Under the pieces are notes generated by a model. It was not told where the DNA came from, made no database searches, and saw only the letters and a list, made by a program, of their open reading frames with translations. From Pegea sp. RAD2-039 (taxonomy: Eukaryota > Chordata > Thaliacea > Salpida > Salpidae): a stretch of DNA of 64,000 nt. How positions within the stretch are numbered: the stretch's first letter is position 1; each line of letters begins with the position of its first letter. This document shows, piece by piece, positions 1 through 64,000 of the stretch. Position numbers and translations under genes: made by a program. The DNA lies in NCBI GenBank assembly GCA_034620365.1, contig JAQGEQ010000186.1:1674001-1738000 (forward strand). The letters run 5' to 3'.

Positions 1-300
1 CCTCAGTCATCTAATGACAACTCTGTTAGACAGATAGAGTGTTATGATCCAGAACGTTTGAGACTTCAAATAAAACTTCAGCCCTCAACAAATCCAAAGT
101 TATTGGAGGAAGCAATGAGATTTTTGCTCACCCATTAAGATGAACTTGTAAATTTTCGGATTAGCTCCGTTAATTCTCTATGAGAGGAAAGAGAGATCCG
201 AAGTTTTGAAAATAATTACAGAAAAATAAAAGGGTACATGGGTGTATCTTGATAATATTATTATTTGGGGCAACTCATTAGGTGAGTTACAAAGTCATTA
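1..300 (+). mobile_element. Fossil end of an LTR-type retroelement
   Basis: A short coding tail on + (about 1-137) runs into a non-coding stretch (about 138-220) that resembles, with differences, the segment at about 11657-11730 beside the gag/protease fossil on the same strand. Both contain a TTTGTAAATTTT-like box followed by AATTCTCT and an AGAGGA/GAGAGA purine run. I read this as the 3' end of one family member, cut by the window edge. It is broken and old. The exact family and the LTR limits cannot be set from this window. Confidence 0.4.
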
Positions 301-1079
301 TGAAAATATCTAAAATCTGTGGCAGACAGAAAGATGACTTTACGCGAATGTAAAAAGTATTTGGAGAAATGTAAGGGAATCTCAAGAGCAGTAAGATTGG
401 TGCTGAAGTCCGGAGAGTTACATGATGAGAATTGGGAGAAACTGAAGAAGAGGATCACTCAGTCAAGATCACAGTTTATTAATGAAGTTTTACTATTTGC
501 AGCGCAATACAATGCAAGTGATGTAGAGACTACTTTTGATGGTTCACGAACCAAAGGTTGCATCCGAAAAGCAGGATAAACAGCGGCAGAGGGTTTGTAA
601 ATTTCTAAAGATGTACCTCTGAAGCCACAGATTGGACCAATGAGCGTTCATGGTGGTCGCTGTAAAAAGTGGTGTTTGCTGTTTGGCCCAACTATTCGGC
701 TGAGGAGACTGTGATATATTTGGGTTGTATATCTGAAGAGTATTTTACCGCTCACGTAAATATGTTGTCAAACTATTATGGTTTATTCCAAAATACTAGT
801 TCCTTCTATCGTTGTTCATTCAGTCGTTGCTTACCGTTGTTAGTAGTCGCATTGTACAACTAAGGAAAGCCCTCTCTTAAAAAGTTTTTAAATGTAGCGA
901 ACGTTTTACCGATACGACTGATGGTTTCGATTGCTTTTATTGATTTTGATGATGCTATTTTTCAACAAAGATAGATAAAATTATTAACAGCCTCAAAGTA
1001 CAAGATGAAAATCGGTCCATCGGCATCTGTAGGTTTTTGCTGAATTTGTAACAATTGCTGCGTGATTGGCAATTAGAGG
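301..1079. other. Unassigned repeat-like stretch
   Basis: No host gene is recognised here. A short charged, helix-prone open stretch on + (319-579) follows directly after the LTR-type fragment and may belong to the same fossil element, but I see no diagnostic motif. The remainder up to the LINE relic shows no clear coding signal. It is best regarded as repeat-derived DNA of unknown family. Confidence 0.3.
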
Positions 1080-1640
1080 GTCACAAATGGTAATCTTTTC
1101 TACCGTATTTTTCGCCTTAGACTTGATGCATTAATTAGACCTCCATAAAACCTTGAATGAAAGTAGATTTCTCTAGTAGACGCATGAAACGCTATTTTTA
1201 GTAAAATTGGGAAGGAAATCCTAAAGAGCGTTGGAGATAAGGTCATATCCTTGTCTTGCTCCGTTTTTGATGGTAAATAGTTCAACGCAGTATCCATCAT
1301 ATTAAACTATTTTCTTAATGTTCTTGTCAAATGTTTTCAACGTATTAAAGAGGTTTACAAAGGTAGCTAGCCTTCAGCAGTATCGAGAACTGAGCCTCTC
1401 TATTTGCAAAGTCAAAAGCTTTGGTAAGGTCAATGAACACATTATACAAAATCTTATGTTGGTCTTTGCATTTGTTTCTGTAGTTGGCACAAGAAAAATC
1501 GTATCCATAGTAAAGCGGTTTGGTGTGAAACCGTATCGTGACTTAAGATATATTCTTTTAGTCAATTTTTGCAGGCGAGCAAATAACTCACGAACAAATG
1601 CTTCGTCTACAATACTAAGCAAAGATGTTGCTTTGTGATA
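1080..1640 (-). mobile_element. Relic LINE reverse transcriptase fragment
   Basis: On the - strand, about 1374-1560 translates as a degraded non-LTR reverse transcriptase finger region, with the motif RYGFTPNRFTMDTIF (family pattern GFRPNRST.D.IF). About 1100-1250 gives LSPTLFRISF and SRFYGGLINASSLRRK, matching the block that follows the palm in endonuclease-type LINEs (LAPTLF...DG.LFN...L.AK). The copy is frame-broken and incomplete; I cannot find the YxDD motif. It is clearly a different LINE family from those at 8.3 kb and 62.1 kb. An old insertion is inferred. Confidence 0.6.
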
Positions 1641-2673
1641 ACTACAATCATTTTCTAAAATACAAGCAACTTAAAAAGTAAATTTTGAAAAATGTTTCAT
1701 TATATTCCAAATTTTTACAGCAAAGGTAATTAATTTTAAAATAGCAATTTTGTACAAAGAAAATTAAATAAGTTTTGAAAAGCTTTTTTAAGTATTGTCC
1801 GTTTAAAAATGAAAAAATTATTTAAAATCTGATAACCCTCTGTTAAATTAAAAAATACTTCTTTAATGTTTGGATTAAATGTTTTTATTGAAATCGAAAG
1901 ATAAGAATAAATATATCAATTTTAAGTTGATGTATATTTATTTGATAAGTTATCGACTTAAATCATTTTTTAATTTTTTTAAAAAAGTTTTATTTAAACA
2001 ACAAAAAGTATAATCTAGGTTTTACATTGCAAATTATTTACAAGCAAACACAAACAAGACGACGTTTAAACTATTTACCTTTAGAAAAACCGTAAACAGT
2101 ATGTTTAAAAATAATTTTGTTTAAAAGCATTATTTAGAAATAACCAAAAAAATATTTTTCCTTGAGATAGATAAACAATAAATTTTGACATTTAGAAATA
2201 TGATTTATTAGTTTTGAATAAACATCAAATTAACTTTCAATAAATTTTAAGTTTTATTGATTCTGTTGAAAATAAAAACAAACCTTAAGCTTTATACTAA
2301 ATCTGTTATTTGATAATTTCAAGTTTCTTAACTTTTGTCATTTAAGTTAATAATCAACAAAAAATCTTTTTGTAATCACAAATAGAAATATATGCTTTAG
2401 AAGCATATACATATAAATCACATCGACGCTTAATCAGTTGTTTTAAAAGAAGTTAAAAAAGAAATTCAAAACTTTACCTGAAATTTTGATCTGAGAAACA
2501 TTTGAGGAGTTTCAAGTGTCTTTAAAAGATCACGAAGGTTTTGTTTTAAATTTTTCGAATTTTGTTTTATTTTTTATTTTATGAAGCTTATACTTAGGCG
2601 AATATAGTTCGTAGCTCGATAAAAAATTTTAATTTACTAGTTAAGATGATAAGTGATTTTAAAAGTAGCTAAT
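1641..2673. other. AT-rich intergenic stretch upstream of the transporter
   Basis: This is very AT-rich DNA with homopolymer runs. No coding frame, RNA gene or repeat was recognised. It should include the transporter's promoter and any untranslated first exon, neither of which can be pinned down by eye. Confidence 0.4.
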
Positions 2674-2685
2674 TATTTTTTTTAG
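2674..2685 (+). promoter_or_regulatory. Splice acceptor just before the transporter start codon
   Basis: A run of T ending in TTTTTTAG lies four bases before the ATG at 2690 (intervening bases AAAT). This is either the 3' end of an intron in the 5' untranslated region or a trans-splicing (spliced-leader) acceptor. The RhoGAP gene has a similar acceptor 16 bases before its ATG. The sequence alone does not separate the two options. Confidence 0.5.
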
Positions 2686-2689
2686 AAAT

Positions 2690-5600
2690 ATGTCTGAAGT
2701 AGGTTGGAAGAATAATGCTTTTACTTTTGATGAAGAAAAAAATGTTAAAAACGAAATTCATAAAAACACCAAAACACAGTGTGCGGTTCAAAAAACTACT
2801 TTCGATGATTTTGATGTTTTATTAAAAGAAATTGGGCAGCTTGGAAAATATCAGATATTTCTAATTGCTTTAGTTTATTGGATTACTTTACCAGCAGGTA
2901 AAAAAACTTTTATAGAGCAATTAAAATAATTTCATTCAAATTAATTGACATCATCAATTCTTTAGTCTAAAGTACAAACAGATTTCAAATTTGACTTTTT
3001 GACATTTGAAACTTCTTCAGCCTATATAAACAAATCTTTCATTTGATTGTTCACGGTGCTCATGACAAAGCTAAAAAGTCCAAAAATTTATTTGGTCTAA
3101 AATTTTAACATTTTCATTAAAAATTTTTTGAAAAATGCCTTTGCCAATTTGTTTGAATAATCGATTTGCTAGTCTGAAGACTAACTTTGAATACATTTAT
3201 TATTTAATCTTGGTTACTAGACAACTCTTAAATAGTTGTTACTGGTTATTAGATTGTTTTTACTGGTTGTTACATAGCTTATTACTAGTTTGAATCAGCG
3301 TAACTGGTCAACCTAATTTATTTAATTTATTATAAAATATCAAAACCCCAAAAGATAGTTAAAAGCTTTAATGAGACTTTAAAAAAGACTTCTTTAACGT
3401 AAAAGAGATCCTTACATTTTAAACATAAATACAAAATAAAAAAACTAAAACTTGATATTTTAAAGTGATAAGCATCTGTACAGTTAGTTTGATTTTCACA
3501 AAACTTATTCGAATTTTTTCAAGGAATGAATCAAGTTGCATCTATTTTTTTTAGCAGCTCTACCTGATCACAGGTAAACTAATTTGTACAACTTACAACA
3601 CTAAAATGATAATAATTTCAGATGTAATATTGATCCAATAGACAACAAAGATTTTTATAATCTTACAGAAGAAGAGATCAAGACTAGAATGTTACCCCTA
3701 AACTCAGTGACAGGGGTATTTAGTCGATCAGAAATTTAAGTTCAATGTATTTGTTTAGAAAACTTGAGTTTTTTTTGGCAAACAAAAAGTATTTAAACTT
3801 CAAATTATAATTTATCCAATTGTTTTTACAGAAACCTGACTCTTGTACACGTTATAATTACAATTTAACATCTTGCGAACCGCCAAGCTTAAGCTGCATC
3901 GAACCTTATCCACCAAGCGATGATATTTCAGTGATTAGCTGTGACCAGAGCTATTGGTATGATGATTCAGTCTATATTTCAACAGTTACTACAGAGGTTC
4001 GAAGATATTTTCGTGATAATGATTTGTAGTGACTTCATTTGAAGTATTTTGTATTTTCTTAAACCTGTTACCTTGTTGGTGATTGGCGGGCAGGTTCTTT
4101 GTCTTCCAAAAAATAAAATGAAATTTAATAGAATATGCATTTATTTTAGTGGAACCTCGTTTGTGACCAAACGATTATCGGTACAGTCGTAACAGCTGTT
4201 TACTTTTGTGGAATCTTATTCAGCTCTGTGATTGGTGGAAATGTTATAGATCGGTAAAACCAACGTTCAGACATAATAAAAACATTTTCTAGGATTAACA
4301 AGTTTCTACTGGAATAAATTTTTGCGATTATTCGTCAGCTACGGGCGTCTTCCTGTTATGTTGGTGACTCAAATAGCTTTAAGTGGAATTGGAATTGGTT
4401 GTGCTTATTCACCAAATATCATTACATTTGCAGCGTTGAGGTTCTGTCTGGCTCTTTTCTTGCAAGCTGGATTTATCGGATCTTTTGTTTATAGTAAGTT
4501 TTAGTTTCAAATTCATCAATGGTTGCTAAGGATTAAATTTGAGGTCGTTAGACAGTCGTCAGACTGAATTTGAATATCTGAATTTTTTATTATTTATAAA
4601 TTAATTGTTCTTAAAAGTTTTTGATAATTACCAAATAATTATTGTATTATATATTCTTTATATATATTTTACCACTATGTGATGATATGCAAACTAAATG
4701 ATGTTCTAACTAAACTTCTGAAGACTCATTTCTTGAAATTGGTGTTGGGGATCACTGAATTACATTTTTCTCTTTACTTAATCTTACTTAATTTTTTACA
4801 ATTTTGAGTCTTTCTCAATGAAATCAGTTTATGGGAATCATTTGTTCATTCTCGTTGACTTTTAAACTGTTCAATGAAGCATTTTAGATCTGTTAAATTG
4901 AACAAAATATTTTCAAAATCTATAAATTTGCTAAAACTTACATATTCAAGAAAATAAACTAGACAGAAAAAAGTTCGGGGTTCAGGTTATCCTAATTTTA
5001 GCTCCAACGTCTCAGGATCAAGTCCCAAAATTAAGCTGATAAAACTTTATAAAACCTTTGTAAGCACCTCAGTGCCTTAAGGTGCTGTGGACTTTTAAAA
5101 CCATAGATATCTTTCAGTTGTTGAAATCGTCGGAGAAAAGTGGAGAACCGCGGCCGGCATCTTTATTCAATTCTTTGTTGCTTTAGGATACTTGTGTCTC
5201 TCAGGATTTGCATATAATTGGAGGGATTGGAGAGATCTACAATTTGCTATTTCGTTTGTTCCTCTTCCTTTTCTGTTATTCTGGATTTTTATTCCTGAAT
5301 CGCCGAGGTTCTAAAACTAGTTTTTGATCATCTGACTGAAATGAAAATTCTTTTTTATCAAGTTTATAACTTATTAAATATTCAGTTTTGTTTTTTTCTG
5401 AAAACTAAATTGGTGAGAAATCGATTATTTTATAAGTATTCTGGTTTTTTCGTTAAAAGTTTATTATTATTGTTGTTGGAAAACTTTTAATATTTGATTT
5501 TAATGTTTAAAAAATCTAAAAATGGATTTTAAAAGTTTAAAGATGAAAACAAAATTTACAGGTGGCTATTTGATAAAAACCAGAATAAAAAGGCAATAAA

Positions 5601-8192
5601 AATCTGTGAAAAAATGGCCAAATACAATGGAAGGACTTTAAGTTCAGAGGTTTGGAAGAAGGCAGAAGAATCTGGAAAACAAATTCAAGTAAAAAGAAAT
5701 AGAAAAATTTATAAGATTACAAATGTTGTCTCCAGCGAAACACTGGAACTCAAGAAAATTATTCGCCATGGGAACTTTTCAAAAGACCCAAAATGCGTCT
5801 AGTGACCTTAAACATTATGTTTATTTGGTTTGTCAGTTGTCTGGTTTATTATGGTCTTTCATTTAACGCTGGTTCTTTGGCAGGTTAGAAAATATTCAAT
5901 TTAGTTGTATGCTTGTTATAAAAAGTCTGATTTGTGAACCAGTGACTCTGGTTAGATTACATATTTAAGATTTAATCAAGGACAGTGAGTTAATTAGCAC
6001 CTTGAATAGTAAAAGTCTCCCGGCTGACTGCCCTAGAAAATAAAACTTATTGCGCTTGGTGGTTGAAGGTGCTGAAGACACATTTAACTAGCTTCTCTTA
6101 ACTAACTTAATTTAGTTAATTTCAGAAATTTTCAAAAAATAAAATTAAGGTTACTTAATTTTTTGCATTTAATTGTGAAATATGCGATCAAATCATTTTC
6201 AATTTATAATTTAAAATTTTAAATGTATAAATTTTCAGGAAGCGATTTTTTGAACAACACTTTAAATGGATTAGTTGAATTTATAGCTTACATTTTCATA
6301 TCTATTACGATGGATCGGTTTGGGAGAAAATCACTTTTGTGTGGATGCCTAATCTTGGGTGGCGTAGGATGTCTTTCGTCGACTGTTTTTAATCATTATG
6401 CTGCTGATAATCAAGGTGAAACTTCAAGCAAATTAAAACATTTCAGTTTTATTTAAAAACAATTTGTAAACCCTTTTCTTGTTTATAATACAATTTAAAA
6501 AACAGAATATTAAAAGAAGCAAACTGAAATATTAATTCAACAATTTAAACTGAAATATTAATTCAACAATTTAAACTGAATTTATAAAATTAAAGATAAA
6601 TAAAGTTAAAAAAACATTTGTCCGTAAAACGTTTGGAAAATCAAACAAGAGAATCAGCAATAAGAAATTCAAAAGCAACTTTTCATTATCGAAAAACAAT
6701 TTTGGCAACACTTTTTCATCTTTTGCAGCCCTTGTAACTTGTGGAACAGTTTTTGCTTTAATCGGAAAAATGGCTGTCTCAGGATCATTTGCAATTGTTT
6801 ACATTTTTACAGCTGAACTCTACCCAACAATAGTCAGGTAATTATCTCCAGTTTCTTTCAAAATTGCAGCTAAATTGTCTGTTTAGAAGCACAGCTGTTG
6901 GCCTGGGCTCTATGGCTGCTAGAGTCGGAAGTATCATAACACCTTTCACACTGCAATTGCAAGATACAATCCCTTGGCTCACAAGTGTAAGATGAAAAAT
7001 TTGCGGAAAATTAACTAAAAATAAATTTGGAAACATTATTTTATTTTTTAATTTAGCAGAAATTAAATAAAAAATCAATCAAAAATATAACCATTAATCC
7101 TATCAGAAACATTTAATTTGTTTTATTTTAAGGAAAACGTTTTTAAAATATTCTTATTTTAGCTACAAAAAGTTAGTTTTTAGATTCTCTAAAAGCTTTT
7201 AAATCTGGTATTTTCTCAAACTTGAAGACAGCATACATTTGTAATTTTATTCATTGTTTGATTTAAGTAAAAAAGATTTAATCAAAGACTTTTAATCAAA
7301 TTAACCTCCAATAAAATCACTAAAGATTGTCGGCTTGATACACTTGTAGTTTGAAAGTTGTAGTTAATAATATTTACGATGTTAAACGGTTTTAATAATA
7401 AATTTCGAGATATGCCGATAAATATTTGATTTACAGATCAAACAATCTTGATATTTTTTAGCTGCTTTCATTTACTTGAAGTCAAAGCAATCAAATATTT
7501 GAAGTTTTGTTATAATCTTTTTACTTTTCTGAAAATAATTTTTTTTTGGCAGGTTATTTTTGGAATTTTAGCCCTTTTAGCTGGTGGACTGGCGTTATTT
7601 TTAACTGAGACAACTGGAAAACAACTTCCAACTAATTTGGATGACGCAGAAGCGTTTTACAAAGGATCAAATTTGTGAGGATTAGAGATTTTTAGTGAAG
7701 ATTAAAATTAAAAACTTTCAACAACGTTACCTGTTAGCTTTGGTTGTAATGTTGTAACAGTATTTGCATAAGTTTGTAAACATAAGTTTTGATTTTGGCA
7801 AGTTTCTAAGCTTCCTTAAGATTAGTTTTACAAAGTTTGTAATTTTTTTCTATTTTTTAGAAATTTTTTGATTAAAATTCAAAAAGTTCATTTAATTTGA
7901 ATATTTTCCCCAACAAATAAATTTGAAAAATTGAACAGAGTTAAAAAAACTTCTTCTCTAAAATTTTTTCTAAATTCATTTTTAATCTGTTAAAAAAAAT
8001 ATTTTAAATTTATAATAATCTGATTATTTTTCGACTTCTAAAAAGTTTCTTTGATACTACAGAAGTTTGAAACAAAAAAACTTCTTTACATTATAACTAT
8101 TTTCGAAAACTACTTTCAGATCAGATACAAGAACAGATTCCAAAGCAGAAGACCTAGAAAAAGTAATTGAAGGAATGAGGACACATGTTTAA
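2690..8192 (+). CDS. SLC22-family organic ion transporter, 13 exons
   Basis: Plasma-membrane major facilitator of the SLC22 (organic cation/anion/carnitine) family. Exons by splice sites and phase: 2690-2897, 3524-3573, 3622-3715, 3832-3996, 4150-4253, 4339-4493, 5118-5307, 5562-5883, 6239-6415, 6729-6837, 6887-6986, 7553-7674, 8120-8192. The product is about 620 residues, normal for the family. Family marks in order: TM1; a cysteine-rich extracellular loop containing PDHRC, DSCTRY and CDQSYWYD, then WNLVCDQT; DRYGRLPV after TM2; VGEKWRT; ESPRWL; DRFGRKSLL; ELYPTIVR; GSMAARVGS; and the cytosolic TTGKQLP tail. Two exons need a one-base correction to stay in frame: a T8 run at 3545-3552 (seven expected) and an A4 run at 5755-5758 (five expected, giving YSPWELFKRPKMR). 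With only these two slips an active gene with assembly errors seems likelier than a pseudogene. The substrate cannot be told. Confidence 0.88.
6523..6583. repeat. Two-copy 26-bp tandem duplication in a transporter intron
   Basis: The 26-base unit beginning ACTGAAATATTAATTCAA occurs twice in perfect tandem (6523-6548, 6549-6574) and starts a third time. It lies in the intron before the 6729 exon. It looks like simple replication slippage; no function is indicated. Confidence 0.85.
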
Positions 8193-8270
8193 CTTTTCTT
8201 GAAACTCGTAGTGATAATTTCGTTTTATTTCAATTTTTTTTGTTTCGAACTAATTTAGCCTGTGATTTCA

Positions 8271-8276
8271 AATAAA
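8271..8276 (+). terminator. Probable polyadenylation signal of the transporter gene
   Basis: AATAAA lies about 80 bases after the TAA at 8190-8192 and just before the LINE insertion. This is the expected place for the transporter's 3' end. No other evidence. Confidence 0.5.
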
Positions 8277-8339
8277 TTTCCAAAAATCTTTATTTTTTCT
8301 TTTATATTTTATGAATGAAATAAGTTTTTAAACTAAAAT

Positions 8340-10130
8340 ATTTTGATTTATTCATTTATTTATTACAATAAACGAAGAGCTTGCCAGAAAAGAGCAACTT
8401 TCGTTAACACTTATTTTATGAAACATTATTATTATATATTATTAAATTGAAAATATACAAAAAAATAGATGTAATCAGATGACATTTCAAGAGGAAAATA
8501 TAAAAATGAATAATTACAAAAATATGCAAATAATATAGTTAATATGTATGTTAGTAATATACTTTGACATGTTAATATCTGATGGCAGTTGGATCCAAGT
8601 ACTGAATGTCCGATATGAGATCAAATTGCTCTAATTAGAGTACCAGGTGATATTGGCTTATGAAGGTAATATTTGTCGTTTGAGTTATGAGAAAGACTAA
8701 TGGAATAGAAAGTATTGAATTGAAAGTCAACTAAATTAAGAGAACATTTAAAAATAAGAATGAAGTTCCATTTCATCCGTCGAAACTCCAACGTATCTAA
8801 ATTCAAGTAGCTGAGATCATGTTCATCATAAAGTTTCCTCTACATACCAGTCTTTTAAATTTTGCCTGAACAGATTGACTACTTAATATATCACTAATGT
8901 CATATGGCATCTATGCACTGAGATTATATTCACGATTTGAACGTACGTACAATTTAAAGAAGTTGAAAAAGAAGTATGCATTCTTAGAATTAAAAGTCTT
9001 AACAATAAGGTAAACAAGATTGATTGATTTTGTAAAGATTTTTAAATACAATTGTGCAAATTAAAGTCAGATGACAGGGTAATGCCAAGGTCTCTAACCA
9101 AAAATATTTGTGGACTAATAAATCCATTGATGAAATATTGATTCGAGAAATGTGCAGCTGGTTGAAGGAAGAAAGTTTTAAGTTTAGACTTTGTGAACTG
9201 GATTCTGAGCTGCCAGTTCATATACCAGTTTTCTACAACGTTTAGAGTTGTTTGAAGTTTTGGAGGATAACAAGATAATAGTTTGAAGTCATCTGCATAC
9301 ACAAACACACTGACATCATCTATTGCTACTAGTCTTCTGATGAGGTTTTCAATTAAAATTAAAAATAGAAGGGGTCAAGTGTGGAACCCTGAAGAGGCCC
9401 ACTGGTGACTTTACTAGGAATAGATGAAGATCTTTCAGCACGATTGTTTTGGATTCTACCTTATAAGTAATCTTCAATCCATTTTAAGATAAAGCTATTG
9501 ATTTTTTTTTTGCTAAAACAATAAGGAGATTGTTGTGTCGGACAGAATAAAATACCTTGGGAAAATTACGATACATGATGTCATAAGGAGTATTGGAAGC
9601 CATACTGGACATCAGGTATTAGATAGTTCTCCATCAAATGAATGGTCATATGATTGTGAATGATGTGTTCTTCAGTTCTACAGATAACTGAAGTCAACGA
9701 AACTGGTCTGTAGTTAAGTGCAGTGTTTCTGGGACCCTTTTTATGAATTGGAGTAATAACAGCCTTCTTCCAAATTTGTGGAACTCTTCCTCGCCTCAGA
9801 GTGATATTAAAGAGTACATATAAAGGCAGTGATAAAGATGAAGTAGTCTTTCTCGATAACAAAGCAATAAACTGAGTCAGGTGTTGGAAAATAATGATTT
9901 TAGAGAAGTGATAGCCTTAGTTAACATATCGACCGTTATTTCAAGATCTACCATCTCAGAGACATTTGTATGAATATCGGAGTAGGAGAGAGAAGGAGAA
10001 TTGCAATCATCGGTTAGAAAAATGTTATTAAATTGATTGTTTAGCACCTCAGCTTTATTTTCTGGTTCCATCACACGATGGTTGTTGCTATCATGCGAGA
10101 GAGGCATTTGAGATCTCTCCTTGAGCTTGT
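8340..10130 (-). mobile_element. 5'-truncated LINE (Jockey/CR1-like), copy 1
   Basis: Non-LTR retrotransposon read on -. From 5' to 3': a linker before the reverse transcriptase (ENKAEVLNNQFNNIF, about 10030-10070), RT motif 1-2 (VPQIWKKAVITPIHKKG, then NYRPVSLTSV, about 9690-9790), a GF block near 9600, the catalytic YADD box (about 9295), ENWYMNWQLRIQ, and a non-coding end reaching the (TTTA)n-type tail at about 8340-8370. No endonuclease domain is present, so the copy is truncated at its 5' end near 10130, where it abuts LTR-element sequence on the opposite strand. Several frame changes and stops split the reading frame, so it is dead. The copy at 62.1 kb is of the same family. I see no clear target-site duplication. 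Confidence 0.85.
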
Positions 10131-11840
10131 GACAGGTGTTTGCCGAATGGGAATGATGAGGACAAATGGGCTGTGCTTGTGAATTGTGTAGCCCTAGAAG
10201 TGTACCAGTACTTTGAGATCTATCAGATTTATGTAGAAGCTGATGCGACGCTGGAACGGTTGTATATAAAGAGACCCAATGAAATTTTGTTGCATCATCT
10301 GCTACGCACAAAGAAGCAGAAGTCAAGTCAATCTGTAGAAGACTTTTGTTACAGTTTGGTATGTGTGGACAAGCACTGTAATTTTAGGAGTGTCACAGTA
10401 GCAGAACAACAAGTGTGTAACGGCTGTTAGAGGGTGAAACTTTGAAGAAGAAGTCTTCGGAGCCAATACTTCGGAGCTGGCAGATCGGTTAAAGCTGCAG
10501 AAGAAGCAGTGAATTCGATGGAATTCAATGAGGAGGAAAACCAAGCGGAATCGACAATAGTGGCCATGAAGGAAGTTTGTGTAAAATGTGGAGGTAGAAA
10601 ACCTCATAATTTTAAAAGATACCCAGCTGGTTCGAGCATATGTTTTAAATGTGGGAAGAAGGGACACAATAGTCGAGTATATCATCTTCAGAAGAGGTCT
10701 CCCGAGAAACGGTTGAGAATAAAAAGAATGGAGAGAGTTGCAATGACTGGACAAGGGCATGACGTGTTGGGGCTCACTCGATTTTCAAAGAAATTGAACG
10801 ACGCGATAGTAGATGTCTCTATTTAAGGCTTTTATTGATACTGGATCTTCGAAAAGTTTTGTAAGTAGAAAGGTTGTTCAGAGATTGAAAGTTCAGAAGA
10901 CTCAAATCCATTTAAGGTGGAAATGGCTTAATCATCTAAGATGTGCAAAATAAATAAGTTTTGCAACATCAACCTCCATTTGTTAAAGAAACAGTATAGA
11001 AATGTAAAACTGTTTGTCATGGAGGGCCTCAGTGTAGAGGTGGTGCTTGGAAGGGACTTTAGATGTGGGCAGCGAGGATTCGCTGATGTCACATTCGTGT
11101 GATGCTCAAATTGAGTCATCTAAGAAGCAGTCGCATAAGAAACGAAATAAGAGAAGAGCTGCGATGACGGCCCAGACCAGAGCTGAGAATTTGCGCGTGA
11201 CTCAGCTTAATGAAAGAGCATCTGGACGCTCTAATTATTATCAGGTAGAAAAGCTAAACGGAGAAGCAGAAGATGAGATACTACATCACGAGCCAAAGAG
11301 CAAGTGATAAACTTACTGTATCTAATCAGAGATCAATCAGGAAGCCTAAGTTTTCTTGCTGCAAAAAAGAGCAAGACGGGAGCAATCACAAACGGCGACG
11401 GGAGAGATGTTAGCGTTTTTCCAAGATTAGAGTTGTTACAACTGCAGCAGAAGAGAGGATAGTGTTAGCGAGACAACAAACTTGCTATAATTTTTATTGT
11501 TGTTTTTTGCGTTGTTCTTTTATTCAGAATGCACATTTTTGGTAGAGCAGCTTCGTACCACCCACAGTTCGTAAGTCCGCCGAAGACACAAAAATAATCT
11601 TAAACAGGTTACAGTATATACCCTGCTAGAGCTATCAGCTGATGACTAGATGACTTATGAAGAAGAGTTTGTAAATTTTTAGATTAATTAATTAATTCTC
11701 TAAGAGGAGAGAGAGGTGGTAAGTTTGATATGAAATGGAAACTACGATGGATATATGAAATAGGTTGTTACGATCAAAATAAATATCTAGAAGCACCTTG
11801 CTAGAGCTATTATGTTAGGACTAGATGCTACTGGAAAATA
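10131..11840 (+). mobile_element. Fossil LTR retrotransposon fragment (gag and protease parts)
   Basis: On + the stretch has a gag-like segment (about 10140-10430), a CCHC-type zinc-knuckle region (about 10580-10700) and an aspartic protease start with FIDTGSSKSFV (about 10830-10865). These are the first parts of a Ty3/Gypsy-like or related LTR element in the usual order. No reverse transcriptase or integrase is recognisable. A non-coding end (about 11600-11830) resembles the fragment at 1-300. Within it, two direct copies of a motif containing CTAGAGCTAT followed by GACTAGATG (about 11626 and 11799) may mark terminal repeats. It is a broken fossil with several breaks; the left side is cut off by the LINE at 10130. 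Family assignment is uncertain between Ty3/Gypsy and BEL/Pao. Confidence 0.65.
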
Positions 11841-13588
11841 ATGTATTGTTCAAGTTTAAATTGAAACAAGACTTTAGTTTTCAATGTACAATAATTATGT
11901 ATGGGATGTTGGCAGTCGGGAGTCGGTTTGGAAGGCTTGGAACTACTATCATATAATATATATTTGATCTTCGTTGTTGACAGCCTGGTTAGAGATGAAT
12001 GTGACAGTGCAATAAGAGGGCTTGATACAAAGAAATAAATCTTTTTTTTTTCTAGAAAGAGTTGGTTCATTTTTCCTTCTTTTCCTTTTTCAAAAATTAT
12101 CTGCATTAGGAATATAGGAAATAAAAAAAAATAATAATTATTTATCTTCTTATCGGGTCGTTTTTTTTCGAGTTTGTCATGATCTTTACTTTCATCCAAA
12201 TGATCTAAAGCCTCGACCAAAGTTTTGTTTTCACCGAAGATTTTTAGAGTAATAAAACAGAAAAAATTTGAATAAAATTCTACAAGTTAAAAATGCTGCT
12301 ACTCAAATTAAAGCAAAAATCTTGTTCATATGGAATCCTTATTCCTGAAAGCTTATTTGAAGATAATTTATAGATTAGGTGAAACCACAAGAAACTAATT
12401 ATTCATCTTGGTACGGTCCTAGCTTCATCTAGAAACTGTTATCTGTAAAAAGCTTCTTGTTAAACAATTTCACGTTAATATCAAATAAAGTGTCATCGCT
12501 TTGAAAGAACGTTTAAATGAAAAATGGTCACGTGATATCAGCTGATAAAAACTTTTCAAATGCTAAAATAAAGCCTTGATTCACGGAACATTTGTTTTAA
12601 AAAGTATCTTACAAAACAATCTCTGCTTATCGATCAAGACTTAGTTCGACTTGCTTCTTTTGGTAGGGTGTACTTTTTAGTAAGGTGTGCCAAAACGTCT
12701 AAACATTTGGTTGATGAACTTTGTTTAAAGCTAGATATTTCAAATCTTTGTTGAATAACTGATTTCTTACTTACAACTTCATACAACAAATCTTAAAGTA
12801 TCTTGATTATCTTAAACTAGTTTTAATGTTTAGTTTAACAAAAGCTTTCATATTTGTCTGAAACCTCCTTTTCTTGAAACTACTACAAAGTTAACGCATT
12901 GAGAGTAAATAAAAAATAAACTTTTAAAGTTTCAGCTATTTGAACATAGTTGGTTTAAAATAAAAAAGCAATTAAACATTTTTTTAGAATAAAAATAAAA
13001 CTTAAAAAAATTGAAGATTTGTTTGCAGTCTTTCATCATTTTACATTTATAGTATTTTTATTGAAATTAAATAACTACAGACTGTAAGTTAGTTTATACA
13101 AGATTTAAAAAATTCAAAATATTAAAAACAACTTTAAGACATTCGAAATTAGTTGATGCGTTTTGCAGCTTGACTTTTGACTAGTATAGTTTCAAGTATT
13201 ATTTTTAAAATGACAAAACTATTGCTAATCAAAAAATAGGTATAATAGCACACAACCATTTAAACTTCTAAAGTGAGGATATTGAGAATAAAAACTTTTT
13301 ACTGAAATAGTCAACATCATCAATTCAAAACAAACTTTGTATAAACTATAAGCTGTTTAGTTTTCCTGTTTAAAGGGAGTTTCCTTTGTAGGGGCTTTAC
13401 TTTTTTGTTTCAAATCTAATATATAAGCTTTGAAAAAGTACAAAGTTTCTATTTAAGTTTTCTATTTGATACTTTCAATATATAAACAAATTCTAGTTTC
13501 ATTAAAAAAAGAACTTTTGTATTAAATAAAATATTATTTAATTGTCGTTTTTAGGTTTTTTGTTTTACAATACTCAAAAGTCATAAAA
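11841..13588. other. Intergenic stretch before the small secreted gene
   Basis: AT-rich DNA with no recognisable gene. A short open frame on - at about 11828-12220 has a biased composition (lysine-rich, phenylalanine-rich) and no family marks, so I treat it as chance. A splice-acceptor-like TTTTTAG sits at about 13548-13554, upstream of the ATG at 13589, so the promoter or first exon of the next gene may lie here. Confidence 0.35.
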
Positions 13589-14337
13589 ATGTTTCTGAAA
13601 CTACTTACAGTATTGATGTTTTCATCGTTGGTTGAAGAAATGTCTAAAAGGTTGGTGTACTTAAGTTTTTACTGATTACTAAAGTGGTTTACACCAGTTC
13701 TAAAAATAGCTCTTAATTTATGAAAATAATAGTTTAATTTTTTGGTCAATTTAAGGATATCTGTGAATAAAACTGAAATTGTTTATAGTGACCCTGAGAT
13801 TATGAATGAGCTGGTGGCGTTTAATAAATTGGTGAAGAATATAGAGGTTTAGTAGCCAAAATTTTATTAATGAAAAGAATGTTTCTCTATTATGGATACT
13901 TTTTTAGAATCTTGATGAAAAACAATTTCACAAAGATTTTGCTGTCGAATTAAAACGTCTTGCTGTTGCTATTAAATCAGTTATTAGCCCAAAATTAATG
14001 AAGAAAATAAATTCAACAATCTTTAAAGGTTTCTCACCGTTGAACTTTGATCGAACTTTTATTTAGTTGCTAATAATTTATTAATCTTTAGCTAAGCCTG
14101 GATTAAAAACGAAAATAATGGAGATGATGAAAAAACTCAAGGAAAATAATAGAGCGTAAGTTTTAGTTTCTATGTTTCTTTTAATACTTTAGATTTAATT
14201 ATAAGCTAATCTCAGAAAAGCCTGTTAACTTTTAAATAAAAGATTTTAATTAATTTCTAGTTATGCCTTTATTCTTCAAATTGCATGAGATAGAATTTTG
14301 GTTTTAATATTCTTATTGATTATTTAGGTTCAAATAA
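13589..14337 (+). CDS. Small secreted helical protein of unknown family, five exons
   Basis: Exons by splice sites and phase: 13589-13650, 13756-13846, 13908-14028, 14092-14155, 14328-14337 (TAA at 14335-14337). All junctions are GT-AG and keep one frame of about 115 residues with no internal stop. The N-terminus MFLKLLTVLMFSSLVEEMSK looks like a signal peptide. The rest is lysine-rich, helix-prone and has no cysteine, ending KKLKENNRAFK; one NKT and one NST could be glycosylated. I recognise no family. Such cysteine-free secreted helical proteins occur as gland secretions, propeptides or lipid-binding proteins, but nothing here decides. Five consistent junctions make a real gene likely. An AATAAA at 14443-14448 would end the transcript. 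Confidence 0.65.
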
Positions 14338-15110
14338 TGAATTAAAAATGTTTGTATGGTCAAAGAGATGGATAATATTCCTTACTAGTCTGCTATTTAA
14401 TCCTAAAAAACTATATGATATATTTAGCTTCTGTTTCACTTGAATAAAATATACTATATTGAGTTTTAGGAGTGATTTTTTATGTATTATCAGTTTGGTA
14501 GACTACAGAATATGCTTATCCACAGCATGCTGAATATCTATGAAATATCGATATTTTAAAGCTAGTTAGCGAAAACCTTCTGTATAGTCAACTACATAAA
14601 TAGAAAAAGCAACAACTTAATATTTGAAAACCGAAAAATAAGTGTTTGCTGATTGTGAAGCAATTAAATTTAGTTTTAAAACTGTAAGGTTTTATTATAT
14701 GAGAAGTTTTGCTGAAAATTTTTTTATAACACAGAGGTTTTTAAGTTTTAAAAGGAAACTATATTTTTATAATGTTTTGTGGAATAATACGTAATCTATT
14801 AGAGATGCAATTAATTCAGTAAAACTTTTGTAAAGTTTTATTAATTCACCAAAACTTAAAAGTAAAAAATGATGACTGAAAATAAAATTGATTACACTAA
14901 ACAAATTTTAAATGAATAATTTACAAATAAAATATGCCTTTTCTAAAAAAACCTTTTCTAAGTTTTCTTGAAATTATATTTTTTAGTATTTAAAAAAATC
15001 AAGTTAAAAAGAGATGAAAAAAATGTTTGATATTTTTATTTTTATCAATTGTTTTAAAGTAAAATGTTTATTTTAAAAAACTTATCTCTTCCTACCAATC
15101 AATTTAGAAT
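14338..15110. other. 3' flank of the small secreted gene
   Basis: AATAAA at 14443-14448 is a likely polyadenylation signal of the preceding gene. The remainder is AT-rich with no coding frame, RNA gene or repeat that I can recognise. Confidence 0.4.
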
Positions 15111-15139
15111 ACTTTTTGAGTGAAATTTGCCTAATAACT

Positions 15140-15500
15140 GTATAGTGCCCGTCTGCATATTGTAGCGGTCACCACACTTGTCAATCAGGCAGGAGGTCCT
15201 GGGTTCGACCCAGGTTGACACATCCAACAACGAAAACTCCGGGTAGAAGGGCCATTTAAGTCTGGTTAATGACAGCACTTTAAAAAAACGTAAAACTTTG
15301 AATTTAAAGCCGGAGCTGGAGCCCCGTAGGCAGTTTGTCACGTTACCTAGTGTCGTTCTGACAGCTCCTGCGACACCATCCAGTCTGAGCTCCATCAGTC
15401 CGTATGTCCCGTTGTATACCCTTGTTGACGTGGAGATTTTCATAACTTCTGACCTGGCTTGTATGCTTAAAGAAAAACGACAAGTTGATCGTCTTTATGA
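15140..15500 (+). mobile_element. SINE-like element with tRNA-derived head
   Basis: The stretch is markedly GC-richer than its surroundings. At about 15164-15182 there is an A-box-like GTAGCGGTCACC. At about 15197-15213 there is a perfect T-arm: five-base stem CCTGG/CCAGG around GTTCGAC, i.e. a B box. No matching acceptor stem precedes the A box, so it is not a functional tRNA gene. The T-arm is followed by a body of about 280 bases (about 15220-15500), as in a tRNA-derived SINE. Short open frames over it are chance. Only one clear copy is in the window, so the family status is inferred. Confidence 0.6.
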
Positions 15501-15550
15501 GACGATTAAGCGCCTCCAGGGATTTCATAAAAAATATTTAGTTTTTTGAA

Positions 15551-16976
15551 ACTGAGGAAAAAAGATTTTTTTATAACTGTTAGAAAAGTTCAATAATACG
15601 AATTTAGAAAAAAAGTTGAAGTCTTTAACCAAGCTTTTAGATCTTATAGCTAAATATTTATTAAATAGCTCTATATCTTAAAACCTTATTAGTTATTTTT
15701 TGATTTTTATCAAGTTGTTTTCTAAATTTTTAGAAAATCTACAAAAATAGAATAACACTTTTAATCTGTAAAATAATCATTTTTTAAACTGAAAAATTTG
15801 ATGAATAATTTACATGTATGTCTGATATACTAAAAAAAGTTAATAATCGAATAAAAATAATCGAAAAATGAAAGTTGAAATTACTAAAAATAAGGTAATT
15901 GCAAAAAAAAGTAAAGGATAATACAGAAATATAGCTAAATATCTAATAAGTTAGGTTCATTTATTAGATATAACGTAAATAAGAAGATTAAGTAATTATT
16001 TGACGATTAACTATATCTAAAAAACTCTACACTAAAACTATATTCAAAACTAGCAGAGCTAATGAGCACGGTGTGTAACAGAAGTGTAAGGGCAAATAGT
16101 TTTAAACAAAAACTTGTTAAGAAAATGCTGAATAAATGACAGATAAATAACGATGAGACTGATAGTATCGGAAAATATGCTAAAAATTAAAACTGGTTTT
16201 GAGAATGGCCATATGAGAATAAAAATTATATAGGAGATAGTATCAAATAAAAATGTTTTAAATTCAATTTGCCACAAAGAAAACTCTTATTGTAAATGAT
16301 TAAATAATTAATTAATGGGAAAATATTTTCAAATCAGTGTAGAAAAAGTTTTGCGTTTGAAAGTTTTTCAGAGTGTTTCAGAATTTTTGAATAGAATTGT
16401 TTTCTTATTGATACCTTCATTCTTAATTAGCAATTTCATGTAAACTTTGCTTTATACGTCATCAATTATGATAAAATTCAAGCTGTAACTTTTGACAGGT
16501 AAAATTACAAAAAAAAGTCATTTAAAGTAATTTTTAAAAGAACAAGCTTACAAAAAATAAACTTGATTTGGTTTTAGACTTTTATCTGCTAACTCATTTG
16601 ACTAAAACTCTGTTGAATATTGGTTTATACCATTAATATAAAGTTCTATTTAAAATAACTAATTTTTATCAAATCTCGTACTGAATCCAATTTTTATTAA
16701 AACATTTATATTCGTATTAGTAAAAATTGTTAATTTCATTTTGAACATACATATTCAAAGTTTAGCTAAAACTGCCTATATGGTATTTAATAAAAAATGA
16801 CAGACTCAAAGAAAACAGATTAAAATTATTGTCAAGTATTTTTGTTTATGACACAAGTAAGCACAACATTTGCAAAAGAAACAAACTTTTTTTTAGATAT
16901 TGATAAGAACATAGAAAACTAAAAGTCTTGCAAAGTAAATTGCAACATTATTACTGACTTTTGTATAAACTTCATT
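15551..16976. other. Intergenic stretch downstream of the CILP-like gene
   Basis: AT-rich, with no recognised gene. It should contain the 3' untranslated region of the large - strand gene, which stops at 16977. Confidence 0.4.
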
Positions 16977-19600
16977 TTAATTACATGTAAACTGCACACC
17001 AAAATTATCCGGATTATTTTCACAACTGTTCAAAGCAATTGTTTTTGCTACTACGGGATCTCGATCGTTTTTATAAAATATTCCCGTTTCCCTGGAGAAA
17101 GACTCACGTAGAAAAGGAGAAAACATTTTAAAAGAAATCTCATTGTCTTGTTCAGAAATAGACGTCTCTTCTAAATCATTTTCAAGAGTGATTCCAATCT
17201 TGCTTCTTACACATTTTCTATCATTCATTTCAGATTCTATTGTAATAATATTTTGAACTTCTTGATTCGCAAGTATATAACTGAAACAACGAAAGTGATA
17301 GTATATTAAATCTTAAACATCTTTCATTTTACCTGCATTTGTATTCCAAACAAGCTGTTCTTTTCTTACTTTCTAATAAAGGTTTTACTTCAAGCGATCT
17401 TAAACCAAATACTTCACCAGTACTATTTTTGCTGCTTTTAGATGTTAAGTAAATACTATCCTTTTGATTGTCACTGATTATTTCCACCTGAATAAAATTT
17501 AAATCTCTTTAAAACCAAGCAACTTATTTGAGTGTATCACCTGGATATAACAAGCATTAAACTCATTCAAACTGGGCCACCAGCTCATTGGATCTCTTCT
17601 CCACGTAAAGAAAATATTATTTTCATCAATGGTAATATTGTTGAATTCTATTATACCGTTTACTTCCCTATAATATGTTTGAGATTTGATAATATTCAAC
17701 AAAGCAGTAGAACCTACCGATAAAATCGAATATGATTTTGACTGTAGTTAGCAATAAGACAGCTATATTCATCACGATATATAGGTCCATCATCAGAAGG
17801 AAGGTTATCTTTTGATACTGTGTTGATGGTTATGTTGCTTGACTGAAACCTTTAAGAAGAAGTGAGTCGCTTATGCAATTGAGCTAACATCAATAAAACC
17901 TGTAATTCAGTGCCCAGTTAATATTTGGGTCGATACCATTTCGTCTTAAAGGAGAAGCTAATAGCTGTTCATCTCCGTTATACGTCGCTTGAAATGTCAT
18001 AGATAGAAGATTATCCTGATCACAAGGTACTCTTATACACGCCCCAATATAGGGTTCGGTCAGTTTTGAAGTCATATATCGCCATCTTCTTCCGTTGTTC
18101 TCCCAGGCCACTTGACGTATGAGGGCATAAGACAGCTGACCCCCGTTTTTCATTCGATGGTTTTCATATGCTCGGACTGGAGATTGAATAAATTGAAGAA
18201 AGTCTTCTTGAACACAGCTATCTCCCTACCTTTTGCAAAACACCATTTCCTTGAGACAGTGGCGAGGGCTACATAACGATGTTTGTTGATTTCAGGCAGA
18301 TTTGCAGAAATTTTCTTCGATGGTGTACTAGAAGCCTAAACATGTTCTTAGTGGATGCATCAATGAAAAGGAGGGAGTCTTACCGACATCTCTATTCGTT
18401 CTTGCCAATATCCTGTTTGATCATCAAGTAGAAAAACTTTCATTTTCTTTTTTTCGCTAGCAATTTTTATTTCAGAAGTCTCAAGTCTAATCCTTATCTG
18501 AATGAAAGATTTGTAAGTTATTGGGTTATTAAAAGGTTTTAGTAACTCACATTTCTGATAATCAGATTTCTGTTGGACCCACGACGCTTCACACCGATCC
18601 TAAACACTCCATAAATCCTCATCGGGAGCTTATCAGATGTGAAGTAGTCTCCATTTCCCATCAGGCTCGAAGACATTAAGCGAGGATCAATGTAGGACAC
18701 AGTGGCTTCAATCTGTATTATCAGTTAGTAAACAAATAAACAAAATGAGAAAGTATTTGACCATTCCTCGAACAGATTTTCCAGTTTCAGTAAAATACGA
18801 ATTACTTTCCACAATAACACTGATAGGATTTTCAACTTTGCTCAAAGGTGTGTATTGAGGCATTCGTGGGTAGAATTGTTTCTTATTACTTGCTTGATAT
18901 CTAATCTTATTCGGCGATCTTTGTAATATAACCTCGTAAAGAACAGCGCCACCAAATTTTTTCATTTGCATAACCTGTTTTCAAACATAAAAATTGAAAA
19001 TAATCTTTACTTAATAAATATTTAACGTAACCTTAGTAGCTGGAGTTATTCTTTTATTTTTATCAGAAAATCTTAAAGGCGATTCCCGATACGCATCCAT
19101 AGGGATACTGAAGAAGCCGTTGCTATCTGTTTTAGCAAGAAGTCGAAATCCTCTTTGCACATTTATACCTTCCAAATAAGTTTTTGAACCATCTGCTTCC
19201 AAAACAGAAACCCTAAAGAGAAAAGCTTAATTGGCTTACACTATTATCACTATCAATATACCTTCCAGCAAAAGTGAACAATTTTTTGTTACAAGGATTA
19301 CAACCGCACTTGGTAACTATACTAACTTCAAATGTGCTCGCATCTGTAACAAGTCACTCAATTAAAATACTCTCTGTAAAAAGCGTTTGAGATGTACCTT
19401 GACATAAAATTGATCTCTTAAGAAATTCTACTGGTCCACAACATTTTAGATCAGCTGTACTATTAGTGTCACAATTGACTGTGGGACAAGTTCCAACATT
19501 GATGAAATATGGTTTACCATTGGGTCTTTTACAAGATAAAGGAATTGGTATAAAATTTTCAATTGGCTCTTCGTTACATGACCCTTTGAATGTATAGATT
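16977..19600 (-). CDS. CILP-like gene, block 7: CILP C-terminal region
   Basis: Starts with a cysteine module (CPTVNCDTNS, CCGPVEF, about 19590-19400) and CGCNPCNKKLFTFAGRV, followed by a carboxypeptidase-regulatory-like segment (LLAKTDSNGFFSIPMD). Later parts follow vertebrate CILP closely from memory: GPIYRDEYSCL, FYREVNGIIEFN, DPMSWWPSLNEFNACYIQ (CILP: WWPKPMEFRACYIKV), TACLEYKC, DRKCVRSKIGITLEN, GIFYKNDRDPVVAKTIAL (CILP: GIYTVTDQDPRTAKEIAL) and the end FGVQFTCN. CILP is a secreted cartilage-matrix protein that binds TGF-beta family ligands in vertebrates; its role in this animal is unknown. One place, CFAKGR to GDSC, needs an extra base at the G3 run (plus strand CCC 18224-18226) to stay in frame. 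Confidence 0.85.
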
Positions 19601-22600
19601 TTTTTAGTTTAATTAAGTTACTGATAAATTTAGCTTACAAGAAGATAGTTTGCAACTAAGCCGACCATTATCACCAAACAAACATCTTTCATTCTTTTCA
19701 CAAGTAGTCGGTGAACAAATTACTTTTTCATCATTACATCTGCACAGCTTGCTGCATTTTGGTGTATAGTATGTTTCTCCATTCTGTGTAATATAAAAAT
19801 ATGTAATAAATACTTTTAAAACTATTTTTATCAAAATATCAAAGTTTAAAAATATTTTTACTATAAACTTTCAAAGAATTTTAAAACTAAACAAATGAAA
19901 TGAGAGCTTACTTTATAGTAAAGACCATCATGATAACATCCACACTGATTTGATTCATCAACACATTCATTGCCAGATAATATATAACCAGGCAAACAAG
20001 CGCAGCCTTGCAACAAACAATTATAAAATAAGAATAAACTAAAAATACAAAGCTACTAAAACTAGACACAAAAATATGACCAATCATTGAAATCTACTAT
20101 TTTAAAATACCTTCAACACAAGCATCTGGACAGTCCAACTCAGCCTGTTTGTTTACGCAAGTGTTTGGGCATGCTGATACGCACATGCTGTACTCAGAGT
20201 TACGAGGACACTGCCACGCTGTCATAGATCAAATAAATATGATTCCAAAAGAGTGAAATCAACTTACGTGAGTCGATTTGCTTTCGCCAGTCACATATAT
20301 CGATGCCTTGTTGCTGGCATCTTAATGCATATGCTTCTACATTTTGTATAAAAGCTAAATCCACGCCGTTCATAGCACACATATCATATACACAATCCTT
20401 TGAAATTATACAAATAATATTTTAATAGAATATGTATTTCCAATTCTTACCGAAAAGTAGGTATTAGGATCAAAAAAATTATGGCATTTTGTGAAGCATC
20501 CTGGTTTCTTGATTATTATGTTACACTTTTCACCATAACTTGCTCGTGAAGTTAGGCTACAGGTATCTTGTAGGTACTCTTCAGCAAGCTGACATCTAGA
20601 AGTTTTGTAAATTATGTATCAAATAAAAAAAGCTTGTCACGTGACTAACTCTCTTTGGGAATTTATCTGATAGCTGTTCGCGAAGCTGATCGTGTTATTA
20701 GTCCGAACGTTTGTGCCTCGTATGATGAAGTCATCATCTTTATTGTCATTAGAATTCCCACAAAGACCTTAAAGATAATAGAGAATTAAATGTAAGCTTC
20801 AATTGCTGATCTTCTACCTTCAACAGCTCCGGAGTACTGTGATGAGATTCCAACTTCCAGCAAATGATCTCCATCATAACGAACTTGTAGTCCAAAGTTT
20901 GTGAAGAGAGACACAACACGTCCTTGAGTTTGGATTTCTAATCCAGATGAAAGTGTTCCATATGGCAGGTTGACTGCTACTCCATTAACCTGTTCTCATA
21001 ACCTTGTTATCAGAATCAATTTGATGATGTCTTTAATTTTTACCAATGTCAGCAGCTTTTTGCGAAGTTCAATCACATAACTTGGCATCCTAATAATCGT
21101 CTTTTTCAACCATGTACCAATAACGGCTCCAAATCGGAATTCGTTCTCAGTCTGAATCAACCAATCAAAATCAGCAATTTTTAATTACAATTAAGACTAT
21201 AGACCTCGATTGAAAATGGAACAAGATTCACTGCCGCAGGAGTAGTCTTTACTAAATCATACAAACATTTTCCCTGATAATCAAACTTAATACCATCAAA
21301 GTTGATGTAGTGAGGATCTCCTGACAGTGTACACCATTTCATCCCGCCATACCTTCCTGTATTTAGTGTGGTTACCACAGAAACAAGTTGCCATTACCAA
21401 AACTCACTGGTGCATGATGGCATTTTGGATGACCATGAACCATTTTCGAGACACTTCAGCTCAGAAGATCCGATCAACGAATAACCAGCGATACATCTTA
21501 CAAAAAGACTTTCACCGATTAAATAAGCTCCTGAATGATCCTCAATCACTCCTCTTGTTGGAGGAGATGGTGTCTCGCACTCCATTACTGAACAACACTA
21601 ATCAGTAGCAAGTAGTAATATTTGAGAAGAAGACTTACAGACACAATCCGCCCCTTCAGTTTCATATCCACCTGAGCAATCGCATGAGTAACTTCCAATC
21701 GAATTTCTGCAGATCTTTCCTTTCGTACAGATGTTCTCGTAATCACATTCATCAATATCTGAAATTACTTCCATTCATATTTTCATCTAACCACGTGATT
21801 GCAAACCTTTGCATTGTGCTTGGATACGATTTGACCATGTACCTTGTCGAGTACACCGCAATGTATCACCTCCTTGAAGACTGTAGCCGACATTGCATCC
21901 GAAACTTACAGTGCTCTTATACCCAAAACTATCATCTGAACTGATGTAATATCCGTTCAAAGGATTCTGAATCGGTTCACAAAAGATACCTGATAATATC
22001 ACCTCTAATAGTCAATTCTACCAACAAAACACTTCATTTTACTGACGTTTGCATTCCGGTGCTTCTTCCCAATTCCCATCTTGTTGACATCGAACTGAAG
22101 ACTCTCCAGAAATCTTATAACCATCTATACAGGAGAAATCAAGAAGGTAGTCGCTTATACGTGTCATATTGGCATTAGAAACTACAGGTAGACTTCCACA
22201 ATCGATCTCTACAAGCAGATTTGATGACAGGTTATAGATGAAGTAATTGATCAAGCTTTTACTTTCGCAAACTGGTGTCGAAGACCATTCTCTTTTTTCA
22301 CAGGTAACCGTTGACTCACCAACCATATTGTAACCTTCATCACAGAAGTAGGTTACTTTCATACCATTTTCGGAAACTTTGTATTCTGAATTGATGACCA
22401 GGGGTACGTTCCCACACAGCATTTCTAATTAAGATAAAAATTTTCATTTGAAAAGAAAGTAAGAGAAATGTTTACCATAACATTTAGGTGCTATTCCATC
22501 TGAGTATTGCCAAGCACCCTCTGCAGAGCATAAAGCTTCAGATGAACCAGATAAGCTATAACCGAGTGGGCACTTAAAGTAGACTTCTCTAAAAGTAAAT

Positions 22601-25600
22601 GAATTTCCTCCTTTTATTTCTTTATTATTTTCATCCATAATCAAAACGTCATCAAACACTGGATTTGGACATACAATTTCTGAAATATTGAACAGAATGC
22701 TTTTTGATAGTTTAGAATCGAATATGTTGTCTGCTTCATTTTTTATAAGTTTTGATTTATAATGAGATTGATTTGAAATCGTTTTTACAGTGACACAAAC
22801 ATTTAGTAAGAAAACTATATATTTTGCTTTTGTTGACGATAAAAGATGAAAACATTTTAAATTTAGCAACAAAATTTAAAGAAATCATTTAATTGATTAT
22901 AATTCTATCATAACTAAATGATTTAAATCAAATGAACAAATAAAAACCAATCATCGATTACCTTCACACACTGGAAAGGAGTTACTCCAATCACCATTGG
23001 CACCACAACGAACCGTACTGAGCTTTTCATCATTCATCTTGTACCCTTGTACACATTCATACCTAAAAGTGGTTCCTAAGTTTGCAAAGCCTTGAATATC
23101 AGACGGAAAGACTACACTGTTTTCGACTACGGGTAGTTTGTCGCAGTACACAGCTAAAATAAATAAATTCTAAGCTTGTTAATAGATTTTTAGGTATCGT
23201 GGTTGCTTTTTCTACTTTATTACAATTATAAACATGAATTTCTTTCAGAAATATAATATCATACTGACCATTACAAAAAATATCTCTTTCAGGAAACCAT
23301 CTTCCGTTTTGGCACGTTTGAAGATTCTTACTATCATCTCTTAGCTTGAATCTCTCATCACATTCATAATAAATTGAATCTCCAGAGAGATAACTCTCTC
23401 GCAGAGGCATGTAGTTACCATTAGGAATTTGATCAGGAGCCTCACAGAATATCGCTGATATAACAAATAGAGGTTTAAATTGAAAGTTTGTAGACGCCTC
23501 CATATTTCGATACCTGTACAAGTGATTCCATCCCCAGAGTATAATTCGTTACAACTACATTCATAACTGCCTTGAGTATTTGTACAAGCTGCATTTTCAT
23601 CGCAAATATCTTTCGCACACTCATTGATATCTGTACAATTTTAGATTAAAATAACTTAAAGCTCTTGTAATAAAAATTTGGTAATTTTTCTTAACCTTGG
23701 CACCCAGTAAACTCAATCATTGAAAATTGCCCATTATAATTACAAATTCTTTCAATCTCATCTATTGAATCACTCTGATAGCCAGTAATACATTTATATG
23801 TCAAAATACTACTGAAATTATAAGCTTTCTCAATAGGATAGTATACAGTATTCTTTATAGGTGCAGGCATTTCGCAGGTTACATCAAAATTGTAATCCAT
23901 ACCTGAAAAAAGATGCTTGCATAAGATAAAATTAAAAAGATAAAACCATAATTGATATTAGAACCTGGAAAAGTAAAAATTTCAGAAATACATTTCTTCC
24001 CATTTCCAACAAAACCTTCTTGGCATACACATGAGTAGCTACCAATGAGGTTAAAGCAATTAGCATTTCTATCACATATCTTCGGAATCAAACATTCATT
24101 GATATCTGATAAATCAATAGAAGAGGCTGTAAAAAACTGTTTTGTAGAATAAAGAATATTTATCTTATATAAATCTGCATATTTTAATTGTATAATAAGA
24201 TTATTTCTTGAGTTTTAATCAACATTAAAGATGTTTATGCCAAGAAAAATCCTAGTAAGCATCAGTAAACTTACAATGTTAAGTATGAGTATGTCTATAT
24301 ATATACTATTAGAGAATATGTCTGAAAATTCAATCAACAAAAGTAGAAATAATGTAGATTGAAATTTAATCAAAATATGGTCTTTTTAACAAACCGGAAC
24401 AGACTGGAGGAACAACATCCTTGTATTTCCAAAAACCATCAGTAGTACATACTGCACTAGTTGATCCTGAGAGCTCGTAGCCGTATGAACAGCTAAATAA
24501 AACATTTTCTAAAACTGTATAAGTTGATTTGTTTAAAATGTTTCCATCCTCATTCATTATAACTATTTGATCAATATCAAGGTCATCACAAGATATCGCT
24601 AAATTTGGAAATAGGAATAATTAGTAGAAAGTTATAATATTACAAAGAAGTTAGACTCACAAATACATTGAGGAGGTTCTGTTATGGACCATATTCCACC
24701 AGGCAAGCATTCTACCACGTCTGTTGAAGTTGATAACTTGTACCCTGGTACACATTGGTAAATTATGGAAGTATCGGCCTCATAACTTTCAAATACAGGT
24801 GAAAAACTTCCATTAGACACTAAGTCTGGTTTGGAACAGGATTTAGCTGCAAATACGAATCAATTGTAATTAAAAACTTATGTCACTAGAAAATTTTGTT
24901 GCAAAGTCATCATTTAGTTGAAGCAAAGTTTAAAGAATATTTCATGTAATTAGTATAAGAGATATCTTACATTTACAAACACCAAAAGCATCAAGTTCAA
25001 AGCCTTTTGAACATTTACAAATGTAACTTCCTTCAGTATTTGTACAATCAGCGTTCAATCCGCATGGCGAGTCATCACATTCATTGATATCTGAAACAAA
25101 ACCATTTAGTATAATCAAATTTCTTAAATATACAGCAACAAAGTATAATGATAGTTTTATAATAAGTTATTTCATTGATCAACTTTTTTATTATTATTTA
25201 AATGAGTTAAACCTTTGCAAGTTAAAGCAGCTATCTGGCGAGTATCCCAAGTGCCTTTTGAACTGCATGTTGCTTCAGAAGGTCCACTGTATTCAAATCC
25301 AATTTTACAATCGAAAAAGATCTTATCAGATATTTGGAAATATTTTTCTATAACTTCATTTCCATCTTTATCCATTAAAACTAAATTTTGAACTGGAGGA
25401 GATTTACAAGCAAGTTCTAAATAAAATAAAAACTAAATTAGTTTTAGAAAAAAAAACTTCTGTCCAATAAGGTTTTCTGAGGCTAAAAACTCAATCAAAT
25501 AACGACAATTTGATAACTTGTCTTCTTCATATTAATATTCTTAATTTGGACATAAAACTTTATAAATTGATAGATTTCGTAAGCAACTAAAAGGCAGTAA

Positions 25601-28600
25601 TGTCACATTTTGTTTATAATTTTTTCGGGCTAAGCTTCGTACGCCAAAGTAGTAGATTAAAGGAAGTTGACACACACTATCTTTCTACATGTGTCTATTT
25701 GACTATAGTAGATGAACCATCCTTTTAGGCTTTATGTTTGATGATATGGCCCAGTGACCTAGGACAGTGATATCAAGGTCAATGAATTGTAGGTCTCCTA
25801 TTCGGATAAACTTCAACCGCCTTTGCTTCTCCAAAGCAACTAGAAACCACCGAAGAAAATAAACGCTCGATAAATGGTTTTACAATATATCCACTCTCAA
25901 TGATTAAGTAAAATTGGAACCAACGTGTGCATAGCACAATTGGTTATTATTCAACCGCCTAGACCACTGGACTATCTTGTTGCTTCGATGTAATTAATTA
26001 TTGGTTGCAAATTTACAAACCTTTACACTTAAAACCATCCCCGACAAATCCAATCTTACAGGAACAGATAAAGCTTCCATCTGTATTCTTACATCTAGCC
26101 TTTTGATCACATGGAGAAGAGCTACATTCATCAATATCTTTGAAGAAGATCATAGATTTAATAACAAAGAATCAAAGTTGCTTTTAATCAATGTTAGTAA
26201 AAAATATTTTGAAGAAACAATTTGGAAGTTTAAGCAATAAATAAGATTGTGATTAAAAAGTACCGAAACATGCGGGTGACGTCTTTTTGTCAAACTTCCA
26301 ACTTCCATTTGATAAACAAGTCGCTTTTGATGAGCCTCTGATTTCGTAACCAACAGAACATTCAAAGTCAACTTCCTCAGAAATCTCATACTTTTCTTTT
26401 TTCTTTCTATTTTTAGTATTACTCTCATAACTCATGGTGATTACATTATCAAACATGGGATAGGAACACAGGCCACCTAAAAATGAGGAATTATAAAAAT
26501 TTTGTTTACTTAAGTAAGACAGAGAAAAAGGATTTACTTAAAAGATACAAAAATTCGTTTTGTTTAAAAAGTATTTTAGCTAAAATAAATTAAATATTTT
26601 AAAGAATTTATCACCTGAGCAAACACCAAAAGCATCAAGTTCAAAGCCTTTTGAACATTTACAAATGTAACTTCCTTCAGTATTTGTACAATCAGCGTTC
26701 AATCCACATGGCGAGTCATCACATTCATTTATATCTAGTTAAAGATGAACGTATTAGTTTGTTAAGAATCAACTTGTCTACGTTATTTTAACTAGAATAC
26801 TGTATTTCGTCAGTTGTGAATGGATATATGTAAACAAAAAACCTAAACAAGTAGGATTTCCAAACTGATTAACACTCCATTGAGTACTTAAGCTACATGA
26901 TGCTTTTGTTGGTCCTTCATATTTGTAACCAGTTGAGCATCCAAAGGTAATTTCTCCTTTGAATGGAAAATATTCTTGATTCACCTTTTTTCCATTTAAA
27001 TCATAAAGTATAACACCCTTGATCATAGGCACGCGACACGAAACTTCTGTAAGAAACAAATAAAAGTGTTTCACTTAAACTTGCCTCATATTATTTTTAC
27101 TTCAGCAAATATGTCTACCTTCACAAACAATACCATCTCGAGCAAAAACCAAGCTTGCAGGAGCAACTGTAACTACTTTGACTATTTTTACATTCAGCAT
27201 TTTTATTACAAGGAGATAGCTCACATTCTACTCAAAATATATCTACTTTTATGCCACGTGAAAGCAAAACTACTTATCGGTCTACCTTCACACGATGGTA
27301 GGATGTTTGTGTTATACTTCCAAGAACTGTCTGAGCTACAAATGGATTTTGATGAGCCTATAAGACCTGATAGATCTTCATTTTCTGCTGGATCACCGAG
27401 GTCATTAAGGATTAAGATGTTTTAAAACATTTCGAAGAGGACATATGCTTCTAAAATTGTCTTTACAAAGTAAACAATTCTAGACTCAAAAATAAGTATT
27501 TCTCTACCTTGATGAAACTAATCTCTCTCTGTTACTATAACGATTTTTGTAAAAACATTTTGAACAAACTTTAAATTTGATACATCAGTTTTATAAACAC
27601 AGATTTTGGTTAAAATTTAGAACTAGTTTTGCTACTATTATTCAATTAAACCTCTAAACTTTTAAATATTTTTAAACAGCTGAAAAAAACTTAAATAGTT
27701 CGAATAACTGGTTTTTACCATCACAAAAAGGCGCTGAGATACCAAAGTCCCAAGACCCAGTGGCCAGGCAAACTGCTGATAGTGGTCCTTTAAGCACCTT
27801 TCCTGCTCCACATTTAAAATTAACTTTTTGTGAGACTTCGTAGTTTTTTTGATTAATCTCCTTTTTATTATCTCTATCAAAGATTATTAGATCATCTATG
27901 TCTGGTTGTTTGCATGACACTCCTAAAAAGATAGATATTTTCGATGTTAGATATTTTTTACTATTTTTTTGGTGTAGATTTTTTATCACTTTTTATGTTA
28001 TAAGCTTGAAAATGTATAACAAAATGACCTGAACATTCAAAGCCGTCTCCCATATATCCTTTCTTACAGACACAAGCAAAGCTGCCTTCAGTATTTTCAC
28101 ACCTAGCATTTACATCACAAGGCTTTGCGTTACATTCATCAATATCTACAAGTTTAAATCTCATTAAACTTAAATCAGCAAAAAAGTTAAATATTCTAAA
28201 TTCTTAAAATTGCGTTTGGAATTCAATAAAAGCACTAAAATATTTAGTAAATTATCAAACAAATAAAAAAATATTATTCGATTCTCTATATTTTATAAAT
28301 TGTATTTTTCGCTAGAACAACCTTGTATTGTTTCTATTTCTAAAACTTATTTGTTAGAGAGCACTTTTGGCGATGTACATTTAAATTTAAACAGAAAATT
28401 CACAGGTAATTCGAGCTTATTACAACTTAAAATTGTTAATCATCAAAGAGCTTACCGTTGCAAGTGATTTCTTCTATAGACCATTTACCGGATCTTAAGC
28501 ATTGTACCTTCTCTGCTTTAGGAGGAGTAATTTTATACCCCTCATCACATGAATAATAAATAAAATCAAGCACTGGATATAATCCAGCTATTGTAGATCT

Positions 28601-31600
28601 AAAAGATCCATTTTCTATCGGAGGTGGCTTCTGGCAAATTAAAGCTGCAAAAAACATATTGCGGTTTTGATATTTCAACTTTAGATTATTTGTTGGTGTT
28701 ATATTTGTTGAATGAATTTTATGATAACTGTAAAGTTTTCTTATTTATTGGGTAATATTGATATAAAACAAACAAACCGAAACAAAAGCCACCAAGTGAA
28801 ACAAAATTTGGTTTACATTCACAAATAAATCCATCTTCCGCGGAAGAACATATTGCATTTTCATCACAAGGATTTGGGTCACAGGGATCAAGTTCTATAA
28901 AAATTGTGTTTAAACAATCGCTCAAAGACTTAAAAAAAGTGAAAATTATCAATAAAAAGGTTTTATATTAAAAGTAATCAGCATCTATTTTGATTTAAAC
29001 TTAAATATAAACTTTTTTGGTCCATTAGGAATAATTGAAATTAGAAATATCATAAAAAGATGCTTTAAAACCATCTGTGTTAAATCTAAGTTATTTAAAA
29101 TCTTCTTTATTATTTGCTTAATTTGATTTAGTAAATTGTTGCCCTCCATAAAGTAATTACTAAAAAATAAATGAGAGAAAGTAAATTCAAACCTACTAAA
29201 ATATTATTACTTTTATCAGAAGCTTAGAAATAATAAGCTTCAATCTATAAGGTTAATTTTTTTCAATTGAATTTCATTTATCTTTGAAAACATACTATTG
29301 CAACCATCTTCATCAACTTTAAAACCCTCTGGACATACACATTTAAAACTACCAGGAGTATTTACACAGGCATAGTTTTCTTTCTTGCATGGATTCATCT
29401 TACATTCATCTACATCTGAAGTTAAATAAAATATTGGTTAGTCTTTATCAGTTGGCAATTTTTTGGTCTTAAAGTTTTAATTTCTTCAAGTATCTTAGTT
29501 CATTTAGATAAAAGGACATTTATGAATAAAATTAAATCATAAAAACTTCAATTTAAAGAGAGTACTTTTGCTTGTTTACGCGTAACAACAAAAAATCATC
29601 AATTTCTTTACAAATATATTTTTATCAAATTATTTTCAAGAAAATTTACCTGTACATAGCGTTCCTTCGTAACCAACATAACAAGATGTACATACACTTT
29701 GACCATTTCCGAGGCAAATACATAATTTATTTTGCAAATTCTTAAACTCAGTACCTGTAAAACAGATAAATAGTGTTTATTAAACAAACTTCAACGTTTA
29801 CAAATAGTTATGATAATTATTATAAAACATAACAATAAATGATTAGATACCTTTACTAAAGTATGAGCTCCCAGATATACAGCCACAGTTTGATGGTCTA
29901 ACACATTTTTCTCCATCTAAAATATATCCGATATTACAAGCACAACTCTCTGTAATCCCAGGCAAATCACAGCTGAAAAGATGAATTGGTTTTTTAGGTT
30001 GAAGTTAATTATTTTAGCTTTTTTATTATTTATAGATCTTTAAATTAGCTTAACAAGATTGAAGTTTTTATTTGAAATCTATTTTTATAGCTTGCTTCAA
30101 CTTTAAAAGTTTAGAACTAACTATTCTGAAGCATATGGATCATGGCAAGTATCCGGGCACCTAGTTCCACGAATATCAAAATAGCTATTTTCTCCACACT
30201 CTTTAACACCACCTGGTGGTTTAACATATTGACTTGAAAACAAGCATTCTTGTCGATAGATATTTAGTGCCTTAAAATAAAGTTACATGATCGATAAAAG
30301 ACCTTAATAGTGATACTGTGATAAATTTACATCATTAAATGTTTCTGAGTGTCCTTTAGTTGCGCAAGCGTCAAACACACATGTGTTGAAGTACCTATCC
30401 GGATCAACTTTGCCATGACAAGAAGAGAACACACCATTAGGGTCTCGTATTTGACCACAGTACTTGTTCGAGCTCCTATTTTAAGAAAAATATAATTTGA
30501 TTTTCTAACTGGCATCTATCTATGTTGGTAAAACGGTCAACTCAATACCATTTTTTTCGGTTCCGATTCAAACAAATAGTTTTTGGAGTTTTTGTATCAT
30601 TACAATTGTTATTAATCATGTAATTATTAGCAAAGTCATCATAGTTTTCAAAAACTTGTCCATCAGGTGTACTTAGATCATCGGTCGGATCTCCGTTAAA
30701 GTTTCCACACAGTCCTTCAACCTATCAAAGTTTAACAGATTCAAGACTTGATCAGAATATTATGCTAACAGTTCACCTTATCTCTATAAAAATCTGGTAA
30801 AAGTAATTTGAATTTGTTTCCAGTAAATTCCACTTGAACACCAAATTGATTTCGAAAGATTAAAGAGTTGCCGTTTGATTTAACAGAAAATTCATTGGAA
30901 GAATAACTTCCAACTTTTAAGTCATTAATCTGAAAGATTAAGATTGAAATTGAAAGTAATAGTTGACTGAGAGATGATTACTTTGATGGTATTATTTTTT
31001 TGAAGCTCAATCTTTGTACTCCCGCTGTTTATGTAGATCGTCACAAAGCCGAGATATGAGACCTCCTTGAAGCCATGTCTTCGTTCATTCGTGTTTTCAA
31101 TATAAATCCATTTCGGATTTGTAGGTTTTAGGTTGTAAGTATTAACCATTTTGTAAGTACAGGGTCCCATAAATTCATAGGTCCCCGCCCCATCTAAAGT
31201 TACATAATGAGGGTCACCCCATGCCATGCACTTCCCTCTTCCTAAATAAACAACTTTTCATCACAAATCATTTGAAAGTGGGGTTCTTTTACCTGTAGGG
31301 GCGCATTGAAGGCGACCTTTTTTACTTTTGACACACTTTTCACCCTCATCACATCCTTCTGTAGCTCTACATCTTAAGATCTTGTCAAGACAAAAGCATT
31401 TTAATTTGCAAGAATCCATCATAAAAGTACTTTTATTCTGAACAGATATGTTATCAAGAGACTGCGATTTATGCAAATGAAGTGAGTTACTTTGTAGTAC
31501 TTTCCACCTTTGCTACACCCACATTCTGTTGGAAGAACACATTGATCTCCTGATCTTACATATCCCTCATTACAAACACATCCTTCAATGCAATTATCTT

Positions 31601-34600
31601 CTTCACAGTCATCATTTGAAGTCTTTGAAGGATTCAGATAACTGAAGCAGTCTTCCTCGCAAGATGATACACAAGTTGTGAAATATGAGTTAGGGGGGCA
31701 TCTAAGGGCTTGATAAAAAAGAGAAATTTGTTGATCAGTGTAGTATATTGAATAGAAGATTACCACACTGAATAGGTAAGTTCAAGTGGAAAGCAATGCA
31801 CAATAGAAAAATAAAGTTTTTTGATGACTACTGTGTAGTTGTAGTAGTTAAATAAACTTCTGTTAACGAGTTATTAACATTTAAATTAGCTACAAAATAG
31901 TAAAGCTTCAACTCAACTTTTAGAAAAATCTTTTTAAAATGTTAACAGTTTTTTTTTTATGAAATAACTTTCAGCTTCTTACTTGTATCAGTTTGATCTC
32001 TCCAATCACTACAAACTTCAATATTCTTTTCCTGACACATCTTTGCATACAAAGCTATATTAGAAGAAATTGCAGTTCGAATGTCCTTATGATAACAAGC
32101 ATCATAAACACAACTCTACAACAATAAGTTAGTGGTCAACCCAAGCAGTCCCTAGCAAATCATGTCTTGATTACTTCATAAAAATGTTCTGGATCGATCT
32201 TTGGATGGCAGTCTTCAAAGCATCCTTTCCTGCGCTTAACCACAGCACAAGTATCTTTGTATTCATTTAATTCTTCATTTGTGCATAGATCTCCGAGCGG
32301 TGATGAGTCCACCACAAGAGAAACACAACTAAAAATCAATCTTTATGAAGCGGCTTTTATTTGATATATGTGGTATGAAAAAATAAATAAAAATAAATAC
32401 CTTCAAAAACCGATATCTTAAACAAACTTTTTTAAATTATTTAAAAGAAAATTGTATTGTTAACCATCAATCTTATTGAAGAGATAAATATTATTGTTGA
32501 AAAATTTAGATTATAACAGATCTAGACATAAACAAAAAAATCCTTCAATTATTTACTCTTCAATTGTTGTTGTTTGATATTGTTGAGCAAATGCGTCTGA
32601 GGTTTTAGCCAACAATTCACTACCATCAATTCTGAAGTCATTGGCGGGGTTTCCGTCATAGTCTCCACATAATCCTGATTGAACAACCTTGTTAAAGACA
32701 CAAGTATCAACTTAGTATTAAATGATAAAAAACCTTCAACACTATTCATTTGAGAGACTGGAAGAGAAATTATAAATGAGTAAATCCCATCAAACTGAAC
32801 TACGAGTCCTTCATCCGTTGCAAGCTTGATAAAATCTCCATACAGAGTTATACTCAATCCCAAGGGTTTGAAGAAATAAGGTAAGCTGACTATTTCACGA
32901 TTGACCTGAAATTTGCTTTTAGGTTTGTTATTGACTAACATTAGAAATTATACCACAAGTGTTTTGCCTTTTTCTAAAACAATTGTGAAAAGTCGAAATC
33001 GAATCACAATACTTCCAATCCAAGAAGAAAATTCATCTCCAAATCGATTTTCTTTCACAGCCTAAATATATTACGTCTTTATCTATATAGATCTTAAACT
33101 GATCACAGATTACTCGTTACTGCGTGATGATAAGCGACTTTAATTAAAAGTTTTTTTTTTAATTTAACATTTGAAGATATATTGATATATAACGTCATCA
33201 CCTCAATGGAAAAAGGATTAGCTAGAGGTGATTCATAAGTACTTCTCGACAAGATGTAAGAACAAATTCCATTAAAGTCATAAATTTTCCCATCAAATGT
33301 AGAAAAGTGAGATTGGCCGATACCATAACAAGTTTTTGGGCTATCTTTAATACAAAATCATTAAGCAATTAAACAATCACAACTCATTCATCATTTACTA
33401 TCTTCTCCTTCAATTTCTTTCCATCTCATAATAAATCCACGTCCAGATATGCTTTCATCAGAATGGAAGTTTACTGTCAAGATATTTTGATTACTGGTAT
33501 AGACCCGTTTTTTCCAACTACCGCAGAGCTTGCTAACATATCTAGGCTGAGTTCCGTTGTATAGCTGAAAATAAAAGTTCATTTTAAAATCATCATGATC
33601 TGTTTTTAGATCTTACCTCTAAATAATCCTTTTTACATCTACTATCAGGCTGAATATCGATATTTTCAAACGTAACTTCGATATATTTATCTGAATCAGC
33701 TAGAATTTTCCAAGAGCAGTCCTTAGAGTTAGGATAAAGATAAGGACTATTAGGTGATCTAACAACACCTTCATTCTTAGCAATTATTGTACCTCCACAG
33801 GCTAAGTAGCAACACAAAATTTAAACTTTGTTTTATCATTACAATCAAGCTGATTACTTGACTTATCAACTTGACATATAGGTTTCCTGCCATTCCATTT
33901 GCCATTCAATTTGCAACTTAGTCTTTCTGCTCCTTTAATTATAAATCCAGGAAGACAATCAAACTCATAAACTCCCCCTTTTAGGTTACTAGGATTGTTT
34001 GTAATGACCCCGTTAGTTGGTTTGTTTAGAACTTGACACGCTAAAGAAGAAGACTTTTTCAGTAGTTTCTAAGAGTTGTTCTGAAGGTTACAGTTATCAA
34101 GCTAATATTATTATTATTTTATGATAAATTTTGAAAATGTGAAATGCTGATAAAAGTGATAGTTGCAAATTGAACAGTGAGCTGATTATATTATATTTTG
34201 TTTGAATCGTAATTCACTATGAAATTAATCACAAACCAGCTTATTTGAAGTATATTTAAAATTGGTTAAACTTTTATATTTTAGACATTTTTTGATCAGA
34301 TTTCAAACAAACCTGATGAAAATATTGCAAATCTTTGAAAATAAATAATGAAATTTTCACCTTGAAAAGAAGAAGTATAATATACGACTAACTTGAAGGG
34401 ACACACGAAGGAAGATCTTGCCAGCCAGAAGCACTGCAAGTAACAGAGCTGGGTCCTTGTAGACGATCATTGTGATTTCGACATGAAAATAAAGCAATAG
34501 ATCCAGTTTTCCAACTAGTTTTACCAACAGGATAAACAACAACATTTTCTTCAACTGGTGGATATCCACAAGTAGCTATCAGAGGTCGATCTTGAAAGAA

Positions 34601-37273
34601 TCATCAGGTTAATACTCAGCTTACTTCGATTAAAAACCGACCTGTACTCATGCAGCAATATCGAACTTTGTAGTTTTCACATCTTCTGTCGTCTTGGTCA
34701 CCATTGACACATACAACCCCGTATGTCAAGCTGTGACGTAATACTTCATTTTGTGTGAAAAAACTGATATCTTTTCCGGTCCTTATTTGCATACCAGTAG
34801 GGTTCTCGCAAACAAGACCCTTGAGTTTATAACTCATAAACAGTTCACTATCACTACTACCCTGAGGGCTATCTATATCTAACCAATCACCCCAAGTGTT
34901 TGGAAGACAGTAGCCAACCGTGTCTCGTTCTGGTACCGAAGAAAATGTCAAATTCTATTGGGAAAGACTTCATATACTGACCTGGGACTGCACACCTAAA
35001 TTGTACTTGAATATACTTGTCTGTACCAGGACAAGGGTCACCAAGTACTGAGGTCAAGGCTTGTAAGGTGCAGCTGTTTTCACCGTTACAAAGCAACCAG
35101 ATCTCTTTGAAAGCTGATTCAGATTGACATCTGGTGTTGCTAGTTCTTGCTGCTAGACCTGCACACCTGTTTTATTAAATTACATCATAAGAGTGATTGG
35201 ATTTATTAAATGTCGTCAGAAAAACAAATGATAACTGAGGATTAAATAAGATGATGAAAATAGATTTTCTGTAATAAATTTTCTAAACATAAAAGGATAA
35301 CAAACTTTAACTTAAGATTAAGCTTATCTTGTTTTCGATGCTTATTTTTACCAATGAGATCTCCTAAGAAAATAATATCTAAATAATCTACATTTTAAGC
35401 TTCTTCATAATCATCATTTCACATGTATCAAAAACTAGAGTTAATTTAAAACACAATTATTTGTTGCCTATATAATGCTATTTGTCTAATTGAAATATTA
35501 AAAGACGATTAAACTTCAATTCATTTTGAAATATAAAGATAATAATACTTCTTGATTAAGACTCAAGAATCATTTTGGTTCAAGGAGCTATAAAGAAAAA
35601 GAAAATTATTTCAAAATGCCATAAAGTTAAGAAAAAATCAAAGTATACCGCCAGTCATCGAAAAGCAGAAGTCATTTTATCAACAAAGTTTTTATTTGCA
35701 ATAATTGAAATATTTGTATTCTGGAAACTTCGAAACGGTATTTTTGCCTTTTAGTACAACTAGTAGTTTATAAAATCAATCAAACTAGTTATTTAGATGT
35801 ACTTTCTAAACCTACAAACGTTTTATTTTATTTTTACTTTAGAATTACATTTTTAATCTTACATTAAACTTCTTATTTTCTAGATCTAGCAAAAATATTT
35901 TCAAATGTAATATCGTTTGATTAGAAATTAAATCTGTAAATATTTAAAGTGAAATAATTACGTGACATCGTTTGCTCTTCCAAAAAAAGCATCTTCTATG
36001 TACATCACTAATTTAGGGTTTTGGCAAGAAATTCTTGTAGCAACACCTTCACAGACAGTTGCCACGAATGCATATGGCGATGGAGGGATCATAAGATCAT
36101 TTTCATCTCCATCTGAAGATAAAGATGAAAACATTTCCAACATAACAAGTTTGAAATAAATTTTTATGATGTGATTTCATCGCATTCTTGTGATAATTGC
36201 CTTCTAGTGATGTCCCTTCTTAAATTTTTTGACATCACGATTTAAATACTTAATATCTATTGTTTATTTTGCAACAATATAATATTACCCAGACATAATC
36301 TAAAAGCTTGTCAAAAGTAATCCAAAAATAACATTTTTAAAAGCTATTACAAGACTGATAATAAATCAAAAAAATATTTGAATCGATTTAAAAAAATAAA
36401 GTCTGAGAAATATTTCGGTGATTTATTTAATGATTAACTGGCAAAAAATAAAGTTTCAGCAAAACTTTTTTTAAAAAGTAAATTAACTTTCAAACTCCAT
36501 GAAAAATGTTGTTTTCGACTTTTGAGAATTTTCACATCCATTAGATTTTTTAGGATTTAAATTATTATCAGTTTTTTCTTTAATTAGCTTCAAATATGAT
36601 GATAATATCGCAGATAACTAAAAATTTGCTTTGGAAATCATTTGACTAAAAAAATTTCATAATAAGTTGAAATTAAAATATTTGATTATGAAACACTGTG
36701 AAATTTTGATTTGTCGAAATAGAAACCTCGAAACTTAGTAAAACCACAAACTTATTTTTTATATTTTAATCAAATATTAAAATGTTGCAAAACATATTAT
36801 TTTAAAGTTAAACTAGTTCAAGCGAACTATTAAAACGGTTTAAGCTGCTATATATACTATCACTTATATTTCTTTAAGTTGGATGAATTACTCAAAAGTA
36901 ATTCTTTACTTGAAAATTTATCGTTTTTTATTTAAATACTTTTATTTGCTTTAAACAGAGGTTAAATTATCAAACTATTTTTTACAAACTTTTATAAACT
37001 TTTTACATAAACCGTTTAATGATTATTTAAAGTATAGCTAAGTTAATTAATCATGTAAAAATTACAATACATTTTCTGAACAAATAACACAACAGTTTTT
37101 ACTTTAACGTTCTCATAAAATTCGAAAAAATTACCTTTGCCCATAGAAAGACAAGCGGCAGACATAATGCAGAGTAAAATAAGATAGAAACATATCCCAA
37201 ATCTAGATGATTCTATCTTAATGATCATTTGAATTGATGTCCTGCGTTTACTAACAGAACTTCGTTGTATCAA
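16977..37273 (-). CDS. Giant secreted CILP-like mosaic protein (Gal-lectin, WxxW, sushi, CUB, VWD, EGF)
   Basis: One long multi-exon gene read right to left. Order: signal peptide; Gal-lectin; Mucin2_WxxW; sushi x2; CUB; VWD-C8-TIL-TILa; VWD-C8-TIL; array of about 10 EGF and 16 sushi modules; VWD-C8-TIL-TILa; cartilage intermediate layer protein C-terminal region ending FGVQFTCN, stop at 16977. EGF and sushi modules are mostly single exons with matching phase, which allows duplication and skipping. The start is either the ATG at 37273 or the one at 37228; the latter gives a more usual signal peptide (hydrophobic core CFYLILLCIMSAACLS). No transmembrane segment was found, so an extracellular-matrix, mucus or coat protein is inferred. 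At least two places are out of frame by one base (18224-18226 and 27144-27148). It may be more than one transcript, but introns, phases and the absence of any internal signal peptide favour one. Confidence 0.8.
19630..21390 (-). CDS. CILP-like gene, block 6: third VWD-C8-TIL assembly
   Basis: VWD (about 21350-20690): MKWCTLSGDPHYINFDGIKF, FRFGAVIGTW, VNLPYG, NFGLQVRYDGDH, EGLCGNSNDNKDDDF. C8 (about 20600-20275): CQLAEEYLQDTC, GCFTKCHNFFDPNTYFSDC, VYDMCAMNGVDL, CQQQGIDICDW. TIL (about 20220-19930): CPRNSEYSMCVSACPNTC, CACLPGYILSGNECV, QCGC; TILa (about 19905-19630): KCSKLCRCNDEKVICS. It repeats the layout of the first assembly, including TILa, and leads directly into the CILP-type tail. Confidence 0.8.
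21400..29425 (-). CDS. CILP-like gene, block 5: alternating EGF and sushi array
   Basis: From N- to C-terminus: EGF about 29415-29293 (DVDECKMNPCKKENYACVN), EGF 28895-28780, sushi 28645-28455, EGF 28145-28030, sushi 27925-27722, EGF 27235-27120 (one-base slip), a short sushi 27430-27290, sushi 27050-26850, EGF 26735-26620, sushi 26480-26270, EGF 26135-26022, sushi 25415-25215, EGF 25090-24975, sushi 24845-24665, sushi 24600-24395, EGF 24100-23990, sushi 23885-23695, EGF 23635-23520, sushi 23455-23275, sushi 23155-22965, sushi 22685-22475, sushi 22425-22255, sushi 22210-22045, sushi 21990-21805, EGF 21765-21645, sushi 21590-21405. Most EGF units start DIDEC or DINEC and match the calcium-binding type (D-I-D/N-E-C, then a conserved N and aromatic). 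Limits are approximate. The order near 27.1-27.4 kb is the weakest point. Confidence 0.78.
24977..25092 (-). repeat. EGF exon nearly identical to the one at 26621-26736
   Basis: This EGF exon and that at about 26621-26736 encode the same DINECDDSPCGLNADCTNTE domain. Over about 115 bases I count two differences. The adjoining intron sequences on both sides do not resemble each other. See the corresponding finding. Confidence 0.85.
25620..25990 (-). mobile_element. tRNA-derived SINE, copy 1, in a CILP-gene intron
   Basis: On - the element starts near 25990 with a tRNA-like head: A-box-like TAGTCCAGTGGTCTAGGCGG, and a weak B box (GTTGGTTCCAA) near 25915. The body contains TTGACCTTGATATCACTGTC and GTCACTGGGCC. 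The body matches the element at 51567-51790, which shares GGCCCAGTGAC, GGACAGTGA and an AGGTCAA box on +, plus more diffuse similarity at the outer end (TTGACA...CTTTCTAC). It lies between a sushi exon and an EGF exon. Diverged, so not recent. Confidence 0.7.
29640..31240 (-). CDS. CILP-like gene, block 4: second VWD-C8-TIL assembly
   Basis: VWD begins at about 31230 with AWGDPHYVTLDG and GPCTYKMVN and continues through about 30550 with QFGVQVEFTGN and EGLCGNFNGDPTDDL. C8 (about 30480-30130): YCGQIRDPNGVFSSCH, YFNTCVFDAC, CLFSSQYV. TIL (about 30180-29860): CPDTCHDP, CDLPGITESCACNIGYI, CVRPSNCGC. A short cysteine-rich exon (about 29757-29648) follows: LCICLGNGQSVCTSCYVGYE. This copy carries the canonical GDPHY motif that the first VWD lacks. 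Confidence 0.8.
31270..33344 (-). CDS. CILP-like gene, block 3: first VWD-C8-TIL assembly
   Basis: VWD: exons 33344-33202, 33061-32954, 32905-32734 and one ending near 32540; marks GIGQSHFSTFDG, LGLSITLYGD and GLCGDYDGNPANDF. The C8 domain follows (about 32335-31985): DLCTNEELNEYKDTC, GCFEDCHPKIDPEHFYE, SCVYDACY, CQEKNIEVCSDW. Then TIL (about 31710-31500): CPPNSYFTTCVSSCEEDC, CVCNEGYVRSGDQCV, CGC; and a TILa/VWC-like piece (about 31440-31270) with CKLKCFCLDKILRCR. This is the standard order in von Willebrand factor and gel-forming mucins, where it supports disulphide-linked multimers. Whether this protein multimerises is unknown. Confidence 0.8.
33399..34575 (-). CDS. CILP-like gene, block 2: two sushi domains and CUB
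   Basis: Exons 34575-34393 and 34040-33858 each encode a complete sushi (CCP) domain: CGYPPVEENVV...FSCRN...VTC...WQDLPSC and CQVLNKPTNGVI...FDCLPGF...LSCKLNGKWNG..IC. Exons 33801-33617 and 33564-33399 make one CUB domain: CGGTIIAKNEGVVRSPNSP, YLYPNSKDCSWKI, DYLEV, then LCGSW, NILTVNFHSDESISGRGF. Junction phases agree throughout. CUB and sushi are extracellular protein-binding modules; the partner is unknown. Confidence 0.82.
34642..37273 (-). CDS. CILP-like gene, block 1: signal peptide, Gal-lectin, WxxW
   Basis: The signal-peptide exon ends at a donor near 37133 (GGGCAAAG/GTAATT). Exons 36112-35962 and 35166-34982 together make a Gal-lectin (SUEL/rhamnose-binding type) domain: VCEGVATRISC, YIEDAFFGR, CQSESAF, LCNGENSCTLQA, DPCPGTDKYIQVQFRC. 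The next exon, 34929-34642, is a Mucin2_WxxW domain: the eponymous WGDWLDIDSP, then ELFMSYKLKGLVCENP, YGVVCVNGDQ and YKVRYCC. The WxxW domain is known from mucins and from CILP, which fits the CILP tail of this gene. All junctions are GT-AG and in phase. Confidence 0.8.
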
Positions 37274-40200
37274 AAATCGAAATAATGTGTTGACTGCTTA
37301 ATGTCGTGCTTTTAAAGACTAGAGATATTGTGAGATATGTTCCCTCAGGGCATACTCAATAACAAGAGCTCTATGTTCTTCATATTTATTGGTGAAAAAG
37401 TTGATGTAGCTTTTGTTCAGAGCTTTCAATCACAGAAAATAGTTTTTAAATTTTAGTAAGAGCTTTACTGATAGCAAGAAATGATCAACTTAAATTACCA
37501 CATCTTTAAAGTAATTTCAGTCAGTTGAGTCGACTTTCATCATCAGTTCATGACCTTTGAAATTAGTTGATGTCATCTATTTTTACATCAAGAAATCAAT
37601 CACATGAATTATTTGGTAATTTGGAGGTTTTCTTAACCTTACAAACCAGAATAAACTAAATTGTCTTATAGTAGGAGTTGAAACATCGGAAGATTTTTAT
37701 TTTTCACCGCATGGTTTCTCTTTAATAACTAATGTCATACTGAACACACATCCACGAAATTGTCACCAAAATTTCGTTTTGAGAATCTAGGATAAGCTGT
37801 TTAAGATATCCGCTTGTTCTTGAACTTTAGCCTTCATTTGACAATAAGCTGATTGTTCTAAGATTTCGTTGAACCAAGCAGCTTAAAGCATACTACAGAT
37901 TTAGGAGAACATTTAGTTGAACTAGTTTATTCTTATGTGAATTTGTCATTCTAAAATAGTTTTTTGATTCAATCATAAATGTTTGTTATAAAGCTAAACT
38001 TAACCTGAAATTTTTATGTTCTATTTGTTGTTACATTTTGAAATTAATTATTACAGATGACAAAATTTTACTCAAACGTTTGGGTTTTAAATCGTCGATT
38101 TTATTAAATAACTCTGTAATCGTATAATCCTATTGATTAAAATTTTTTTTAAATTCTCAAAGTCATCAGATGAAAATTTTAAGATAAAATTCTTTCACTC
38201 AAACCTTCTATAAATGAAATTCATATTTCACATAAAAAATGAATGTAATTTATTAGAATATTCAAGTATAACAAGTTTTTGATTTTATCTTGTATATAAA
38301 TGAGTTTTTGAATAAAACTAGTTTTACTTCCTAGTACTAACATCGAAGCTATATAGAACAAATTTCTAATTGTTTTTAGAGGTTCTATTTATAAGAAAAA
38401 AAGTTTTTGATTGGTATTTAATAGCATTAACTTTTTAATTCATTATTTTTTTCTAAACTTTTAAAAGAAAACCTTTATTTAGCAACACAACGCAGATATC
38501 AGTTTTGTTTGATGTTACATATTGTTAAAGATAATCCAATCTTTTAAAGTATTTGTTGCAAATTTAAAATAGTTGTTTTTCAAATCTAAATCAAATTAAA
38601 ATTTTTATCTAAAAATAAGATACAAAGTATTAAAATATTTTCTGATATTTCCAATTGTTTTAGTTTTAATGATTATTTATCAAATTAAACTTTTTAATAT
38701 TAAATTGCAACAGACATCATAAACGTTTATAGCCTAAAAAAACTATTTTATTATACAACGACACCGACTATCAATGTTTGGTGTCTCTTCGCAGATATTT
38801 CTAAATTTATATAATTGGAGTTGAACTTTATGAAAAGTGTTCGATGATAAGTTTTCAGACGGAGCCGAACTGGTCTTGCCAAAATCGACAAATAGCAAAT
38901 TGAACAATTAAGGTCCGAATATATCCCCTTTAAATGAACTGCAACAATTACTTGTAAACTGATAAAGTTTGACCAGAAAAGTACTATGCTTGTTTTTTTT
39001 TAAGATGAATGATTTTCAAGAGTGGACTAATTCAGAACAAATCATTAATAGAAGTTATAAAATGATTGATTTAATTGTTTTATAAAATTTTCAATGAAAA
39101 TACTTAGCTTTGCAAAATATCTGACTGTAAATAAAGAAGCATAAGAACTTGTTGTGAAAATATTTTCAACTTTTTTGTAATTTACAATGATTAATAGTCA
39201 AAGATATTTATTTAATTTCATAATTTGTGGAATTGACTTCACCCAAAGCTTAAAATATTTTCTATTTAAGTGTAAAGATTTTATTACAAGTTTAATAAAA
39301 CTAAAGAAGTTATCTTAGAAGTTTCAGTATATAATACAAAATTGTTTTTAGATTTGAGAATCTTCAAATTTTCAAGAACAAAATATCTACAATAGGACTG
39401 AATTAACTTTATAAAAATATATAAATGTTTTGTCTAGGAGCAGAACAGTTAAAACGCTCTTAGAAAAATAATCTCTCAATTGTAATGTTCCAGATAATAT
39501 TATAAAAGCAAGTTGAAGTTTTAACACTTCAATACTTTTAAAATAGAAATGTCGACAGTTACAGAAAAACAACTCAAGAATAAATTCTGTCAAAATTGTC
39601 ATTTTAATTGAAACAATAAACAAAAAAATATTTAAAAAACTGAAAATCTAATTTTAACTTCTGTAAAATTTGTTGTGGTACTTTTTTGTTGATGGTTTTA
39701 CACAAACCTAACAACAAATCAGATTGTTTTTTAACTTTATTAAAAAACATATTAGTCGTTTAGAAAAGTTTTTTGAATATTAAATATGAAATTTATAAAG
39801 AGCATATATATTCTATAAAAAAATACTGTCTTCCACTACAAAAGATGGTCTGCTGCGTTTATCTTTAAAGTCCTTACGCACATTTGACCAGCCAGGGCAA
39901 TCTAACAAGTTTTACTTGTGCACTTACAGTTGGTCGATAAGTTTCTACAAGTCAAGGTGCCAAATCACTCTAGCAAGTTTTAACAAGACACATGTTAACT
40001 GTTTTATACTGTGAATGATTAATTTTATGGATAATTACAGCAGCAAGTTAGACATACTTTTAAAGTAAAACAAATCTAAATAAAAAAGTAAATTCTTATA
40101 TTCATTACAAAGTGTGTATATTAACTAGCTACTATTTATTTGTAATGTTTGGCAATTAAAGTATTTTTTTTTGGTTTTATATTTTCTACTTAAACATATC

Positions 40201-41560
40201 AAAAACAGATTTTCTGTTCAAAACAATTTGGTTTATATGGTTAAGGCCTTCAAATAAAATATTATTTCAATTTATTAAATTTCTTGAGTTTGTAGTTGAT
40301 ACAAATATCTTTAGGCTACAAATAAAATTAAAGATTAAATTAGATTTCCTTTAAATATGATATTCTAAAAAAAAGTTAATGAAGTAAATACATTTTTAAA
40401 TTAAAAGTTTATTCAAAGTAATATTTCATTTTTTGCTGTCACTACTTTTTCTAGATATTTATTTCCTTTGAAAGATCTGAAACTAAGTCTCATCTCCTAT
40501 CATTGATCAAACGTTTTTTAAAGCTTTATAAAATATTCTTTGCAAATTTTTTTCATATATACAGAAAAAAACTCAATCTGAAATAGTTCTATAATTTCTC
40601 TAAAAGTCATACATACGACAATAAGGTATGAAAATTACTTTAAGACTCTTTATTTTTTGAAAATTTTAATCAGTCTACGTGACATATATGCCGAAAAAGT
40701 AATTTTAACTAAAGTAGCAAAATTAAAGCTACAACATTTTCGCTAGATGTCGCTCTTGACAAAAATGTAATCTTGATTAATTTATAATGAAATTGTAATG
40801 AGCTTTTAAAAATATATTTGAATTTCATAATACAGTAACCAAATTAAATTTCTACAAACTTTCTAAATAAGCAGAGTTAAATAAATACATAATCAAGGTG
40901 CGAGATACAAATTTAACTTATTTGGCTTACAAATAATCATTATCATTATTAGTACCATTATTAGTTGGAATTTGTTTAAATTATTTGTCCGATGATAGAA
41001 GGTTATAATAAATCTATATGAAACCAAATTTGTAGGTTCTTGATGAGTTCATTTCTAGTATATATATTTTAATAAAGATATCTATATTACAAACTGGATA
41101 GGTAAATAAATATTCCAACATCTCTTATTGATCGTCAACAAAATTTTGAAGCTGGAGGTTCTTAAGTTCTGGAGGTTATCAAAGATTGAAGATTTTCACA
41201 CAAAAAAGTCATAAAAGTACAAAAACGCTACCCAAATATTCACAGAAATAATCCCCCGAAAGTTTATTGAAAGTTGTTTCAATACAAAACTAGATTTTGT
41301 TTTCAACTGCTGACAATTTTGAAATAGAGAGTAATTGTACCGGATGCACAAGCTGCTAAAGTGTTCCGTCAGTTGACCACTTGCAAACTTGAATTCTTGC
41401 TGTAATCATTTAATGATTTTAACCACTAAAAATTGCTATCAAAATAATCTGAAAATTGAACCAAATAAAGGAGTAATCTTTCGTGAATTTGCTAAAAATT
41501 TAGGATATTTTCCTGGAAAATTTGACTCAAATTCCTTGTTTCAATCCACAATCTATTTCT
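37274..41560. other. Gene-poor stretch upstream of the CILP-like gene
   Basis: About 4.3 kb of AT-rich DNA. The part next to 37274 should hold the promoter of the large - strand gene. A small GC-richer patch at about 39835-39965 stands out, but I see no gene or repeat family in it. Scattered open frames have no family marks. Confidence 0.4.
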
Positions 41561-41564
41561 ATTT

Positions 41565-42400
41565 TTAGAAATCATAAATTAAAATATCAGAAACTACATT
41601 TGTATCTACTGACGTAAGATTAACAATCCTATTTAAGGTAAAACATAATCTATTCCACCTATAAAAGTTTTTTAAGTTGTCAATTAAGTGGCTAATAAGC
41701 TCTTGATATGTTTTAAAATACCTGTCAGATGGTTTGCTAGTTAGAAAATATACTTTCACTACAAGCTGTGTTTTCAAAATACAATATTTTTGGAAGCAGA
41801 TGCTCATGACACAGAAGATTTTCTTCCTTTTAAGGAGTTTTCAAAAGTAAAAGATACATGATAATGTCTACCATGAACACCAAGCCATCTATTCTTTGTT
41901 ATCAGATGATGAACGTTTCTTTTTATCCAAGAAATATTTCATTTTCTTAAAGAAGATCATAAAATCTCTTTGCCAACTAGAAGGGTTCAATTCCCGCGTC
42001 ACTAGGACACCATAGTTGGCATCAACAACATCAAGACAGTTTTCAAATGTGTGATAATCCCTCTTGTCTTCTTTGATCCAATTTGCTAAAGTTCTTACAA
42101 CTTCTGACACATGCAGCTCAGTATTCTTTCTTGGTGCAAAATACACTTATGCATTCTCACTTAATCAAGATCTTATTCTTCTATTAAATGAGTCTCTGAT
42201 TGTACCACATTCCAAGAAGCATTTCGAAATTCATCGAATATATCTGTTTTTTGCTGAAATATAAACTGAATGCAATCTAAAAAATTTGTCAACTCGTCTA
42301 GCTTTACAGAGTAAAATCCTAAGTACTTATTGATCATCTATTTCAAACTTTTAACTGTATCCTGAACTTTTGTTAAAAAATGTATTTTTGGAAACATTTA
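41565..42400 (-). pseudogene. Possible broken protein-coding gene of unknown family
   Basis: Three neighbouring stretches on - read like real protein but in different frames and with stops. About 42340-42180: MINKYLGFYSVKLDELTNFL then DIFDEFRNASWNVVQSETHL, ending in a stop. About 42146-41889: TELHVSEVVRTLANWIKED, CLDVVDANYGVLVTRELNP and a basic end KKKRSSSDNKE. About 41760-41565: SDRYFKTYQELISHLIDNL. Composition (tryptophan, mixed charge, few repeats) is unlike the chance frames nearby. No family is recognised, and no introns explain the frame changes. It may be a processed copy of a host gene or an unrecognised repeat. Confidence 0.4.
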
Positions 42401-44031
42401 GAAATGAACACACTTTGACTAAAGATTTAATTATGATTTATTAATAGTTTTTTTTTTCAGTTGGTAGAACAAAAATACATTTATTTTTTACCTGATTAAT
42501 GAAATTTCATTTCTGCCAACAACTATTTGCTACCCTGTTTTATTTCAGCTTTTTTATCAAGTTTTCGTCATTTCGCCCAAATCAACTTATCTTGTCATTT
42601 CGTAGGAGAAAAATAATGAAAAAGAAAACATAGTTGAGTTTATGTAAATTTATAGAAAAGCTTTGATAATAAATTATTTTTTTAATTTTAAAACAATCAC
42701 TGAGGGTTGATAAGAGTCTCGTTTAAGATTCCCTGATCAAGATCATTAAAAAGCTGTTCCGATCAAAATTGAACTTTTCAAAGTCATTATAAAGACCGAA
42801 GCAAATAACAATTGAAATTACTATTGGATGGTTATCATTTCAATAAGGTTATTACCTCATCAAAGACAAATTTTCTATTTTTTATTACAAACCATTAAAA
42901 GATATTTGCTTAAAACTTATTTTCAGTTAGCAACAGTAAGATTTACATGTAAAATATTCTATAAATCATATAAAGTATCAGATGATATATTGATCAATCT
43001 AAGTAATCCACAACACAGTTTTTAAGGTTCAAGTTAAAAAAATTATTCAACAGAACTAAAATTTTTGTACAATATTTGACAAGCTGCTTGTTTTCAGTTG
43101 CATTTAATTCTATAAGGAAACTAAAAAGCATTTCCTGTTATCAACAGCTCTGAGCAATTAGCTATCTTTAAATTTACTGATTATTTACTGAAAGGTAATA
43201 TTATAAATAGTTCAGTAATAAAAATCTTATATTGTAGTTGAAACAAAAGTTATTTGGGGAGTATTTGTAATACATTTACAACAAACAAGTTTGATTATTT
43301 ACAAACAAATTTTTGTTAGCTAGAAATATTCTTGTATTGATCAGTAATATTTATACAAGTTTTTATCATAATAAAATGTTGGTTCAAATCGAAAAAGAAA
43401 AAAAAATAAGTTGACAATTCATGGAGAGAAAAATGAAAGAGAGAATGTAGAATAGAAAGGAATGCTAAAAAGTGGTAGGTTCTTGTCACAACTCTGGATA
43501 AATTATTAAATGAATAAAGAAAATAGAGTTTATTCTGACGAAATAATTTTCCAATTAAAGTCACTTGATGCCTTCAATATAGATAAGCAATAAGAAAAAG
43601 TTGAACAAATCTGAATACATGAAAATAGTCTCTTAGTATATGGAGTTGTTTATGAATGGATTTAACATCCAAATGTTATTTGTTTGTTTGATATTAATGT
43701 AATTAGAAAGGTAAAAGTCGAAATGATTGTGATTAGTATTGTAAGATGAAAAAACAAAAAAGAAATAATTTATCACAAATAAAAGATGAATATAAAATAA
43801 GGGTTGAGCTGAGAGCTTTTAGGAGATGTAATAAACAAAAAAAGTCCTCCAAGTGTCTTCAGCACCTCAACACAATCTTCATTCATCAGATTTGATCCTG
43901 ATTATCCAATCAGAAGAAAGATTTTAAGATGAAACAAAGAGACTATAAGACGACATTTAGATGAAGTTGATGGTGTGAAAGGATCTATTTCCTACTTCTA
44001 TTTTCTGCCTCATTTTATTTTCTCATTTATC
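42401..44031. other. Intergenic stretch downstream of the RhoGAP gene
   Basis: AT-rich DNA without a recognised gene. An AATAAA on - (44014-44019) lies right after the RhoGAP stop and could serve as its polyadenylation signal, though it is very close to the stop codon. Confidence 0.4.
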
Positions 44032-46995
44032 TCAGCGCTTAAAACCAAAAATTCTATGATATTCAGTTAGCAGAATATCAATAATTTGGTTTTGATAAAT
44101 CATATAGACAGCCATATGTCCACTAGCCGCCGCTGCTGCTGCTTGAGGGTCAGTGGTTGAAGCGTCTGGAGGTTTTAGAAGTAGTGTAGGTCCAAATACT
44201 ATAGCAATATTTTGTACTTGCATTCGATTTTCTATACTGTGCTCCACGACCCTATAAAAACCACAAATTAGTAAATATCAGATGACCATGACATGCCAAC
44301 CTTCTGAAATGAGTAAGTAAGTATTCCAAAGTATCAGCGTTGACTTTAGGCAAGACTCCGACCAGACCCTTCATAGTCATAAAACGCTCCTCTTCGTTAC
44401 AGATCTCTGTTGAGAAGAACAACTGAAAACTGCTGTTTGAAACATTAAAAAGTACAACAAAAAGTTATCACAGAAGTAGATAGCCGTTGAGTGCTACTAA
44501 TAAATGACGTCAGTTCCGGCACAAGTCAACCGCCAACAATTTTCAGCGCGTTGCTTGTGTTGAAACACAAGTTTGAGTTTATTGTATCAAATCATAAAAA
44601 AACAACTTTTCAAATTTCATTTTTATCAAATTAGAAGTTCAACTAACTACAAGCTGCTATAAACTTGTCGAAGAATCCGAAAGGGATTACGGGATCTGGA
44701 AGCTCCCGAAGAAACATCTTTAATGCTCCGGTGATGATGTGAATGTCCTCCCATTCAGGATCAGATAGATCAACTTCTTCTTCTAGAGATTAAAGTTTTA
44801 ATCAACAATAGCCTCGATCAGATGTTGTGAGATCTTCTAAAGATCAATCTTACCTCTATCAATTAAATATCGGAGTTTTTGGACGTGAGAAAGGTTCCCG
44901 CTAACTCTGTAGATCCCATCAACATCTAATCCTATAAAAGATTCAAAAATCCAGATTACAATTTTTACAAATCTGAATGTAGAAATTGTGAAATTTATTT
45001 CACTTCAAAGAAAGATTTGAAAAAATTTGCTTTTCGTGAATAGTTTGTAGCTGATTTGTACAAGTACAAACCCAACAATGACTTTTATATTTCCACAACA
45101 AGAGTGCTTTGTATGACATTAAAATATGAATGAGATTTATAGCTGACAACATTTAGTGGATTTAGAACAAAGCACAGTAATATCGACCGAACTAACACAA
45201 GTATCCAACCAAACAGACTGTAAGCTATTTAGGAAAACAAAAGCAAACAATAACTAATTAAATTCGAATTTTCAAAAACATAATGTTAGTTTCATGAAAA
45301 AAGCTTGTCAGTAAATCGTACCTCTTTTTTCTACCTCTTTCACACACATCTGAATAAAACAAGGAACAGAAGACTTCTCTTTTTCACATAACTTTTTTAA
45401 AGGACATCCAAAAACAGTTTCTAGAAAAAATATTCGTAAAAAAGATGGCTTCGAAAATTTGAGAAATATTTCAGAAATATTACCTTTTATGATACCTCTT
45501 TCTTGTAAGCTCTCGAAAGTAGGTCTTCTTCCTAAGAATTTCTTTAAAAGCTCAAACTTTCTTACTTTATCCGAGTTTTTGGCGTCTGAACTACTGCGTG
45601 AAGCTAAAAGATGCCAAATTGAAAGTTAGCTAATTTAACTGACAGTTTGGAATGTTTAGAAGTGGAGATAATTAATAAAGATTAGTTTTAGTGAGATCGA
45701 GTTGAATATGAGAAAATAGAATGTGCAGGAAGCTGTTTGTTAGAAAGTGTTCAATCAATAAGATGACTTTCAGCTCAAATATGTTTACAAAACTGAAGAA
45801 TAAATTATTAAAAAGTAAATGAAAAGAAGCTTTAACAATGTTTAGTCTACAAAGAGTTCTGTTAAAGTTAGACTTCGATTAAGAGTTTTCTAATCTTTTA
45901 AAAACAATTTTTCAGCTGAAATAACTTCTAATGAAGATAAGCTTTCATCATCTTGAAACATTGTGAGATCAATTATTAGAAAGACTTTTATATAATCGAT
46001 AACACAGAGGAAGAATTGGATGTAGAACTAGTTCCAAAAGCTATGATGCTAATCAATATCACGAGCAACTCACGAGCTTTTGATTTCTTCTTATCCTTCT
46101 TCTTTTTACTCTTACTGCTTTCATTTTCGTTGTTATCCTCTTCTTCGACTAACTTGGAAAAGTCCACGCTGTTTGGATCTAACGGATCATTGTGATTCTG
46201 TAAATAATCAGATTGGTTTGAAAGAAATTCAATTAAATGTAAATAAATTAAAAAAAATAATAATTTTCTCAATTTTTAATGTCAAGTATCAGCCAGAGAA
46301 TAATTAACAAAAAAAATTAACAAAAAAAGTAGCAAATCAAAGCTGACCACAAGGGCATGTCCATCGGAAGAACCTAAAAGACTAGACTTTCGAAATTTGT
46401 GCATGAAGCTACGACTAGACTTTGAGCTAGAAGCCCGTCTATCCAAAGAAGCAACTTTTATTTCTTCATTTAAGTCAAGAGAATCAGGTGAGGGTAAAGC
46501 AGGAAACACAAAAGTACCAGCAGTTGGAGAGGGTAAAGAGCGATGCAAGTAAGCTGGAGTGTGAGGAAAGAAGGTGCTTGGTACATCACTACAATGCTCG
46601 CTTACCATGTCAGGCAGTTTAATTCCTTTATTAACAGGTGACTTGATGGAGTTTTGTTTGTGTTTAGAAGAAGATTTACGACTTTTTCTGTCAATAGTTT
46701 CATTATTTGGTTCACTTTTACGTCTAGCTTCATTGTTGGTGAAATAGGAAAACTGTTTAGGTGAAGTGCGTTTAGCTATATTGGTTTGATCTAATTTTAA
46801 TATCAAATCAGCATGTGATTGCAAGACTTTTCCTCTGCTATGGAGATTATGAGTAGGAGCAGCTTGAGATGTTGATGATATTTGAATATGATTGAATTTA
46901 TCAACAATATGATCAACTCGCCCGATCGATGTGGAATCCGATAAATCAGTATTTTTGTTTTGCTGCTTTGCAGCCTGGGTTGCTGAAACTGTCTT
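44032..46995 (-). CDS. RhoGAP gene, disordered linker and RhoGAP catalytic domain
   Basis: Exon 46995-46348 encodes a 216-residue polar linker; exon 46197-46074 adds an acidic then lysine-rich run (KLVEEEDNNENE, KSKKKKDKKKSK). The catalytic domain starts in 45603-45484 (KKFLGRRPTFESLQERGIIK), then VFGCPLKKLCEKEKSSVPCF, GLDVDGIYRVSGN (arginine finger region), HIITGALKMFLRELPDPVIP, RFMTMKGLVGVLPKVNADTL, and in the last exon NRMQVQNIAIVFGPTLL. The catalytic arginine and the conserved NxxxxFGPTL block are present, so the domain should be active. A short polyalanine stretch follows near the C-terminus (about 44130). Stop TGA at 44032-44034. Confidence 0.9.
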
Positions 46996-49900
46996 CTCTA
47001 CATTAAGCATAATTAATTAACAAATAAAAATTAATATTTATAGAAAAAATAAATCCTGAAAAATATATACTTTGGTACGGATATATACAAATTTCTCAAA
47101 CTTGTTGCCTTACTGAACTGATTTTCAAGCAGATACTTTTCAATAAACCTGCGCTTGTACTTTCGCAGAAATAAAACTATTTTATAACTAATACAACAAA
47201 ATAGAAAATTAAAAGTTACTAACTGATATATCAGATGTTTTGGAATTAATGGAATGAAGCAATAGCATAAAAGGTTAAATAACGTAAAGGAAGTTTAGAA
47301 AAGAGAATACAGTGTACACGGTGGTATGAAGCAAGGCTAGCTCATACATTATTCACAAGTCAAGGGCTATGTACAAGGTTGAAAAAGCTTTTAGGGGGTA
47401 AAAAACATTAAAAAGAAATTATTTTCATTTAATTAAAAAATTCAGCAGAATATTTAGTAATTAAAAATAATCAATTATCTATCTACAAAAAATCTTCACA
47501 ACTTCTTAAACTAAAAAGTTCTTCTATGTCAAAAAATAGTTAAAAACAAGCTAATATATAAAGAGGAAAAATAGAAGTTAACAAATAAGACGTCTAGTCA
47601 GAATACTAAGTACTTCTCAAAAAGGATTACAACTCAAATTTCAATAAACTAGTCGAAAACACTCATGGTGTAATGATGGCTTCCCGTTTCATTATACTCA
47701 TTTTAAATAAAGTTAACTAAACCAAATTGTCAAATACAAACTGACTAGATGGAAAGTTAGAAATCTCATACGATTTAAAGAAGGAAAAAGTTGAAGTGAG
47801 AGAGCTTCAAGTACTGAACTTATCAACAGTACAGCAAAAAGCTAAAAAGTGAAAACTAAACGGAACAAGGTCTTTTCAAATCAATTCTTCGACTGATTAC
47901 TATTAAATTACTAAACCTGAATATTTTGTTGCTTATGTCATACATATCATAGTAAAAGAAATGACAAATATCATGAAACACAAAACAATTAAGCATCAGC
48001 AGCAGATCAAATGAAAGATATTGATTTGTTTTTCTTTTTCTAATCTTGAATATTTTATTAACAAATGTTTTTGATTTAAAGCAGACTTTTTATCAGTTAC
48101 AACATGTTGTAAGTTCCACTTTATCACAAAACCCTGTACTTCTTCCCTTTCTAATAAAAACTTTTTATATAATGCACCAATTGCTTCATGTCAAAGTTTC
48201 ATCAAAATATATCAAGTTAACTTGGTAGCTAAGATTAAAAGAGTTGGAACACAATAAGTTGTAAGCTTGAAATAAATAAAAATCAAAACATGGTAAGTTT
48301 ACTATCTAAGGTTAAAAAATAAAAACTTCAAAATGATATTTAATCAAGTTTTCAGTAACTTTCTTTTTAGTATAATGTAATCAACGCTTAACTAAACAAA
48401 CTTTTTATTATTTAGTTAAAGTATTTAAGAAATGAGAAAGTGAAGTTTTTGAAATAATATTTAGTTAGTAAATCTAAACACGTCAACTTGTACATTTAAA
48501 TTTATCCCTAATTCAATTCAGGTCAAAGCTATGAATGCAATTTGAATAATTTGTATTGTGTTTAAACCACAGTTTTTATATATTTCTTACAAATACTAAT
48601 ATGATCGACGACTATTACTAATGACAGTGCAATAATGCAATACTTCGACAAAATAAATTCTTATAAGGATGAGAATTAAACATTTCTGAATTTGATACTT
48701 CGAAAATGATGCAGTTCTAAGAAACGTTAAAAAAGTATAAAAAGTTTGAATAAGCTGAAATTTCTAATGAAATTGATTAAACTGAATAATTCATGTTTGA
48801 ATAAAAACAAAATCTAATAGTCCACTCAAGAGAGGGCTTTACTAGAAACAACTTCAAACAAATTACTAAAAACTATCATTTGTTTAAATTCAATATACAT
48901 CAATAGTTTTAAAAACTATATTAGAAATATTATCAAGGTTTGAAAAACGTTTAGTTAAAATTAATGAAGTGACAAAGACAATTGAAGTAATTTAAGTATT
49001 TTAAGGAGATGAATACTCAAATGACGAACTTTTGAAGGTGATGACACTATAAAAAGATTTATAAGAAATATTAAGATATTTAAACGCCATAAATTAGTAA
49101 GTTACTATTTTTATTCAACATATTTCGTCAAAATATTTCTATGTTAAATAAATTATTATTAAAATAAATACATAACAACATAAATAATATAAGCATCTCA
49201 TAAATTAATTAATATAGAATATTTATATCAAACAAGAAACAAAATAAAAGTATTTAAGAACAAACAGTTTCCTGTAAAGTAAAGAATTATTTAGGACAGC
49301 TAAAAATAATTGACAATGTTGCTGTTGTTGAACTAAACAATTGTGCTTGAAAACTAAAACACAAAATAAGATAAGAATTTGTAAACAATTCGTAAATATT
49401 CTAATTATTTAAAATATCTCTAAAAGTTCATCTGTTAAATTAGAAAAAGCCTTGATGACTCATCAAGAGATATTTTAGTCATTTTATATGTTTGAGGTTA
49501 GTAGGGTATGTAATCGAAAAAATGATTACTACAATTGCAGCAAGCAGTAAGTTAAAAGATGCAAACTTACTTACAATTTGATACATAAAGTTTTGATTTC
49601 TCTTTGAAATAGATTTGGAAGTTTTTCTTGAAAACATTTTTAGATTTAAATAAAATAATTAGAAATTATCTATCAGAAAAAAGCAGTTTAGTAACTTTTA
49701 TTACAACTAGTGATTAGGTGGTCCATCAAATATAATTTGGAATATCTTCAGTTCACTATAACCACCTCATTTATTTATATTTACTTATGATACAACGATT
49801 ACGTAGCTAGCTACAACCTATTAGATTATTCAACTCAAATTTCATTTAATGTTTTTACTACCAGTTTCAAAGTTTATGAATTTTTTCATAGAAATTTTCT

Positions 49901-52900
49901 TTGGAATATTTCTCAAAAGCTACTTTTTAGACAAAGTGTCTGTTGAAGATGATTGTTTGGATTTATCTAAATATCACACTATTATTTTAAAAAGATCTAA
50001 ATTACAGATTTAACAAACTATTTGGAAATAATAATCAATTTACAAATGATAAAGTTTAAAAAATTATAAAAAGTTTAAAAAAAAATGAATTTTTATCAAA
50101 TTCTTTGTCTAATTCCTTATAAACAGACTTCTTCATCTTTTAGTAAAAGATACTTAAGTCTTGAAAACTAAAACAAATTTCAAGATCAAATAATTTTACT
50201 GAAAAATAGCTGCTTTCAATTAACACCAAATCTTTATAAACAACCATTCAGTTTCAACCTTTACCATTAACCAACTGAACTGATTTATCAAGTAGACTGA
50301 CCACGGGTTTTAGTTGATATGTGACTAACTACAATAGAATCAACAACACGGCCTTATACAAGCTAGTAAACAACATCAGTATTACTTGAATACAATCTTA
50401 ACAAATTATTTACTTTTATTTGGTTTTGTTGAAGATTCAGATAAATTTAAAATGAATGTCTGAGATGAAACAAGCTAAAAAAAAAATAAACATTAAACTG
50501 GTACACTTGAAAAAACATCGGTTTAATTCAAATCAAATAAACCAAGTTCTTTGTTTGTGCCAATTTGTTATAAATAAAAGAAATTTGATTGAAAATAGAC
50601 TGGGTTTCCAATCACAGTTTTTATAAATTAAAAAAACTTCTACATGCAGCAAACAAAATCAAAATAAAGATGCTGAAATGAAAACTGGAAACACTGAAAG
50701 ATTCATACCTTCTCAAAAAGTCTGCTTTTACAACTATCTGTTCAATATGTTGACTCATTTAGCTAAATCTTGATTAACTGTTGTTGATTCAAAGAGTTTT
50801 AGAGATTTTTAATTGTAGGAAATTTACTAAAAAATTAAAAGTATTTCAGTAGAATTATATAAAAGACATTTCTTAAGTAAAACACCAAAGAAAGAAGAAA
50901 ATGAAAGGATTGTGAACAAGTACTCACAATTCTATTGATAGTAGCCTGGATAGATTCTAACCATTTCTTTACAGTGGACAGATTATCACTTTGAAGTAAC
51001 ATTTGAAGACCTCGGATTGTTTGTAGCTGAAAATTGATAAAAACAGTAAAAAGGATTTTCGAATTTGTAGTTAGTCATTTTCTAGTTGGAATATTTGTTT
51101 ACAAAGTGAAAATCTAAATTATATTTTGGAAACTTCTTTAAATTTGTGAACAGAAGAAGTAGATGATGTTAAATATGAGTTTTGTTTAAAAATCAGACAA
51201 ACAATGACATAAAAAACAGGACAGTTTGATAATAAAGAAATTTTAAAAACCTATAAAGATAATTTTAATACTTCTAGTCACATGATTATTTCCCTTCTAG
51301 ATTTAGTTAGTCAATATAAGAACAGTAAAACAGCTCTTTAGCAGCAGCTAGCGGAAAAACGAAACAACAAGACATCTTATATAAAAATCTCTTACATGTA
51401 ACACGTTTTTCTTACTGCTCTTTTCATGTGCCCAGTCGATTATAGCTCCTCTGAGATCACAACTGCTATCGGGACGACCATGCATATACGCCTTCGACTA
51501 CATAAAACATCACATGATTAAGTTTTATACAAATATTTATAAGATAAAAATTATAGTAAGTCATCTATCAAATGCACAGTAGATGGATAGAGTTGACATC
51601 CAAACTTCCTTTCTACTTGTGCATGGGATTTTTAGATCTAATGTGCAGTGACACGGCCCAGTGACTTGGGACAGTGACCTTGAGGTCAACAGATTATAGA
51701 TTTGTTGTCTAGGTTTACTTCTATAGACTTTTCTTTTTGCCGAAGTAACTACAGTTAGTTGCAATGATGCTATTAACACATAATTCGTAGAAAATGCAAC
51801 AAACAAGAAGTTTATAAAACTCAAATGACTCATCGAATTAAGAATCATGTAATCGATGACATTTTGCAATTGAACAACTCAAGAAATTTACTGAAATCAA
51901 AATTGAAATTTATAAAATGAAATATTGAAATATCAAATCAATGATTTATCAAAAATAAGTATTTTTCAAAATATTAAATCTACAAAATCCTAGCCTTGTT
52001 GATAATGTAATTAAAAGATTTGGTAAATATCATGTTAGCAAGTTGTATAGAAGCCAAAATTAAGTGAAAATGAAGGAACTCAGTTGAAAGAGACTGTCTT
52101 CTTATGAAACTAGAAGAAAAAATCGAAAACAAAATGTTTTTAGTTTTATCTTTACAAACAAAAGAATCGATTTATTAATGAGGTTTTAATTAAAATATTT
52201 AAAAAAACATCAAACTTAAATCTATTCAAGAAAATAAAAGTTTTGGAAGATATAAGCATATGTGTTAACTTCAATTATCAATTCAAATGAGATCTTTCAA
52301 GTCAAGTTGATTAAGCGATCAAATAAGTTGTTATCTCAACTCAACCAAGCACTACCATCAACTTCTTCATAAGTTAGTGGAGTAACTAGTATAAAATATC
52401 AAAAATAAATTTCTGTTTTAATTGCATCTACTGGTTTAGTCGGCTAAATTTTAATATCAATTCTGGAAATACTTTTCTAAAAAATATTTTTAAGGTTTAT
52501 TACAAAGTGGAAAAATATTTTAATAAATATGAGTTCGATTAGAACTAATTAAAATTATAAAAACTAAAGGTCCTTAAAATTTCTCAAAAATGTTAATTGC
52601 AGTTTTAAAATGCTTAATAATTATAAAAAATGCTTTTATCAAGACGGGAACAACTAATATTTGTTCAGTTGAAGATTACGTAAAAAGTTATTTTAGCCTA
52701 AAGTAGAAACCAATATTCTGATTACATTAGCATTATAATCAAAGAACAAAATACTAAAATAAAGTCTATTAGTCTAAATTAGTCTAAAAAACAAATTATT
52801 TAATCATGCAAATATAGGAAGAGAGATTTAGTGATGAACTAATTACTTACTGAAGCTGCCTGCTTCTGATCTTTATAGAAAAGCAAATTATTAGCCAATA

Positions 52901-55900
52901 AAACTACCCATTGCTGGTTCCAATTTTTTCGTTGTTTCTTTCCAGCTTCGTATAGTTTTGTCCAATTAAGTCTCCCTTCTAATTGCACATTCTATTGATG
53001 AAATGGTTTTAATTAAAATCTTTTAGCAATCAGATCGATGTTAGTAAAGATTGGATTGAGAATTTTAATGGTATGTTTAGGTAGTCTCTCCAAACATCAT
53101 AAATTTGAAGTTTATTAAATGAAATTACTTTGAAAAGTAAATGTAGTCAACACAACCAACATATTAACTAGTAAATGAGCAAATTACTGAGATGATAGTG
53201 AGACATATGAAAAGATCAGGTGATGAAAACATCTCTTACCCCTTCTGTTAGAAAGTTTTGTTCAGTTCGTGAACTTTTAAGTGTTGACGTGTTTATCTAA
53301 TAAACAAAATAATAAAAGATTATTTGAAAAATATATTTGATTTGTGAAAGTTTTATCGAGTTAAAGTGTTTATTTAGAAAGTAAATGTGGAACTTGTAAA
53401 TACATGAAACAGAAAATTTCATTTCTATCTTAAAATGAAAATGTGTTGAAAATTATTGAGAAAAACTCAGATTTTTGAGGTTACGTAATAAAACGTTGAA
53501 GGGATTTTTCTACAAATAAATTCATGTCTAATGTCGATTTAGAAAATTATTTTTATAAAAATGAGTTTTTCGTTTCAAAATTATCACCAAAATTGGAATG
53601 ATTTTTTACATGAAATATCAGATTAAAAAAAAGTAATTTAATTGAGAAGTTTTTGAATATCTGGAAAGCTCCGTCACCAAATTAAAAGCTAAAATGAAAA
53701 AAGTCCTAGTGACGAAGTTAGATGGAACTTTTATGTTTATTTAATCACTTTAAGTTGAGTTACTTCTAGGACACCAACTATGATTCAAATGATGAACATT
53801 TTCAGTTCAATTTGATGCAAGAGTAACAAAGATCATGCAATGAGTAAGATGAAGATACCTGCGAAACATAATCCATTTCTGGCATGCAGGGGTCATCTCT
53901 GAGAATAATCATTGACCGCGCAAGGTTACTGCGGTCCAGAGACTTGGTCTGCCCACCAACATTCGACTTGTTAGTGGTTAGAAAACCAGCTGCTGATTTC
54001 TTTTTAACAGCCAGTTTCGATAGTTTAGGTTCTCGACGCGTCACCACTGAGGTGGAACCGATATCTTGTGACGTCATGTCACGTGGTAAAGATAAATTCT
54101 TTTCATAGTTTTTGATGGTATCAACAGTGGTGCGATGGTTGGAAACTTCGGCAGAATCGATTGTTCGAACTTTACGAGTCGAAGAATCTTGCTCCACAGA
54201 TTGAAGATCATCAAAAGAATTGGTCTTTTAAGAAAAAAGCGATAAGCATCAACCAACCAGCATCAACCAACCAGCATCAACCAATCAGTATCAACCAATC
54301 AGCATCAACCAACCAGCATCAACCAACCAGCATCAACCAATCAGCATCAACCAACCAGCATCAACCAATCAGTATCAACCAATCAGCATCAACCAACCAG
54401 CATCAACCAACCAGCATCAACCAATCAGCATCAACCAACCAGCATCAACCAACCAGCATCAACCAACCAGCATTAACCAATCAGCATCAACCAACCAGCA
54501 TCAACCAACCAGCATTAACCAATCAGCATCAACCAACCAGCATCAACCAACCAGCATTAACCAATCAGCATCAACCAACCAGCATCAACCAATCAGCATC
54601 AACCAACCAGCATCAACCAACCAGCATCAACCAACCAGCATCAACCAACCAGCATTAACCAATCAGCATCAACCAACCAGCATCAACCAACCAGCATCAA
54701 CCAACCAGCATCAACCAACCAACATTAACCAATCAGTATCAACCAACCAGCATCAACCAATCAGCATCAACCAACAGCATCAACCAACCAGCATCAACCA
54801 ACCAGCATCAACCAACCAGCATCAACCAACCAGCATCAACCAACCAGCATCAACCAACCAGCATCAACCAACCATCAACCAGCATCAACCAACCAGCATC
54901 AACCAACCAGCATCCAATCAGCATCAACCAGCATCAACCAACCAGCATCAACCAACCAGCATCAACCAATCAGCATCAACCAACCAGCATCAACCAACCA
55001 GCATCAACCAACCAGCATCAACCAACCAGCATCAACCAACCAGCATCAACCAACCAGCATCAACCAATCAACCAACCAGCATCAACCAACCAGCATCAAC
55101 CAACAGCATCAACCAACCAGCATCAACCAACCAGCATCAACCAACCAGCATCAACCAACCAGCATCAGCATCAACCAACCAGCATCAACCAACCAGCATT
55201 AACCAATCAGCATCAACCAACCAGCATCAACCAACCAGCATCAACCAACCAGCATCAACCAACCAACATTAACCAATCAGTATCAACCAACCAGCATCAA
55301 CCAACCAGCATCAACCAATCAGCATCAACCAACCAGCATCAACCAACCAGCATCAACCAACCAGCATCAACCAACAGCATCAACCAACCAGCATCAACCA
55401 ACCAGCATCAACCAACCAGCATCAACCAACCAGCATCAACCAACCAGCATCAACCAACCAGCATCAACCAACCAGCATCAACCAACCAGCATCAACCAAT
55501 CAGCATCAACCAACCAGCATCAACCAACCAGCATCAACCAACCAGCATTAACCAATCAGCATCAACCAACCAGCATCAACCAACCAGCATCAACCAACCA
55601 GTATCATCCAGCATCAACCAATCAGCATCAACCAACCAGCATCAACCAACCAGCATCAACCAACCAGCATCAACCAACCAGCATCAACCAACCAGCATCA
55701 ACCAACCAGCATCAACCAACCAGCAACCAACCAGCAACCAATCAGCATCAACCAATCAGCATCAACCAACCAGCATCAACCAACCAGCATCAACCAACCA
55801 GCATCAACCAACAGCATCCAACCAGCATCAACCAACCAGCATCAACCAACCAGCATCCAATCAGCATCAACCAACCAGCATCAACCAATCAGCATCAACC

Positions 55901-58900
55901 AACCAGCATCAACCAACAGCATCAACCAACCAGCATCAACCAACCAGCATCAACCAACCAGCATCAACCAACCAGCAACCAACCAGCATCAACCAATCAG
56001 CATCAACCAATCAGCATCAACCAACTACAACCAACTAATTATATTAGAAGCAATTGTTTCCATGCAGTGAGTGTTGTAGTCAAGCTTGTGAACTACCACC
56101 ATAGCAACCATCTCACCTGTGGTAGTAACCATGCAGTGGTTCGCGTGATTTCGTTGAAATAATAATATCGTTGAGTAGTTTCATCGAGCATTTGATGCCA
56201 CTGAAAACATCCAACTTTAATCACTTACAACTACTGATGATAAGCAGCAACTAACCCGTTCTCCGGTTTGTTTATTGATAAAAACTACCTCTCCATCAGC
56301 TCCTAGTTTCGGATCACGATGCCAAATCGATCCGGGTGAGGTTGGGGAGGAAGTAGGAGACTTAAAAGAGCTTCCTCCTATGCTTCCAAACGAGACACGC
56401 GGCGACTTGTTTGATTTAGAAGCGTTTTGAAGGTCACCAGGAGTTGCCACGTTAGTGGAATCGTGAAAAACGTTGTCATCGGCTAAACGTTCCACGTTGG
56501 ACCGCAGCAAAGTGCCCCTGTGCGGGCTTGGGCCTTGCGACGGGCTGGGTGACCTCGACTTGATCTTGTTGTCATCACGACGGTACTTAGCAACGGGCCA
56601 GTTTTTGCGGTTTCGAAATCTTTCTGGTGATGTGAGGCGACGTTGAAGAAGACTGAGATGAGATCCAGATGAGGATGAGGACTCGGAGGAGGTTGGGACT
56701 CACCTGGGAGGAGACAGTGTTTTCCGGGTGGGTTTCTTGGAGATATCAGGAACAGGGGGAGGTGATACAGTCCTAGTAGAGATCTTCTGTGATAAACATG
56801 ATTAAGATGATGTTGTTGATGAAGATGAAACTAACAGGGACGATAAGTTGACGAGGTGGGTAATCTCGCATTTCCCCGGAAGTCGAATTGTAGTAGTAAG
56901 TGGTTCCTGTTTGAGTATCAAGATGAGGTTCCCAACTATCTTCTTGTATCTATCAAATTTAAGTTGAAATTTGCATCAAACCAACAACTGAAGAAAACCT
57001 CAGGTGCTGTTTCATCAATATTTGGTTTGAAAGTGCTGAGGGTTGTAGTGGTTGATAATTGGCGGGTGTGAGTACTTCTGTGATCATCTACAACATCTTT
57101 TGTTAGTATTTTGCATCAATCAAAGGTCAAATTCTTCCAGCATCACTTTTCATATTCAGTTTTCAAATCGATGGTTTTGATTTAAAATCAATAAAGAGTA
57201 AATAGTTTCGGTGAAAATGTAATGAAGGTGGTTTGACCCCAACATGATGATGAGTCTTATCGATTTATTTGATGGTTCTCACCACCATTGCGAAAATATT
57301 TCCAGAAATTTATTTAAATTAAAGATGAAGTCACCTGAAGATGAAGAGGATAATAAGAAGATTGGAGGTGGGGTTTGTGAGGATTGAACAACCTATATGA
57401 GATCAATTAAATAAATTATTCAAACAAACTCAGCTACTTACCTCTAAGTTTTCGTATTCAGGTTCTGATGCTGTTAAATGTGAAGATTTCTGCTTTAAAA
57501 TAAGAAGTTAATAAGAGGATAAGTGAATTATAAAGTCTTACTGGAAACTCATCTATTTTAATTTGAAATGGAACTTCATCATAAGGATTTTCATTTTCAA
57601 TCAAATGATCAAGTGAATCTGTACTAGCTCTTGTTATGTGACTGTAACAAGAAAAGCAACAATTGATTAGAAGAAAGTAGCAAAAGTTTAGTTTGAAGGA
57701 AGAAACAAATTACATGAAAACTGCTGAATTTCAAGAATTTCAGATAATTTTCAAACCGTAAAAGCTTTTGTCTAACTTTGCCTTTATTTCAGATTTGTTT
57801 GAAAATAGAAGAGATGATATCAGCTTGATAAAATCATCAAAAAAACATTTATCGAAAGAAAAAAATCGGATGTTTTCGTAAATAGTGTTTTGTGGAAAAA
57901 CAGAGATTTCGAAACATCTGATGATTGGTGTCGACTTGATCTCATTATACTGATCATAAGTTTATTATTTCATGAATAATTGTTCAGTTTTAAACATTTT
58001 TAATTCAATCCATTTAAACAAAATTATTTTAAAAATGACTAAATTAGTTTAAATTTGAAAATAAAGTCGTGAAAATAAACCCATAAGTAATAAAGGGAAT
58101 AATCGTGACAATAAAAAGAAATTAATTAAAAATATAAAAAGTAAAATTTGAGTGATTTCAGAAAAGTGAGATGTTTTAACAAAACAATGTGAGATAATGA
58201 TACAAAATTGCAAACTGCTAAAAACAAAACTGTCCGAAAAAAAGTTAGGGATTTTGTGGTTGTTTAAAGTGTTTTTCAATACAGTAGAGAAGAGAAAATG
58301 ACCAATTACACAAGTAAGAAAGTACAAACTTTACTTTCACTTTATTTCTAGCGGTCAAAACTAAATAGAAAAACTGACAACAAGTATATCTGACCCAACT
58401 TTTATTTACAGAAGTTATCAAAGCGTAAAGTATGTTCTTTTTTATTAACCTGGTATTTTGAACAGTAGTTATGGTTAAACAGAAATACTAGCAAAACAAA
58501 AGGTGTGAAAGCAAATACAAGATAACACAACTGAATTCACAGCTAAAGCAACATTACCTTTACAAAGTTTTTATATCAAAATAAACTATTTCGATCAAAA
58601 ACTTTATTCCACAAAAACGTCAAATTAATTAGTTATGAAGCTTGGGAGTTTCTACTTCAAATTGAAGCCACAAAATTTAAAACAGAATGGTTTAGCAACT
58701 AAAATTTCAAAACTTACAGTTTCGAATTTTCGGATGAAACAACACTGATGTCTTCACGAGATTTTGTGAGATATATCGTTCGTTCATTTGATCTTTCAGT
58801 CTCGTCGCTATCTTTAGAATTTTGTGCATTTTTAGCTTTAAGAGTCTTTTGTAGAGTTGTATACGCTTTCCTAGGAGTATAAACTCAATTATAGTATTGT

Positions 58901-60401
58901 GAATACACAAGTTGTTATATATGAAAGTTTTTATTGTGACTTATATGACTCAGAAGTTTGTTTTTAAGATAAATATTTCAAATTAGTTTTTTTATAAGTA
59001 AACCTAAGGCACATTACAATAATAAGAAAAAATACTTTTCTGCATTTTTATATTCTCAAAAACAGTCTAAAAACCTAACAGTAAATATTTTTATGTCAAA
59101 ATCAACCTCTAATATAAAAACAGCTAAAAACATGACAAAATAGAAGAAAAATCATAGATAAAGATCTATATGCATCAAATATTTTTAGATGTACTTTTTG
59201 AAATTCTGTAAATATTTTAACTTCCTGTAGTAAAATCTATTCAACAAATTATGATGAATAATTTCAAGATCTATCATAGCATGCTTTGAAAAGTAATAAA
59301 AAAGAGACAAAAAATTACTTGAAATATGTATGTTCTGGAAAAGTTTTCCGTTTAAGCTCCTTAACATAAGATGCAGGAATATAAAAAGGTTTTCTTTGAT
59401 CTGTAAATACAACCACAAGTTGGGTATTTTTCTGATAAAATCTACTTTTGAAAAAGTAAATAAATATATTTACAATATAAACCTGATAAGAATTAAACTT
59501 TGTAATGGTAGCAGAACACCAATAAAAATAAATTGGTAGTTTGAAAATGTCTTGTATTTTTATAAATAGCTGAACAAATAAATAAACAAAATAGAAAAGG
59601 ACAAAGTAGTTCACATTTATACAATAATTTTAAAATATGAGAAATTTATTTACAAAATTTAAATAAACAAGATATATATTGGTAATAAAATTATCAATAA
59701 AACTTTCTCTACATGTATAAAACAGTAAACTGATTACTTACTATCTATAAATGTTTACTAATAATATATAAAACAGCTAATCTCTATGAAACAGCCTTAA
59801 AAAACAATTTTAAATGTGAACAAATTAAAGTATGGCTTCTATATGCATAAGAATATCAATTCTAACTTCCAATCATCTTATGTTTTAAGTCTTAAAATTT
59901 AAATTGCTTTTTTATTTAATAGATGATAATAAACTATTAAATTTTTTTAATATATAAAACAATTAGTTTTCTACTAAAAACATTGACATAAAAACATTTT
60001 TATATCCAGCTATTTTTTAGTTTTAGATAAACAAGTTAAAAACTTACATTTTTACCATCAGTCATTAAAATATTTATCAACAGCTTTATTCAAACTAGAT
60101 TTTTAAACTTTTACTTAACTCAAAAACAATTCAGAAAAAGATATAAAATTCAAACAACAAATACATAGAAAATGAAGATAGAAAATTTGATGATTTTTCT
60201 TATAGTTTTTTGATAATTTGTTAAAGACATTTCAAACTCACCTAAACGTATCACTTGCCACCAATCAGCATTTGATTTTTTGATTAATATATAAGTCTCT
60301 CCTTGTTTAATTGACACTTGCTTACCATCATTAGCTTGATAATTATAATCATATTCTACACATAACACTCTGCCTAAGTCATCAACTCTTAGAGCAGACA
60401 T
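44032..60401 (-). CDS. ARHGAP12/15/27-like Rho GTPase-activating protein (SH3-WW-WW-PH-RhoGAP)
   Basis: Cytosolic regulator that switches off Rho-family GTPases by speeding GTP hydrolysis. Exons by splice sites and phase: 60401-60242, 59400-59319, 58870-58718, 57641-57542, 57492-57442, 57392-57335, a probable one starting at 57076, 56949-56836, 56786-56704, 56652-56256, 54224-53859, 53296-53240, 52991-52851, 51497-51396, 51026-50928, 46995-46348, 46197-46074, 45603-45484, 45420-45322, 44931-44854, 44782-44651, 44423-44301, 44251-44032. Apart from the join around 57.1 kb the phases agree. Domain order is that of ARHGAP12 and ARHGAP27. The ATG at 60401 begins MSALRVDDLGRVLCVEYDY, right at the SH3 domain, and follows a splice acceptor by 16 bases. 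The linker of about 216 residues (exon 46995-46348) is serine- and lysine-rich and looks disordered. No break was seen in the catalytic domain. Confidence 0.87.
47000..50920 (-). other. Large RhoGAP intron without recognised features
   Basis: About 3.9 kb of AT-rich intron between the PH and linker exons. No repeat family, RNA gene or nested coding region was recognised. Confidence 0.5.
50928..54224 (-). CDS. RhoGAP gene, linker and PH-domain exons
   Basis: Exon 54224-53859 is a polar linker (SVEQDSSTRKVRTIDS...MPEMDYVSQ). Exon 53296-53240 (INTSTLKSSRTEQNFLTEG) leads into the PH domain in 52991-52851 (LEGRLNWTKLYEAGKK, NWNQQWVVLLANNLLFYKDQ), 51497-51396 (SSCDLRGAIIDWAHEKSS) and 51026-50928 (LLQSDNLSTVKKWLESIQA). 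The last exon carries the C-terminal helix with its tryptophan. The pattern fits the phosphoinositide-binding PH of the ARHGAP9/12/15/27 group. All these exons are in phase. Confidence 0.85.
51567..51790 (-). mobile_element. SINE fragment, copy 2, in a RhoGAP intron
   Basis: Matches the body of the element at 25620-25990 in the same orientation: GGCCCAGTGAC, GGACAGTGA, AGGTCAA, and the outer TTGACA...CTTTCTAC part. The tRNA-like head of the other copy is not visible here, so it is probably a 5'-truncated or more diverged copy. Confidence 0.65.
54247..56037. repeat. 14-bp minisatellite array, about 1.8 kb
   Basis: Tandem copies of CAACCAACCAGCAT, on the order of 125 units, with recurring variants CAACCAATCAGCAT, CATTAACCAATCAG and a few shortened units. 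Ordered variants show substructure: CATTAACC recurs at 54471, 54513 and 54555, i.e. every 42 bases (three units), and the block around 54651-54745 recurs 544 bases later around 55195-55290. The array lies in a RhoGAP intron and ends 22 bases from the acceptor of exon 54224-53859. The long open frame across it on + (repeats such as STNQHQPTSINQ) is only a consequence of the repeat. Confidence 0.95.
56256..57076 (-). CDS. RhoGAP gene, WW-domain exons
   Basis: Exon 56949-56836 holds a good WW domain: DSWEPHLDTQTGTTYYYNS, then GEMRDYPP, with both the first tryptophan and the aromatic triplet. Exon 56786-56704 is proline-rich (VSPPPVPDISKKP). Exon 56652-56256 is serine- and proline-rich and ends with a second, weaker WW-like unit (IWHRDPKLGADGEVVFINKQ). 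Exon 56786-56704 is separated from the next by only 51 bases. A probable extra exon from 57076 downward (LTPANYQPLQPSALSNQ) would bridge the phase gap before the first WW exon, but its donor is unsure. Confidence 0.75.
56653..56703 (-). other. 51-nt in-frame mini-intron of the RhoGAP gene
   Basis: Donor CCCAG/GTGAGT and acceptor CATCTCAG/TC bound a 51-base intron, a multiple of three. If retained it would keep the frame but bring in a TGA overlapping the donor, so splicing is needed to join the flanking reading frames. It is far shorter than the other introns of this gene. Confidence 0.75.
57335..60401 (-). CDS. RhoGAP gene, N-terminal SH3 and proline-rich exons
   Basis: SH3 is split over two exons: VEYDYNYQ, GETYILIKKSNADWWQV (60401-60242) and DQRKPFYIPASYVKEL (59400-59319), with the ALYDY-like, WW and YIPASYV marks of a ligand-binding SH3. 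Next come low-complexity exons: 58870-58718 (KAYTTLQKTLKAK), 57641-57542 (ENPYDEVPFQI), 57492-57442 (ASEPEYENLE) and 57392-57335 (VVQSSQTPPPIF). The YDEV and YENL tyrosines resemble phosphotyrosine-binding motifs, but phosphorylation is only inferred. Confidence 0.82.
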
Positions 60402-62089
60402 ATTTCATCTAATGCAACTAAACAAAAAAAATTATTCAATACCTTAAAATGCAATCAATTATTATTATAACAAATTGTTAATTATTTTTACAATAAACTA
60501 CTTTAATTAGACTAATAAATCTAAAGATAAATAAAGTTTCATTATAAATTGAACTTCTCAAATTAACTTCATTATATTTTGAATATTGTATGCTATATTT
60601 AAAAAAGCAGAAGAAATAATGACTAACAATTTTTCTAATTATAAAACAAAAAACAATCTAATCAAAATAAATTGTTTTAAATTTGTAAAATATTTAATTT
60701 ATCAAATTTTTATTTTTATTAACATCTTTTAATCTATTATAACACAGACTTGAATAAGAAAAAATTCTAACTTAAATAGTAAATAAATTACATTGAAACC
60801 ATGAATTCAAGTTAGAAATTAATATAATTAATTCATTTTATCATTGAGAAAATTGTGTCAAAATTATTAAAAGCTTAAGATATTGTGAAATATATATTAT
60901 GAATGAAAAGTTAATTGTAATAAAATATATATATGCTAATAAATATTATGTAATTATTCATTTAGAAAGTTTATTACAGTTAAAGATTTATCAAATAATG
61001 TAAAAAAAAGTTTCATAACCTAAAACCACATGGTTTAAAAAAATTTTAAAATTTCTATAACATAAATAAATAGTATTCTTATTGATTAAAGACAAGTTTA
61101 TATTACTATAAAAGTTTGCAAAAGTTTTTATGAAAACTTGATTTTTACTTAACTAAAAAATAATCTTACAACTATAAAAATATTTGAACCTTAATAAGAA
61201 AACAACAACTTTAAAAACAAATATTTAGAATGAAAATTTTATAAGAAAGTGAAAAAATCAAAAAATAATCTTTATCTGTCTTACTACATTTCTTTAATTT
61301 TCAATTACACTTACATACAGTTGTATATATTTGCAATTATTGTTATATTCAAAACATGTTTTTATACATTAATCTTATTATCAGAGTCAAATATTATAAG
61401 TTTCAATTCATTTTAACAAACAGATAATAAATTACATAAAAATAGAACAACATTTTAAATATTAGTAGATGATACTTAAGCAATCAAAATAAATAAAAAC
61501 ATCAATTTCAAAATAAGTGTTTTGAACGTGAACTTAAGACCGTTCAATATTCAAATTTTAAAACAAGCTAAAGTTCAAAACAAAAAAATGTAAAAAGCAA
61601 ATATTTGGAAACAACACAATAGTAAATAAACACTTTTCTGTAAACATGAATTATTTCCGTTATATAAAATTTCTATGTCATCAAAACACTGTATACAACA
61701 AAAATTCTAAAAATTTGAACATTTAATCATGAATTATAAATAAAAATCTATAAATAGTAATCTCAAAGGTAGTATAGCTTATAAAAATGTTTATATAAAG
61801 AATAAACAGTTAAAATTAACAAAAACTAAAATATTAGATATATACCACTCCTTCGTTACACAAACTTCAACCGCTGTATACTTTCGCCCAGTAAAAACAA
61901 AGCTTAGGAATTTTGAGTTTTTGGCCTGCAGCATTTATGAAACATGAGTTAAATTTCACAAATAAAATATTTTACAAGTCAAGTTTAAATATAACGATTT
62001 TAGAAAATTGGGAAAAACGAAATAATTCCGAAATAAATAGTTTTAAAAAACTTACCAATAAAATTATAACAAATACATCATAACCCATT
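60402..62089. other. 5' flank of the RhoGAP gene
   Basis: A splice acceptor on - (TTTTGTTTAG) ends 16 bases before the ATG at 60401, so at least one untranslated exon, or a trans-spliced leader, must precede. Beyond that the DNA is AT-rich with no recognised coding frame. A GC-richer patch at about 61850-61930 could be a promoter or first exon, but this is only a guess. Confidence 0.35.
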
Positions 62090-64000
62090 TTACTTATTGA
62101 CTTTTTATTTATCTATTTATCTCAATAAATACGAAGGAGGGTGCCTGAAGAGAGCACATCCCGCTAACACACATTCTAACAAACAATATCTATTATTTAG
62201 AAATATAGAAAGCAAAAGATGTAACACGTGGCATTTCATTAGTCCTCAAAGCATATAACATTGAGTAATTACATAGAATGTTAATAATATAAAAAAAAGG
62301 AAAAATTGACTATTTAGAAATGGTAGTGTTAGCAATATTACAACTGTTCAACTTCTGCTCGAAAAACACGAGTGATTCTGACATGACAATGTCTGCTGGC
62401 AGCTGGTTCAACGTACAAATTATGCGGTAAAAGAAAAAAAATTGCTTTGATTAATGTACCAGGTGATATAGGCTTATTAAGATGTATTGTGTATCGTCTG
62501 AGATGATAACTTGAGGGAAGGCTAATGGAAAAGAAATCATAGAGTTTAAGGTCAATTAAATTATGGATAAATTTAAAAATAAAGATTAAGTCGTAGTTAA
62601 TCCGTCGAATTTCCAAAGTATATAAATTTAAGGAGCTAAGATGATGTTTATAGCTATCGTATATAAAAATAAGTTTCGATTTATTTGATGTTCATGCACT
62701 GACATTGTATTCAAGAATTGGACGTACGTACAATTTGAAGAAGTTGATAAGAAAGTCCAGATCTTTAGAATTAAAGGTCTTTATAATAAGTTGGACAAGG
62801 TTGATTGATTTTGCAAAGATTTTGGGAACATAATTGTGTCAGATGATAGAGTAATGCCAAGGTCTAGGACTGAAGATATTCGTTGAATAATAAATCCATT
62901 GATTCCAATTGGTTCAGGGGATAAAGTTATAAGTTCAGACTTTGTGGGCTGGATTCTTAGCTGTCAGTTCATATACCAGTTTTCTACAGTGTGTAGTGCA
63001 GTTTGTAGTTTTGAAGGATTACAAGATAATAGTTTGATATCATCTGAATACACAAACACTCTGACATCATTTACTGCTGATGGTCTACTGATAAGTTCTT
63101 TTATGAAAATTAAAAAGGAAAGGGGAACCAGAATGCAACCCTGAAGAACATATAACTTGACTAGGAGTTGATAAGGATCTTTCAACACGAGTTTGATGGA
63201 TTTTACCTGATAAGTAATCTTCAATCCACTTTAAGATAAAGCTGCTGATTTTTAATTTTTGTAAAATAATAACGAGTTTGTTATATGAGACAGAATCAAA
63301 CGCTTTAGCAAAATCGAGATATATGATGTCACATGGAGTGTTACTTTCATAATGGGCTGTAAGCTCATTTAGAAAAGTGAGATGTTGAGTAAGAGAATAT
63401 CTCCGTTTCACAAAGCCATGCTGGACAGCAGATATTGGATGGTGCTCCATCAAATGACTGGTCATATGATTGTGAATGATATGCTCTTGAGTTCTGCAGA
63501 TAACTGAGGTCAGGGAAACTGGTCCGGCACTGCACCTTCTCTTTCTAAATAGAAATTAAATATAAATTTCTTGTAAGCCATACAAAGATCGTTGTACATA
63601 GATTTGTTGAACGGGTCTGATTTAATTTGTTCAAACAATTTTTTCAATGTTCTGGTTTTCTAAATGCTTCGATTCGATGAAAAGGTATGAGTTTTTCAAT
63701 TGACTATTTAATGATGGTAAACCTTGAGTAAATAGTATTGATGTCTTCGGTAGAGTTGAAAACAGAACTCCATTCAACACCTGATAGAAACTTATTGATA
63801 TTATCATAATTTCCACGGTAAAAATTCCTTTTGCTTGAAGTTTTAAAGTTTATAGGAAAAGTTTGATGAAGTATGAAGTGATGATTAGTTTTTTGATCAA
63901 CTTAGATAATGTTCCCAAGTTTTGATGTGATAAGAAGATCCAAAGTATTACCTCTAACTTGGGTCGGAAAAGTAACCATCTGAGATAGGTTAATGGCATC
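62090..64000 (-). mobile_element. LINE (Jockey/CR1-like), copy 2, runs off the right edge
   Basis: Same family and orientation as the copy at 8340-10130. On -, from the window edge: end of an endonuclease domain (VTFPTQVRGNTLDLLITSKLG, about 63990-63910), the linker (NFYRGNYDNINKFLSGVEWS), an RT region with GFVKRRYSLTQHL, IIYLDFAKAFDSVSYNKL, KWIEDYLSG, an SGLHSGSPF block, YSDD (about 63040) and ENWYMN. The non-coding 3' part matches copy 1 (for instance GTACCAGGTGATAT at 62456 and 8640 on +) and ends in a (TTTA)-rich tail at about 62100. A few stops and frame changes disable it. Because it still has endonuclease sequence it is the better copy for naming the family. Confidence 0.87.

Follow-up and report, generated by a model that had tools for sequence, protein, structure and literature searches.

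A salp gene for a putative secreted mosaic protein with FCGBP-type VWD blocks and a CILP-type C-terminal tail

A minus-strand sequence in the window (i.e., the whole 64,000-nt stretch of Pegea sp. DNA that was analyzed; C8:1,674,001–1,738,000, where C numbers denote contigs) most likely represents one gene. On balance, we favor the reading that this single gene encodes a secreted mosaic matrix protein with FCGBP-type VWD-C8-TIL blocks, which would cleave itself, act as a cohesive cross-linker, and carry a CILP tail that was added to it. The genome searched for comparison comprised 105.7 Mb in 387 contigs; gene models at other loci were automatic, were derived with statistics learned from the window gene, and have unreliable ends. 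All window features given below lie on the minus strand.

Gene model and module order

The coding region (16977–37228) runs from an ATG at 37228 to a TAA stop codon at 16977 and comprises 67 exons encoding 3,576 aa, with a single stop in frame, at the end. The first coding exon (37135–37228), read directly from the sequence, encodes a hydrophobic, signal-peptide-like start. This model was built with our own exon-chaining script, which was retrained on its own output (the window gene itself), and was then corrected by hand at the first exon and start codon, one in-frame 54-nt intron, the third VWD, and the last exon; 8 of 75 automatic exons were dropped, including a relic sushi/EGF pair (see below) and two exons unlike any module (one scoring 20.4). 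The 66 introns have a median length of 61 nt (range 45–1022) and are all bounded by GT-AG, a result largely imposed by the script, which accepted no donor other than GT or GC and no acceptor other than AG. Exon 24 should probably be extended by 9 nt (to 29296, with a GTATGT donor), which completes an EGF domain and yields 3,579 aa, still with no internal stop. At least two exon ends of the model are uncertain, among them that of exon 37. The automatic chain scored 2872, as compared to 320 for the opposite strand and 317–432 in five out of five dinucleotide shuffles, and the script trained on one half of the gene recovered 30/33 and 24/33 exons of the other half exactly; the frame is thus far beyond chance. 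No tRNA or Rfam matches were found in the window, and COX1 gave no match in the assembly. Homeodomain matches numbered 71 in the genome; a homeodomain was present in 10 of the 13 that were inspected, among them, presumably, one Cdx-like gene and a pair of posterior-Hox-like genes that share a contig.

The Pfam profile scan of the spliced product, carried out in pieces, bore out the architecture noted in the first-pass annotation of this DNA. In the model, a signal-like start is followed by SUEL, WxxW, two sushi domains, CUB, two VWD-C8-TIL blocks, a sushi/EGF array, a third block (VWD-C8-TIL-TILa), CILP_5th, a CILP domain below cut-off, CILP_8th, and CILP_C. The carbohydrate-binding-type lectin domain claimed at the front is a galactose/rhamnose-binding SUEL domain encoded by two exons (34982–36112; PF02140, 63.0 bits, aa 59–140); its motif reads FGR where YGR is usual, and glycan binding is predicted. 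The WxxW domain (Mucin2_WxxW or CysD) occupies one exon (34642–34929; PF13330, motif WGDW) and scored 62.5 bits when this exon was scanned alone and 62 bits in the genome scan; it was unlisted in the scan of the 1,213-aa N-terminal part, perhaps due to a speed-filter effect. Two sushi domains (33858–34575; 21.9 bits for the first alone, barely over the cut-off of 20.7, and 34.5 bits for the second) precede a CUB domain encoded by two exons (33399–33801; PF00431, 81.4 bits). The first VWD-C8-TIL(-TILa) block (31293–33344) has GQSH instead of GDPH, and the second VWD-C8-TIL block (29650–31241) has GDPH; the VWD score in the N-terminal part was 169.5, with C8 and TIL over cut-off. The third block (19666–21356), also with GDPH (VWD 106.8, C8 58.4, TIL 47.0, and TILa 30.3 bits), is set off from the second by 1,320 aa (aa 1212–2531).

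The intervening array (21408–29415) consists of 15 sushi exons, which add to the two sushi domains in front, and nine EGF exons by our own count (eight stretches for Pfam EGF_CA); the borders of all 24 exons are in phase 1-1, as is classically seen where modules have been shuffled. A decayed sushi and EGF pair (27119–27387), with a broken frame and a truncated sushi (EGF 28.6 bits; no match for the sushi), lies inside the 672-nt intron bounded by 27719 and 27046. The earlier counts of "about 18" sushi and "about 10" EGF modules are reached by adding this pair. One EGF exon (26615–26734) is a recent tandem copy encoding the same protein as 24971–25090 except for the last residue; the two exons are covered by a 146-nt repeat with 90% identity, 1,644 nt apart. 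The decayed pair and the near-identical EGF copies suggest that the array is still turning over.

Frame and phase are continuous through all 66 introns, and no break was found between the array and the CILP tail, in agreement with the single gene claimed earlier. The introns at the junctions between array and block 3, between block 3 and CILP_5th, and at the next junction measure 51, 82, and 54 nt, respectively, and the introns before exons 48–67 contain no in-frame ATG except for a 3-codon one before exon 54; a break between the array and the CILP tail is therefore unlikely. Spliced-leader operons with tiny gaps occur in tunicates, so the model might fuse at least two neighboring genes (e.g., one with the lectin, VWD, EGF, and sushi modules and another for a CILP), which may belong to an operon resolved by spliced-leader trans-splicing. 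The genome does carry a spliced leader: the 16-nt leader of Ciona intestinalis, as given in PMC7986045, has 272 exact copies (none for the reversed sequence), with a tandem array on C4 in units of ~199 nt and a GTAAGT donor after the leader in the two copies inspected. By this leader, the animal is most likely a tunicate. Four array introns of 310–672 nt would also be in line with a fusion, as would two in-frame ATG extensions that begin hydrophobically, one in the 59-nt intron before exon 40 (maximum 2.90) and one in the 133-nt intron before exon 26 (maximum 2.04); we judged both to be chance occurrences. Given the continuous frame and phase and the short junctions around block 3 and the tail, we consider a fusion of separate genes very improbable.

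FCGBP-type VWD blocks and predicted self-cleavage

The blocks had been described as mucin-type multimerizing blocks; this description was not supported, as the assemblies group with human FCGBP and have no Cys at the positions corresponding to VWF 1097, 1099, 1101, and 1142. Among solved structures, block 3 matched FCGBP chains best (8rde_A, 1068 bits over six blocks), and among three-block chains FCGBP 8r0t_A scored 578 bits, as compared to ~285 bits for VWF, 229 bits for MUC5B, and 226 bits for MUC2. A tree of D assemblies was built from 30 of 48 genome hits (>70% profile coverage; 18 were dropped) and two human FCGBP assemblies. A branch with 100/100 support splits 13 FCGBP-type rows from 19 mucin/VWF-type rows in this tree, in which 11 rows were flagged as long-branched and forks inside both sets are often weak. 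The FCGBP-type rows include the three window blocks, four rows from C3:3.02 Mb, two from C3:50 kb, two from C9, and the two FCGBP assemblies; those from C3:50 kb and C9 probably represent duplicates of a single gene. Blocks 1 and 3 fall together in the best tree (93/78), with block 2 placed elsewhere without support; a single clade of all three window blocks is compatible with the data (p-AU 0.208).

The cysteine pattern was read from 11 rows aligned against a stretch of VWF D3, in VWF numbering. Cys is absent at all four of columns 1097, 1099, 1101, and 1142 in each of the three window blocks and present at all four in a mucin-like gene of the same genome on C88; mucin-like rows from C84 and C18 keep Cys 1097, 1099, and 1101 and have none at 1142, while FCGBP rows keep only 1101. 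Columns 867 and 996 hold Cys in 11/11 aligned rows, and we take these two to form the disulfide by which the first strand stays tethered. VWF C1099 and C1142 presumably are the counterparts of the inter-chain cysteines of MUC5AC; with these absent, classical mucin-type end-to-end polymerization is not expected. Four of the 30 genome assemblies contain the GDCxCxC motif, all four outside the window. In the window blocks, CGLC lacks its first Cys; this residue was also considered as the mucin inter-chain cysteine, a candidate that proved wrong because the MUC5AC inter-chain cysteines are placed in C8-3 and TIL-3 (PMC11933400).

Tree and cysteine pattern together show the window blocks to be FCGBP-type and outside the polymerizing mucin/VWF type. 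A covalently polymerizing, gel-forming mucin/VWF-like protein would fit with the presence of VWD-C8-TIL blocks and WxxW, which are common to mucins; however, the blocks lie outside the mucin/VWF branch, the inter-chain columns that the C88 gene keeps are empty in all three, and no C-terminal cystine knot was matched by Pfam over the protein scanned in pieces, its C-terminal domain being CILP_C. Furthermore, the described tunicate mucin Ci-GFM1 keeps all five inter-chain cysteines (PMC6109156). We rejected a mucin/VWF-type polymer on tree position and cysteine columns and regard its chances as slight in the extreme.

GDPH motifs are present in two of the three blocks, namely the second VWD (31207–31218; aa 851–854) and the third VWD, upstream of the CILP tail (21310–21321; aa 2544–2547); block 1 has none. 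With GDPH in blocks 2 and 3 and Cys 867 and 996 kept, cleavage into pieces held by a disulfide is predicted: by analogy with FCGBP chemistry, the chain would cut itself at the Asp-Pro bond of both motifs in the secretory pathway, and the pieces would stay joined via the conserved first-strand disulfide. The last cut would fall at the start of block 3, in front of the CILP tail, such that the last piece would contain most of block 3 and the tail and could be freed as a block 3-CILP fragment by reduction or exchange of the disulfide. For FCGBP D10, the Asp and His of GDPH are reported as required for cleavage, and mutation of a Gln 14 residues after the Asp as partly impairing it (PMC10880436). 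Gln at this spacing (that of FCGBP Q4094) is found in block 3 and not in block 2; the two aligned FCGBP assemblies likewise have no Gln there. The GDPH of MUC2 is described as cleaved in vivo and uncleaved in recombinant material (PMC10880436); the motif is thus no guarantee of cleavage.

The CILP tail, the WxxW domain, and their origin

The C-terminal region is of CILP type, as had been claimed: CILP_5th (19398–19583; PF23708, 33.2–35.2 bits), CILP_8th (17667–18177; PF23730, 46.5 bits), and CILP_C with the stop codon (16977–17648; PF23599, 98.1 bits) all exceed the cut-off of 27 and occur in this order. The middle of the tail (18384–19343) matched PF23591 ("CILP", carboxypeptidase-regulatory-like) weakly, at 16.7–19.9 bits (cut-off 27). 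Both CILP_C matches in the genome scan, and all 11 matches among the best candidates in a genome search with the whole tail, belong to the window gene. Among solved structures the tail had one chance match (E 0.82), and NCBIfam gave none. Vertebrate CILP carries a TSP1 and an Ig-like domain between WxxW and the tail; Pfam found neither TSP1 nor Ig over the whole protein scanned in pieces, and we therefore refer to a protein with a CILP tail and do not file it as a CILP orthologue.

WxxW gave 12 matches in the genome (exon halves and copies included), and it occurs in VWD mosaics on C3, C9, and C88, where no CILP_C was found; SUEL adjoins WxxW only in the window gene among the matches listed. 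The window WxxW shares 19–33% identity with five others, with no group clearly closest, and its solved-structure matches are mucins only, a weak indication since the set apparently contains no CILP structure. Of the "two hallmark parts" of CILP initially proposed, the tail is genuine, while WxxW is equally a domain of gel-forming mucins and is present in other VWD mosaics. The term "insert" used for the modules in between implies an interrupted CILP, and the acquisition of a CILP tail by a WxxW mosaic of the FCGBP type fits at least as well. That an ancestral CILP, with WxxW in front and the CILP tail behind, was interrupted by a VWD/sushi/EGF insertion would explain why both parts are present in the expected order, and the phase 1-1 borders of 24/24 array exons permit insertion or duplication; we nevertheless consider this unlikely, as WxxW also occurs in the mosaics on C3, C9, and C88 that showed no CILP_C, as TSP1 and Ig are missing, and as the window WxxW is closest to no clear group among the five non-CILP WxxW domains compared.

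A second gene, at C25:847584–857704, begins with TIL, three Ig, TSP1, and VWD-C8-TIL, after which come one Ig and a tail. When this tail was compared pairwise with that of the window gene, the alignment scored 34.3 bits (E=1e-5). The only Pfam match in the C25 tail was to PF23591 at 18.2–21.1 bits (cut-off 27), with no CILP_5th, CILP_8th, or CILP_C even when E values as high as 10 were admitted, and this gene was not among the best candidates in the genome search with the window tail; the C25 tail is tentatively CILP-like. The C25 VWD is mucin/VWF-type, and a tree constrained to group it with block 3 of the window was 54 log units worse (p-AU 0.00017, an optimistic value, as the pair was chosen after seeing the tree). 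As far as the VWD is concerned, a shared origin of the point where VWD and tail meet in the two genes was thus rejected. Should the C25 tail be CILP, VWD and CILP became neighbors twice. Taken together, the WxxW mosaics elsewhere, the SUEL-WxxW neighborhood here, and the C25 gene lean towards assembly from a shared kit over an interrupted CILP; the window gene is probably one of several local mosaics that combine WxxW with FCGBP-type blocks, in this case with a CILP tail added.

Proposed function and comparison with known systems

We keep the matrix, coat, or gel role put forward in the first-pass annotation as the best guess, based on domain content. The SUEL lectin would bind glycans, the array of calcium-type EGF and sushi modules may provide a long spacer, CUB, WxxW, and VWD may mediate protein contacts, and the CILP tail may contact the matrix; the protein could thereby act as a cohesive cross-linker in mucus, tunic, or larval glue. 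Most of what is known of CILP proteins concerns the matrix of vertebrate cartilage and heart; if the window gene encodes one protein, then in the vertebrates' sister group the CILP tail sits on a scaffold of mucus type that possibly cleaves itself. It would also make the purpose of GDPH cleavage testable, the question being whether the cut exposes or frees a C-terminal matrix fragment. More speculatively, and we think this doubtful, the FCGBP-type GDPH block may serve in a tunicate lineage as an internal cutting site through which a CILP fragment is presented or released, with VWD and CILP joined twice independently in the same genome if the C25 tail is CILP; vertebrate CILP is halved proteolytically, and such a release would, if true, be the counterpart of that halving. 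The split between FCGBP-type and mucin-type assemblies, along with the cysteine pattern, suggests a quick way of sorting non-polymerizing from polymerizing VWD proteins of invertebrate glues and coats.

Like CILP1/2, the window protein has WxxW near the N-terminus and CILP_5th, CILP_8th, and CILP_C in order at the C-terminus; it differs from them in having no TSP1 or Ig and in the ~2,680 aa that separate WxxW from CILP_5th. The C25 gene is alike in having a VWD-C8-TIL block ahead of a tail alignable with that of the window gene, but it contains Ig and TSP1 and its VWD is mucin/VWF-type. The likeness to FCGBP lies in the D assemblies, which share a branch that holds two FCGBP rows, in GDPH, and in the best solved matches. 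FCGBP, however, is a long uninterrupted run, described as 12 assemblies and a last VWD, with GDPH in 11/13 VWD (PMC10880436), whereas the window protein has three blocks split by a sushi/EGF array, a lectin, WxxW, and CUB in front, a CILP tail behind, and no first Cys of CGLC in its blocks.

Sfp1 of a sea star, a protein of 3,853 aa that undergoes auto-catalytic cleavage into four subunits and forms the scaffold of the footprint (PMC9382459), is likewise very large and combines VWD/C8/TIL with lectin domains; CILP and sushi domains are not mentioned in the main text of that paper. By analogy, Sfp1 is a working precedent for the self-cleaving scaffold proposed here. Among tunicate coat proteins with domains of the window type, oikosin 1 is described with a mucin/CILP-like domain and other oikosins of the Oikopleura house with Gal_Lectin, VWD, CCP/sushi, CUB, and EGF domains (PMC3390340); these parts are spread over several proteins, and none with the window order was found in the text of that source. 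Ci-GFM1 and the C88 gene resemble the window gene in having VWD-C8-TIL blocks in a tunicate secreted protein, but they keep the inter-chain cysteines, and no CILP tail was described for Ci-GFM1 in the relevant text (PMC6109156) or found in the C88 gene, whose blocks are mucin/VWF-type in the tree.

The limpet protein P-vulgata_11 has homologues named "oikosin-like, mucin, cartilage intermediate layer-like" and is reported with two Mucin domains only (PMC7333891), which suggests that it is the WxxW-type domain and not the CILP tail that draws such CILP-like names. The account of an ascidian endostyle transcriptome lists mucin 5AC and SVEP1, with no protein of the window kind in the text concerned (PMC9953650). 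Searches of the open-licence PubMed Central literature found nothing on CILP in Ciona or on an Fc-binding protein in an ascidian, and no described protein with the window domain order was seen there, consistent with the earlier claim that no CILP with this architecture has been described. The combination of domains looks unusual, but every part of it, as well as its working principle, has precedents.

Genes and repeats around the mosaic gene

A gene with Pfam matches to SH3 (33 bits), RhoGAP (132 bits) and WW (21.6, under its cut-off) was found upstream of the mosaic gene and is arranged head-to-tail with it (exons at 41978-60387, reverse strand). A satellite at 54245-56025, composed of approximately 130 copies of the 14-nt unit AGCATCAACCAACC, presented an extreme base skew. 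On the forward strand, the exons at 3832-6837 encode an MFS transporter (MFS_1, 53 bits), which, judged by eye, is like an organic-cation transporter.

Two open frames yielded no match in Pfam scans. One (15139-15465, reverse strand), located downstream of the mosaic gene, comprises about 110 codons with a high coding score; the other (10136-11303, forward strand; scanned over 10484-11303) is Gag-like, contains the zinc-knuckle-like stretch CFKCGKKGHNS and is possibly a retroelement.

Spliced-leader array

Copies of the 16-nt Ciona spliced leader form a tandem array elsewhere in the assembly (contig C4, 1135044-1142217) with units of about 199 nt; in both copies read (n = 2), the leader is followed by a GTAAGT donor.

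Other mosaic and mucin-like genes in the assembly

Two near-identical mosaic genes combining VWA_4, sushi-like, VWD and WxxW parts were identified at C3:48035-61972 and C9:244247-258441, one of them close to a contig end; one Pfam scan listed no match for their sushi-like and WxxW parts. Near C3:2160-9315, further matches to VWD and WxxW point to a third copy.

The gene at C88:244154-263907 contains EGF, VWD blocks, a long Ser/Thr repeat and WxxW, as well as fibronectin-II- and chitin-binding-like stretches that were judged by eye only and are absent from the Pfam matches. It likely encodes a gel-forming mucin, and is similar to Ci-GFM1, the gel-forming mucin described in Ciona.
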